Positions 1 to 64,000 of a stretch of 64,000 bases of DNA are shown one piece after another. This stretch comes from Actinomucor elegans (Eukaryota > Mucoromycota > Mucoromycetes > Mucorales > Mucoraceae). The notes beneath the pieces were generated by a model. It searched no databases, was not told the origin of the DNA, and worked only from the letters and a program-made list of their open reading frames with translations. The stretch lies in contig JAMSLZ010000007.1 of the NCBI GenBank assembly GCA_026027325.1, forward strand, positions 1,798,001 to 1,862,000. The letters are read 5' to 3'. Position 1 is the stretch's first letter, and each line of letters starts with the position of its first letter. Position numbers and translations under genes: made by a program.

Positions 1-1114
1 TATTATTATGGGTAAATTGTATAATAGTAGTGGTTTCCAGTCAATAATAGTATGGATTAATCCCTCCATATTGATGATTTATAATCAATATTATTATTAG
101 TTTTCTATCATATATTCACAATACACTACTAATAATATTATAGTCATTTTGGTTATTCAGATAATAATTTAATTGCTATTTTTTTTATTTATATAATATA
201 TAACTTCAACAGATATTACTCTAATACACACTAGCCTTCAATAGCTGAATGTACAATAACCAGCTTTCTATCACACACGAACAGTATTTAACTTACCTTA
301 TTGTCATACAAGTATAAAATAATTTATGTCCCACTGGCAAGTAACAGGTAAATGAATTAAGCAAATAACTGTATAAATAATGTCAGTTATCGTTGATGAA
401 ACAATATTTCAAGACTATATTTGAACTAACCTTTAGAAGAATGGCCCACGAGCTTGTATAATAGTATATTTTAATCATCTTTTCCTAAAGTAATGATTAG
501 ATTCTTGAATGAAACTCGCTATTGCTACAGACTTACCAACACTATATCAGACACAATCAATTATAATTCACTGGGCTACAGTTTTAATAGTCTTCGTCTT
601 GTATATATATACAACTAAATCTATTATAACAGTATTAGATTAATATACAAAGAAATTAATGGATTAGTAATCATTGCACTTACTTAATGGTTATTAGCTT
701 TAAAACTAATAGTAAAGGTTCAAAAGCCATATGGCATTACTGGCTATAAGTATTACTGAAGTGGTATAAGTATTTAAGAATACAAGTCAGTATAAGAACA
801 TAAGCAGTATGAATGACGACGTATTTATAGATAATTACGACATTAAGAACGAGGGAGATATTCGAAAGCTTGGAAAAAAAAACACAATTACAAGCTGACA
901 TTGAGGTTAATTCCTATTATACAGAAGCTTCAGTTAAAGTGTTGTGCGCAATAAGAGTGACAAATGTCAAGAAACCTTACGTTTAATGTGCCAATTTAGC
1001 AAACGAAAAAAAAGAAAGAAACTCAAGATTGGTGTAAAAAAGTTTTTCTTAATACTGAAAAGCCGCAGAAAAATGCTACGTCAGCTACTTAAACCAATAA
1101 AAAAACATCTATAT

Positions 1115-2197
1115 TTATTTCGTTTTTTTTGTATTTTTCTTAGAGCGTGGTTTACGCTTATTGGAATCCGCTTCTTTGGAACGATTGTCAGATCCAGCCT
1201 CCTCATCTTCACCAACGTCAGGTTGAACCGTAATGGCTTTTCTTTTCGTTGATGAGCGAGCAGAATGTAGATCCAACAAGCTAGTGATTGGAGATGCAAG
1301 ACCAACTGGAGCAACAGAAGTAGCTAGACGATCAACAAGGATATGCTGATTATCCACACTATTTGCATAACAAGCATATTAATAAAGATATAAAAACAGA
1401 AATAAAAAAGCATCTAACCTGAAGAACGATTCAATCTCATTGTCTTCAACAGATTCTTGATTTTGTTGACTTTCACCTTCTTCAGCAGAATTACTTCTGG
1501 TACGTACAGTCTTCTTGTTTTTGAGTGCTTCAGATAAAAGTAACTTGGCAGCCCACATCTCTACACAGAGATGCAGATGCAAGCCCACATCTAAAGCACG
1601 TTTCTCCAAAAGCAAAGCATAACGTTCTTGAATGCTGGTATCCTCTTCGCCAATTTCACTCCAAGTTTTACCAACAATATTTATATTTGCCCTTTCCATG
1701 TCTTTCAAGACATCTCTTGCCAAGTATTTCAACGTATTGTATTGCGGTTGAACATCATCATCGGTCAGTTCATTTTGTTGGCCTTTTATATACTTGAGGT
1801 GTTTCAAGAGGGCATACAACCTTAATGGTGCAGAAGGGGTGACATTTGTCTTGGTTGCCTTTTGTTGATAACGCACTTTTGCTTCTTCTAGCACTTTTGG
1901 GATTGACCGTTTACTACGTAAATTAGGATTCAAAGCATTTGCAATTGCTTCTCGTTCAGCTATATATGACAAGCTAAGAGGTTAATAAAACTGAATGTAG
2001 TAACATGCTTCAGATATGATTGTACCATCGTCAAGTGCTTGTTCAATTTCTTCGTTAGATGAAACCCTCGAAGCTTCTCGAGGAAATAGAGGTGCTAATA
2101 TTTGGATCAAATCTTGAATTAAACGACGGTTGATTAAGATTTCTTGTTCAATCTTCTCAAAGTAGACGCTCCAATTATTGTTGTTGTTGTTTGACAT
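1115..2197 (-). CDS. CACTA copy A accessory protein (ORF2, function unknown)
   Basis: My three-exon model is 2026-2197, 1419-1959 and 1115-1358 on the minus strand, which keeps one frame and gives 318 residues. The protein starts with a poly-Asn tract, then a Leu/Glu-rich middle that looks helical (AKLLLSEALKNKK), an acidic stretch, and a basic tail (KRKPRSKKNTKKTK) that could be a nuclear localisation signal. No catalytic motif is visible. The second intron has clear borders (CAG/GTTAGA, AAATAG). The first is uncertain: an in-frame TAA lies between exon 1 and exon 2 in both copies, and a 66-nt or 45-nt intron would each remove it. Placed divergently from the transposase, it occupies the position of a second CACTA protein such as plant TnpA, but homology is not shown. 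Confidence 0.6.
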
Positions 2198-2602
2198 AGC
2201 TATAAAGTAAATATATTATAAAGAAAAGTGATTGAATGATTTGAGCTATTTAACTGTTTTATAAGCGTACTTTACCATTTATCCATTAGTAATCCTTACT
2301 AATGTCCAAAGAGCTTTCTGGAAAGTAAGCTTACTGACAGGTATGACTGACTTGGAAAGGAATTAGCTTGATTAGAAATCATAAGGATCCATTAAAATAT
2401 ATTCGATATCTGAATAATCTGGAAGGCTGAGTAATATGAAAAGCCGATTAGTTCAAAGGATTCAACAGCCTAAAACAATGAATTACCATTGAGAACTCTG
2501 TCAATTGTAGACCAAGCAAACGTATTTAAGACCTGCTTTTTCTAAACAACAAAACCGCTATTCATTAATTCGATATATTTACTTGTTTTTACTTATCTTT
2601 AA
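2198..2602. promoter_or_regulatory. divergent promoter region of CACTA copy A
   Basis: These 405 bp separate the start codons of the accessory gene (minus) and the transposase (plus). The stretch has no ORF and should hold both promoters. I see no unambiguous TATA box. The same region is 30342-30746 in copy B. Confidence 0.5.
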
Positions 2603-2705
2603 ATGGGCAAAGTTTCCTCTTCTGCTACACCATATAAATATACTTGCGCTACTTGTTTGAGGCCATTCAAAACTGTTAAAGCTAGGAGTAATCACTATAG
2701 CCATA

Positions 2706-2926
2706 GATAAACATTTACAACTACTTAATATTTTTAACTTTCCTAAAAAATCAAGGCATAAATATAATGTTGCCTTTTTATCCATAAATAAAATGTTGGT
2801 TACTTGTTCTATTTTAGAATAAAATTTATTTATATTATTATTTGTATTCAAAAAAATCTATTATTTCCTAATTTTTTTATATATTGTACTATTTTGAACA
2901 TATTTCTGTAATACTAAATGTTCTTC
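2706..2926 (+). repeat. H1 left direct repeat (221 bp)
   Basis: Identical by eye to 4989-5209. It begins GATAAACATTTAC and ends ATGTTCTTC. The transposase stop codon lies only 11 bp inside its inner edge. The block CATAAATATAAT.TTGC.TTTT is shared with the H2 repeat, so the two repeat families are distant homologues. Confidence 0.93.
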
Positions 2927-2937
2927 TTATTAATTGA

Positions 2938-4374
2938 TTAATTATTTTCTATTGATTTCCAATAATTCAAAATAGTATCATGTGATGTAAAATCTTTTTC
3001 TTTTACCCATGAATTATGTTCTTTACCATACTTTTTCCATTTTACAAAATATTCATATAAGTTCTTTACTTTTTTGTGTTTAATTATATATTGTATTTCA
3101 TATATATTTTGATCATTATTACTAGTGATATCTTCCTCCATTTGATCCATAATATCTATATTCACTTCATTTATATTTAAATTATTTAAAAATTGATTTT
3201 GTAATGATTTTATATCAACGATATTTTCTATTTTATATTGTGTTTTTAATGTTACTTCTTTATTCATTTCAATATTATTTTTATAATAATAATCAAAATT
3301 ATCATTTAGCCATTTGTTGTAATGGGCATTTTCTTCAATTCCAAATAACTCTGTAAAATATTTTATGTTCAGTAATACTATTGCTAATTTTAGCTGTATA
3401 TTATATGTCTTATTATCTGTTATTCTAATCTTATTTTGTCCACTAAATCTTTTAAAAATACTACCTAATTCTGCAAAATATTTTTCTATTTTTGACCTTA
3501 ATCCACCTAATTCTTCATTGAATTTTTTTTCATCTATGGTTAATTCAACTCCTTTATCTTTTTTTATAGGATAGCAAAAATTTTTCAAGGATATATTAAA
3601 TCCAATATTACTAAATTTTTCTATAAATTCTTTTACTGTGTTTTCATATAATCCATCAAAACATATACAATCTATTTCATTATAAAACTTATTGATATTT
3701 ATGTCTAAAAGCATTTTATCATCAGTATTATTTCTACAAGGTAAGGAATCAGATATATAAACACATATTCTATTAATATCTATAATAAATTGTGTATTTA
3801 ATCCATTTCTTTTTAATTTATACGAGAATAACTCTTTTTTATCTAGATTAATATCTTGATATGTTATACGATTATGGTGACCATCAATTAGTAATGTTAC
3901 ATTATCTAACATCATTGGATTAAATTTCTTAGCACAAAGTAATCTCAATGTATGTGTAGAAAAACATTTTTCTAATTTATTATTTATCCATTTTTCCAAT
4001 AAATCATAATTATTTATATATAATGATTGATATAATTTATAAAAACTAGTAGATGGAATATACATTTCCATTTCATTTATAGATTTTCCATTTAATAAAT
4101 GTTCTAATAATATCAATACTTTATCTGCTGTTATATATGGACCTGGTAGTTTTATATTGTTACATAAATCTGTCAAAAATACAAATGGAGCAATACTTCC
4201 TAATTTAATATATATATTTTTTTTAATTCTATCAATATTTGGTATACTCGTTATTTTAGATCTATGATATTTCAATTCAACTTTATATATATATTCATTT
4301 TTCATAAATTTCCAATACCTATTGTAAATATTTCTGTATTCATTTTCAATTAATAAGTCTATATGAGTGTTCAT
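2938..4374 (-). CDS. H1 transposase: PIF/Harbinger-like DDE nuclease with C-terminal chromodomain
   Basis: 478 codons from ATG 4374. An upstream TTG at 4416 would add 14 residues. The candidate DDE triad is D164 (LLIDGHHNR), D240 (CICFDGLYE) and E297 (RSKIEKYFAELGSIFKRF). The last resembles the R..IE..F..LK.RF signature of the DDE_Tnp_4 (PIF/Harbinger, IS5-like) family. Residues about 425-475 (YIIKHKKVKNLYEYFVKWKK ... HNSWV) form a chromodomain, a histone methyl-lysine reader known from chromoviral integrases. The expected job is to cut and join H1 ends, with the chromodomain biasing the target site towards heterochromatin; this targeting is inference. The gene is intact and ends 11 bp from the left repeat. 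Its closest relative here is the H2 gene (35858-37300). Confidence 0.82.
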   Translation of the reverse strand: MNTHIDLLIENEYRNIYNRYWKFMKNEYIYKVELKYHRSKITSIPNIDRIKKNIYIKLGSIAPFVFLTDLCNNIKLPGPYITADKVLILLEHLLNGKSINEMEMYIPSTSFYKLYQSLYINNYDLLEKWINNKLEKCFSTHTLRLLCAKKFNPMMLDNVTLLIDGHHNRITYQDINLDKKELFSYKLKRNGLNTQFIIDINRICVYISDSLPCRNNTDDKMLLDININKFYNEIDCICFDGLYENTVKEFIEKFSNIGFNISLKNFCYPIKKDKGVELTIDEKKFNEELGGLRSKIEKYFAELGSIFKRFSGQNKIRITDNKTYNIQLKLAIVLLNIKYFTELFGIEENAHYNKWLNDNFDYYYKNNIEMNKEVTLKTQYKIENIVDIKSLQNQFLNNLNINEVNIDIMDQMEEDITSNNDQNIYEIQYIIKHKKVKNLYEYFVKWKKYGKEHNSWVKEKDFTSHDTILNYWKSIENN

Positions 4375-4408
4375 AAACAAATAAAATGATGTATTTTTAT
4401 ATAAAGAG

Positions 4409-4489
4409 AAATTCAATTTTTAATATTTTCTATATTTAATAAACTTTTATTTATATATGAAAATTCAATTTTTAATATTTTCTATATTT
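4409..4489. repeat. 29-bp direct duplication between the two H1 genes
   Basis: The 29 bp at 4409-4437 (AAATTCAATTTTTAATATTT and nine more) recur at 4461-4489, 52 bp apart. The right copy encodes the last codons of the small ORF; the left copy lies just upstream of the transposase ATG. It may be a duplicated promoter or processing signal, or slippage. Confidence 0.8.
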
Positions 4490-4833
4490 TCCAAGAACTT
4501 ATGATTTCTTTTTGCATAATCTAACCATGATTTAAAATTATAAATTTCTTTAATACTAACATATCCTTTTCTTAAACACCAGGATTTGAAATATTCATTT
4601 CTAACTTTTTCGTTATCATCTAAAATTGTTTTTATCACTAAATTGGCATGGATATTTGTATTGTTTTCACCAACATCATAGAAAGGACCACTATATAAAA
4701 TTTTATCAATATTTTTTATATTTCCAACCCATTGCAGTATTTTCTTGTTTAATATTTCGGATGATTTATTCTTGACATCTTTTTTTTCAGGATTTAGAGT
4801 TAAAACCACAGCATAATAATAGATTTTTTCCAT
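4465..4833 (-). CDS. H1 small ORF, unknown; faint HUH/Rep-like motif order
   Basis: 122 codons from ATG 4833, lying upstream of and co-directional with the transposase. I do not recognise the family. Three segments appear in the order and spacing of HUH Rep endonuclease motifs: VVLTLN near the N-terminus (motif I is usually FTLN-like), NIHANLVIK (motif II would be HUH; here the second His is Asn), and SWLDYAKRN near the C-terminus (motif III is a Tyr followed by Lys/Arg). A match this short may be chance. In Harbinger elements the second protein is normally Myb/SANT-like, which this does not resemble. H2 has no counterpart. Confidence 0.45.
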   Translation of the reverse strand: MEKIYYYAVVLTLNPEKKDVKNKSSEILNKKILQWVGNIKNIDKILYSGPFYDVGENNTNIHANLVIKTILDDNEKVRNEYFKSWCLRKGYVSIKEIYNFKSWLDYAKRNHKFLENIENIKN

Positions 4834-4988
4834 TAAATATAATATTGATGTTATTTTAAAAATAATTCTCAAATATTATAGATACTTTTATATTTTCCAA
4901 AATATCATGCCAAGAATTAGATGCCAAGGAAGTTGTTTTTAGATTTCTCAATGTGATTAAACGCAATGGAAGTCTAAAAATAGGACAA

Positions 4989-5209
4989 GATAAACATTTA
5001 CAACTACTTAATATTTTTAACTTTCCTAAAAAATCAAGGCATAAATATAATGTTGCCTTTTTATCCATAAATAAAATGTTGGTTACTTGTTCTATTTTAG
5101 AATAAAATTTATTTATATTATTATTTGTATTCAAAAAAATCTATTATTTCCTAATTTTTTTATATATTGTACTATTTTGAACATATTTCTGTAATACTAA
5201 ATGTTCTTC
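4989..5209 (+). repeat. H1 right direct repeat (221 bp)
   Basis: Identical by eye to 2706-2926 and in the same orientation. On the plus strand a stop-free run of 79 codons (4866-5102) crosses the inner boundary into this repeat and ends at TAA 5103. Its tail has RHKYNVAF, which the H2 repeat also encodes as KHKYNIAF. Confidence 0.93.
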
Positions 5210-8084
5210 ATAATCGTGATCATAGAAAACAAAGGGTCGTCCAAACGCAAGAAGCTAGCATTCCTGTCCAAGGTGAGTTAACAGATATATTACTAAAGCT
5301 TTTAATTTAACAATATACCTTGTTTGAAATAGAGCCTACTCCAATTGCTTACAACGTCAAATCCTCGGATCAAAACCTTTTCACCAATACGGAATTAAAT
5401 AGCATCCAATTGAGAGATATTTGCGACACGTATGGTATTCCTCGAGAGGCTCAAAGAGAACTTGTCTATCTAATGCGTACCATAATCAAAAACAATGAAG
5501 AGAGCCGTAAAACCGATGGATTGGGTATGTATCTATTCAAATAGAGTTAAAAAAAAAGTACTTATCAGCTTTTATTCCCATTATATATAGGTTACCTACC
5601 ATCCACTCTCATGTTCCCTGATACCTTGGATCGTACTCTTAAAGCAAAAACCAATATTCAATGTCATTTTCATGATGTCTGCGTCAATGGTTGCATGCTG
5701 TTTGAAAAGGAAGATATAGAGACTATTCAATGTAAAAACCCTGCTTGTAAAGAAAATCGCTTTGATGATCATGGTAAACCTCGTCGCTCTATGAAGATGC
5801 TTCCTATTGGTGAACAAGTCGCTCAAATGCTTGCGAATGCAAAGACAAGAGACTTGATGAAATACCGCTACAACTATAAATCAACTGACGGTGAATATAA
5901 AGATTACTTTGATGGTGCAGCATACAAGTACTTTAAGGATAATAGCATTCTGTTTTCCGGTGAAGATGATGTCGCAATGGTTCTTTTTGTCGATGGTTTC
6001 TGTACTAGCAAGAATCATAAAGGGGACAAGTTAACAATCATCCATCTCTTGAATATGAACATTCCCCCAGAATACCGCTACCAAGACGAATACATGCTTC
6101 AATTGGCGATCTTGCCAGGTCCAAACTACCCAAAGTACATGCATACCTTTTTAAAGCCTATTATTGATGAGTTTCATGCTCTGTCTACCAAAGGCATGCT
6201 TGTACAAAAGGATGGTGTAATTGTTTGTCAAGCTAAAGTCAACTTGGTGATGGCTACTGGTGATCTTCCTGCTGCAGCTGAGCTTGCAAATCATATTGGT
6301 CATATGGCTACGTTTGGTTGCCGTATTTGTCGTGTCCAAGCTGAACGTCATGATTATCATAATTGTTTTTTAACGATCGACAATGAGATCAGAAGCAGAA
6401 ACGATTTCATTTCCCCAGATGCAGCGAATGTAAGTACTATAATCAGCATTAATCTTTACAAGTTTTTAACATTTCTTTTTCTTTTTACCTCATAGAGCTA
6501 CAGTATCAAGTCTGCAACACCATTTGCAATACTTCCCAGTTTTACTGGCGCTACTTTTTTTGGTTTAGACGAAATGCATCTTCTCGGACAAGGTATCGCT
6601 CAACACGTATTCAATATGCTGACAGTCGACATGGGTAAAGAGTACAATGCAGCAAGAAAAACTCGATATAAGCCCAATGAAGATGAATTGAGTGATGCCC
6701 GATTGAAGTCTGCTGATGAATGGCCGTATACTTTCTATATTCCAAAATTATCGCTCATCAAAATTGGTAAACTTGTTGAAGCTTCTAGAGCCACTGTACC
6801 GACATCCTTTTCATCCAAATGGGAAGATCCAATTATCAAGAGTGGTGGCAAACGTGCTGTTGACTGGATTGATATTTTCTTATATATGATTCCCACCTTG
6901 TTCGTTCCTGAATTGATTCAAGAATCCGCTAAGAAACCATTGATTCATCTGACAAAAGCTGTCGCATTGGCTCTTAAATGGGAACTTTCTATTGAAGACC
7001 TTATTCTGATGGAAAGGTAAATATATTTTTTTTTTGTACTCATAAATCTAGTTTACTTACATACTTTCCAAAGATATATCAAAGAATGGCAAGAATTTTT
7101 GTTGGCAGAAATCAAGGCAAAGCGTATTCATTCCGGTGTATTCAAGCCTGTTCAACACTACCTTTCGCATATAGTCTATATGATCAAACAACAAGGTGTG
7201 TTGAGAGCATATTCCGCCCGATCAATGGAAAGAAGCATCGGAAAATACAAAAAGCTCATCAAGTCAAAGGTTGATGCTGGCGCAAACGCTGGTAATATCT
7301 TGGAAAGACTCATAACGCGTAATCATATAAACAGCCAGACTTGGGATGTTCATACTGAGCTTGACCTGATCACTCCTCGAAAATACAGCGAATCCACTTT
7401 CAGGAATAACCCTTCTGGTGATGCTAGTGATCCACAATTATGGGCTCCCTTTAGTAATATTTCAGTGGATACTCTTCCCTTTGGTGTCTCCACTCAAACT
7501 TTTTTGAAGGCGCTATTGCATTACTATCGCCGTACTGAAGCAAATGGTGTAAATATTGCTGAAATTGATTCGTTGAATAGTATTTCCATCGCTGGTCGTG
7601 CCTGGGCATATGGCAATGTATATACGTCTACCATGTATAAAAGCCATATAAATGAATATCGTCGAGGAAACAATTACGTGATGATCACTGCCAGCTACTT
7701 GAAGTAAGTAATTAGCTCAAGAACAAAAACCTCTTTGATTAACCAACCTTTGTTAATAGTCGAAATAATTCCATTCGTGAAAGCTGGTTCATTGGTTCTA
7801 TCGTTTTCTTTTTCGAGCATTCATTCAATGGTAGACCACAGTATTTGGCTTTGGTTGATTTAGCGAAAAAAAATGCAACTACCAAATATGACAAGACTAT
7901 TGCTTTGGTTGAGCTGCACAGTAGCGGTGCACACAGTTACGCTGTCTGTCGGTTTGAAGATATTGTTGCCAGTGTAGGTCTTGTGCGTTCAAGTGAATCT
8001 AATGAGAAAGAGTTCAAGATCATCTCTCATCATATATTTAAACAAGATCTAGAGCAAAATGCTGGCATATTAAGTCGTTTGTAA

Positions 8085-9723
8085 ATAGCATGAAGACAAG
8101 AGCAAAAAGCGTTTTATTTTGAAATAAAATTGTTCTCTGAATTGATTATGTATTTAAACCACCGAAAATAATATAAAGCTTCCCTCCAAAAGGACTTCAT
8201 CATAATATAGCAAAAGTAAAATAGGTATTTACACTTTCTGTAGTAGATATAAACTATAGATAATTTAACTCGTTTTTATATATCATGTTATTAATTCGAG
8301 AGAAAGGTATTAGCAATCTTGCAACAGAATGTAAAAACATTTCTTAATCAAAAATTTAACCCATTTCCCTGATGTTTAAGAAATTATTTCATAATATCAG
8401 AAATATAGAACCAGGATAACCCAAGTTATACAGTTCTATATTCATCATTCAATAATGTTAATTGACTATTTAGTTGCTCCAGTTAATCTTTAAAACCAAA
8501 TGTAAAATATGATTAATGCTCTTGTTTATCTTTATAGTAAAATTAGTTTATTATCAAGCAATGCGGATTAATTTTCCAACAGACAGCAAAAATGTTCATC
8601 GATTGTAGTTTTCTAGCACCTAAAAAAACGTGCATGTTTTTGAAGCTTTCGATCGTCATTAAGAATTCTATCATAATCATCAATTACTCGAAAGTCCAAA
8701 AACGAACGCGTTTTTTTGTAGTTTGAGAAGTGGATATATGATTTTGACAATAAATCATCTAGTTAAATAACCGCCTAGCAATAATGACTAAGATTACTGG
8801 CAATTAATAATCGCTACTTGACCTATTTTTTTTTTACACAATAATTTATCTCTTTTTTTACGCAATATATTTCTTTTTTTTTACGCAATGTATTTCTTTT
8901 TTTTTACGCAATGTATTTCTTTTTTTTTTTAACGCAATGTATTTTCTTTTTTTCTTTCTTTCTTTCTTTATTCTATAATTTTACTAAACATAAAATTGAG
9001 TAAATTAGACACTTAATGGCAGCTCATTCTTAATGTCATTCAGCATTTTAAATACACAGCTATTAGCCAAAGGCTAAATCACGGCAATGAAAGTGCTCAG
9101 CTTATTAAATGGAACTAGCGATTCGTTCTTGTTTCCAAAAGAGTAATTTACAAGAGAATTTTTTGCAACCTGACCTGTATAAGAGACTTTTCAACGAATA
9201 ATAAACGCATTTGAAAGACAATTGTTCAACATTATTTTTGACAAACGTTGAAATTAAACGTTTCTAGGAATTTACATAAAAGATCGTTGAAACGAAAAGC
9301 AGAGTTCATTTTAGTAAATAAAATAAACGAGGATTATGTTGTTGCGTACAAGCATCAGAATTTCATGTACTCATTTATAAGAAGTTTGCAAGATTTGGCT
9401 TTCATCGGCAAAAGACAAGAATACATAAAAATTGTTTGCAAATAAAATGGAGTTCAGGCTTTTCTTTCTTATTGTCAATTTATGTTATAATATTGACTAA
9501 ACCCATAACATTATTGTCTGCTTTCCACTAATATTAGGAGTAACCACTAATAAATGAGCAAAGCACTGTTAATTGCGCAGCCATAGAAAATAATTGCTCT
9601 AATTTCATTGGTTCGCAGATTATTATTAGTAGGTAAATCTATAGTATTAGTAGGTAAATGATAATAAAATCGTCGTTTTACCACATAATATTATGGGTAG
9701 CACACAATATTTTCGCCATAGTG
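8085..9723. other. non-coding right arm of CACTA copy A
   Basis: No convincing gene. The only ORF (9248-9445) starts at TTG. It holds a minisatellite (8826-8960) and, near the end, copies of a subterminal motif related to TAATATTATGGGTA at about 9530, 9640 and 9690. Such arrays are transposase or TnpA binding sites in characterised CACTA elements; that role is assumed here. Confidence 0.6.
8826..8960 (+). repeat. T-rich minisatellite, about 23-bp unit
   Basis: Four to five units of ACGCAATGTATTTC followed by a T-run of 8-10. The same array lies in copy B at 34461-34610, where the T-runs differ by single bases. These are the only length differences found between the two CACTA copies. Confidence 0.85.
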
Positions 9724-9794
9724 TGTTAATAAAGCACAGTCTCAAAAAGTACTCTTTTTAGTCTTATTTATTATTTCACTGTGCAAACACAACA
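9724..9794 (+). repeat. gypsy 1 5' LTR remnant (3' 71 bp)
   Basis: Matches 14815-14885 of the 3' LTR. It starts TGTTAATAAAGCACAG directly after the CACTA terminus and ends CAAACACAACA. The LTR promoter with its TATAAATA box has been separated from the gene by more than 9 kb of inserted DNA. Confidence 0.92.
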
Positions 9795-9797
9795 TTT

Positions 9798-9807
9798 TAC
9801 TTTTTGA
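9798..9807 (+). other. candidate self-priming primer-binding site of gypsy 1
   Basis: TACTTTTTGA begins 3 nt after the LTR end and is the exact complement of TCAAAAAGTA in the LTR (14833-14842). No tRNA-type TGG primer site follows the LTR. The Tf1/sushi lineage primes reverse transcription from its own mRNA 5' end. The sister element has TACTTTTGA at 16035-16043, one T shorter. Confidence 0.45.
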
Positions 9808-9831
9808 ATTCAACGCTTTATTACACTTACT

Positions 9832-12800
9832 ATGTCTGCTCAAGCCCCTGTTACTGATTCTGGTGTCTCTACCATGGATGGTGTCATTTCTGGTCCCATT
9901 GGTGAAGTTGAGCAAGCTTTCTCCGAGAATCAATCTACTATTGATTCAACCCCTGATGATGCCTCTGATGTAGTTCAAGCATTAACTGAAAACTCTAGAA
10001 TGCTGTTTACTCGTTTGGCTGCCCTGGTTCGTCAAGATCCTAACTCTCCTGCTGCCAACGAGGCATATGTGGCCTACAAATCTGCTGAAGAAAAGCTAGC
10101 CCACTTTAAACAAGCCCAAAACTCTTACCTCAAGATTATGGGTGAATCTTCATCCGCTTCTGGCCCTGTCTCTGCATCCCATCGCCCTGCGATTGTACCT
10201 GCTGGTCTTCCTTTCCTTCAATTGAGAGGTGAACATCAATGGAAGCCTCGTGAAGACATGTATGACTCGGCTCATGACTTTTGCGTTTGCTTTGAGAAGG
10301 TACTCCGTGCCCATGTTCAAGATCTAGATGCTAATTGGGAGCGCTTGTTGCCTATGTGCTTGAACAACGAGCAAAACTCTTGGTTTGAAGAAGCATTGTT
10401 ATCTAAGGGTATGTCTTGGTCTGCTGCTCGTTCCTCTTTGTTGGATCACTTCGATACTCCGTATCGTAAGTTCTTGTTGATGGCCAAAGTTGGTTCTATA
10501 CGTCAAGAAAGGTATGAAACCAACCGTGAATATGCAAGCCGGTTCCAAAAGTTGCGTCGTGAAGCTGGTATGGAAGACAACACGCAGCTAGCTGTCACTT
10601 TCTTTGTGTCTCTGCGTGAGGAGGTTCGTGGCCGGTCCCAACAGGCTATTGCTTGTCATTTTGGCAAGAAATTACCTAACTCCATTGCTGAGCTCATTGA
10701 TTTGGTGATCGCTTCAGGTGATGACTCGTCTTTCTTGTCATTGAATGGCAAACGTCCCCGAGTGGACTCTGACTCTGGTTCTTTGGACAACACTACACCT
10801 AATAAGGCCAATTATAAGGTCAATAAAGGTTTTATTCCGTCTCCTTCTCATAAGAATAGCAAGTTTCATGGTCGGGGATCTGGATCTGGTTCTAGTTCTG
10901 GTTCCAATAATAAACTCTGCCATTATTGTAAGCGAGTATGGAACTATGGACATCGCTGTAACGAATTTATAGAGGCTAAGAGTCATGTGAACTCTAGTGA
11001 ACCTCGTTTCCAGCCCATAAGTCGCATGTCTGAGCGAACAAACGCTGGAAATATCGATATTAGTGAACAAGTTAATTCGCAGTTAAATCGGTGTGCCTTA
11101 GAATGTAAGTATTCATCTAAAAATACAATAACTAAGGATTTCAAAAATATTAACGATTCTATTACGTTTCCTATTCTCGTCATTAGAAGGAACTACATAC
11201 CGGAGCGTCTGGTGTCTATACTAGATACGGGTGCAAATCATAGCGCTATTAATAAAGACGTTGTTAAAAAATTAAACCTACCTATACTTCCAATTTTAAA
11301 TGATGACATCAAGCATATTAAATTAGCTGACTCTAAATCTACTGTAAAAAGAATTGGCACTACAGAAGTCACCTTAAGATGCAATAACAAAACACTTACT
11401 CGTAAACTGGAAGTTATGGAACTTACAAATAATTACGATTTAAGTATTGGCATTGACTTAATGACTTCTTTTGGAATTGGTATAACTGGACTTCCTATAA
11501 AGTATGATGAATCCAATTCTGAACATAATAAACTTGACTCCATAAGACGATATAACAATGACAGTGAATTGTTAGAACAAGTCAAACAAGAACTCAATGA
11601 GCTTGGCGATAATCCTACTGGAACCACAGAGGAATATGAACAAGCAATGAGTTATATTCAACCTTTCATAGCAGCAAATGAGGAAAGAACAAAAGGAAAG
11701 TTCTGCACTATTCCCGAAAGCGTGGTATACATCAATACACCACCTAACGTAACTGCTTATCGTAAGCCATATCCTGTACCAATTACATATCATGACGTTG
11801 TAGATAAGCAAATAAATGAATGGTTGAATGAAGGTTTTATAAAACGTGCTACTGGTCATTCTGAATGGAATTGTCCTATAACAGTAGTTCCAAAAACCAA
11901 TGGTAAAGGCGAAATAACAGGACATCGAGTCTGTCATGATCCTAGACACGTTAATGCACTATTGCAATCGATTGATCGTATGCCATTACCTATTATCAAT
12001 GAATTATTTGAAGAGCTTAAAGGCGCATCCATTTACAGTACTTTGGATCTGAAGTCTGCTTTCAATTCATTATTGCTATATCCTGATCATGCACATAAAC
12101 TTAATTTCACTTGGCGTGGAATTCAGTATACTCCAATCGGCACTGTGTTTGGTGTTAAGCATGTATCAAGTGTCATGCAAAGGACAATGAGTATTGCTCT
12201 TGAAGGTATGCCATTCGCTAGATGCTTTGTAGATGATGTAGTAATTAAAAGTAACTCTATCGAGGAACATAAGCATCACTTAAGCCTAGTAATTAATAAA
12301 TTGACAGAAGTCAATCTTAAACTGCAACCCAAAAAATGTAAGTTTTTCCAGAATAAGATCAATTTACTAGGTTTCACGATTGCTCCTCGTGGCATATCGA
12401 TGGATCGTCGCAAGTTGATCAACGTTCTCGAGTTTCCTCGTCCACGTACTGGCAAAGACATCATGAGATACACTGGATTGATTTCTTATCTGAGATCTTT
12501 AATTCCAAAAGTATCCACTTTAATGGCTCCTCTTGATGCATTACGCAATGAAAAATCACTGGATAAGATCTGGAATATTACACATGAAAATGCTTTTAAC
12601 AATCTAAAGAAAGCTTTATTAAATGATACAGTGATTTCATATCCTGACTTAAATCATCCTTTCTGTGTAGCTACGGATGCATCCAACGTAGGAGTAGGTG
12701 CTGTCCTTTACCAGATCATAAACGGTGAAATCAAATACCTATCGATGATGGCTAAAAGCCTTTCCTCAAGTGAACGCAATTATTCCGCTACTAAACGTGA

Positions 12801-14556
12801 ATTACTGGCTGTTGTGTATGCTTTGCAAAAATTCCATAAATACTTGTGGGGTAACCATTTCACTCTGTATACGGATCATAAGGCATTAACTTACTTACAC
12901 ACACAAAAAATCGCCAATGCTATGATGATAAATTGGTTAGATATTATATTACAATATGATTTTAAAGTCGTTCATTTGCCAGGCATCGACAATATTTTAC
13001 CTGACACACTATCCAGACTCTTCGAATCTGAGCATCCTGAACATGAACTGGGAGGGGATAAAGCACTATATAATAAGAGCGCTACGATCGATAACCTACC
13101 CAGTGATGACAGCGGTGAATATATGACACCCGCGGATCCAGAAGAACGCAAGTTGCTCCTAATGAGAGAACACTTAAAGGGTCATTTTGCTTCTGATGCA
13201 ATCTATTATGGATTAAAACGTAAAGGCATATACTGGGCTAACCTGAAAAATGAAGCTATTGAACTAGTAAAGTCTTGCGTCCAGTGTCAGCAATTTAATA
13301 TTGTAAAAAAGGGCTACAATCCATTAAGACCCATAACAGCATCATTGCCAGGTGATAGCTGGGGTATTGATTTAGCTGGACCATTTAAAACATCGATTCA
13401 AGGTAACAACTACCTGTTGATAATGGTCGACATAGCTACTCGTTACTGCGTATTAAAACCCATTCCTGATAAGTCTTCCTTATCTATTGTCAAAGAATTA
13501 GTAAACCTCATGGTAACGTTTGGTATACCTCGAATAATCCAATCTGATAATGGAACAGAGTTTGTAAACGAAATGATGTCTTTATTAGCCGAGCATTCTG
13601 GTTTCGAGCATAGACTCATAAGTGCATACCATCCAAGGGCAAATGGCGTTAGTGAACGTTGGGTACAAAGTAGCGTAAATACTATAAAAAAACAAGTGAA
13701 TGGTATGAATGCTGACTGGGATCTTTATGTTGGACCCACACAATTGTATTTAAATACTAAATACAATGAAAGAACTAAAACACCACCATTCACTTTAATG
13801 TTTGGTAGAAACGCAAATGACTTTGAAGATTTCAGTAAAGAAAAAGATAACGCAACGCGAAAGAAAATAAATAATGACCTTCAAGAAAAAGTCAAAATGA
13901 TGACGGAAATAGTATTTCCTGCCATCTATGAGCGTACCAAACTAGTTACACAAAAGCAAAAAGAATCTTTTGACAAAACTCACAAGCTCATTGACATTCC
14001 AGTTGGTTCTGAAGTAATGGTCAAAGTGCTTCAAAAGAATAACAAGTTAGATCCCAATTATATTGGAACTTATAAAGTACTTAGAATAACCAAAGGCGGA
14101 TCTTATGTACTACAAAATGAAAAAGGTCAGATAGAACCACGTAACTATCCACCTTCATTACTAAAACTTGTTAACGGTGATCCCATCAAATCCAATGATA
14201 AATTCTTCGATGTCGAAGCCATCATTGCCCATAAAAAAGTAAATGGCCAATATCTTTATAATGTAAGATGGAAAGACTATACTGAAGAAGATGATACTTG
14301 GGAACCCAGTGAGAGTTTTGTTGATCCTAGATTCATTAAAGAATACTGGAAACGTATTGGTGTAATACCAGAGGATTTCTCTTGGAAACAAAAGTACAAG
14401 AATGATGTTATTAATAAATCTCCAAAATTACTATCAGGCAAACGAGAAATACCATCCACTTCTTATAATACTAGTTACCCTAATTCTCAATTAAATATGC
14501 ATAAAAGCAGCAGTAATTACAAGGTAACAAGTAATAAAAGATTTAGACGGTATTAA
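9832..14556 (+). CDS. gypsy 1 gag-pol polyprotein with chromodomain
   Basis: 1574 codons without interruption. In order: a gag region; a zinc knuckle (CHYCKRVWNYGHRC, about residue 364); protease with DTG at about 465; reverse transcriptase with FVDD in place of YxDD at about 800; RNase H (ATDASNVGVGAVL, about 950); integrase HHCC finger (from HLKGHF, about 1115) and D/D/E at about 1177, 1238 and 1274 (GIDLAG, QSDNGTEF, GVSERW); and a chromodomain at about 1456-1510 (YNVRWKDYTEEDDTWEP). It makes the particle proteins and enzymes needed for copy-and-paste. The ORF is intact, but its promoter LTR is broken, so it is probably silent unless another promoter is used. Codons 1 to about 330 differ from gypsy 2 far more than the rest. 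Confidence 0.96.
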   Translation: MSAQAPVTDSGVSTMDGVISGPIGEVEQAFSENQSTIDSTPDDASDVVQALTENSRMLFTRLAALVRQDPNSPAANEAYVAYKSAEEKLAHFKQAQNSYLKIMGESSSASGPVSASHRPAIVPAGLPFLQLRGEHQWKPREDMYDSAHDFCVCFEKVLRAHVQDLDANWERLLPMCLNNEQNSWFEEALLSKGMSWSAARSSLLDHFDTPYRKFLLMAKVGSIRQERYETNREYASRFQKLRREAGMEDNTQLAVTFFVSLREEVRGRSQQAIACHFGKKLPNSIAELIDLVIASGDDSSFLSLNGKRPRVDSDSGSLDNTTPNKANYKVNKGFIPSPSHKNSKFHGRGSGSGSSSGSNNKLCHYCKRVWNYGHRCNEFIEAKSHVNSSEPRFQPISRMSERTNAGNIDISEQVNSQLNRCALECKYSSKNTITKDFKNINDSITFPILVIRRNYIPERLVSILDTGANHSAINKDVVKKLNLPILPILNDDIKHIKLADSKSTVKRIGTTEVTLRCNNKTLTRKLEVMELTNNYDLSIGIDLMTSFGIGITGLPIKYDESNSEHNKLDSIRRYNNDSELLEQVKQELNELGDNPTGTTEEYEQAMSYIQPFIAANEERTKGKFCTIPESVVYINTPPNVTAYRKPYPVPITYHDVVDKQINEWLNEGFIKRATGHSEWNCPITVVPKTNGKGEITGHRVCHDPRHVNALLQSIDRMPLPIINELFEELKGASIYSTLDLKSAFNSLLLYPDHAHKLNFTWRGIQYTPIGTVFGVKHVSSVMQRTMSIALEGMPFARCFVDDVVIKSNSIEEHKHHLSLVINKLTEVNLKLQPKKCKFFQNKINLLGFTIAPRGISMDRRKLINVLEFPRPRTGKDIMRYTGLISYLRSLIPKVSTLMAPLDALRNEKSLDKIWNITHENAFNNLKKALLNDTVISYPDLNHPFCVATDASNVGVGAVLYQIINGEIKYLSMMAKSLSSSERNYSATKRELLAVVYALQKFHKYLWGNHFTLYTDHKALTYLHTQKIANAMMINWLDIILQYDFKVVHLPGIDNILPDTLSRLFESEHPEHELGGDKALYNKSATIDNLPSDDSGEYMTPADPEERKLLLMREHLKGHFASDAIYYGLKRKGIYWANLKNEAIELVKSCVQCQQFNIVKKGYNPLRPITASLPGDSWGIDLAGPFKTSIQGNNYLLIMVDIATRYCVLKPIPDKSSLSIVKELVNLMVTFGIPRIIQSDNGTEFVNEMMSLLAEHSGFEHRLISAYHPRANGVSERWVQSSVNTIKKQVNGMNADWDLYVGPTQLYLNTKYNERTKTPPFTLMFGRNANDFEDFSKEKDNATRKKINNDLQEKVKMMTEIVFPAIYERTKLVTQKQKESFDKTHKLIDIPVGSEVMVKVLQKNNKLDPNYIGTYKVLRITKGGSYVLQNEKGQIEPRNYPPSLLKLVNGDPIKSNDKFFDVEAIIAHKKVNGQYLYNVRWKDYTEEDDTWEPSESFVDPRFIKEYWKRIGVIPEDFSWKQKYKNDVINKSPKLLSGKREIPSTSYNTSYPNSQLNMHKSSSNYKVTSNKRFRRY

Positions 14557-14564
14557 TCATACCT

Positions 14565-14576
14565 GGGAGGGGATAA
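14565..14576 (+). other. gypsy 1 polypurine tract
   Basis: GGGAGGGGATAA lies immediately upstream of the 3' LTR, the expected position for plus-strand priming. Gypsy 2 has the same tract at 20798-20809. Confidence 0.85.
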
Positions 14577-14885
14577 TGTTATAGAATAGAGACTATTGTA
14601 TGAATAATAACTTATTCATTATCAATCTCATCTTTACGGAAGCACTTATGAGTTGATATGTTTAAGATTCATGTCTCAGATGGATATATATCTAGAACAT
14701 AGACCTATAACATAACATCTTCTTAAATCCTCTTCACCACACTTAGATAGACGATTAGTATAAATAGGTTTAGTTTAGACATAGTTATAGGATCTTCATC
14801 TTCATATTCATCTTTGTTAATAAAGCACAGTCTCAAAAAGTACTCTTTTTAGTCTTATTTATTATTTCACTGTGCAAACACAACA
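14577..14885 (+). repeat. gypsy 1 3' LTR (309 bp)
   Basis: Starts TGTTATAG and ends CACAACA. It contains a TATAAATA box near 14760 and AATAAA near 14819. It is almost identical to the gypsy 2 LTRs, with a few substitutions. The following five bases are ATTTA; the matching left target copy is outside the window. Confidence 0.95.
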
Positions 14886-15722
14886 ATTTACCAACACCAT
14901 TCACTGCAGCAGATGAATCACAGCGATGTGATGGGTTCCAATTCTCAGCGCCACAACGACGGCAGTCACCAGGACCAGGCTTGGGTACACCTCCCAGTTT
15001 AGCAGCGCGACAAGAGTCCGTGCTATGCGTAGTCGATCGGTGGAAAGAACAGAACAACCCTTTCTTTTCTCTTGTACTAGACGAAGAAGAAGGTTTTGAT
15101 GCGTACTTCGAGGCAGCAGCACCATTAGGAAACGATGACGACGATGGTTCATCAGAAACCTTTGACTTTTTCGTGCCAAGAGATTCCCTTTGATCGTCAC
15201 CAGTACGCTTGTTAGCACGCATAGAAGCCAAACGACTGTCCAAGTTACGAGCCACAGCGCAAACATACTCGAGATTCTGCGTCTGAGTTTCAGTTCCCAT
15301 ATTCATAGTATATGCCATACGTTCTTGGAATGAGTCAGGCAATCCACGCAAGAAGGTAGATATTAACAAGAACGAATCATTCAAGTCAGCACGACGACGT
15401 AACGCGTTGAAGCGGTCAATATACTGTTCAATTGTCTCGGTTGACCGTTTAGTGATGGCCATGAGCTCGTTAGCAGCAGTAGAGCGATCTACACTTGCAT
15501 TCACACCAAACTTCTTCAAAAAGGCATCTTTTACAATGGACCAAGTAGCAGCAACACCAGGCACAAAGAAGGTTTCTTTCAAGAATGTTTGATGATCCTC
15601 GTTTAAGCAACAGTACTTAAGTAGACGAGCACCATTGACGTCCAAGTCAAGACCATGACACTCTACAACGACTTCGAAGCGAGAAAGACAAGTACGCAAG
15701 TCAGTGAAGATGGTAGACTTGT
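14886..15722 (-). pseudogene. gypsy 3 gag, C-terminal part (host of gypsy 1 and 2)
   Basis: This minus-strand reading frame covers the middle and C-terminal part of a retrotransposon gag. It has a capsid-like helical region (retrotransposon gag family style, with a segment like FLRGLPDSFQERM), a Ser/Lys-rich linker and a zinc knuckle (CRRCGAENWNPSHRC). The N-terminal part is at 21119-21559; gypsy 2 separates them. At 14886 the frame is cut again by the gypsy 1 3' LTR. It is related to but clearly distinct from the gag of gypsy 1 and 2, so this was an older family member used as an insertion target. Confidence 0.88.
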
Positions 15723-16031
15723 TGTTATAGAATAGAGACTATTGTATGAATAATAACTTATTCATTATCAATCTCATCTTTACGGAAGCACTTATGAGTT
15801 GATATGTTTAAGATTCATGTCTCAGATGGATATATATCTAGAACATAGACCTATAACATAACATCTTCTTAAATCCTCTTCACCACACTTAGATAGACGA
15901 TTAGTATAAATAGGTTTAGTTTAGACATAGTTATAGGATCTTCATCTTTATATTCATCTTTGTTAATAAAGCACAGTCTCAAAAAGTACTCTTTTTAGTC
16001 TTCTTTATTATTTCACTGTGCAAACACAACA
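15723..16031 (+). repeat. gypsy 2 5' LTR
   Basis: 309 bp, TGTTATAG to CACAACA. A TATAAATA box (about 15904) and AATAAA (about 15965) are present. It is the promoter and RNA start of the element. Confidence 0.95.
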
Positions 16032-16065
16032 TTTTACTTTTGAATTCACGCTTTATTACACTTAC

Positions 16066-19000
16066 TATGTCTGCTCAAGCCCCTGCTACTGATTCTGGTG
16101 TCTCTACCATGGATGGTGTCATTTCTGGTCCTATTGGTGAAGTCGAACAAGCCTTCTCTGATAATCAATCAACCATTGATTCACCTCCTGATGATGCCTC
16201 GGATGTGGTTCAAGCCTTAACTGATAACTCTAGGATGTTATTCACTCGTTTGGCCACTTTGGTTCGTCAAGACCCTAATTCCACTGCTGCTAACGAAGCA
16301 TACTTGGCTTACAAGTCTGCTGAGGAGAAATTGACTCATTTTAAGCAAGCCCAAAACTCCTACCTGAAGATCATGGATGAGTCTTCATCCGCTTCTGCTT
16401 CGACCTCTAATGTGAATCGTCCTGCCATTGTTCCTTCTGGCTTACCTTTTCTCCAATTGAGAGGTGAACACCAATGGAAACCTAGGGAAGAGATGTATGA
16501 CTCTGCCCATGATTTTTGTGTCTGCTTCGAAAAGGTGTTGCGAGCTCACATTCAAGACCTGGATGTCAATTGGGAACGTCTGTTGCCTATGTGTCTGAAC
16601 AATGAGCAAAACTCCTGGTTTGAAGAAGCTCTTTAGCTAAAAGTATCTCTTGGTCTGTTGCTCGTTCTGCTCTTTTGGATCACTTTGATACACCTTATCG
16701 CAAGTTCTTGATAATGGCTAAGGTTGGTTCCATGCGTCAAGAAAAGTATGAGACCAATCGTGAATATGCAAGTCGTTTCCAAAAATTGCGTCGTGAAGCC
16801 AGTATGGAAGACAATACGCAGCTAGCTGTCACTTTCTTTGTGTCTCTCCGTGAAGAAGTACGTGCTCGGTCTCAACAGGCCATTGCTTGCCACTTTGGTA
16901 AGAAATTGCCTAATTCAATTGGTGAATTGATTGACTTGGTAATTGCTTCTGGTGATGACTCTACTTTCTTGTCCTTGAATGGCAAACGTCCCCGAGTGGA
17001 CTCTGACTCTGGTTTCTTGGACAAGACTGAACCTAGTAAGGCCAATAATAAGGTCAATAAAGGTTTTATTCCGTCTCCTTCTCATAAGAATAGCAAGTTT
17101 CATGGTCGGGGATCTGGATCTGGTTCTAGTTCTGGTTCCAATAATAAACTCTGCCATTATTGTAAGCGAGTATGGAACTATGGACATCGCTGTAACGAAT
17201 TTATAGAGGCTAAGAGTCATGTGAACTCTGGTGAACCTCGTTTCCAGCCCATAAGTCGCATGTCTGAGCGAACAAACGCTGGAAATATTGATATTAGTGA
17301 ACAAGTTAATTCGCAGTTAAATCGGTGTGCCTTAGAATGTAAGTATTCATCTAAAAATACAATAACTAAGGATTTCAAAAATATTAACGATTCTATTACG
17401 TTTCCTATTCTCGTCATTAGAAGGAACTACATACCGGAACGTCTGGTGTCTATACTAGATACGGGTGCAAATCATAGCGCTATTAATAAAGACGTTGTTA
17501 AAAAATTAAACCTACCTATACTTCCTATTTTAAATGATGACATCAAGCATATTAAATTAGCTGACTCTAAATCTACTGTAAAAAGAATTGGCACTACAGA
17601 AGTCACCTTAAGATGCAATAACAAAACACTTACTCGTAAACTGGAAGTTATGGAACTTACAAATAATTACGATTTAAGTATTGGCATTGACTTAATGCTT
17701 CTTTTGGAATTGGTATAACTGGACTTCCTATAAAGTATGATGAATCCAATTCTGAACATAATAAACTTGACTCCATAAGACGATATAACAATGACAGTGA
17801 ATTGTTAGAACAAGTCAAACAAGAACTCAATGAGCTTGGCGATAATCCTACTGGAACCACAGAGGAATATGAACAAGCAATGAGTTATATTCAACCTTTC
17901 ATAGCAGCAAATGAGGAAAGAACAAAAGGAAAGTTCTGCACTATTCCCGAAAGCGTGGTATACATCAATACACCACCTAACGTAACTGCTTATCGTAAGC
18001 CATATCCTGTACCAATTACATATCATGAAGTTGTAGATAAGCAAATAAATGAATGGTTGAATGAAGGTTTTATAAAACGTGCTACTGGTCATTCTGAATG
18101 GAATTGTCCTATAACAGTAGTTCCAAAAACCAATGGTAAAGGCGAAATAACAGGACATCGAGTCTGTCATGATCCTAGACACGTTAATGCACTATTGCAA
18201 TCGATTGATCGTATGCCATTACCTATTATCAATGAATTATTTGAAGAGCTTAAAGGCGCATCCATTTACAGTACTTTGGATCTGAAGTCTGCTTTCAATT
18301 CATTATTGCTATATCCTGATCATGCACATAAACTTAATTTCACTTGGCGTGGAATTCAGTATACTCCAATCGGCACTGTGTTTGGTGTTAAGCATGTATC
18401 AAGTGTCATGCAAAGGACAATGAGTATTGCTCTTGAAGGTATGCCATTCGCTAGATGCTTTGTAGATGATGTAGTAATTAAAAGTAACTCTATCGAGGAA
18501 CATAAGCATCACTTAAGCCTAGTAATTAATAAATTGACAGAAGTCAATCTTAAACTGCAACCCAAAAAATGTAAGTTTTTCCAGAATAAGATCAATTTAC
18601 TAGGTTTCACGATTGCTCCTCGTGGCATATCGATGGATCGTCGCAAGTTGATCAACGTTCTCGAGTTTCCTCGTCCACGTACTGGCAAAGACATCATGAG
18701 ATACACTGGATTGATTTCTTATCTGAGATCTTTAATTCCAAAAGTATCCACTTTAATGGCTCCTCTTGATGCATTACGCAATGAAAAATCACTGGATAAG
18801 ATCTGGAATATTACACATGAAAATGCTTTTAACAATCTAAAGAAAGCTTTATTAAATGATACAGTGATTTCATATCCTGACTTAAATCATCCTTTCTGTG
18901 TAGCTACGGATGCATCCAACGTAGGAGTAGGTGCTGTCCTTTACCAGATCATAAACGGTGAAATCAAATACCTATCGATGATGGCTAAAAGCCTTTCCTC

Positions 19001-20789
19001 AAGTGAACGCAATTATTCCGCTACTAAACGTGAATTACTGGCTGTTGTGTATGCTTTGCAAAAATTCCATAAATACTTGTGGGGTAACCATTTCACTCTG
19101 TATACGGATCATAAGGCATTAACTTACTTACACACACAAAAAATCGCCAATGCTATGATGATAAATTGGTTAGATATTATATTACAATATGATTTTAAAG
19201 TCGTTCATTTGCCAGGCATCGACAATATTTTACCTGACACACTATCCAGACTCTTCGAATCTGAGCATCCTGAAAATGAACTGGGAGGGGATAAAGCACT
19301 ATATAATAAGAGCGCTACGATCGATAACCTACCCAGTGATGACAGCGGTGAATATATGACACCCGCGGATCCAGAAGAACGCAAGTTGCTCCTAATGAGA
19401 GAACACTTAAAGGGTCATTTTGCTTCTGATGCAATCTATTATGGATTAAAACGTAAAGGCATATACTGGGCTAACCTGAAAAATGAAGCTATTGAACTAG
19501 TAAAGTCTTGCGTCCAGTGTCAGCAATTTAATATTGTAAAAAAGGGCTACAATCCATTAAGACCCATAACAGCATCATTGCCAGGTGATAGCTGGGGTAT
19601 TGATTTAGCTGGACCATTTAAAACATCGATTCAAGGTAACAACTACCTGTTGATAATGGTCGACATAGCTACTCGTTACTGCGTATTAAAACCCATTCCT
19701 GATAAGTCTTCCTTATCTATTGTCAAAGAATTAGTAAACCTCATGGTAACGTTTGGTATACCTCGAATAATCCAATCTGATAATGGAACAGAGTTTGTAA
19801 ACGAAATGATGTCTTTATTAGCCGAGCATTCTGGTTTCGAGCATAGACTCATAAGTGCATACCATCCAAGGGCAAATGGCGTTAGTGAACGTTGGGTACA
19901 AAGTAGCGTAAATACTATAAAAAAACAAGTGAATGGTATGAATGCTGACTGGGATCTTTATGTTGGACCCACACAATTGTATTTAAATACTAAATACAAT
20001 GAAAGAACTAAAACACCACCATTCACTTTAATGTTTGGTAGAAACGCAAATGACTTTGAAGATTTCAGTAAAGAAAAAGATAACGCAACGCGAAAGAAAA
20101 TAAATAATGACCTTCAAGAAAAAGTCAAAATGATGACGGAAATAGTATTTCCTGCCATCTATGAGCGTACCAAACTAGTTACACAAAAGCAAAAAGAATC
20201 TTTTGACAAAACTCACAAGCTCATTGACATTCCAGTTGGTTCTGAAGTAATGGTCAAAGTGCTTCAAAAGAATAACAAGTTAGATCCCAATTATATTGGA
20301 ACTTATAAAGTACTTAGAATAACCAAAGGCGGATCTTATGTACTACAAAATGAAAAAGGTCAGATAGAACCACGTAACTATCCACCTTCATTACTAAAAC
20401 TTGTTAACGGTGATCCCATCAAATCCAATGATAAATTCTTCGATGTCGAAGCCATCATTGCCCATAAAAAAGTAAATGGCCAATATCTTTATAATGTAAG
20501 ATGGAAAGACTATACTGAAGAAGATGATACTTGGGAACCCAGTGAGAGTTTTGTTGATCCTAGATTCATTAAAGAATACTGGAAACGTATTGGTGTAATA
20601 CCAGAGGATTTCTCTTGGAAACAAAAGTACAAGAATGATGTTATTAATAAATCTCCAAAATTACTATCAGGCAAACGAGAAATACCATCCACTTCTTATA
20701 ATACTAGTTACCCTAATTCTCAATTAAATATGCATAAAAGCAGCAGTAATTACAAGGTAACAAGTAATAAAAGATTTAGACGGTATTAA
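16066..20789 (+). pseudogene. gypsy 2 gag-pol, two single-base deletions
   Basis: Alignment with gypsy 1 shows a 1-nt deletion near 16632 in gag, creating a stop at 16636, and another near 17698 just after the protease (the missing A after CTTAATG). The remaining frame, 17802-20789, encodes intact RT, RNase H, integrase and chromodomain that are nearly identical to gypsy 1. Neither deletion lies at an evident slippery site shared with gypsy 1, so they look like loss-of-function mutations, not programmed frameshifts. This copy could still be mobilised in trans by gypsy 1 proteins. Confidence 0.93.
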
Positions 20790-20809
20790 TCATACCTGGG
20801 AGGGGATAA

Positions 20810-21118
20810 TGTTATAGAATAGAGACTATTGTATGAATAATAACTTATTCATTATCAATCTCATCTTTACGGAAGCACTTATGAGTTGATATGTTTAAGA
20901 TTCATGTCTCAGATGGATATATATCTAGAACATAGACCTATAACATAACATCTTCTTAAATCCTCTTCACCACACTTAGATAGACGATTAGTATAAATAG
21001 GTTTAGTTTAGACATAGTTATAGGATCTTCATCTTTATATTCATCTTTGTTAATAAAGCACAGTCTCAAAAAGTACTCTTTTTAGTCTTCTTTATTATTT
21101 CACTGTGCAAACACAACA
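20810..21118 (+). repeat. gypsy 2 3' LTR
   Basis: 309 bp, same termini as the 5' LTR. It is preceded by the polypurine tract and followed by target copy CTTGT. Confidence 0.95.
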
Positions 21119-21559
21119 CTTGTTGTCAGAAACCATACCAACCCATTGGATAATAGGTAAGTCATTGGGCACAAACTCAGTACGTAATATAGTACTCTTA
21201 GTAGGACCCAGAGAAGCAGAAGCAGGACTAGCAGTAGAGCTACCAAGGGATTCTTCCATAGCCAGAAGAGATTCCTTAAATAACTTTAAATCCTTTTGTC
21301 GAAGAGCAAGATCACCACGAAGTTTCTTGGCAGCTTCTTCAGAGAGAACACCAGGAGTCACCAACTGGATAGTCATCTTGGCGATTTGAGCAGAGGCTTG
21401 ACGGATAGCGTCCTTGATCACCTCAACGGAGTCAGATACGGATAAACCGTCATCAGAGTTGTTCATCTCTACGTCTTGATCAGCAGAGGATTCAATAGCA
21501 GCAGGAGGATTAATGACAGCGTCATTAGAACCAGAAACAGTGGAGATAGGAGCAGACAT
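21119..21559 (-). pseudogene. gypsy 3 gag, N-terminal part
   Basis: Minus-strand ORF from ATG 21559, about 147 residues before the gypsy 2 insertion. Like gypsy 1 and 2 gag it starts with MSAP/MSAQ and an acidic Ser/Asp-rich segment, followed by a helical region. The frame resumes in the C-terminal part at 15722. Confidence 0.88.
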
Positions 21560-21773
21560 ATTGAGTAGTAAGTGTATAATAAACCAAAAAGTAGCAGATA
21601 AGGTTAAAAAAAATGTTATATCGAATATAATAAAGACTGTAAAAATAACCAGACTGATAAAACGAATTGATTTATTAAAGCATTAAAATGATGAGCTATT
21701 TATACAAAATTGAAGTTCGGATTTAACTTGATATTATAGACGATTGAGTTAGTCAAAGACTGTGCTCATGGAG
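21560..21773 (-). repeat. gypsy 3 leader and probable 5' LTR end
   Basis: Upstream of the gag start on the minus strand. TGTTATAT at 21614 (read as ATATAACA on the minus strand) is a plausible 3' edge of a 5' LTR. The outer LTR edge is not clear; Tc1-derived DNA follows. Confidence 0.4.
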
Positions 21774-22698
21774 TTAACAAGGATTTATAGTAATCCATTC
21801 TAGTACGACTTTATATTCGGTGATAGATAGTTTATGAAGGTTAGTTGCACTAAGCATTGATTTCCATATATATCTCTTAACCGACGTTACAAAGCTGTCA
21901 AAGCACAAGCTGAGTATAAGCATTGTCGAACATTGACCTGATTGGTGACGGACACTGAACAAGTCATGTTTACAACAGTGTTGGAAGTAGACTTCTTTGG
22001 GGTCATATTCATACCACTCCATGGTGTCCTTTAAAGTTGTCTCTAGGATATGGATGTAGTCCTCCTTCTTCATAGTACCATCAAATATCTGGCAGGCATA
22101 TCCAGGACCATCGTAAGTGATGCAACCCCACATCATTAAGCTTCCACCACCATGCTTAACAGTAAGATCCAAATGATGGAACTGGAGCTTATCATCAGGT
22201 CTTCTCCAGAAATACTTGCAGCCGTCGGAGCCCCAAACATTGATCTTGGTCTCGTCGGAGAAAACCATTCGCCTCCAGTCATCGCTAGTCCAACTTCTAT
22301 GGGCTTTGGCCCAGTTTAACCTTTGAACCATGTGCTTTTTGCTAAGGAAAGGTTTTTTTTTTTATCTCGGCTTGAAAATCCATCGATCTGAGCAACTTCA
22401 AGCATCCAGAGTAGCTTATTTTCATTCCCAGATCATCAAGGTGCCTTTCTACATCCTTGGCAGTTTTAAAAGTTCCAAGTATAAGCTTCCTGCGAATGTA
22501 ATTGCGACTTGTAGCATTTACAATGGCATGGCGACCAGATGGCAATGGCTTCATTTCTGGAAACCACTTGCGTTTATAACTATTGATCGTAGTTTTTTTG
22601 ACTCCAGGGATACGCTTCATGATTTGGGAGTAAGAATAGCCAGATTCCAACAAGTTTTTGATGTTGTTTTGAGTATCTTTGGGAATGCAGCGTGTCAT
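21774..22698 (-). pseudogene. Tc1/mariner transposase remnant (Tc1-1)
   Basis: From ATG 22698 the frame encodes a helix-turn-helix N-terminus resembling Tc1-2. It breaks in a run of T bases near 22353. A second frame (22331 down) has the catalytic-core start (SDETKINVWGSDG, LMMWGCITY). After about 21985 the second Asp block (FQQDND in Tc1-2) is replaced by unrelated sequence and the third acidic residue is absent, so the gene is frameshifted and lacks two of three catalytic residues. It is closely related to Tc1-2. Confidence 0.9.
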
Positions 22699-22880
22699 AG
22701 TTGAAAAGTGAAAAAATTGAAAATTGGTGAGCTTATCTCTCAACAAAAACGCTTCTTTTTATACTTTTTTTAAATTTGAGACGCAACATAGTGATTATTA
22801 ATCACAAATATTAATTAGTAATCCATTGGGGCCTTTTTATCCTGAGATTTCTAGAAGTTTCGATTTCTAAGCTTGACCCT

Positions 22881-23321
22881 GAAAAATGGTTCGGGTGGAC
22901 GGATATCTACAATTAATATATCTTTTAAATCTATTGTATATGTCCTATTTTTTTTAATATATCCATATATTTTATAATTTATAACTTTTTTTCATAAATT
23001 AAAATTATTATTAAGTATAATAAAAATTATCAAGAAGGCAACTGTTCCATTTTGCATGAAAAAGCAATATTATATTTATGCTTTCTCCTAATATACGTAC
23101 CAAATTTATATGAAACAAGATGTCCGTCGTGTACCTTATATTTTTACTCTCTGATATATACAAACTCAGTTATCCAATCAGTACAAAATTAAGAAGATAC
23201 ATTACTAATAGTTTGTGCTTTCTAATAAAGCTAGTTTGGCGTTGATAGGGTTCGTAGTTCCCTGTATATTCCTTTTTTTGTAAAATTTTGGAAAACACCC
23301 GAACCATTTTTCCACCCACTG
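22881..23321. repeat. inverted Tc1-type terminal sequences around the solo H repeat
   Basis: GAAAAATGGTTCGGGTG (22881-22897) and its inverse at 23296-23312 face each other. The right one continues to CCACCCACTG then TA, the usual Tc1 end. Removing the solo repeat (22898-23128) and one GTG leaves about 200 bp between them. This may be the terminal inverted repeat region of Tc1-1 or a short derivative. Confidence 0.55.
22898..23128 (-). mobile_element. solo H2-type repeat (231 bp)
   Basis: Reverse complement of the H2 direct repeat (37322-37553), with a few substitutions and a difference in one A-run. Its ends are GACGGATATC and, inverted, GACGGACATC. It is flanked by GTG at 22895-22897 and 23129-23131, a 3-bp duplication. 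It has no transposase inside. It is either a MITE-like unit that moves alone or a recombination product of a full H2 element, analogous to a solo LTR. Confidence 0.88.
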
Positions 23322-23470
23322 TATATCACTCTGAGCAAGTAGACGCTAATTGATAAATACTATCTCTCACACCAAATATTACATCCAATACTATTACCTG
23401 TGAATATATTGATCCCGACACTCCTCGCAGCTAATCTTGGTCCGCTCATTTGGTTATTATCCCTGGTCTT
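23129..23470. other. no gene seen between solo repeat and decayed repeat X
   Basis: AT-rich sequence with only the Tc1-type terminus at 23296-23321. No ORF or RNA gene is supportable. Confidence 0.5.
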
Positions 23471-23972
23471 TGTTGTAAACGCTCATGATTATATCAGTAA
23501 AGAAGAGGTTGTATAGGCTTTGGTAGCCATATGCCCACCTTTATGAATAGCTTGAAGATGTAACTCATTATTACCCGAATCCAGAATATGAACAACTGTG
23601 TAATTATTACGCTTTATTATAAAACAAGAAATAGCAGTAAAAGACAAATTCCTAATCGAGTGTTATGCCGAGATAAAATGCTTACCTTTATTTACAGTCC
23701 GATATGGTACCGCAGTATGTCGGCCATCATCATCATCTTGGAATATCAGCAAGTCACTATGAGCCGCGCAGTCAACAAGCTACTAGCTTACGTATACCCA
23801 TAATATCATTAGTCAACCGCAGCAAGCTGAAAAGTATAAAAGGACGAGCTCTTAGCTGATTAGAAAAAGATTCATTCGAAATGAATTTTGGAAATAAAAA
23901 GACTTACCACAGTTTTGATATTATTCTTCTGTTCTTCTATTATAATCCTCTTTCTATCCACGTACACAACAG
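23471..23972 (-). repeat. dispersed repeat block X-A, inverted copy of 53248-53752
   Basis: The minus strand matches 53248-53752 of the plus strand with scattered substitutions. The shared stretch has intron-like borders (CTGTG/GTAAGT ... TTTTCAG) and a short reading frame with QDDDDGRHTAVPYRT, broken by stops in this copy. The homology stops at ACACAACAG, where Tc1-2 material begins. It is probably a decayed multi-exon gene of a mobile element; I cannot name the family. Confidence 0.65.
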
Positions 23973-24207
23973 TCTTCTTTATACGCAGTCCAACCTTGTT
24001 CCTGGCAAATCGTAATATGAATTTAGAATTAAGTGCCGATCGTGAAAAAGTATATAAGAGATGCGTTTTATCACCTTTTGACCAGTTAATCAATTCTTGA
24101 TCTATAATAAAAACTATCCACATTTTTAAAAGTATTTCTATCTTTCCAAATCTCCATCTACCACCTTTACAACACCTTACAACTATACTCTTCATTATAC
24201 ATCAGAT
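23973..24207 (+). promoter_or_regulatory. upstream region of Tc1-2 transposase
   Basis: Contains a TATATAAG box near 24050, about 160 bp before the ATG. I could not find the left inverted repeat expected for a complete Tc1 element. Confidence 0.45.
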
Positions 24208-25230
24208 ATGACTCATTCTCTATCTATCGACACCCAAATGGACATGAAAGCTCTTCTTATTAAAGGAACACCCTACTCAGTGATTGCAAAAAGGTTTGGC
24301 GTCTCTGCTGGAGTTGTATCTAAGTACAACAAGAGATGGTTCCCAGATGGTCAACGTGCTACTGGTGGTAGACCCGCTATTGTGGACGATACAAGCAAGG
24401 CTTTAGTTAGACGGAAGATACTATTTGGTAGGCTTTTGACGGCCCAAGATGCCTACAAAGAGTTTTTGTCACTTGGTTACCATTTGTCATACAAAACAGC
24501 CACAAATATTTTGAGATCAATGGGATTCCATGCAGAAATAAAGAAAAAGAAGCCATCCATCAGCCATAGAAATCGCCTAAAGCGATACAACTGGGCCAAA
24601 AAGTATCAGCATTGGACTGTAGACGATTGGAAACGTGTAGTTTGGTCAGATGAAACGAAGATAAACGTTTGGGGTTCCGATGGATGCAAATACTACTGGT
24701 CTAGGCCCGGTAACCCATTAAAACCCCATCATATAGACGTTACAGTTAAGCATGGGAATGGCAGCCTTATGATGTGGGGCTGCATGACCTACTGGGGGCC
24801 TGGATATGCTTGCCAAATTTACGATGGAGCAATGAATGCCGAAGATTACCAAGGTATATTGGGCACAACACTTCGAGAGAGCCTCGATTACTATGGTTTG
24901 AAATGGGAGGATATCTACTTTCAACAAGATAATGACCCAAAACATACGGCTAATTCCACAAAAAAGTGGTTCTCTGAACATAATGTCAACTGGATTGACG
25001 ATTGGCCACCTCAAAGCCCTGATATGAATCCAATTGAACACCTGTGGCATCACCTTAAGCTTAAACTAAGCGCATACGACACGAAGCCAACCGGTGTACA
25101 TGATCTATGGAAACGGTGTGACGAAGAATGGAATACATTTACTGAGGAGGAATGTAGGAGGTACATTGAAAGCATGCCAGCTCGAATTAAAGCTGTTTTG
25201 GATGCGAAAGGTGGACCAACTAGATATTAG
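24208..25230 (+). CDS. Tc1/mariner transposase (Tc1-2), intact ORF
   Basis: 340 codons, the normal length of Tc1 transposases. The N-terminus has two helix-turn-helix-like halves that bind the inverted repeats (DMKALLIKGTPYSVIAKRFG; RRKILFGRLLTAQDA). The DD34E-type core shows WSDETKINVWGSDG (first Asp), FQQDNDPKHTA (second Asp) and WPPQSPDMNPIEHLWHHLK (Glu). It catalyses cut-and-paste transposition into TA. A right terminal repeat is present (25421-25448), but no left one, so the element may not be mobile although its protein could be active. Tc1-1 is a damaged close relative. Confidence 0.95.
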   Translation: MTHSLSIDTQMDMKALLIKGTPYSVIAKRFGVSAGVVSKYNKRWFPDGQRATGGRPAIVDDTSKALVRRKILFGRLLTAQDAYKEFLSLGYHLSYKTATNILRSMGFHAEIKKKKPSISHRNRLKRYNWAKKYQHWTVDDWKRVVWSDETKINVWGSDGCKYYWSRPGNPLKPHHIDVTVKHGNGSLMMWGCMTYWGPGYACQIYDGAMNAEDYQGILGTTLRESLDYYGLKWEDIYFQQDNDPKHTANSTKKWFSEHNVNWIDDWPPQSPDMNPIEHLWHHLKLKLSAYDTKPTGVHDLWKRCDEEWNTFTEEECRRYIESMPARIKAVLDAKGGPTRY

Positions 25231-25237
25231 TTTAATA

Positions 25238-25448
25238 GGGAAAAAATTGTTCACGTGCAGTACCTTATTTGTTTAGTACATTACACAACAGCCAATAAAG
25301 TAATCGATGCATATTTTTTTATCATAGTTGCATATTCAATCAAAGTTTCTTATGGATATTTTTACATAATTATATGTCGAGTAGTTCTTGAGTTTTGGAA
25401 TGATTTATCCGAAATCATTAAACACGTGAACAGTTTTTTCACCCACTG
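25238..25448. repeat. Tc1-2 right terminus and an inverted internal copy
   Basis: The terminus at 25421-25448 reads ACGTGAACAGTTTTTTCACC then CACTG and TA. An inverted near-copy, GGGAAAAAATTGTTCACGTG, lies at 25238-25257 just after the stop codon. A similar facing pair occurs by Tc1-1 (22881/23312). Confidence 0.65.
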
Positions 25449-26468
25449 TACGTTTGAAAAAACGATATCTTCTTCTGGACATAAGATTGAAAAAATTTGG
25501 AAGCAATGTATCGAAACTACTTTGGCATTGTGTCGTATACACGCTTATAATCACAGGCTATACATACGACATGTCTCGATTAAAGCTATCTAACTGCGTA
25601 ACTGATTGACCCGACAAACAGGTTTCACCAATCAAGCAATCACGCATAATCAATTAAGCTTCTAGATCGATTCATCATCACTTGTCATTAACATTACTCA
25701 TCAGTAATAATACAAGAACCAATACAAGAACAGTACGTTTACTTGTATAAACTAATTCTACCGTAACTTGCAAGTAATCGGCTAAACATGAATTATTGTT
25801 TCATTCATTCATTCTCAGCAGTACCTGTCAATCGGTTAAACATAAGACCTTTAACTAATATAAATACACCTTCATTTTATGATCGAAATAAAGAACAATC
25901 AATAACTATCTTATTACCAATCAGTAATCTGATTACATATACAAGTCTTCTTATTATTATCTTATTACGTGAATCTTTGGTTTTTAGCTACTTCGGATTC
26001 AACACTCACTGTGCTGAACTAAGATCTCGCACATAATAAGTTCCGTCTTAAAACATAATCATCATCATAATGTACTCCATTAACAAATATATCTCAGCAA
26101 CCGTCTTGTACAAACAATATAATTCTGCATCCGAGGTCTTTGTATATACTACTAATTATATACCCGACAATAATATATATAGAGCCTGATTTTATATCTA
26201 AAGAAGTTCAGTTAACTAAGAATCATCTTTTACCTTTCTACACAATAAACCATTAGAAGGATTTTAATTGTATTCTTATAACGTTTTTATATATTTTTTA
26301 TAACACTCACCTTGAATCAATAAAACCCCATAAAACGGTTCTAACTGATTCACTCGCTTTTTATTTAATTTTTACCGCCCCGGGTATAACACTTGCTGGT
26401 GTTTCTGGGATAACCCCTTGTTTTTGTTATGTGAATCTTTGGCCTTTAGTTACTATGAGAAACAATTG
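25449..26468. repeat. decayed dispersed repeats X-B and X-C
   Basis: 25560-25650 resembles 51292-51380 in the same direction. About 25860-26010 and 26041-26297 resemble 51400-51540 and 52475-52950 in the opposite direction. The end near 26390 (GGTATAACA) could be an LTR edge. There is no intact ORF. These are old fragments of one or more elements also present around 51-53 kb, into which Tc1-2 and Tc1-3 inserted. Confidence 0.6.
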
Positions 26469-26470
26469 TA

Positions 26471-26500
26471 CTGTATGCGAAAAAAGGGTTTCAATGTTTT
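26471..26500 (+). repeat. Tc1-3 left terminal inverted repeat
   Basis: 30 bp, inverse of 37848-37877, next to TA. Confidence 0.9.
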
Positions 26501-26699
26501 CCAATTTTGAATATTTCATCATATAAGCAGCTTATAACTCTATAGAACAAACATGTTACTTAGAGAAAGTTGTAGAAGAAATGAAGGGCTTTCAGATGAT
26601 ATATGCTTTGTTCTTAACAAACAAAAGTTTATTAGTACTTATATAAGTATAAAGTTAAAAAGTAAAAAATTAAGCTTGCTAAAAATTACGGAAAAAAAA

Positions 26700-27745
26700 T
26701 TAATAATTTGTTTGTTGACCTTTACTTTTTATAACAGCTTCAATTCTACCAGGCATGCTATCAATCTATTTCAGGCAGTCCTCCTTAGTAAATTTATACC
26801 ACTCTATATTGATTCTCTTTTCTAGTTCTTCTACAGTATGAGGTTTACTTGGGTACTGTCCCAAACGGTTTTTCAATTGGTGCCACATATGTTCAATTGG
26901 GTTCAAATCCGGGCTTTGTGGTGGCCAGTTATAAATTTGGTCCACATTGAACTTGTTTTTGGGAAACAACTTTTTAGCAATAGTTGATCTATGAGGAGTG
27001 GCCTTGTCTCGTTGAAAACGAACATGTTTTGAATCCAACTCATAATAGTCTAAGGTATCTTTAAGTGATGACTGAAGTATTTCAACGTACAAAGATGAAT
27101 TTATCGAGCCTTCAATGATTGTAGTACCATAACCAGGGCCTTTCGCTGTTATACAAGTCCAAAACATGACACTACCCCCTTCCTACTGAATTTGGAGATC
27201 TAAATAGTGAGGGCGAACAACATCATTTAGCTGAGACCAATAGTACTTAATACCGTCTGAAGCCCAAATGTTAACCTTTGTTTTGTCTGAAAATATCCAC
27301 TTACGCCAGTTGTCCTTGGCTAACACCCAATGTTGTTTAGTCCACGCAAGTCGCTTTTTTCTATTGCTTTGGGAGATGAAATCAGACTCCTGCTTTCTTT
27401 TTGCTTTGAAGCCCATAGAATGAAGCATTAACTGAATGTTCCTGATTGTCATATTAATTCCAACTGAAATAAGATAAGCCTTTTTATCTTGTGGTGATTT
27501 GAATTGACCGGCTTTCATCTTATTTCGAATGTATTTCTTTGTTGTATTGCTTATTGAACATGGCCTTCCAGTGATAGCAGGCTTCGTAGTAGGAAAAAAC
27601 TTTGCTTTATATCTACTAATAGTGGCTAGAGAAATATTTGGTAGTTGTTTCTGGATTCTTGAGTATGGAGTGTTTGTTGACAACAGTGACTTGAGAGTGT
27701 CTTGCTTATCTTTAGTAATAGAACGAATAATGATGTTAATTTTTT
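26700..27745 (-). pseudogene. Tc1-3 transposase with two in-frame UAG stops
   Basis: One continuous frame runs from about 27745 to TAA at 26700-26702 but holds TAG at 27183-27185 (before EGGSVMFW) and another TAG at 26766-26768 (before IDSMPGRIEAVI). No ATG is seen at the expected start, where the frame reads ITKDKQDTLKS. The core still has FSDKTKVNIWASDG, FQRDKATPHRS and WPPQSPDLNPIEHMW, so all three acidic positions are traceable, although the usual SDET is SDKT. The frame has not shifted, which suggests recent decay by point mutation, unless UAG is read through. Confidence 0.9.
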
Positions 27746-27808
27746 TATAAAAAAAAAGTGATGAAAATATTCAATTTGGACAGGACGAGCCAGCTTCTTT
27801 TATTCTTT

Positions 27809-27957
27809 GACGGACATCTTGTTTCATATAAATTTGGTACGTATATTAGGAGAAAGCATAAATATAATATTGCTTTTTCATGCAAAATGGAACAGTTGCC
27901 TTCTTGATAATGTTTATTATACTTAATAATAATTTTAATTCATGAAAAAAAGTTATA
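27809..27957 (+). repeat. H2 left direct repeat, outer part
   Basis: First 149 bp of the 232-bp repeat, up to TTATA where CACTA-B inserted. It matches 37322-37470. Confidence 0.92.
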
Positions 27958-28160
27958 CACTATGGCGAAAATATTGTCGGTTTTTTGCCCAAAAGTTGAT
28001 AATATTAGGGGTAAAATCGACTATAGTTCTGCTAATAATTATTGTCAATTTCTAGGCAGTGTTTTTTCGGCGGTTGATAATATTAGTGACTCTTATTCGA
28101 TAATATTATGGGTAAATACTATAGTATTAGGGGTTTTCCTTCAATATTATTATGGGTAAA
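27958..28160 (+). repeat. CACTA-B left end and subterminal repeats
   Basis: The 20-bp terminal repeat is followed by four variants of a motif near TAATATTATGGGTAAA: 27998-28016, 28099-28117, about 28122-28139 and 28142-28160. Related copies stand near the right end (about 35165-35345). In studied CACTA elements such subterminal arrays bind the element's own protein. Confidence 0.75.
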
Positions 28161-29258
28161 TTGTATAATAGTAGTGGTTTCCAGTCAATAATAGTATGGA
28201 TTAATCCCTCCATATTGATGATTTATAATCAATATTATTATTAGTTTTCTATCATATATTCACAATACACTACTAATAATATTATAGTCATTTTGGTTAT
28301 TCAGATAATAATTTAATTGCTATTTTTTTTATTTATATAATATATAACTTCAACAGATATTACTCTAATACACACTAGCCTTCAATAGCTGAATGTACAA
28401 TAACCAGCTTTCTATCACACACGAACAGTATTTAACTTACCTTATTGTCATACAAGTATAAAATAATTTATGTCCCACTGGCAAGTAACAGGTAAATGAA
28501 TTAAGCAAATAACTGTATAAATAATGTCAGTTATCGTTGATGAAACAATATTTCAAGACTATATTTGAACTAACCTTTAGAAGAATGGCCCACGAGCTTG
28601 TATAATAGTATATTTTAATCATCTTTTCCTAAAGTAATGATTAGATTCTTGAATGAAACTCGCTATTGCTACAGACTTACCAACACTATATCAGACACAA
28701 TCAATTATAATTCACTGGGCTACAGTTTTAATAGTCTTCGTCTTGTATATATATACAACTAAATCTATTATAACAGTATTAGATTAATATACAAAGAAAT
28801 TAATGGATTAGTAATCATTGCACTTACTTAATGGTTATTAGCTTTAAAACTAATAGTAAAGGTTCAAAAGCCATATGGCATTACTGGCTATAAGTATTAC
28901 TGAAGTGGTATAAGTATTTAAGAATACAAGTCAGTATAAGAACATAAGCAGTATGAATGACGACGTATTTATAGATAATTACGACATTAAGAACGAGGGA
29001 GATATTCGAAAGCTTGGAAAAAAAAACACAATTACAAGCTGACATTGAGGTTAATTCCTATTATACAGAAGCTTCAGTTAAAGTGTTGTGCGCAATAAGA
29101 GTGACAAATGTCAAGAAACCTTACGTTTAATGTGCCAATTTAGCAAACGAAAAAAAAGAAAGAAACTCAAGATTGGTGTAAAAAAGTTTTTCTTAATACT
29201 GAAAAGCCGCAGAAAAATGCTACGTCAGCTACTTAAACCAATAAAAAAACATCTATAT
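28161..29258. other. non-coding left arm of CACTA-B
   Basis: About 1.1 kb with no credible gene. The small plus-strand ORF 29088-29396 is antisense to accessory exon 3 and is not supported. The same holds for 1-1114 in copy A. Confidence 0.6.
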
Positions 29259-30341
29259 TTATTTCGTTTTTTTTGTATTTTTCTTAGAGCGTGGTTTACG
29301 CTTATTGGAATCCGCTTCTTTGGAACGATTGTCAGATCCAGCCTCCTCATCTTCACCAACGTCAGGTTGAACCGTAATGGCTTTTCTTTTCGTTGATGAG
29401 CGAGCAGAATGTAGATCCAACAAGCTAGTGATTGGAGATGCAAGACCAACTGGAGCAACAGAAGTAGCTAGACGATCAACAAGGATATGCTGATTATCCA
29501 CACTATTTGCATAACAAGCATATTAATAAAGATATAAAAACAGAAATAAAAAAGCATCTAACCTGAAGAACGATTCAATCTCATTGTCTTCAACAGATTC
29601 TTGATTTTGTTGACTTTCACCTTCTTCAGCAGAATTACTTCTGGTACGTACAGTCTTCTTGTTTTTGAGTGCTTCAGATAAAAGTAACTTGGCAGCCCAC
29701 ATCTCTACACAGAGATGCAGATGCAAGCCCACATCTAAAGCACGTTTCTCCAAAAGCAAAGCATAACGTTCTTGAATGCTGGTATCCTCTTCGCCAATTT
29801 CACTCCAAGTTTTACCAACAATATTTATATTTGCCCTTTCCATGTCTTTCAAGACATCTCTTGCCAAGTATTTCAACGTATTGTATTGCGGTTGAACATC
29901 ATCATCGGTCAGTTCATTTTGTTGGCCTTTTATATACTTGAGGTGTTTCAAGAGGGCATACAACCTTAATGGTGCAGAAGGGGTGACATTTGTCTTGGTT
30001 GCCTTTTGTTGATAACGCACTTTTGCTTCTTCTAGCACTTTTGGGATTGACCGTTTACTACGTAAATTAGGATTCAAAGCATTTGCAATTGCTTCTCGTT
30101 CAGCTATATATGACAAGCTAAGAGGTTAATAAAACTGAATGTAGTAACATGCTTCAGATATGATTGTACCATCGTCAAGTGCTTGTTCAATTTCTTCGTT
30201 AGATGAAACCCTCGAAGCTTCTCGAGGAAATAGAGGTGCTAATATTTGGATCAAATCTTGAATTAAACGACGGTTGATTAAGATTTCTTGTTCAATCTTC
30301 TCAAAGTAGACGCTCCAATTATTGTTGTTGTTGTTTGACAT
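29259..30341 (-). CDS. CACTA-B accessory protein (ORF2, function unknown)
   Basis: Exons on the minus strand are 30170-30341, 29563-30103 and 29259-29502, 957 nt, 318 residues. The content is the same as copy A: poly-Asn start, helical middle, acidic segment, basic C-terminal tail. The reading is preserved in both copies, including the odd in-frame TAA (30126-30128) between exons 1 and 2; an intron 30104-30169 (GTACAA ... ATATAG) removes it, and a 45-nt alternative starting at GTTACT also keeps frame. It may act in DNA binding or as a transposase partner; this is inferred only from its position. Confidence 0.62.
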
Positions 30342-30746
30342 AGCTATAAAGTAAATATATTATAAAGAAAAGTGATTGAATGATTTGAGCTATTTAACTG
30401 TTTTATAAGCGTACTTTACCATTTATCCATTAGTAATCCTTACTAATGTCCAAAGAGCTTTCTGGAAAGTAAGCTTACTGACAGGTATGACTGACTTGGA
30501 AAGGAATTAGCTTGATTAGAAATCATAAGGATCCATTAAAATATATTCGATATCTGAATAATCTGGAAGGCTGAGTAATATGAAAAGCCGATTAGTTCAA
30601 AGGATTCAACAGCCTAAAACAATGAATTACCATTGAGAACTCTGTCAATTGTAGACCAAGCAAACGTATTTAAGACCTGCTTTTTCTAAACAACAAAACC
30701 GCTATTCATTAATTCGATATATTTACTTGTTTTTACTTATCTTTAA
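30342..30746. promoter_or_regulatory. divergent promoter region of CACTA-B
   Basis: 405 bp between two start codons, no ORF. Identical to 2198-2602. Confidence 0.5.
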
Positions 30747-33721
30747 ATGGGCAAAGTTTCCTCTTCTGCTACACCATATAAATATACTTGCGCTACTTGT
30801 TTGAGGCCATTCAAAACTGTTAAAGCTAGGAGTAATCACTATAGCCATAATCGTGATCATAGAAAACAAAGGGTCGTCCAAACGCAAGAAGCTAGCATTC
30901 CTGTCCAAGGTGAGTTAACAGATATATTACTAAAGCTTTTAATTTAACAATATACCTTGTTTGAAATAGAGCCTACTCCAATTGCTTACAACGTCAAATC
31001 CTCGGATCAAAACCTTTTCACCAATACGGAATTAAATAGCATCCAATTGAGAGATATTTGCGACACGTATGGTATTCCTCGAGAGGCTCAAAGAGAACTT
31101 GTCTATCTAATGCGTACCATAATCAAAAACAATGAAGAGAGCCGTAAAACCGATGGATTGGGTATGTATCTATTCAAATAGAGTTAAAAAAAAAGTACTT
31201 ATCAGCTTTTATTCCCATTATATATAGGTTACCTACCATCCACTCTCATGTTCCCTGATACCTTGGATCGTACTCTTAAAGCAAAAACCAATATTCAATG
31301 TCATTTTCATGATGTCTGCGTCAATGGTTGCATGCTGTTTGAAAAGGAAGATATAGAGACTATTCAATGTAAAAACCCTGCTTGTAAAGAAAATCGCTTT
31401 GATGATCATGGTAAACCTCGTCGCTCTATGAAGATGCTTCCTATTGGTGAACAAGTCGCTCAAATGCTTGCGAATGCAAAGACAAGAGACTTGATGAAAT
31501 ACCGCTACAACTATAAATCAACTGACGGTGAATATAAAGATTACTTTGATGGTGCAGCATACAAGTACTTTAAGGATAATAGCATTCTGTTTTCCGGTGA
31601 AGATGATGTCGCAATGGTTCTTTTTGTCGATGGTTTCTGTACTAGCAAGAATCATAAAGGGGACAAGTTAACAATCATCCATCTCTTGAATATGAACATT
31701 CCCCCAGAATACCGCTACCAAGACGAATACATGCTTCAATTGGCGATCTTGCCAGGTCCAAACTACCCAAAGTACATGCATACCTTTTTAAAGCCTATTA
31801 TTGATGAGTTTCATGCTCTGTCTACCAAAGGCATGCTTGTACAAAAGGATGGTGTAATTGTTTGTCAAGCTAAAGTCAACTTGGTGATGGCTACTGGTGA
31901 TCTTCCTGCTGCAGCTGAGCTTGCAAATCATATTGGTCATATGGCTACGTTTGGTTGCCGTATTTGTCGTGTCCAAGCTGAACGTCATGATTATCATAAT
32001 TGTTTTTTAACGATCGACAATGAGATCAGAAGCAGAAACGATTTCATTTCCCCAGATGCAGCGAATGTAAGTACTATAATCAGCATTAATCTTTACAAGT
32101 TTTTAACATTTCTTTTTCTTTTTACCTCATAGAGCTACAGTATCAAGTCTGCAACACCATTTGCAATACTTCCCAGTTTTACTGGCGCTACTTTTTTTGG
32201 TTTAGACGAAATGCATCTTCTCGGACAAGGTATCGCTCAACACGTATTCAATATGCTGACAGTCGACATGGGTAAAGAGTACAATGCAGCAAGAAAAACT
32301 CGATATAAGCCCAATGAAGATGAATTGAGTGATGCCCGATTGAAGTCTGCTGATGAATGGCCGTATACTTTCTATATTCCAAAATTATCGCTCATCAAAA
32401 TTGGTAAACTTGTTGAAGCTTCTAGAGCCACTGTACCGACATCCTTTTCATCCAAATGGGAAGATCCAATTATCAAGAGTGGTGGCAAACGTGCTGTTGA
32501 CTGGATTGATATTTTCTTATATATGATTCCCACCTTGTTCGTTCCTGAATTGATTCAAGAATCCGCTAAGAAACCATTGATTCATCTGACAAAAGCTGTC
32601 GCATTGGCTCTTAAATGGGAACTTTCTATTGAAGACCTTATTCTGATGGAAAGGTAAATATATTTTTTTTTTGTACTCATAAATCTAGTTTACTTACATA
32701 CTTTCCAAAGATATATCAAAGAATGGCAAGAATTTTTGTTGGCAGAAATCAAGGCAAAGCGTATTCATTCCGGTGTATTCAAGCCTGTTCAACACTACCT
32801 TTCGCATATAGTCTATATGATCAAACAACAAGGTGTGTTGAGAGCATATTCCGCCCGATCAATGGAAAGAAGCATCGGAAAATACAAAAAGCTCATCAAG
32901 TCAAAGGTTGATGCTGGCGCAAACGCTGGTAATATCTTGGAAAGACTCATAACGCGTAATCATATAAACAGCCAGACTTGGGATGTTCATACTGAGCTTG
33001 ACCTGATCACTCCTCGAAAATACAGCGAATCCACTTTCAGGAATAACCCTTCTGGTGATGCTAGTGATCCACAATTATGGGCTCCCTTTAGTAATATTTC
33101 AGTGGATACTCTTCCCTTTGGTGTCTCCACTCAAACTTTTTTGAAGGCGCTATTGCATTACTATCGCCGTACTGAAGCAAATGGTGTAAATATTGCTGAA
33201 ATTGATTCGTTGAATAGTATTTCCATCGCTGGTCGTGCCTGGGCATATGGCAATGTATATACGTCTACCATGTATAAAAGCCATATAAATGAATATCGTC
33301 GAGGAAACAATTACGTGATGATCACTGCCAGCTACTTGAAGTAAGTAATTAGCTCAAGAACAAAAACCTCTTTGATTAACCAACCTTTGTTAATAGTCGA
33401 AATAATTCCATTCGTGAAAGCTGGTTCATTGGTTCTATCGTTTTCTTTTTCGAGCATTCATTCAATGGTAGACCACAGTATTTGGCTTTGGTTGATTTAG
33501 CGAAAAAAAATGCAACTACCAAATATGACAAGACTATTGCTTTGGTTGAGCTGCACAGTAGCGGTGCACACAGTTACGCTGTCTGTCGGTTTGAAGATAT
33601 TGTTGCCAGTGTAGGTCTTGTGCGTTCAAGTGAATCTAATGAGAAAGAGTTCAAGATCATCTCTCATCATATATTTAAACAAGATCTAGAGCAAAATGCT
33701 GGCATATTAAGTCGTTTGTAA
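30747..33721 (+). CDS. CACTA-B transposase (Tnp2/Transposase_21 family)
   Basis: Six exons: 30747-30909, 30970-31161, 31228-32066, 32133-32653, 32711-33340, 33397-33721; 2670 nt, 889 residues. Introns are 55-66 nt with GTRAGT-like donors and TAG or AAG acceptors, and all phases agree. Residues about 14-33 form a Cys2His2-like finger (CATC ... HYSHNRDH). The Tnp2 core includes FVDGF (about 250), TGDLPA (about 342), a Cys pair (GCRICR) and GLDEMHLLGQGI (about 420). It should recognise the CACTA ends and catalyse cut-and-paste transposition. It is intact here; the identical gene in copy A is broken by H1. Confidence 0.92.
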
Positions 33722-35338
33722 ATAGCATGAAGACAAGAGCAAAAAGCGTTTTATTTTGAAATAAAATTGTTCTCTGAATTGATTATGTATTTAAACCACC
33801 GAAAATAATATAAAGCTTCCCTCCAAAAGGACTTCATCATAATATAGCAAAAGTAAAATAGGTATTTACACTTTCTGTAGTAGATATAAACTATAGATAA
33901 TTTAACTCGTTTTTATATATCATGTTATTAATTCGAGAGAAAGGTATTAGCAATCTTGCAACAGAATGTAAAAACATTTCTTAATCAAAAATTTAACCCA
34001 TTTCCCTGATGTTTAAGAAATTATTTCATAATATCAGAAATATAGAACCAGGATAACCCAAGTTATACAGTTCTATATTCATCATTCAATAATGTTAATT
34101 GACTATTTAGTTGCTCCAGTTAATCTTTAAAACCAAATGTAAAATATGATTAATGCTCTTGTTTATCTTTATAGTAAAATTAGTTTATTATCAAGCAATG
34201 CGGATTAATTTTCCAACAGACAGCAAAAATGTTCATCGATTGTAGTTTTCTAGCACCTAAAAAAACGTGCATGTTTTTGAAGCTTTCGATCGTCATTAAG
34301 AATTCTATCATAATCATCAATTACTCGAAAGTCCAAAAACGAACGCGTTTTTTTGTAGTTTGAGAAGTGGATATATGATTTTGACAATAAATCATCTAGT
34401 TAAATAACCGCCTAGCAATAATGACTAAGATTACTGGCAATTAATAATCGCTACTTGACCTATTTTTTTTTTACACAATAATTTATCTCTTTTTTTACGC
34501 AATATATTTCTTTTTTTTACGCAATGTATTTCTTTTTTTTTACGCAATGTATTTCTTTTTTTTTTAACGCAATGTATTTTCTTTTTTTCTTTCTTTCTTT
34601 CTTTATTCTATAATTTTACTAAACATAAAATTGAGTAAATTAGACACTTAATGGCAGCTCATTCTTAATGTCATTCAGCATTTTAAATACACAGCTATTA
34701 GCCAAAGGCTAAATCACGGCAATGAAAGTGCTCAGCTTATTAAATGGAACTAGCGATTCGTTCTTGTTTCCAAAAGAGTAATTTACAAGAGAATTTTTTG
34801 CAACCTGACCTGTATAAGAGACTTTTCAACGAATAATAAACGCATTTGAAAGACAATTGTTCAACATTATTTTTGACAAACGTTGAAATTAAACGTTTCT
34901 AGGAATTTACATAAAAGATCGTTGAAACGAAAAGCAGAGTTCATTTTAGTAAATAAAATAAACGAGGATTATGTTGTTGCGTACAAGCATCAGAATTTCA
35001 TGTACTCATTTATAAGAAGTTTGCAAGATTTGGCTTTCATCGGCAAAAGACAAGAATACATAAAAATTGTTTGCAAATAAAATGGAGTTCAGGCTTTTCT
35101 TTCTTATTGTCAATTTATGTTATAATATTGACTAAACCCATAACATTATTGTCTGCTTTCCACTAATATTAGGAGTAACCACTAATAAATGAGCAAAGCA
35201 CTGTTAATTGCGCAGCCATAGAAAATAATTGCTCTAATTTCATTGGTTCGCAGATTATTATTAGTAGGTAAATCTATAGTATTAGTAGGTAAATGATAAT
35301 AAAATCGTCGTTTTACCACATAATATTATGGGTAGCAC
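33722..35338. other. non-coding right arm of CACTA-B
   Basis: No supportable gene in 1.6 kb. It includes the T-rich minisatellite at 34461-34610 and subterminal motifs from about 35165. Confidence 0.6.
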
Positions 35339-35362
35339 ACAATATTTTCGCCATAGTGTATA

Positions 35363-35445
35363 AATTATAAAATATATGGATATATTAAAAAAAAATAGGA
35401 CATATACAATAGATTTAAAAGATATATTAATTGTAGATATCCGTC
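35363..35445 (+). repeat. H2 left direct repeat, inner part
   Basis: Last 83 bp of the repeat after the CACTA-B insertion; 35359-35362 is the duplicated TATA. It ends GATATCCGTC at 35445 and matches 37471-37553. Confidence 0.92.
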
Positions 35446-35459
35446 TACTATAACCATAG

Positions 35460-35780
35460 AGAAATGTTTCTGTTGCTATAAAATTCTGAATTATAAAATC
35501 AGCTTAACACTACAATTCTTTTCAAATTATCAATTTGTTTGTCATTCCATGAAAATTAAAAATGTTCACAATTTGTGAACTTTTTATATTTTCTATTTCT
35601 TTAAAACAATTAGGATTTATTATATTTTGTGTAACACAAAATATTTATAAATCTGTCTATTAATAAAAAGTTCAAAAAAAATAATTGATTTTACAATTTT
35701 GCTGACTAAGCAAAATATAAAATTAATAAATTTTAGAATTACTTCAAACTTTTCAAAATAAAAAATGTTTTCTAAAACAT
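35460..35780. promoter_or_regulatory. cluster of short perfect palindromes upstream of the H2 transposase
   Basis: Seven perfect inverted repeats with 1-5 nt loops lie in about 320 bp: 35460-35471, 35482-35492, 35523-35537, 35564-35580 (arms GTTCACAA), 35622-35644 (arms of 11 bp, ATATTTTGTGT), 35696-35716 (arms ATTTTGCT) and 35765-35780 (arms ATGTTTT). All differ in sequence. They could fold as hairpins in DNA or in the 5' leader RNA. Their role is unknown. Confidence 0.7.
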
Positions 35781-35857
35781 AATAATGTATATATATTATT
35801 ATTAATTTTATTTTAAGTTATAAAAAATTGAATTTATCTCAATATAAAAAAGAACAA

Positions 35858-37300
35858 ATGGATAATATTAATAATGTTAAGGATACTTTATTAATGGAGT
35901 ATCAGATTCTAACAAATGATTATTGGAAATTTTTAAATTATGGTTGGCCAGAGATTGAACAAAAAAAATATCACACTAAAAAGATTATATCTATTAAAAA
36001 GATCAAAGAAATTAAAAAGATTTTATTAGAAAAGTTAGGAATAATACCTGTTTATTTCTTCCTAGTTATATTATTTGGAGATAGAGATTATAGAGGACCA
36101 TATAATAATATAGAAAAAGGCTTATTGATATTATATTTTATAGTAGAGAATATATCAATTGAAGATATGGATGATTATATATCAAAAAGTACTTTTCATC
36201 AAATATACAGACAATTTTATTCATCAGATAGAATGTTAAAATTAAATAAGATTTTAAGTTTTTCTTTACAAAACATGTTTTCAAATATAAAAATTAGACT
36301 TTTAAATGGAATGATAGAGAATCCAGATTTGTTTAATCAAGTAACAATACATTTAGACGGCCATGATAAAAGAGGTATGGTATATGGTGCAGAAGATAAA
36401 TCCATATATTATAGTTACAAACTTAAAAAAAATGGGTTTAGAACACAAGTTGCAATAGATACAAATGGTATGGTATTATTTGTATCAGACAGTCAACCAT
36501 GTAGTACTAATAATGATGGATCTATGCTTATAAATATGAATATTGAAAATAAACTAAATTTGATGGATTGTATTGCATTAGATGGAGGATATAGCCTATA
36601 CGTAGATAATATAATAAATAGTTCTGATCTAAATGACTATAACTTCGTATATCCTATCAGAAAAGATAAAAATATAAACTTAAATGAAATTGAAATAAAT
36701 TATAACGATCAATTTGGAAGTTTTCGGTCTAAAATGGAAAAAACTTTCTCAGATTTGGGATGTATCTTTAAAAGATTAAATAACAAAAAACCTTTTTTAA
36801 CTACTAATATAAATATATATAATATTCAACTAAAAATTGCATGTGTCCTTTTTAATTTAAAAAAATATATTAAACTAAACAATATAGAACATAGTGATTT
36901 TCATTCATATTGGATTAATGATAGCTTTGATTTTAAATACAAAAATGATATTTTGAATAATAATGAAAATTATAAATCACTTCCAAAGTTAAATGAAAGA
37001 ATAAACAATTTAGATAAAATGAAATTATTACAGCAACAATTTTTAGGATTAGAATTATCAAATATTGCTCATTTTAAAAATAATAATATTTATAATAATG
37101 AGAAAATGGACTTGGAAATAGATATAGATAATAATGAAAGTTATGAAATTGAAACTATTTTGGATCATAAAGGGTTAATAGTCGAAGATAGTTATTACCT
37201 TGTGAAATGGCAAAACTACAGTGATGAGGATAATTCATGGATACATTACAGTAAATTTAATAGTTTTGATTGTATTAATATATATTGGAATAGTAAGTAA
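35858..37300 (+). CDS. H2 transposase: PIF/Harbinger-like DDE nuclease with C-terminal chromodomain
   Basis: 480 codons from ATG 35858; the frame is open back to 35786 and includes a TTG at 35828 whose following residues (NLSQYK) resemble those after the TTG of H1 (NFSLYK). The candidate catalytic residues are D167 (HLDGHDKR), D242 (CIALDGGY) and E294 (FRSKMEKTFSDLGCIFKRL), the DDE_Tnp_4 arrangement. The C-terminal 50 residues are a chromodomain (YEIETILDHK, YYLVKWQNYSDEDNSWI, then YW). The reading frame is intact and very AT-rich. It differs clearly from H1 at most positions, so the two are separate families. Confidence 0.84.
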   Translation: MDNINNVKDTLLMEYQILTNDYWKFLNYGWPEIEQKKYHTKKIISIKKIKEIKKILLEKLGIIPVYFFLVILFGDRDYRGPYNNIEKGLLILYFIVENISIEDMDDYISKSTFHQIYRQFYSSDRMLKLNKILSFSLQNMFSNIKIRLLNGMIENPDLFNQVTIHLDGHDKRGMVYGAEDKSIYYSYKLKKNGFRTQVAIDTNGMVLFVSDSQPCSTNNDGSMLINMNIENKLNLMDCIALDGGYSLYVDNIINSSDLNDYNFVYPIRKDKNINLNEIEINYNDQFGSFRSKMEKTFSDLGCIFKRLNNKKPFLTTNINIYNIQLKIACVLFNLKKYIKLNNIEHSDFHSYWINDSFDFKYKNDILNNNENYKSLPKLNERINNLDKMKLLQQQFLGLELSNIAHFKNNNIYNNEKMDLEIDIDNNESYEIETILDHKGLIVEDSYYLVKWQNYSDEDNSWIHYSKFNSFDCINIYWNSK

Positions 37301-37321
37301 CTAATTTAAAATGTTATAGAA

Positions 37322-37553
37322 GACGGACATCTTGTTTCATATAAATTTGGTACGTATATTAGGAGAAAGCATAAATATAATATTGCTTTTTCATGCAAAA
37401 TGGAACAGTTGCCTTCTTGATAATGTTTATTATACTTAATAATAATTTTAATTCATGAAAAAAAGTTATAAATTATAAAATATATGGATATATTAAAAAA
37501 AAATAGGACATATACAATAGATTTAAAAGATATATTAATTGTAGATATCCGTC
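37322..37553 (+). repeat. H2 right direct repeat (232 bp, intact)
   Basis: Identical by eye to the split left repeat. It serves as the empty site for the CACTA-B insertion. From its first base it encodes a 32-codon frame ending TGA, with RRKHKYNIAF similar to the tail encoded in the H1 repeat. Confidence 0.94.
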
Positions 37554-37847
37554 TTTATTTTAATTTTCCTATTCATAAAGAACGTCCCATTGTTTTGGAA
37601 CATGTTTTAAATTTCTTCGATAGCTCAATTTAAAATAATTTTATGCGACGCTAAGTAATGACGAATTTTGAAAAATCAAAAAATCAAAATTTCTCAAATT
37701 CGCCTTAGCTCCGTAGTTTTAAATAGAGTTCGCAGTAAAGGAAAACATATAGGAAAAAAGGCCAAAGTTTTAGCCCTCTATTGATACTAACATCAACCGC
37801 ATAGTTTTATTTTAGACAGCTGTGTAAAGAGAAAAAGGTTAATTTAT

Positions 37848-37877
37848 AAAACATTGAAACCCTTTTTTCGCATACAG
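37848..37877 (-). repeat. Tc1-3 right terminal inverted repeat
   Basis: 30 bp, inverse of 26471-26500, followed by TA. Confidence 0.9.
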
Positions 37878-37879
37878 TA

Positions 37880-38125
37880 TTTATTAATAGTCTATATAAA
37901 TGTTAAAATTTTGGTTCCTGTTAAAAAATGAATAAAACGAATTTATAAATGTTAAAATGTTAAAATCAATGTTTGCCAGCGTAGTGCAGCCTTAACACGA
38001 GCTTGTGATGTGTCCCTTGGCAACGTGAGTGTTGGGAGTCGCTTTCCTTTTTATGAAAAGAAAATGCTGCTCTATGCATTCAACATTATTGTTCCATAAA
38101 TGGAAGATAACATGACAAAATTTTA
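37880..38125. other. no feature seen
   Basis: Short AT-rich gap between Tc1-3 and the next gene. It may hold the 3' untranslated region of the minus-strand gene beginning at 38126. Confidence 0.5.
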
Positions 38126-40297
38126 TTATTCATCTTTCAAAGCTATTGTAGGCTTGATAAAATGAGCATATTCATCAAATATAACCGGTAATCCTTTTTC
38201 TTCTTCACTTGGCAAGCTTTCCAAGATGCTTTTCTAAGCAAGTGGGAAAAAAATCAAATACGCGAAAGATTCAAATTATTAGTTAATAATGTAAATGTTT
38301 GAAGAAGTCCCCTATCATTATTACCCTGAACGAAAGAATGGATTCTAAGAACGCCTCCATGTTTGTTGTTGTTGATGCAAAGCTTGGAAGAACTACTTCA
38401 TCGTGTTGAACGTATTTGTATATTCCATTTGCATCTAATCTCAGTGAATTAAAAAAAACGCGCTTACCTAAACAAGGTATAAGGAAGCAATTAGAAAAGC
38501 TACATGGTATAAACATGATATATCTTCTACCAGCAACGAGCATGCCAAAGGTCACAAATTCTTTTGTTGTTCTGGCAATTCTCATTCGCAAATGCAACTG
38601 GCGCTTGCAAATCTCAGCAACTTTGCATTTATCCACACTGACAAGTTCATTGCATTTGTCAAGAGGCTTAATTTCTATAGTGCCAACTTCAACCCCATTG
38701 TAAGTGATAATTATACAGTCAGGTCTGTGGTGAAATAGCCACATAATTGAAGTACAGACAGACTAGAGGCCTGTGCGCCCTAGCTGTAGCACATACATAC
38801 TAAAGCATCATTGATTACCTTATACAGCGATACAGTCCTTAAACAGAGATACGTCCTTCTTATACTTCTTATATGAACACAAGTAAATAACCTTCAGTCA
38901 CAATTCAACGAGTATAAATACAAGCTAGAAAAACTAGTTAGAACTAAATAATTAATGACATTTAAGTTGAATAAACTATAACCAAGTTATAATCGACTTA
39001 CTACCTGCTTTTATATTTTAATTTTACCGCAAGGTCGAAAAGCAGAGTAACCGTCAGGTATTTCTTTTGCAGTAAAAGAAGTAATATCCCTATTAGTACA
39101 TCATGTAGCATAACGTTATATGAATATACGTAACAATCATTTATTTTCGTTATGACTTACCAATCGATCGATAGCAAATTATCCATTGAGAAGATATTCT
39201 GTAAGAGGCCAGAAACATGCTTGATTATATAGTCCATTTCAGATTGAACATACTTGAACTTTATAGTATTACTTTTTCGAACTGATTCCTGTTTAATGTT
39301 GATGAATCTATGATTTGTCAAGTCAGAAAACAAAAATCGATTATTCAAAAGCAAAAAGACATTTACACGGATGAAAGCAAACTGTATATGCAAAACTCCT
39401 CATTCGAAGTTGGTAAGGTGGAAGGGACAAAAGCACCCTTATTTTTTTCTATGGCCTAAAAGAATACAAAGGTATTGTTCGGTGATTATGTATGTATGTT
39501 TAAGAAATATCTCGATGAACTTGTAAATCTACTTACAGATCGCCATTCTTTTACCATTTTATATGTACTCTTATCTAATTTACATTTTGTTAATGGCATG
39601 AAGGTTTTTACCAACATAATACTAGAAAGGGAGCTATGATTCAAAAAAAAAAAAAAATCAGATGATGTTAATTTTTTGCCATGATCACCTACAGTCGTTC
39701 TTCAACAGTTAGTTTTGCATTCAATTTTTTTGGCTTCAAATTTGCCTGACTTTGTATCTCACTGATATCGGCAACGTATTTTCTTTTTTTTTATTTGAAG
39801 CTTTTTCTTTAATTTCCGGCTTATCTTCTAAATGCAAAAGTTATGATTATACGCATATAAGTCGTTTAAGCAATTGTTACCTTGGATGCTTTGTAATAAA
39901 GCGCTTTCACTGTCTGCTTGTACTTTGGTTTGATTGTGAATTCGTGCAATTTGTGAATAACGAGCCTCTACTTTACTCCAGTAAGCTACTGCGGCCGAGG
40001 TTTTCAAATACTGAAACAGATGAAGCGATTTATTTAGTTCAATTAGTTTTTTTTGAAAAAAAAAAGGTGTAATGCTTACATTGAACCCGTTTGAACTTAA
40101 TAATGTCAATAGTTCATTAACGGTTTTTTATTGTTTTTAGGTTTTTTATTCAATGCAAAAACAGCCCCTTGTAGGGCATGTTCAGCGGATTGACGAGTTT
40201 CAAAATTGAAATACTCGTAAAAACCGATAAGGCTAAAGCTTTCAGAATTATCTTTTAAATATTGCTTACAAGATAACTTTTTGTTGTTCTTAGGCAT
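38126..40297 (-). pseudogene. multi-exon gene with PD-(D/E)XK-like motif, probably decayed
   Basis: Minus strand. The best-supported 3' exons are 38126-38233, 38325-38467 and one ending at 38531, all in phase; a 63-nt intron separates the last two. The upstream exon holds RPDCIIITYNGVEVGTIEIK, i.e. PD ... E-x-K as in PD-(D/E)XK nucleases, then KRQLHLRMRIA. The last exon ends with LPVIFDEYAHFIKPT. An earlier exon near 39159-39293 (SEMDYIIKHVSGLLQNIF) ends in a good donor. N-terminal parts are at 39884-40297 (start MPKNNKK). Two frame breaks fall in A-runs (near 40118 and 39792), and the 38745-39156 stretch does not splice cleanly, possibly because of an insertion. The function is unknown. The breaks may be real decay or sequencing error. 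Confidence 0.6.
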
Positions 40298-40466
40298 AAT
40301 AATGATCTTCTAAGTAAAAGTTGCAAAAACGCTAGTTCTACAACTACATAACTGTCGTCTCGATGAGATTTCGTCATCCGAATTTAAATGTCAGCAATTG
40401 CTTTTTGATCGGCTCTAGTTTTTGGATGCCTTTATGTAATCCACTCTATTAGATTCTTTTTTTTAG
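40298..40466. other. upstream region of the 38-40 kb gene
   Basis: It should contain the promoter of the minus-strand gene. It ends with CTTTTTTTTAG before the first tandem unit, which resembles a splice acceptor on the plus strand. Confidence 0.4.
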
Positions 40467-40518
40467 GAAGTAACATCGTATCCAGCGATGGCTGGTCTTG
40501 TCAAGATTTCTCTTCGAC

Positions 40519-40704
40519 ATGAAGATGATGGATGCGTTTGCATTGACACTTGAACCGAGCTACTACTATAGTGTGTTTGCATCTATATGTTGGTTCGTCA
40601 ACATCATTTTTACGGTTAGTCATCAACTAGGAATGAGTGGCACCTGGTTTTTGACAATTGCTACTTCTTTAGTTGTCCTGTGTTTTCTGTCTAGGTTAAG
40701 GTAA
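40519..40704 (+). CDS. small hydrophobic protein, tandem copy 1 (unknown)
   Basis: 61 codons from the first ATG; the longer frame starts at a TTG (40498). It has two hydrophobic segments that could span a membrane: YYYSVFASICWFVNIIFTV and TWFLTIATSLVVLCFL. The family is not recognised. The end TTAAG/GTAAAT is also a possible splice donor, so the ORF may be an exon or fortuitous. Confidence 0.35.
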   Translation: MKMMDAFALTLEPSYYYSVFASICWFVNIIFTVSHQLGMSGTWFLTIATSLVVLCFLSRLR

Positions 40705-40849
40705 ATAATAAACTTTTATGTTATCGAGCTTTATTAACTCTATATTTTATGTCGAAACTTTTATAAAGATTCACCTGTCATGTTCGCGTTTTGGCAAGAA
40801 GTAGCACCGTATCCAGCGATGGCTGGTCTTGTCAAGATTTCTCTTCGAC

Positions 40850-41035
40850 ATGAAGATGATGGATGCGTTTGCATTGACACTTGAACCGAGCTACTACTAT
40901 AGTGTGTTTGCATCTATATGTTGGTTCGTCAACATCATTTTTACGGTTAGTCATCAACTAGGAATGAGTGGCACCTGGTTTTTGACAATTGCTACTTCTT
41001 TAGTTGTCCTGTGTTTTCTGTCTAGGTTAAGGTAA
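40850..41035 (+). CDS. small hydrophobic protein, tandem copy 2 (unknown)
   Basis: Identical protein to copy 1, 331 bp downstream. The same cautions apply. Confidence 0.35.
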   Translation: MKMMDAFALTLEPSYYYSVFASICWFVNIIFTVSHQLGMSGTWFLTIATSLVVLCFLSRLR

Positions 41036-41180
41036 ATAATAAACTTTTATGTTATCGAGCTTTATTAACTCTATATTTTATGTCGAAACTTTTATAAAGA
41101 TTCACCTGTCATGTTCGCGTTTTGGCAAGAAGTAGCACCGTATCCAGCGATGGCTGGTCTTGTCAAGATTTCTCTTCGAC

Positions 41181-41360
41181 ATGAAGATGATGGATGCGTT
41201 TGCATTGACACTTGAACCGAGCTACTACTATAGTGCGTTTGCATCTATATGTTGGTTCGTCAACATCATTTTTACGGTTAGTCATCAACTAGGAATGAGT
41301 GGCACCTGGTTTTTGACAATTGCTACTTCTTTAGTTGTCCTGTGTTTTCTGTCTAGGTGA
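41181..41360 (+). CDS. small hydrophobic protein, tandem copy 3 (unknown)
   Basis: Same ORF with one Val-to-Ala change (YYYSAFASI). It ends two codons earlier because the array boundary changes TTAAGG to TGA. Confidence 0.33.
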   Translation: MKMMDAFALTLEPSYYYSAFASICWFVNIIFTVSHQLGMSGTWFLTIATSLVVLCFLSR

Positions 41361-44300
41361 AGATGTATAACATCGAGTTTTAATGACCTCATTATTTCAT
41401 GTATTCATGTAAACTATTCATGTAGTCTTATCAGGCGCTTTTTTTTTTGGAAACGGCTCTATTCTACTGCACTAGAGAAATGATATGAATCCTGGCAATT
41501 ATGTTGACAAAACAGAATCATAAATTCGTTTCCTCCTTATTTCAAAGCCTAACGCCCTTGAAGTATTCTCTCCAACCAATGCTGCTAATGTTCCTATTGT
41601 AAACACATGATATTTATTACTTAGTACATCCACAGCCACCATAAAATATAGTTATCTTTTATGTTCTTCTGATATATTTATACAATTCCGAAAGAGACAT
41701 GGTGAGCCCTTGAAAGTTTTTGCATAGTTCATGTAATACTAGATAGGAGCGGGACAAGTCATTTGTATAGGAGTTAAAGAAATATTAATAATAATGCAAA
41801 ATGCCCAAAGGCCTTGTGAAGTTACAATAGTTATATTGATTCTGGTGAGGGTCGTCTAATGCGATGCACTGTTTTTCTTATTTAGGATGAACATGATCTC
41901 TTTCATTTTCTATTACATAAAAAGGAACTATAGAATGCGTATATTTGTACAAGATCAAGCGCGGAAGAGAGGATTCCTTTGCTGCTACTTGTGTTTAAAT
42001 GTGAATGCCAAATTCTTATGCAAGCTCAGCCGAGAGTAACACTACTTCACCAGATCATGAAAAAATTAGCTAAGTTTTTTCATAGCATTTTTTTATATTA
42101 TAATATTCATTTAGCTCGAGCTGAATCACCAATTGACTGTGTTATGACTTCATTGCTGATTTCAATTATCGTATCAATCTCTTTGAAAAGCTACGGTATA
42201 ATCCAGCACGCACGCACACCTAAGAAGATTTCAATTATACGATACCCACCATGGATGTTTGAAAAGCATTACAAGCTACAGGATGGTTTGATATATATGG
42301 TATATCCACCTTTCAAGATCAATTCTTGATAGCATTCAGATATACGCTTAGGTTTTTTACGAGTCATTCAAATAATACACCTATATCTGATTTTCTGCTG
42401 TATATTTATTATTGAGAAAAAAATGGATCAGGATAAGGATTGAGAACACCTTATTATTTATTTCAGACCTCTTGACGACAAAATATCACATATACTACCT
42501 GATATATGCAAAATTTACAACAGAAATAGACGGTTTACCTTCTATCAATAATAATTTAGAGCAATATGAAGACATTTTAATAAAAAAAAGGTTGATACAA
42601 AGAAGCAATCATACTGGCTATTTTGGGAACAAATGCTTTCAAACATGTATGGGCGTGAAGAAATAAAAGTGGCGAGTCAATTGATATGTTTTTGGCTTTT
42701 ATAATTAAATTTTCAATAAAGCGGGTCGCTCTGGCGATTCAGCTGAAATAGTATTCAAGTCGTTTATATACTTCATTTTGTCGGTTTGAAAGTCATTATT
42801 GCTATAATTCTCGTAAACCAAGTAGCTGTTCAAAGATCAATTTTCTGCTGCCGTTTCTTTGAAAAATGGCGAGGCATCCAACTTTGCATGTGCTTTATAT
42901 GTATAATTTATAATGATGTTTAGAAAAGAAAAGAAATGCATGAAGTGAAAGAAATTCCCATTACTATTTGGGCGCCACATTATGTTATAGTGCGATAAAA
43001 AAAACATTTATAGTTTTTCTATCTTGTTGTTACATTACTCCTTTGTCTAAACAATACCTTTGCTCATTATAGCTACATTAATATATAACAACAAAATTAG
43101 AAAAAAACAAGGGGAGGTAAAAAGAGAAACACCAATTTCTACAAGATTCATGCCCATGGTCTTCACTTCGCAACAGCATCATGATGATAGAAAGATCTAT
43201 ATCCAAAACCTATTTAATTGGCATTGCTATAAGATAGAACTTGACCGCAAGGTGACCAATGCTCTGCGTATTGAAGGGCTTTAAAAGGCAAACACTTTGC
43301 TAGCTCTACTTAGTCAAGATTGGCTCGATGGTTATCCTTGCCTTTATTGTGACTTCTGTACACTGCGATGATTTTATACCATTCTTTTACAACTTAGGTG
43401 TCCTTCTTGCTAGTACTGCTGTCCATATTGACACCGAATTTATAGAAATTGTAAGACCAAGATATTACTAACTTACTTTTGTATGAACAGCCGCCAGACA
43501 AACACTTGACTGTCACTGATTTCAATAATACTCATTAAACATTGTATAATCCAACTTGAAGTTTCCATAATGAAAAAAGAAAACGATACATAGTGATGGA
43601 TTTTAATGGCGTTTTCAAGATGACAGGCGCCATCACGCCTTGGTAGTTCTTTTAGGATTATCAGGCGTACTTTTCTCCTTTTGGGATAAGATAAGCTTCT
43701 ACCTTCTTGTGATTGATCCCGTTAATAATTGTAGCCTTCTTGATTACTATGAGAACTAAATGAAGCTTTTCTTGGATACGTAAATGAGTGTAAAATAGGC
43801 AACACCAATAAAATGAAAGTTTTTAATATAAAACGCAACTGTTGGAGCTAGCTACTTTGACTGATAATATCATTAGGTTCTTTTTTATTTGTTTTCTAGA
43901 TTATGCTCTGTTTGACTAGAGAAATTCGCTACGTAGACACTTCTGGAAATTATTTACAAAATGATCTGTAAAAAATAGCTGGTTTGATTCACATACCAAA
44001 AATCTGTGAAAAAATTCCGATAATGGTATTACATTCTCTACCAACTAAAAGAAACGAGAAAACATATAATAGCAAACCTTTGGATCGTTTCTTAATGGCA
44101 TAAATGATATTTTAGAGATGCAACTTTATTTGACACAGTCCGACTTGAGAAGTAGAGCTTAGCTTATTGCATTAAGGCTTTAAGGTCCGAAGTATTGCAG
44201 TTTAAGCAATTACATTAATTGCAATCCAGCTTTCCCAAGCTTGATAAGCCTCTTATCATTGCTGATGGATGTCAATATGTACTTGGCCCTCACAGCGTTT

Positions 44301-44426
44301 CTTATAATCATAATGCACGCTACATTGAAAGCAGCATACCGTAATATATTGCTATTGCTATCGAATATTCATCAAATGACAAGGTGTAAATGCGATTTAT
44401 TATTTATGGCACATAAAATCAGTAAC
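41361..44426. other. 3-kb intergenic stretch without a supportable gene
   Basis: Only short ORFs without recognisable motifs (for example 41979-42329 and 43060-43284, plus). I see no splice-linked series of exons, tRNA or transposon termini. Unannotated exons cannot be excluded. Confidence 0.4.
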
Positions 44427-45690
44427 TTATTCGGTCTTGCGAGCAGCGGCCTCACGCTCACGCTTTCTCAAAGCTCTCTTGCGAATATCTTTTTGGATAT
44501 CTAGTTATAAAAAAACATGCATTAGTCCACCCAATGCATATAACCACTATCATGAAACTTACTATCGTTTTGAGTGACCCAAAATTGATTGGTAAGCAGG
44601 TTGTTAATTGCCCAATTAGCAATGCCATGCATAGGATAAGGTGTAGACGTAAAAGGGACATTAGCGCCGCAAGGAACACCTACCTTATTCAAAACACTGG
44701 CTACATAGTTCTTGGCAGTAGGAATTAAAAGGGAAGGCTTGCGGATCTTACTCATGGCTGACACAACAAAATAGGTATTGACATGTTCTACAACGATACC
44801 ATCCTTGGCTACTTCAGTACCTAAAGCTTGAGACCATGTAGACAAAAACGCCTTGCCAGCAGAATACACAGACAAGTATGGTGTAGGGACCAGACCAGCA
44901 AAAGAACCCATGTTGAAAATTAAACCTTTATGGCTATACACTGAGTTAGTAGGTTCATTTTATGAACTAGCTCCATTAAAACTTTACTTGGACTTCATTT
45001 GAGGAAGGACAAGCTTGGTCATCTTCATTAAACCTTTGATGTTAACTTCGATAATATTGTTCACAATAGTATCATCTTCCTCGGCAAAAGGCGTAGGGAT
45101 ATCATGGTTGACGCCAACATTATTAACCAAAACACCAACGCGAATAGAATTAATAATACTACCAACTTTCTTGAAATCTTCAGCATCGCCCTTGGTAAAA
45201 TCCATAGCAAAAGTCTTTGTTTCAACACCATATGTCTCGGCTACATTAATCCAGTTTAGCAAGCCCGTTATTGAAATTCTAGAGAGGTTTACCTATTTCC
45301 TTGGCAGCAGCATCCAACTTGGAAGCAGTACGCGAGATCAAAAAGACATTAAACTTTTTCTTTGCCAATTGCAAGGCAAATTCTTTACCAATGCCATCGG
45401 TAGCACCAGTTACGACTAGGTTAAAAAAAAATTGAAAATCAACATAATGATTCCTCGATTACAGCAATTCGGTCTTTACCTGCCCATGCGCCTTCACCAG
45501 CACCAAACTTTTTGAGCTAAGAGGCAGTTTTCGTTAGTTACTTCCAGAAAATGCACCGTTGCCCAAAACTTACAGAGACGCCACTAGCGATAAAGGTATC
45601 AAAGAGAGTCTTTAAAAGGGTTAATAGCTTGTATGAAACAAACACGGCACCGATAGCAGCAAATACGGTGATGGTACTACACTCGCCCAT
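44427..45690 (-). CDS. very-long-chain 3-oxoacyl-CoA reductase (Ifa38/HSD17B12-like SDR)
   Basis: Six exons on the minus strand: 45574-45690, 45480-45516, 45293-45415, 44988-45240, 44563-44933, 44427-44500; 975 nt, 324 residues, close to the family norm. An N-terminal hydrophobic segment (residues 5-25) should anchor it in the ER membrane. The Rossmann nucleotide-binding loop is TGATDGIGK (54-62), NNVG is in place of NNAG, and catalytic Ser187 (NMGSFAG), Tyr200 and Lys204 (YSAGK) are present. The enzyme reduces 3-ketoacyl-CoA with NADPH in the second step of fatty-acid elongation, for sphingolipids and long-chain lipids. The C-terminus is Arg/Lys-rich. All intron phases agree. Confidence 0.92.
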
Positions 45691-47111
45691 GGTACTAAAG
45701 TTAATTGTAAAGAGATCCTAACATTTTCTAACTGTGCGCGACTACACTACTACCACTATTTTTGAAAATCCGACTAATGTTGGGTTTATAAACTCTTTGA
45801 GCCCAACAGTTGGGTTTCTTCTACACGTGTAACTAGCGCTTATTTGCTCTTTCGAATTGTAGTAAGACTATTATAAACAAGCGTTAAAACTACACAGAGC
45901 ACTTCATAAGGGACATTAGTCGTCAGAAGCAGATGAACCCTCTAATAACTATAACTGCCACAACTAGTAGGCATGAAAATGGTATTGTAATCACCAAAGG
46001 ATTGATATAAATCTTTGGATCTTCAAAAATATACAACGCAGAGCATATTCTTTTCAATAGACCAACTGACATAACTATACACTAATTTGATCAGTTTTTT
46101 TAGTCTATTGAACTGCTGAAGCAAGAGTAGTGGATTTTACTGGTCAATTGCAGTTAGAAATAAGATTAATAATAGTAATAACAATCGTCATCATTGAACC
46201 CTCGTCTCAAGCATTTCATATCAAATAATTGTAAATATATCAAGAGTCAATTAAGTTCAAACTTCAATCTTCGAGCTATCCATAGACAAACGTCTGATCT
46301 TTCGATATATACCTTTTTATGACTATATATTTATGTGAACAAGTGTTATTGAGCTTCAGTTAGAGACTGTTTTCTCATTTTGGTATTTATTCTCTTCTGA
46401 TACTCTTACAAAGCGTGGGTCATTTAAAAAGTAATGTGTTCCTCTATAAACTCCACTAAAAGCTAAATGGTAAAGGTGTCCTTAGTGTCTGCAGTAATAT
46501 CGTTTCTATTATTCGGGGTAAAATTTCGAGTTCTGAAGTTTGATTTTCTTTTAAAAAATAAAAAGTTGCAGTTTGCTGGAAAATCGACACAGTATTGATC
46601 AACAAGCGATCTCGAATCGATTTTGGCGAAACCCCATATCTGAACAGTGGATACATGCGCAGAATGAGTTTTTGAATTTAGCAAAATCCCAAATCTATTT
46701 ATTTTGTTGCAATAAATGCCAAAATCACATTTGATTTATAATCCCTATTAAAACAAATGATCCAATGAATAATTACAAGTTTGAATGATTCTGAGATATA
46801 ACTGAATTGTTCTTCTTGTCAGCAGCATTTATAGTTGGTTACAGTAATTGATTGAGGATTTATTATTAATATTAAGATAAGATGATAATAAAGAAAGAGT
46901 AACTATTGCTATAGTTTTTTTTTTTTTTGTGGAATAATTTTGAACTTTTTTTATGTGGAATTGATGTTTTTGTAGAGCGAGAGAAAGAGGAATAAGTATG
47001 AGGTGTTTTGTTCAAGAAAGAGAGGTATTAGTAGTAGTAACAAGTAAGTAAAACGTAAATTGAATGAAATGGATATGAGAAAGGAAGGATATCGGGCATA
47101 TTATTGTATCT
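45691..47111. other. intergenic: reductase promoter and kinase 3' region
   Basis: 1.4 kb with no convincing gene. A T-run is at 46916-46930. The overlapping minus ORFs at 46456-46684 have no recognisable motif. Confidence 0.45.
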
Positions 47112-49416
47112 TTATAAAAGGAGTGATAGGAAACGACGCGTTTTACTGCTGCTGGCATTGGTTTTATGGCTAGATTTGGTTGAAGCAGGTAATTTTTGTT
47201 TAGACGCAGTATCGTCACGATCGATATTGAATGATAATCGAAGATCAGGTAACTGAGAAAATTCAAGATCATCAAATGAAGACAATGTCTCACTATAGTT
47301 CATCACGACCAGCGTGGGCTTGATTGATTGTGGTTCGTTATCATCCTCAGAAGCACTTGTGTTCCTTCTTTTGGCATAACGAGCAAGTTCTTCATCTTTG
47401 AATGAATTAGTGACAAGAGCTGCGAAAGCTGGCTTGTTATTATCATCATCCAAACAGAAGCTGTCCACGTTGGATAACATACTAATGCTTCCACGCTTAC
47501 GGGCAGGTTGAAACAGTAATGGTGAATCGGGCTGGTCTTCTTCATCTACAATGTCATGTTGTTCTTGATCATGATAGAATCCATCCTCATGATACGATTG
47601 TCTGCGGTATTGTTTGATAGATAGCTGTTCTGTTTCTATGTATCTTTCATCTGTAAACGAATACCCATCAAATATATTGTTCAATTCATCTGCAAACTCA
47701 ACTTGAGAACCGGCCGGTGTTAACGCAGGAGTCATGGCCAAGAAATCAGGATCAAAGTTCGTAAAGTCCAATGCATCTGTGACAGGAGGAAGATACGGAG
47801 GTTGCAGCCGACGTTGCTTGATATCATCCCATGAAATATCTGCAAAATATACGTGATCTTGAATCTCTTGGACGCCGTTTGCACCTAAACGCGTGCGAGG
47901 ATCTCTATCCAATATATCAGAGAGGAACTCAGCCGTTTCATAATCGAAAATATCGGCTGGAAACTCCAATGGATCTTCAAGCACACGTCGATACATGTCA
48001 GCATGGTTATCAGCCCAGAACGGTGTAATTCCAGCCAACATTTCATATAGAATAGTACCGAAACTCCAATGATCAATACCAAAGGAGTAAGATTCGCCCA
48101 AAAGAACCTCCGGTGCCAAGTATTCTGCAGTTCCACAGAATGTCTGGGTAGCAAATCCTTCTGATTCATCCAACCACTTGCTAAGACCAAAATCAGTCAA
48201 TATGATATGGCCGTCTATGGTTAATAATATGTTCTCTGGTTTTAAATCTCTATAAAGAACACCTAGGCGATGTAATTCACCAATACCGGCAATGATTTCA
48301 GCAGCATAAAACAACGCACATTCGGGTGGGAAGTTGTATAGTTTCGCCATATGAGTAGCAAGATCGCCACCACAGTAATAGTTGGTCAAAAGATACAATC
48401 GATGTTCATCTTGGAAAGAACAATGAAGTTTAGCAAGGTAAGGATGATCGATCTCGGACAGCTTGGTTAATATATTTCTTTCATCCAGCGTATGCGTTAT
48501 TTCTCGCTGTTCAATGACATGTTCTTTAATGATGGACTTTAAGGCATAAAGCTCCTTTGTTCGCTTGGATCTGACCAATAAAACCTGGTTTAAAGATATT
48601 TAGTATATGAGCTATCACATTCTTTTTCTGCATCTACCTTGCCCATACAGCCTTTTCCAAGGACTTTTAGCATCTCTAAATGATCAAGAGGGAATTCGTA
48701 TTCCTTATTGAATTGGTTTTGAGCTATCATATGGATCAAATCATCGTCGTCTTCTTCTTCTGTTTCATTTTGATTTAAAGAAGCACACAAACTGACTTCA
48801 GATGGGTGTGGGCTTGGGACCCAGGCTACTTTCCCAACATCAATTCGACTATCCACAATGGATTCACGATCATTTGCTATGGGTGAGGGCTCTTCATTAT
48901 GTTGTTCAGCTGATAGTTCATATGATATGATTTTGTCACCTTCCCTCTGAGGAGAAAAGAAGTCGCGTAAAAGAGTCGAAGAGCTCAAAGTTGGATCATT
49001 GGAGCAACGGTACAAGTATTTCTCGACTTTTTCAGCGTTTGATTTGACAGACATATGGAAAAAATTTCGAATACTGCGTCTTTTTTCAGCTTTAGTTGGA
49101 GATTCAGTCAAAGTTGGAAATGGAATTTTGATCTTATGGTAGTGTGTCTTGACCTAGAAGATAATGAGTATACTTCTCCTTTATCTATATCCAAGGATAC
49201 CCACCAAATGATCAAAGCTAGTAAGATCAGGAATGTACCTTATTATGTAAAGGCAATGTTCATTGGTCTTTACGGTGATATTGAACTCCTATTGGATCAT
49301 GAGGATATTATTCAATGGCTTTATGTTATCCTACTTACTGGTACAGTCTTACAAGATCCATCAATAGAATCGTTTACAAGGATAGGGTGCTCATTTACTG
49401 TAATATTATAAATCAT
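47112..49416 (-). CDS. PX-domain AGC protein kinase (SGK3/Ypk-like)
   Basis: Four exons: 49339-49416, 49205-49288, 48638-49153, 47112-48584; 716 residues, all phase 0. The first three exons together make a phox (PX) domain, residues 1 to about 115, including RYIPDLTSFDHL, KIPFPTL and STLLRDFF; it should bind membrane phosphoinositides. The kinase domain (about 212-480) has GKGCMGKV, Lys242 (YALKS), YRDLKPEN (Asp339), DFG (357) and an activation loop TFCGTAEYLAPE, typical of AGC kinases activated by PDK1. FDGYSF in the tail resembles the hydrophobic motif. A long Ser-rich C-terminal tail follows. Its likely role is TORC2/PDK1-dependent signalling at membranes, by family analogy. The glycine loop reads GKGCMGKV where GxGxFG is usual. 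Confidence 0.9.
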
Positions 49417-51082
49417 TGTATCTAGAACGTGTTTTTGTTGAATCTCCGTGGGTGTTTTGCTGTGCTAATGCCAGATTTTGGTTTTTTTTTGTGTTTTTTT
49501 GAGTGGTGTGTTTATTCGAATCAAAGCTAGTTTCTATTACATGGTTTAATATCGCAATATGTTCATCATATATATATATATATACTTACAAATGTAATAA
49601 TATATATATAAAAAAAAACCTATTTAAGCAGGGTTTAATAAGTTAAAACCTTTCAAGTGCTGGCTATATCTTTACCTGAGCCCAAGTCAAAAAAATATAT
49701 TATTATTATTCAAGCAATAATCAAAATACGTGTTATAATCAAACTACAATCGAAGAAAGAAAGAAAAGGGGAAGAGAAACAAAGAAGAAAGAGAGAGGGG
49801 GAATTATCTTCTTTTTTTTTTCTTTTTTTTTATCTATTTCGGAATGGTAAATTCGCTTCTGGGAACACATGCCCTATGTCTAAATAGCTAATGTTACATA
49901 AGAACCATTGATTTATTGCAATATATCAATATTTGTGTATTAAGCGACTCAAGTAATACTATCAATACCTTGGTTATAAAAGTATGTTGCGCAATCATAT
50001 CGAAGCTAGGCGATATCATTGATATCACGTACATAAAATATGTGCAATACCTGATATTTAGCATATGCATAATTCATATATAATACTGATTTTGCACACA
50101 AATAAACCTTTCAGAAAAGATTTTCCGTGATACTCATCAGTGCCACTTGTATGCTTGCTTTATAAAAGTACAACCAAAGTAAAAAGTATTTCTAACAACT
50201 ACCAAAGCAAAGCTTATCTTTCGCGGTTTTTCATTTGGTGAAAAAAAAAAGCAACTATCCGGTTCGTAAAGATAAATATTTGCAAAACATTCAACGAAAT
50301 AACAGTATCGGGGCTTTTCAAATGCAGCAGCTTATTCTGGGCACGGACTATCGATTAAATAGCGGCAGTTTACCGAGATTGACTTGGATTTCTTGTTAAC
50401 TATTGGTAATACATAGCAGTGCACACAGTTTCCTCAATTACAAACATATCACTGTCGAACAAAAGCTATGCTAAAGTTGGATAGATGTAGCAGCAGATTC
50501 TGGACATGGACTACTAATTGAATGCGATTTTGTGCTGAAATCAGTTGAGAAAAAGAAGGAATGGAAAATACATGCCTCATTGCGATGTATTGTTTAGCTA
50601 CCATATCCTATTAAATAAAACCCCAAGTATAAGAGCCACTTATGTTGAATAGGGGACATTAATTAGATGTGTCATTTGGCCAAGATGAATGGAGAGATGA
50701 ATACAAATGTTGACACGATGAAGACGGACAATGGAATGCATGCTCCTTATCATTCCTAAACTAAGCAGAACATTCAATTTTTTGAGTGGGGTATTAAATT
50801 GACTATAAGCGATACGGATAAACTAAAATAGTTAGAAATGATGATACCATGTGTGAACATACATTTCATTTTTCCACTATTGCTACATCAACATTTGTAT
50901 TGTTTGCAATACCTGACATAATCCTAGTTGACTTCCAAAGCGATATTCTTTTATATAAAATAACCCTGACTGCGATTCTCTTCTCAAACTTGGAGCCAAA
51001 AAATAAAAATTGTATAAAAAATTCAATTGGCAATATGTGTACTAGAAGAAGTTTGCGCCAGTGATTTGAATAGTTTTTAAAG
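49417..51082. other. intergenic, no gene seen; AT microsatellites
   Basis: TA runs lie near 49569-49611 and a purine-rich/T-rich stretch at 49740-49830. No ORF with recognisable motifs. Confidence 0.45.
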
Positions 51083-51283
51083 CTACTTTATTGATCGAAA
51101 GAAATGTCCTGCTTGTACAGCTTCAGTCCTAGATGCTGCCCTTATTGAGTGCGCTTTGAATGCATTTGTGTCAATTTTCAATTTTTTCTTTTCTGCAGTT
51201 ATCCCGTTTGCAAAAGTCGATGATAATATAGATGTGCTCATCTTCTCGAAAATATCAATTGCCGTATACACGCTCATATTCAT
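51083..51283 (-). pseudogene. tyrosine recombinase fragment (Crypton-like)
   Basis: The 66-codon frame contains FKAHSIRAASRTEAVQAGH, matching the HxxR box and following helix of tyrosine recombinases as found in fungal Crypton elements. The catalytic Tyr region after it is not in frame (stop at 51083), and the N-terminal Arg box is absent. The match rests on this one motif. Confidence 0.5.
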
Positions 51284-51289
51284 AGACTA

Positions 51290-53247
51290 TAAATGCGACA
51301 TGTTTAATTAAATCTATCTAACTGTGTAACTGATTAACCTATCAAACAGTGCTTCACTAATCAAACAATCGCACATAATCGATTAATAAGATCCAATGTT
51401 GAATCCGTAGTAGCTAAAGAACAAATATTCATGAAATAATAATAATAATAATTGTATATATAATTTCAGATAACTGATTGGTAATCAGTTGTTCTTCTTT
51501 ATTTCGATCATAAATGGAAGTGTATGTTATATCTAGTACTAATGATGAAGGATACAATTTCAAATAAAAAAATTAAAGAAATAGACAATAAATGGAATTA
51601 GCCTATTCTGATAGGAAAAGTTGTCCTAAAATATTTATTCACAATTCAAAAGTAAGCTTTCTTTATATATATTTCACCAGAGCCTAATAGGAGGTCATAC
51701 AGATTCTTGTAATTGCTTTGCAATTACTCATGAAGGATCTAATTTGATGGATAATAAGGTGTAATAGAATGGGATTACCCAGCATTCCAAATATTTCTAA
51801 CTGTTTTAAAAATCGGAAATAGCCATTTAAATAAGTATGCATGCGCAAAAAACATCGCAGCTACCAAAAATATGCCATTGAGTAGATACCTGAGTCATTC
51901 ACCATATTGGAATTTTTACGAGCAATTGCAAAGCAATTGTGAGAATCTGTATGGCCCCTAGTGTAACATTCAATCTATCAGCATGCATGATGGCTGTACA
52001 ACAACGGAGTCTGTTGTATTCCACCTACTATTTTCTAGCATCGAGACAATAGTAAGGAATCAACAATTTATGTATGTTATACACGGACTCTATCTGATAA
52101 TCCAATCATATTAACGAGGCTCGCATAAATACAAGCAATGGGTCAGCCCTAGAACTATTAGCCAATAGTCATTTTACAAGAAACATGCGGCAACATACTA
52201 TCGAATAGTATCGAGTGTATCTCAAGACAAGATCTGAATATTATCAAATAGCGTGTGAGCTATACAATTATAACAATGTGTGGTTGAAAGGCTTGTAAAC
52301 TTGGTTGCTAGTGTTTGGCTCTGTTGTACGGCCATGCATGCTGCCGATAGATTGAATGCTACACTATTAAGCTCTGATGAAATATATATAAAGATGACTT
52401 AATTTTGAATTGTGAATAAAGATGAGAATAACTTTTATTACTATCAGGATAGCTGGTTCCATTTGTTAAATAAGAAATATATAAAAACGTTATAAGAATA
52501 CAATTAAAATCCTTCTAGTGGTTTACCCTTGTATAGAAAGGTAAAATACAATCCTTAGTTAACAGTGATATTTTTCCTGAGATGTTCGTAATTAGTTGGG
52601 TACGTGTTTAATTAACGAGACAGAAAACAAGAGAGAGATTTATTCTACTACTGCCAGCCTTCTGTTATTAATGGGCTGGGTAGTGGCTACATATAGTAAA
52701 TATAACTAGTCGCGATTACACAAGTTAACTATTCAGGTACACTTATATTACTATTCTATGTAAAGTAGTTATGTCCACTACAAACTGAACTTTGGATATA
52801 AAATCAGGCTCTATATATATTATTATCAAGTAATATAACTAGTAGTATACAAAGGTCTCGAATGCAAAATTATATTGTTTGTAGGGCGGTTGTTGAGATA
52901 TATTTGTTATTAGATTACATTATGGCGATTATGTTTTAAGACGGAACTTATGTTACTATGTGCGAAGTCTGGTTCAGCGCATCATTTACTGTCTATTCTT
53001 TTATTTTTGTATTTTAAATTATATCCTTCGTCTTTAGTACCGGATATAACAACAAGCATGATTGATATATCTTATATTGACGTTGTCAATCTGCTTTCTA
53101 CTTTTACTAAACTAACATTCTACAAGTACAACCGGATAAACCTTCAGCGACTTCAACAACAACCGGCTTCTAATCACAATATATACAATCACCAATTTAA
53201 GGACCATTGAGGATTGTTTAAAGTTTCTTTAATATTAGAAATAACAT
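51290..53247. repeat. decayed dispersed repeats, region Y (relatives of 25.4-26.3 kb)
   Basis: 51292-51380 resembles 25560-25650 directly; 51400-51540 and 52475-52950 are inverted relatives of 25860-26010 and 26041-26297. About 225 bp at 52568-52795 are absent from the X copy and look like an insertion. No intact ORF is seen; 52950-53210 (plus) encodes 86 residues without a recognised family. Confidence 0.6.
51687..51966. repeat. MITE-like inverted repeat unit
   Basis: ATACAGATTCTTGTAATTGC (from 51697) and its near-inverse ending at about 51952 form arms of roughly 35-45 bp around about 190 bp of non-coding DNA. It looks like a short non-autonomous DNA transposon; target duplications are not clear. 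Confidence 0.6.
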
Positions 53248-53752
53248 CTGTTGTGTACGTAGGTAGAAAGAAGATTATAATAGGAGAACAGAAGAATAAT
53301 ATCAAAACTGTGGTAAGTCTTTTTTATTTCAAAATTCAATTTTTTCGAATGATCCCTTTTTAATCAGCTAAGAGCTCGTCCTTTTATACTTTTCAGCTTG
53401 CTGCAGTTGACTAATGACATCGTGGGTATACGTAAGCTAGTAGCTTGTTGATTGCGTGGCTCATAGTGACTTGCTGATATTCCAAGATGATGATGATGGC
53501 CGACATACTGCGGTACCATATCGGACTGTAAAGAAAGGTAAGCATTTTATCTCGGCACAACACTCGATTAGGAATCTGTCTTTTACTGCTATTTCTTGTT
53601 TTATAATAAAAAGTAATAATTATACAGCTGTTCATATTCTGAATTTGGGAAATAATGAGTTACATCTTAAAGCTATTCATAAAGATGGGCATGTGGCTAC
53701 CAAAGCCTATACAACCTCTTCTTTGCTGATATAATCAAGACCGTTTACAACA
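53248..53752 (+). repeat. dispersed repeat block Y-A, inverted copy of 23471-23972
   Basis: It carries a 92-codon ORF (53456-53734) including QDDDDGRHTAVPYRT and HKDGHVATKAYTTSS, open here but broken in the X copy. Intron-like borders (CTGTG/GTAAGT, TTTTCAG; AAAG/GTAAGC, TACAG) suggest the remains of a spliced gene. Family unknown. Confidence 0.6.
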
Positions 53753-54606
53753 ATTATTTCCAAATTTTATATTAATGATAGATGTTTATATTGTTTTTTA
53801 TCTTTAGAATCAATACTCATTAGATTTTGAATACTGAAGCATCAGAAACATAACCAGCGTAAAACATTCATCTTCTGCAGCAGAGCACCGAGTAACTATC
53901 CAGAGTCAATGTATTTGATCTGCGATCACTCGAGAACAATAAGAATCTAGGTGTAACACTAGAAATAAAAGAAAAAGGGAATTAAAGATTCACAATGTGA
54001 ATGAAATGAGTGAAATGAGTGAAATGTACAAAAGAAAAATTGAATGAAGGGAATATAATACTAAAAAGTAAAGGGAATAACAAATATAATAGAAAATATA
54101 TATAAAAAGGAAAATGTGTCAGAAAAATAAAATGTAAAAATCTCGGGCTAGAGGTATGCTAGAGACTCCAAACAAAAATGGAGTACCTCCTTGTAATTTT
54201 CTTCAATATGTATCAGGCTTTTAACTATACTTGTTACTTCTGGTGGCATTTCGAAATTGTGAATTTATGTTCTAGATGTCGTCGTTTGTTTGCTTCGTCG
54301 TGTGGGAATAGATGTAAATCTCAGTGATTATCAATAGCTTCGACACTCGAATAGTAGCAATTTTTGGATTTATACTAGAATAAAGGTTGATTTTTATTGA
54401 TAATTGATAATTTGATTTCTATAATATACTGAGCTTTACCTTATCCAATAGATTTCTTTTATTTCTACTACACAGTAAGGAACAAGGTAAACATACGACG
54501 ATTCCATTGGTGACGGCAATACAAATAAAAGTATTTAATTGGCTGCTGTGACTAAATAATATTTTAGATCCTCCTTATATTTTATACACTGAAACATAAT
54601 AATTAT
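53753..54606. other. no gene seen upstream of tRNA-Val
   Basis: AT-rich, with repeated GAAATGAGT units near 54001-54025. No feature is supportable. Confidence 0.45.
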
Positions 54607-54680
54607 GGTTTCTTGGTGTAGTCGGTTATCACGTCTGCTTAACACGCAGACGGTCGGCGGTTCAAGTCCGCCAGAAATCA
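54607..54680 (+). tRNA. tRNA-Val (anticodon AAC)
   Basis: A 74-nt cloverleaf without intron. The acceptor stem GGTTTCT pairs with AGAAATC, followed by A. The D-arm includes TGGTGTAGTCGGTTATCA, the anticodon arm CTGCTTAACACGCAG has anticodon AAC, and the T-arm GGCGGTTCAAGTCCGCC has the conserved TTCAA. Internal A and B boxes are present. A T6 run directly after the 3' end is the polymerase III terminator. Confidence 0.96.
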
Positions 54681-56929
54681 TTTTTTAAAAGATATGTAGT
54701 GTATGTAGCTCTTTTCGATTGGTTTGTTCTCGTGCTGAGATGTACGTTTTATAGTCGATTATAATAAAAATATACACAGGAACAGGATCCATTGTATAAT
54801 CTATAGTAGAATCATATAAAAAGCATCATAAATATTGCGGACCTGAGTGATCTTATAAGTGCAGCATTTCAGTTAATCTACTGCTGAAAATATATGACTT
54901 GAGTATACTTGATCAATTTGTTCTCCATCATGTTAGTTCTTTGGTCATATTAATTCCTTTTTTTATGTTCTGAACGTTTAGTTTCTGGTCCTTGTTGTTT
55001 GCATTGCTTCATATTCTATGCTTGTAGAAACGTGTGTTTGATGGATATTGTTGGTATTAGTCGCTCTTCCTTGTTTGATGTTATGATCAAACGTAAAGAT
55101 CTTAATTTTTCTTTCTCTCTTTCTTTGTGGATTGATCGACATCGTCATAGTTCGAAAATATCATAAACTTGTTTTTCCCAAATATACTCTTATGTCATCG
55201 TTTTGCAGTCATGCCTAAGTGATATTTTATAGTTGCGCGATTTCTTGTTGATTAGAGTAATCCATACATGATAATGCCAGCCAAATTCTACTACTTAGGC
55301 AAAATCAGCCTGTTTATCCCTGCGCTTTATATGGTTATAGGCTGATGGGTTTTTTGGTACTTTTATACGCTCAACTCCGTTTAACAATGAATATAAACGA
55401 GTGTTAGCTACTCTCTCGTTGAATTTGTTATAAGTAAGTTTTTCTTATTATTCTTTCCTCTCAATGAATTAATTCGTCAGTATCCTGCAGCAGTAAATGC
55501 TAACTTTATAAGTTATCCTGATTCTATTATGATTTGTATCCCTGCAAAACTTCAAATACAATAATCAGTGCTTAATGGTGATGATAATGACTGCGGTTGT
55601 TTCAAATAAAAAATCATTAATCAAAAGAACTAATATGCTTTATGGACTTCATATTTCTGTTCACCAGCACGCAGCTTAGACAAATATATATATATTGAGT
55701 AGGTTATAACACCTTCCTTCGAGAAAGACCTTCAGAAAATGACAGTGACAGCTGTGAGGATAGAAGGCGCTAAACCAGATAGTGTTATTTAAACGAAGCC
55801 TAACGGCTCATAAATATCTTTGCTGATATAACAATATAATACCCTCTTTGGTACACAAAGTATGTTCAAAAGAAACCAATTCGTCTACTACAGCCTTTAT
55901 TTTACTAGAATGCAACACAGTTAAGATGCAAAAAAAAGTGTTTAAGAGTTCAGCTTTCCTATGACCACATTATCCATTTTAGATCTAACAAAAGCATTGG
56001 TTAATAACTCTTTTCTGCGCAGAAGCCGCCTTATTTGAGACTTGAAAAGAGACCCAATAATTTGACCTAAAAGAACAGAAAAAGGATAATATACTAGGTA
56101 GGAGACTCACCAGTCTTAAAAATTTCCCTGATCGGGTTTAAAACGCGTTAAAATAACAAGTCTTATTTTGAGAGAATACTGCTTAAAGCTTGGAATACTA
56201 TCTCATAGAAAGAAATTTTGCTCTATATATTTATTAAGCGTAGTATACACATAATATTTTAATCAAGTAATTGGTCTAGTGGATATTATGTGTCATTATA
56301 AACATGTGCTAATCATCAAATATGACATGATAACTTTGTAGTTGAAATTAATGCACGATTATTTTTACATCATTCACGTTTGTACAATGAAACGCAACTG
56401 GCTTCTTATTGACCAGAAGATCAAGGCCGATGTCAAATGTTTGTATCTCGATTCCTAGTATAATATATCAGAAGGCGCCAGAAATTACAGGGAAAACATT
56501 ATTACTGATTTAAGGAGAGACACATCGCTATTTATTATTTTTCTTTCTTTTTGCCCAGTATGCGTCACAGAAAAAGGAAGCAAACACAAATCTACAACTA
56601 TATTATTCATAATAAGACGCCATCTTGGTTGAAAATTGAACAAAAATGACGTCGTAAATCTGGCTCAAGTACTGGTCCAACGAAGAAAGAAACGATGAGG
56701 GGTTTGAACACAGTCTTCGAAGCTAGCTTAATGAGAGAATGGCGGTATGCAAAAAGAAAGCAAGCGAATTTCAATCTCTTTACGAAGATTGTATATTCTA
56801 AATAAGACGCCCAGGCACTCAGTTACTGCGGCTAAAGGCTTACTTAATGTCTACAGAAGAAAAATGAAAAATATATCTAAATGCACATTTAAAAAAAGAA
56901 GAAGAAAAAAACTACAACATGCTAAATAG
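54681..56929. other. intergenic, nothing supportable
   Basis: AT-rich with no ORF of recognisable type, RNA gene or transposon end. The small ORF 56747-56929 is Lys/Arg-rich and not convincing. Confidence 0.45.
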
Positions 56930-59434
56930 ACTTTGCCAAATCTAATTTTAATAAACCAGTTGAACTACATGAAGGTGCTGCCAAAGCGGTACTTGAAGCA
57001 AGACACGAAGCAAGACTTGAAGCCACTCTACCACCTTTCAAAACTGATATTGATGACCTTCTCTCGAGGAGAAGTATTACTACAAAAACTTATAATGCAT
57101 CCTTCCAATCACTCCTACGAAATGATCTTCCTGAAGACATGAGTGCTGCCTTTGTAGACATACTTCAACGGGTCCTTGTACGCTCTACAGACACTATTTT
57201 TGGTTTTGGAATATAAATGCGCGAAGCAATTTTGCTTTTTAGAACTTCAAGATTTATTTCCAAGATGATATAATTATAATGTTGAAAGGTACGACCGATA
57301 AAGATTTAAATATCGTACTTCCTCCGGATTATCAGGTCGAACTAAGCAGTATGTCTACCACAGCATCATCATATAACAGGGCTATTTGTAGATATGAATA
57401 TGAATAATCCATCAGTAGATTATTCAAAGCGCAACGCTTGTAGTTGGTTCATTCTACTTTGGCCCTCGTGGAATAACAGGTGCCTCTTCGAACAGAAGTC
57501 CATTCCACTGGGCATTTGTTAAATATTTACCCAAGTCAACAAATATTAAAAACGATCTCAAATCCTGTGCCATGAAGTTGGCTTTGAAAGTGTACACTAT
57601 CAATCTTGAAAATATGCGCAAAAGAACAAACAAGTTCCCCGTCTGCTAGATCATCTGCTTTTTACGCCTTTAAAGATTCATATGGCAAAATAGGGAACAA
57701 AAAAAAAGGTAGCCTGTAATGAAAGCCAACTCCTTTAACGGGAAGAATCCATCACGTATGGCTTGTTTAGTACCTTTGAATTCCATTTCAGTGATATATA
57801 AGAATAGAAATGCCAAAAGAAAACTATTCAAAAATGAAGTGTTCCGAATGCAAAGATAATTAAGCCAAAGGAAACCTGAAAAGGCAGCTAGGTGTCAAAT
57901 TTAAATGAGCATCTACAAAGAGGTGTTGACAGTAGAGATACGCTACCGACTCACAGTGAAATAGATATCCAGATTATGTTAATATATCACTTTTTGTTCT
58001 ATGGTGTCACTGCTGCTAAATCCATGCTGTTGCATGATTTCCAGGAGAGCCCAATATCTTCTAGATCTGCAGCAATAGATATGAAGGATGTGATATCTGG
58101 CTTTTTTATATGAATATTATAGCTGGCATCACCTCAAGTTATAACTAAAAATTTGAGCGTGTCATGCATATGCTTCCTGGTCTGAAAATAGTTCGCTTAT
58201 TAAGAGCTGCTATTCAAGGGTCTCAAACCAGTGTCACCAAAGATGTTGATAAAGAAGATTAACACGATCAAAACAAACCAGCTATTCCCAGTTATGAAGA
58301 AATAGGAGACCAATTTATGATTCAATAAGACGAATTGGACATTTTATTCAAGGCATTGAAAGTACTATCCAGAGAATCAAGTGATTTCCGCAAAAAGGGC
58401 GTACTAAAAGATCTCAAGAATAAATGATCATTTGCATTGAATCAAAACAATTTCAAAAACCATAGGCTCCTTTATCAACATATCAAGCAATTAAAAGCGG
58501 AAAGATTCGCAATTGCTTCAAAACTCCCAAAAGCTAAAAAAGATTTGGTGTTGGCTAAATGGTATTTATATGGTCTCAGATCACTTCTTATTAGAAGTAG
58601 CCAATCAACAAAGGCGACACCAAGTATTTATACAAGGTCCAAGGTGCCTGTCTCGGTACCGACTGGGATCATTTGGGGCATTTACCATTTTCGGGAACTG
58701 ATAACAGTCTTGTAACTATGACTGAGAGTGCTGGTTTTTCACTGGAACAATCTAGGCACAATTTAAAGCTGTCCCAACATGCTATTTCATCAGGTGAAGG
58801 TGATATACATTATTCTGGCATATTAAAAAAATGCTATAAATTGACTAATTAAACAAATCTAGAAGCTACGACCAATGAGTTTAAGCCATTACCTGAGTTA
58901 TTCAAGATAAATCCCAATGTCATCCAATACAAGTGTAGCATTGAATAATGGTTTCCTGCGTTATTGAAGAAACTGAAATCTTCCAGCTCATAATGTCCTG
59001 AACTTACCTGATATTGAACAGCAATTACCTAATTTAAATACTACAACTACTTTTCAAGAGCTCAAAATTATGGATCAACATTACACATCAGCATAGAACC
59101 AACAACGTTCATTCTACTTTGAAAGCGCTCTTTGTTGAAAGCGAAAAAAGGCTGAATACCAAAAGAAGAAATACCTTAACAAGCTTCGTGTGTTGGAACG
59201 AAAATAACTAGGCAATAACCGCACTATCTCACGAATGTCCATCAGTGACTGAGTAATTTACGTTGGTTCATGGATAAAAGGTCATTTAAAGCTGGGAAAT
59301 CATTGGAAACTTAAATGTATGACCAGTATATATCTGTATTCATCTCCAACGAGCATAACACCTCACCGGCTGATATGTTCTGCTATGAAAAGTTATGCCA
59401 TCTAATTACTGTCAATAATGGCAAGATAGGATAA
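56930..59434 (+). pseudogene. decayed coding region, family unknown
   Basis: Several plus-strand stretches read like protein but in shifting frames. 56930-57215 includes ELHEGAAKAVLEARHEARLE and AFVDILQRVLVRSTDTIF. 57421-57647 includes VVGSFYFGPRGITGASS. 58640-58852 includes GTDWDHLGHLPFSGTDNSL, and 59265-59434 includes RWFMDKRSFKAGKSLET and ISNEHNTSPADMFCYEKL. Stops and frame changes separate them. They may be one large gene or transposon ORF in decay. I do not recognise the family. Confidence 0.45.
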
Positions 59435-60470
59435 AATAAATGCAAGATGCGTTTTTGTACCGAAATCAAAAATGCTCGCCTACCCTATCTCGCTAAGCGA
59501 CACCCAGCCGAGATGAGATATTCGTCGTTCGCAATTGGTCTCTCTGGTCTGTCTTAACTGCTTTCTGGAAGCACGTTTCCTTGCTTCAACTCTCAACTCA
59601 ATCACTCTAACGTTGGTAACCACTTTTCAACATCTGTCGACTCCTTCCTACAATGAAGCGAAGCTAGACCTGTAGCTGACGATGATGATACCTTTAATTA
59701 ATGTAGGTCTTGAAATCAATGCACGCATGATCTTATTAATTGCTTTGTTTTTACATTATTCTTCTTCTTGTTACGCTTGTTTATCAACTTCTTTTACTTT
59801 CTGTAAGTATCATATTCAATTTATTTGATGAAATGTTTACTGATCTCACTTTAGGTCACAAAGATAATGCTTTGATCTAATAAGCAGAAAGATTGATAAG
59901 GATAAATATTCGTTTTTAAAAAAGAATACAGTGAAGGGTTGAATCCTATTAGGTCCAATGATAAAAAGACAAAAACCTAGCGGCCTTTACTGAAAACCAT
60001 CAATAGCATCATCCAGAATTACAGATGAAGGTTCAAAATTGCATTTAATCAACATGATTGAAATCTCCCCATAAAGCGAGTTTTTCGGTCCAAATAGCAC
60101 CATCCTAAAATATAACGAGGACACAAGAGAGCAATGACTATCAGTAAATAACGCACACTTCTATGTAAACGAGATTTAATGACTAATACATATGGTCGAG
60201 CCCAGTAAAAATTTGCATCTGACTAGTTCTCCATGTCCAGAAAGAAATATTGTAACTAATAAAACACTGATTTAACCGAACAACCAGAGGTATTATTGAT
60301 GACGACAATAAAATACATACTTTTCAGGCAAACTAAATCTAATGTGCAGATTTCTCGCCCGATTCAAGTTTAATTTCGCATCTAATCAGTACATAGAGCA
60401 TATTTTAAATGAAGCGCTGCAACTAGAAAAGCCTTCATTACAAAGCACACATTAGTAATAGCATTCGCTC

Positions 60471-60472
<2 letters not shown>
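59435..60472. other. no gene seen
   Basis: Intergenic between the decayed region and ureG. Nothing supportable. Confidence 0.45.
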
Positions 60473-60509
<37 letters not shown>

Positions 60510-60620
60510 AGTGGATGAGAGTTTGGAGCCCGGATAAATTATAGAGTAATTACGTACTCAACAAATTATTGTTATCGTGTTTTTTTTTAAAAAAAAAATA
60601 AAATAAATAAATAAATAAAA
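60473..60620. repeat. homopolymer and AAAT repeats downstream of ureG
   Basis: T30 at 60473-60502 is followed by A8; a second T-run/A-run with AAAT units lies at about 60579-60620. On the minus strand the first is a 30-base A tract about 190 bp past the ureG stop. Confidence 0.9.
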
Positions 60621-60693
60621 TTGTCTTGGTGATTCAGCCCGTACAAGATAATTTGCAAGGATTAGTATTGTTTATTTTAGTATACAACTGTAT

Positions 60694-61886
60694 TTAAGAT
60701 GATTCCTTAGCAGCGCCACTTGCGCGCCATTCACCCAAGATAAGAGAGATAATATCGTCCATACCTACACCATTCTTGACTTGAGCAAAGATAGTTGGTC
60801 CATCACCTCTGCATTGAAGTCAGTAAAATGCTTTTCCCAAAGAAATGTAAATTTTGTACCTCATTTTCTTTGCATCACGAGCCATTACATCGAGATCTGC
60901 ACCAATGATATGAGCCAAATCTGTCTTGTTCACAATCAGCAAATCGCTTTGAGTAATACCCGGTCCTAAGTGAAATGTAAATACGTAGAAATACATTATA
61001 AAAGTGCTATTTACCTCCTTTTCTTGGGACTTTGTCACCGCCAGCTACATCGATGACATAGATGATATAGTCAGCTAAAATATAGAAAACAGTAAGTATT
61101 AAGGAATAGATAAGATAGCGGAATGATAGTACCCAATTCTCGGCTACACAAAGAAATTATAGAACAGATTAGGTTTATACCGTATATAACAGACGATATC
61201 TTGCGCTACATACCTGTAATTGGCGGCCAAGTTATCTCCTCCAGATTCAATAAGCAATAATTGGGTATTGAACTTGCTATGAAGGGTTTCTAAGGCATTC
61301 AAGTTGGCAGAAACGTCTTCACTAAATAACGGAATTAGCCTATGCAGTTTTATTATTTATGCACGGTACTTTACCGGATAGCCTATATATAAAAAAGTTT
61401 AATAGACGCGTTACATAGAAGACTATCACACTTACGGCATGAGGACAACCACCTGTTTCGATGGCAGCAATACGCTCTTCGGGCAAAGCTGCATTGCGGA
61501 CCAAAAATTCGGTATCTTCCTTTGTAAAGATATCATTGGTAACAGCGGCAAGAGAATATTGATCACGAAGACGTTGACATAATGCCAACATCAATGCAGT
61601 CTTTCCTGAGCCTACGGGTCTATTGTTGTGCATGTTAGACGCGTTATATGTCAACAGTTTTGATCATTTACCCTCCAATGCCCACAGTGAAAGCTCTTTC
61701 TGACCAATCACGGTTATCATAGATGGCTTTAGGACGCTCTTGATACAATCCTGGGGAGTCCATTTGTTCATGAGTATGGCCATGTTCATGAGCGTTATGT
61801 CCAGCATGGCTATGGACGTGTCCATCACCATGATCATGAGCGGCGGTAGCAGAGTTAGATTGTTCGAAGCGGCAAGTATCAGTCAT
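60694..61886 (-). CDS. ureG: urease accessory GTPase UreG
   Basis: Eight exons on the minus strand: 61672-61886, 61436-61619, 61375-61382, 61214-61321, 61133-61143, 61015-61074, 60860-60965, 60694-60808; 807 nt, 268 residues, normal for eukaryotic UreG. The N-terminus is His-rich ([20 protein letters not shown]), likely binding nickel. The P-loop is GGPVGSGKT (about 72-80); further on [16 protein letters not shown] and VNKTDLA are the conserved SIMIBI GTPase segments. It delivers nickel to apo-urease with UreD/UreF in the cytosol. Two micro-exons (8 and 11 nt) are needed to keep AIREDV and SRELADY. Divergent from the urease gene. Confidence 0.95.
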
Positions 61887-62278
61887 TTTGTATTAAAGAA
61901 AGGGGAAAAAAAAAAGGGAATAACGATTGGGTGCTGCTGCTGCTTTAAATTTAAAACTTTCTTTGGAGAGATACTTCCCAAGGTTAAACCTTAAGTGGCA
62001 TGTGACGGCTGATTTGTGACGGGTGTTGTGCTCTGACAGAAGATTCATGTTTGGAATAACTACCTATATATGGGAAATAAAGGGTCCTGATGGGTTACGA
62101 ACCAAGTTATCGTGGTATATTTCATTTCATTATTATCGTTGTGGTAGTACCCATCCTCTTCCGATAGTCGCTGTCGGAACCTTTACATTAAGAATATTAT
62201 TACTTTTCCCCCACTCTTCTGATTTCTTCTTCTTCTCTTCTTTTTCACTACTTCTCTACCTCTAAATACTAACCATCA
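61887..62278. promoter_or_regulatory. shared promoter of ureG and urease
   Basis: 392 bp between the two start codons. It includes TGTGACGG near 62011 and GATAG near 62164; GATA sites would fit nitrogen regulation, but single GATA tetramers are frequent by chance. Confidence 0.55.
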
Positions 62279-64000
62279 ATGCGCTTGATTCCGCGAGAAT
62301 TGGATAAACTTTTATTACATCAAGGTAAAAATAACAAACATTGGAAACTTAATGCTACGGCACACTATATATAGTATAGACTGACGTTTCTATAGTGGGT
62401 GCCCTTGCTCAGAAGCGATTAGCTCGAGGCGTAAAATTGAACTATGTTGAAACCATCGCGTTGTTATCGTCGCAGTTACTCGAGTTGATGCGCGATGGAT
62501 GCTATTCTGTGTCACAGTTGATGGATTTGGGAAAACAAATGCTAGGAAGAAGACACGTATTACCAGATGTCATGGATATGGTGAAGGAAGTACAGGTGGA
62601 AGGTACTTTTCCAGATGGAACGTATCTAGTGACGGTACATGACCCTATCTGTACGGATAACGGTAACCTAGAAATGGCGCTGTATGGTTCGTTTTATCCA
62701 ATCCCAGATGAATCCAAGTTTGAACTGCCTTCACCTCGCACAAGAGAGGATGCTCCTGGGGCTATTATTGGTATGCCCGAACCAGTAGAATTGAACGTAG
62801 GTAGAAAACGACTTTCCTTGACAGTAACAAATTACGGTGATAGAGCAATCCAGGTAACGTATAATAAGGTTTCATGCACACTATTTACTAAAGAAGGTTC
62901 TTTCCATTAGGTTGGTTCTCATTTCCATTTCATCGAAGCAAACAAATTTTTAAACTTCAATCGTGCGCTTGCTTATGGAATGCGCCTTGATATACCTGCT
63001 GGTTCTGCTGTTCGCTTCGAACCTGGTGATTTCAAGACGGTAACATTAGTAGAGATTGGAGGCAAGAAGATTATATCAGGCGGTAACAATCTCGCATCAG
63101 GTCCAGTCGATATGATCAAATTGCCGGCTATTATTAACAACCTGACCTCCCTGGGCTTTATGCACGATGCTAATACGCCTCTACTCCCAAATGCGCCCCC
63201 ATACACGCTGGAACGCGACTATTATATTGATCATTATGGACCTACTACAGGCGATCTAGTGAGGTTGGGTGACACGAATCTATGGGCGCGTATTGAGCAT
63301 GATTTTACGGTTTATGGTGATGAATGTAAATTTGGCGGTGGCAAAGTGTTGCGGGAAGGCATGGGTCAAGCGACTTATGCTTGCGATAATGAAGTGTTGG
63401 ATTTGGTCATTACAAATGCCATAATTTTTGATTATACTGGGATTTACAAAGCTGATATTGGTATCAAGAAAGGAATCATTGTAGGCATTGGCAAGGCTGG
63501 TAATCCTGACGTGATGGACGGTGTTACTCCCGGTATGATTGTAGGAGCAGGTACTGAAGCACTAGCGGGCGAAGGCCAAATCTTTACTGCAGGTGCAATT
63601 GATTCTCATGTTCACTATATTTGTCCTCAGATGTGTTTTGAAGTAAGTTTCATATTCTATCTATGTGTAACTGAATCAGAAAACAATAGAACATTGTACA
63701 AAAAAGGCTAACAATAATACTTGATGATAGGCTTTAGCAAGCGGTATCACGACATTAATTGGAGGAGGCACTGGGCCCAATACTGGTACAAACGCTACCA
63801 CCTGTACTCCCGGAGATCATCATATTGAGATGATGATGCAAGCTACAGATGATATACCTCTCAACTTTGGCTTTACTGGCAAAGGCTGTTGTGCTACAAA
63901 AGAACCATTGGAAGAACAGATCAAAGCTGGATGCCTAGGTCTAAAGATTCACGAAGATTGGGGTGCAACCCCTGCAGCAATCAATGCTTGCATGGAAGTA
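62279..64000 (+). CDS. urease (nickel-dependent urea amidohydrolase), 3' end beyond window
   Basis: Exons 62279-62324, 62396-62853, 62911-63642 and 63731-64000 onwards; 502 residues in the window of an expected 830-840. As in plants and fungi, the gamma-, beta- and alpha-like parts are fused in one chain: gamma ([14 protein letters not shown] ... [15 protein letters not shown]), beta ([27 protein letters not shown]), then alpha ([14 protein letters not shown]). The metal site begins with HVH ([13 protein letters not shown]), and GLKIHEDWG carries the lysine that is carbamylated to bridge two nickel ions. [18 protein letters not shown] is a family signature. It hydrolyses urea to ammonia and carbamate. 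No break is seen. Confidence 0.96.

What the first reader, a model, noticed from the sequence alone, without database searches (positions are those of the whole stretch)
2706..5209. DDE transposon bounded by long identical direct repeats (H1), an LTR-like layout without reverse transcriptase
The insertion is defined exactly by the uninterrupted CACTA copy. Its two 221-bp ends are identical and direct, each with short imperfect inverted termini, and the host carries a 3-bp duplication (ATA). PIF/Harbinger-like elements normally have only short inverted repeats. Long direct repeats around a DDE transposase recall composite transposons (two mobile units around a gene) or an element whose ends are copied during movement. 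H2 has the same layout with diverged sequence, so the layout is inherited. I know of no described eukaryotic DDE family built this way, but could not search.
Basis: partly seen in the sequence, partly recalled or inferred. Interest (0 to 1): 0.92.

Follow-up and report, generated by a model that had tools for sequence, protein, structure and literature searches.

The report
DNA transposon with LTR-like direct repeats
A fungal jumping gene that moves as DNA carries identical repeats at both ends, as retroviruses do, and the two repeats evolve together although it has no reverse transcriptase; a similar layout has been described in animals for a different transposon group.

Summary
Window 2706-5209 is a 2,504-bp DNA transposon: two identical 221-bp direct repeats (LTDRs), each with short inverted termini, around a DDE_Tnp_4 + chromodomain transposase and a small second ORF, with one outer 3-bp TSD. 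In the 36.5-Mb Mucor-like genome I counted 96 H1 LTDRs: 40 left, 40 right, one shared in a tandem dimer, 15 solo. TSDs flank 33/37 monomers, 1/1 dimer, 13/15 solos. Eleven of 12 related families examined keep an LTDR pair (H2's left copy is truncated); pairs are 99.3-100% identical, whereas LTDRs of different families mostly do not align. In one family four substitutions agree between both LTDRs in 11/11 elements: concerted evolution. This is a second case, in a PIF/Harbinger-like lineage of a fungus. Added here: LTDR homogenisation, a C|NNN|G target preference, and a possibly HUH/Rep-like ORF2 that tracks a covarying LTDR stem-loop, suggesting a one-LTDR intermediate pasted in by the DDE enzyme. 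ORF2 has no profile match and its fold could not be tested. Anatomy is shown; mechanism is inferred.

The parts
2703..2705 (.). TSD ATA, left copy
   Evidence: empty site at 30846-30849
2706..2926 (+). left LTDR, 221 bp, with TIRs GATAAACATTTA...TAAATGTTCTTC
   Evidence: 100% identical to 4989-5209
2753..2776 (.). stem-loop in left LTDR, AAGGCA(TAAATATAATGT)TGCCTT; candidate ORF2 (Rep) nick site
   Evidence: function inferred
2938..4374 (-). transposase: DDE_Tnp_4 (putative catalytic D178, D254, E311, numbered from the TTG at 4416) + C-terminal chromodomain; first ATG at 4374
   Evidence: catalytic assignment by reading the alignment
4465..4833 (-). ORF2, 122 aa from ATG, HUH/Rep-like motifs (VLTL, HAN, YAKR)
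   Evidence: no significant Pfam or PDB match
4989..5209 (+). right LTDR, 221 bp
5036..5059 (.). stem-loop in right LTDR
   Evidence: identical LTDR
5210..5212 (.). TSD ATA, right copy
30846..30849 (.). empty target site in the second copy of the segment (CATA)
35355..35446 (+). H2: truncated left LTDR (last 92 bp)
35858..37300 (+). H2 transposase (37% identical to H1)
37321..37554 (+). H2: right LTDR, 234 bp, AGACGGACATCT...AGATATCCGTCT, with stem-loop AAAGCA(TAAATATAATAT)TGCTTT

Best explanation
H1 is a young, probably active composite-like (LTDR) DNA transposon of a PIF/Harbinger-like (DDE_Tnp_4) lineage with a C-terminal chromodomain. SHOWN: anatomy, outer 3-bp TSD, C|NNN|G target preference, copy classes (monomer, solo, dimer), LTDR layout in the 12 families examined, homogenised LTDR pairs. 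INFERRED: the mobile intermediate carries only one LTDR plus INT (a circle or concatemer). The transposase nicks the 3' ends at the two TIRs of that single LTDR, one per strand, so the LTDR is a 221-nt donor-side stagger. Both 3' ends join a target with a 3-bp stagger, and gap fill-in yields two identical LTDRs plus the TSD. The one-LTDR intermediate arises by LTDR-LTDR recombination or, in ORF2-bearing families, by rolling-circle copy-out by the HUH-like ORF2 from the stem-loop of one LTDR to that of the next. Solo LTDRs and dimers are recombination by-products.
For: 96 LTDRs: 40 left, 40 right, 1 shared, 15 solo. TSD in 33/37 monomers, 1/1 dimer, 13/15 solos. C before the TSD in 34/45 and G after it in 23/45 TSD-bearing distinct insertions. 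LTDR pairs: 0 substitutions in H1, F29, F30, F31, F32, F34, F37, F115, F116 and F18/33 (286/287, one gap); 1 in F117. Four diagnostic substitutions agree in left and right LTDR of 11/11 F29 elements, 3 of one type and 8 of the other. 15 of 19 H1 copies identical over all 2,504 bp; 31/37 monomers have identical LTDR pairs. The stem-loop is in 3 of 3 ORF2-bearing families and, at the same threshold, in 1 of 8 ORF2-less ones (H2).
Against: No circle, concatemer or LTDR-LTDR junction was seen; an assembly may not show them. Occasional gene conversion between LTDRs could also give concerted evolution, and H1 copies are so young that H1 alone says nothing about homogenisation. LTDR families without ORF2 have the same layout, so ORF2 is not required, at least in cis. 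4 of 37 monomers and 2 of 15 solos lack a clean 3-bp TSD, as do 2 of 11 F29 elements, and none was found for F18/33 in L018. One array (L036) has LTDRs only 82% alike; it is a chimera of two LTDR types. ORF2 has no significant Pfam, PHROG or PDB match; its profile against one plasmid Rep is not significant (hhalign Prob 0.2 of 100, E 0.3); the Pfam Viral_Rep model found nothing in the genome, though its controls were silent too. The hairpin folds weakly (z -1.4 to +0.1).
Confidence: 0.55

Rival explanations
1. Plain cut-and-paste by the outer TIRs, with LTDRs kept alike only by host recombination (gene conversion, unequal exchange), in the way proposed for KolobokP multimers. LTDRs are not regenerated at each insertion.
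For: Solo LTDRs with TSD (13/15) and a TSD-flanked tandem dimer sharing an LTDR are what LTDR recombination gives. A monomer whose flanks match two different insertions (L088/L089) and a chimeric H2-type/L115-type array (L036) indicate LTDR-mediated exchange.
Against: No mosaic (left of one subtype, right of the other) among 11 F29 elements. At most one substitution per LTDR pair in 11 families, while LTDRs of different families mostly do not align, so conversion would have to outpace mutation in every family.
Confidence: 0.33
2. Composite of two MITE-like units that happen to flank a transposase gene; each LTDR moves on its own.
For: Each LTDR has its own TIRs; 15 solos, 13 with TSD. KolobokP LTDRs appear to be excised alone in one clam family (PMC9587614).
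Against: No inner TSDs; 82 of 82 INT ends found retain an LTDR; paired layout in 11 of 12 families and concerted pairs.
Confidence: 0.04
3. Non-autonomous LTR retroelement (copied by the host's Gypsy reverse transcriptase) that carries a DDE gene as cargo.
For: LTR-like layout, identical pairs, solos, dimer; Gypsy chromoviruses sit beside it in the window.
Against: TSD is 3 bp with C|NNN|G, whereas a Gypsy copy in the window has 309-bp TG...CA LTRs and a 5-bp TSD CTTGT. LTDR ends carry TIRs that vary with the family. By reading only, neither inner LTDR edge shows a tRNA-type primer site (no script was run for it).
Confidence: 0.03
4. ORF2 is not an HUH nuclease but a DNA-binding or other accessory protein, and the stem-loop is its binding or regulatory site. 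(This concerns ORF2 only and can be true together with the others.)
For: No significant profile match; the second HUH histidine is Asn in 19/19; the protein is only about 120 aa.
Against: UUTU in 17 of the 18 members that cover it (the other reads VLSI), H-x-N in 19/19, Y-x-x-R/K in 19/19, H-to-Y spacing 44-46 and an Asp 8-9 residues before the His in 19/19. The loop is more conserved than the covarying stem, as expected of a nick site.
Confidence: 0.38

Closest known systems
KolobokP DNA transposons (Kojima & Bao 2022, PMC9587614)
   Same: LTDR-INT-LTDR, LTDRs with own short TIRs, solo LTDRs and (LTDR-INT)n-LTDR multimers flanked by TSD, DDE transposase plus a small accessory gene
   Different: Kolobok superfamily in animals, LTDR about 450 or 660 bp, His-Me finger nuclease, some LTDRs excised alone. 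Here: DDE_Tnp_4 + chromodomain, fungus, LTDR about 220-400 bp, HUH-like ORF2 in a subset, no LTDR-less INT end found, LTDR homogenisation shown.
PHIS superfamily: PIF/Harbinger, ISL2EU, Spy, Pangu, Nuwa (PMC4482050, passages)
   Same: 3-bp TSD, termini starting with G or A; NuwaII's C|TNA|G target resembles C|NNN|G, and 19 of 45 TSDs fit Pangu's ANT; DDE_Tnp_4 as the Pfam family of PHIS transposases is recalled
   Different: long direct repeats, C-terminal chromodomain, no Myb/SANT partner seen in H1
Bacterial composite transposons and IS26-type translocatable units (as described in PMC9587614)
   Same: directly repeated ends bounded by inverted repeats; one-repeat circular unit
   Different: repeats here are non-coding, and the transposase lies inside
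LTR retrotransposons
   Same: identical terminal direct repeats, solo repeats, tandem sharing
   Different: no reverse transcriptase, TIRs, 3-bp TSD
HUH Rep proteins of rolling-circle replicons (PMC6668415, PMC5714925, passages) and their stem-loop origins (recalled)
   Same: UUTU / H-U-(N) / Yxx(R/K) motif order; stem-loop with conserved loop
   Different: second His is Asn, mostly YxxR, no helicase, no significant profile match

Membership tests
KolobokP | LTDRs with own TIRs around INT, outer TSD, solos and multimers | tested here: met
KolobokP | Kolobok transposase | tested here: not met
   Pfam gives DDE_Tnp_4 in 31/32 and Chromo in 32/32 members of A2; no comparison with a Kolobok profile was run
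KolobokP | His-Me finger nuclease | tested here: not met
   no such Pfam match in H1's two proteins or in 19 ORF2 sequences
PHIS (PIF/Harbinger-like) | DDE_Tnp_4-type transposase (link to PHIS recalled) | tested here: met
   placement inside PHIS by tree not done
PHIS (PIF/Harbinger-like) | 3-bp TSD | tested here: met
   33/37 monomers; not TWA-restricted, most common AAT, ATA, ATT
PHIS (PIF/Harbinger-like) | simple TIR-only ends (recalled) | tested here: not met
   LTDRs in 12 of 12 families examined, one of them truncated
PHIS (PIF/Harbinger-like) | Myb/SANT partner protein | tested here: not met
   H1's only other ORF has no Myb match
LTR retrotransposon | reverse transcriptase in the element | tested here: not met
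   H1 encodes transposase and ORF2 only
HUH endonuclease | motif I UUTU | tested here: met
   17 of 18 members covering it
HUH endonuclease | motif II HUH | tested here: not met
   H-x-N in 19/19; second His absent in 19/19
HUH endonuclease | motif III YxxK | tested here: inconclusive
   YxxK in 5/19, YxxR in 14/19
HUH endonuclease | HUH fold | not testable with these tools

The most novel reading that the evidence does not exclude
H1 is an integrated 1.1-mer of a rolling-circle replicon pasted into chromosomes by a DDE transposase. The HUH-like ORF2 nicks the loop in one LTDR, copies LTDR+INT out up to the next LTDR's loop, and closes a one-LTDR circle, leaving the donor intact. The transposase then integrates the circle, with the LTDR as a 221-nt staggered end, regenerating both LTDRs. 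It would be a two-engine (HUH + DDE) copy-out/paste-in transposon.
Probability: 0.33. Interest if true: 0.92.

Novelty: new variant of a known kind. Interest (0 to 1): 0.74.

Why it matters
Long direct ends on a DDE transposon were reported as unlike any other when KolobokP was described. Finding the layout again in another transposase family and kingdom suggests either convergence or a general route. The concerted LTDRs give a testable prediction: both repeats of each new copy descend from one. If the ORF2/stem-loop module is a rolling-circle origin, a DDE element would combine two transposition engines. 26 copies with a full-length transposase at 100% reported identity and 15 of 19 elements identical over their whole length suggest recent activity, so the question can be put to experiment.

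Tried and rejected
Two-MITE composite: rejected (no inner TSD; 82/82 INT ends found carry an LTDR). Retroelement in trans: rejected (3-bp C|NNN|G TSD against the 5-bp TSD of a Gypsy copy in the window; TIRs). Complementation between the H2 family (transposase present, no ORF2) and the L115 family (ORF2 present, transposase core missing): dropped, because ORF2 of L115 has a premature stop (intact relatives such as P0007 exist). Relatives outside eukaryotes: none confirmed in viral contigs with either alignment or in plasmids with the transposase; in prokaryote genomes one 44-residue match in the chromodomain. Taking L033 as LTDR-less was wrong: with the nested H1 taken out of its relative in L018 the pair appears. 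In one search the row 'within H2R' is a self-comparison and is ignored. ORF2 on the transposase tree needs two changes, but with two ORF2 rows this holds in 500 of 500 shuffles and tests nothing.
Full report
OBSERVATION. The window carries 221-bp identical direct repeats at 2706-2926 and 4989-5209, outer TSD ATA, and an empty site at 30846-30849 in a second copy of the surrounding CACTA-bearing segment (7.2 kb, 99.96-100% identical). INT holds two genes on the minus strand: a transposase (DDE_Tnp_4 E 2.1e-8, Chromo E 9.3e-8) and ORF2, 122 aa from its ATG. The HP1-type cage aromatics (recalled) correspond by eye to Tyr439/Trp460/Tyr463, at least 90% conserved in the 32 sequences of A2.

HOST. 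G000 has 36,533,736 bases in 27 contigs. The only hits with a named organism are from Mucor flavus (64% and 55% identity), so the host is Mucor-like; the species is not established.

CENSUS OF H1. The transposase search gave 91 matches (a lower bound), of which 26 are full-length at 100% reported identity. Pattern scans found 96 LTDR starts (up to 2 mismatches) and 98 LTDR ends (up to 1); more diverged LTDRs would be missed. Pairing gives 96 LTDRs: 40 left, 40 right, one shared by two INTs, 15 solo; two of the 98 ends have no start. All 41 left and all 41 right INT ends found abut an LTDR. I read both flanks of 53 insertions: 37 monomers (three of them with an unusual INT length, 2,224 or 8,233 bp), the dimer and 15 solos; two left and two right LTDRs of truncated or interrupted elements were not scored. 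The 3-bp TSD is present in 33/37, 1/1 and 13/15. The failures: L013 (a 4-bp AATA match), L027, L060/061 (TA repeat), L088/089 (left flank like L018, right flank like L060/061, so probably a recombinant), and solos L046 and L051. The dimer in C22 (L053/L023) has ACT on both sides. After collapsing two duplicates, 45 distinct TSD-bearing insertions show C immediately before the TSD in 34 (25/32 full or dimer, 9/13 solo) and G immediately after in 23 (19/32, 4/13); p 1e-17 and 2e-7 against window composition. 19 of 45 TSDs fit ANT (p 6e-8). Of 19 monomers compared in full, 15 are identical over 2,504 bp (L020 and the dimer L023 were left out). LTDR pairs are identical in 31 of 37 monomers (15/18, 16/19); of the six others, three differ by one or two bases and three were not counted base by base.

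OTHER FAMILIES. I examined 12 families of this transposase including H1 (the others 34-66% identical to H1); not every family was fetched. Eleven have a paired LTDR: H1 221 bp; F29 402/399; F30 220; F31 239; F32 223; F34 292; F37 288; F115 234; F116 260/259; F117 263; F18/33 287/286. L118 (405/404 bp) is a second F29 copy. H2 has an intact right LTDR and a truncated left one. Substitutions within pairs: 0 in ten families, 1 in F117; L118 shows 1, which by the printed ends appears to lie in the flanking bases that the alignment took in; other differences are gaps. The array L036, with LTDRs 82% alike, joins an H2-type and an L115-type LTDR and is left out as a chimera. LTDRs of different families mostly do not align beyond blocks of about 20-40 bp (F18/33 was not in that comparison); the exception is H2 and L115 (87% over 180 bp). 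TSDs of 3 bp were read by eye, choosing the register where a neighbouring base allowed it, for F30, F31, F32, F34, F37 and F115, F116, F117, L118. By script they are present in 9 of 11 F29 copies: L029 fits 3 or 4 bp by register, and C24 fails, its right flank being the same as that of C10. For F18/33 in L018 I found no TSD.

CONCERTED EVOLUTION. In F29 I fetched both LTDRs of 11 copies. Four substitution sites split the copies 3 to 8, and left and right LTDR agree at each site in 11 of 11. All remaining variable columns are gaps in some copies. So substitutions reach both LTDRs. This is what regeneration from one LTDR predicts; conversion is not excluded.

ORF2 AND THE STEM-LOOP. A profile search gave 18 database relatives of ORF2, and this genome holds at least two diverged groups. 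In 19 aligned sequences (P0001, 99% like the window, was left out) motif I reads U-U-T-U in 17 of the 18 that cover it, motif II H-x-N in 19/19, motif III Y-x-x-R in 14 and Y-x-x-K in 5. HUH enzymes are described by UUTU, HUH and YxxK (passages of PMC6668415), so motif II is not met as written and motif III is loosened. No significant profile match supports it, although the non-significant hhalign alignment does lay motifs I and II of the two proteins over each other. I put the HUH reading at about 0.6. The one block of over 30 bp shared by the H1 and H2/L115 LTDRs is a stem-loop: H1 AAGGCA(TAAATATAATGT)TGCCTT, H2 AAAGCA(TAAATATAATAT)TGCTTT, L115 AAAACA(TAAATATAATGT)TGTTTT; the stem covaries and the loop nearly stays. 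F37, the other ORF2-bearing family, has GAAGGT(AAGCAAAGTGCA)ACCTTC: same geometry, different letters. With stem at least 6, loop 12 and at least one G-C, the hairpin is in these four and in none of the seven ORF2-less families F29, F30, F31, F32, F34, F116, F117; H2 itself has no ORF2. F18/33 showed none at the stricter setting. F29 and F116 have other hairpins (stem/loop 7/7 and 6/11). Shuffles give 0.065-0.23 per LTDR at the looser and 0.005-0.055 at the stricter setting, so F37 alone is weak; the covarying block is the stronger part. The core CATAAATATAATRTTG occurs 198 times in the genome and 0 times in the reversed control (only the first 100 places were listed, and I did not check that all lie in LTDRs). 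ORF2 and hairpin do not follow the transposase: H1 and L115 are 65% identical in ORF2 but 37-44% in transposase segments, while F116, 56-66% identical to H1 in transposase, has no ORF2 match and no such hairpin. L115 is degenerate: transposase core missing, ORF2 with a premature stop, yet its ORF2 type occurs at 16 places, so it was presumably moved in trans.

MECHANISM. The simplest account of identical pairs, outer TSD, absence of LTDR-less INT ends and tandem sharing is an intermediate with one LTDR, opened by transposase nicks at its two TIRs on opposite strands and filled in after strand transfer. How the intermediate forms is open: LTDR recombination, or rolling-circle copy-out in ORF2-bearing families. 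All of this paragraph is inference.

PRIOR ART. KolobokP (PMC9587614; I read the abstract, parts 1-3 of 6 of the text and the first of two parts of the Discussion) defines the architecture and proposes transposition, unequal crossover and circular units; a term search of its main text for homogenisation wording found none. It says the LTDR layout was unlike any other DNA transposon. The PHIS, TET/JBP-transposon, Mucor RNAi and two rolling-circle papers were seen as passages only. In the listings of ten searches (1 to 20 papers listed each) I saw no report of this layout in PHIS elements or in Mucor; subscription papers and Repbase were not searchable.

The odds of the ORF2 rival went from 0.35 to 0.38; the others are unchanged.

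Noticed in passing
window 1-9724 and 28145-35359: A 7.2-kb segment with a CACTA (Transposase_21) gene is duplicated at 99.96-100% identity; H1 lies in only one copy, so it probably came in after the duplication, and H2's truncated left LTDR lies at the breakpoint of the second copy.
   Followed up: partly
window 9724-14885 and 15961-21118: Two Gypsy chromovirus stretches 96.7% identical over 5.2 kb; the second element has 309-bp LTRs (15723-16031, 20810-21118) and TSD CTTGT; the first has a 1,574-aa frame.
   Followed up: partly
window 24208-25230: 340-aa ORF that looks like a Tc1/mariner-type transposase (by reading; no family search run).
   Followed up: no
L036 (C21:675600-679500): Chimeric array: one LTDR of H2 type, the other of L115 type, with parts of two different transposase genes; suggests LTDR-mediated exchange between families.
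   Followed up: partly
L018 356-2763 (H1 removed): A family with LTDRs of about 287 bp bearing 67-bp TIRs, into whose right LTDR an H1 copy has inserted.
   Followed up: partly
window 4394-4437 and 4446-4489: 44-bp imperfect direct repeat (86%) around the boundary between transposase and ORF2.
   Followed up: no
window 8849-8954: Four spaced copies (23, 23, 26 bp apart) of a unit with ACGCAATGTATTT and T-runs.
   Followed up: no
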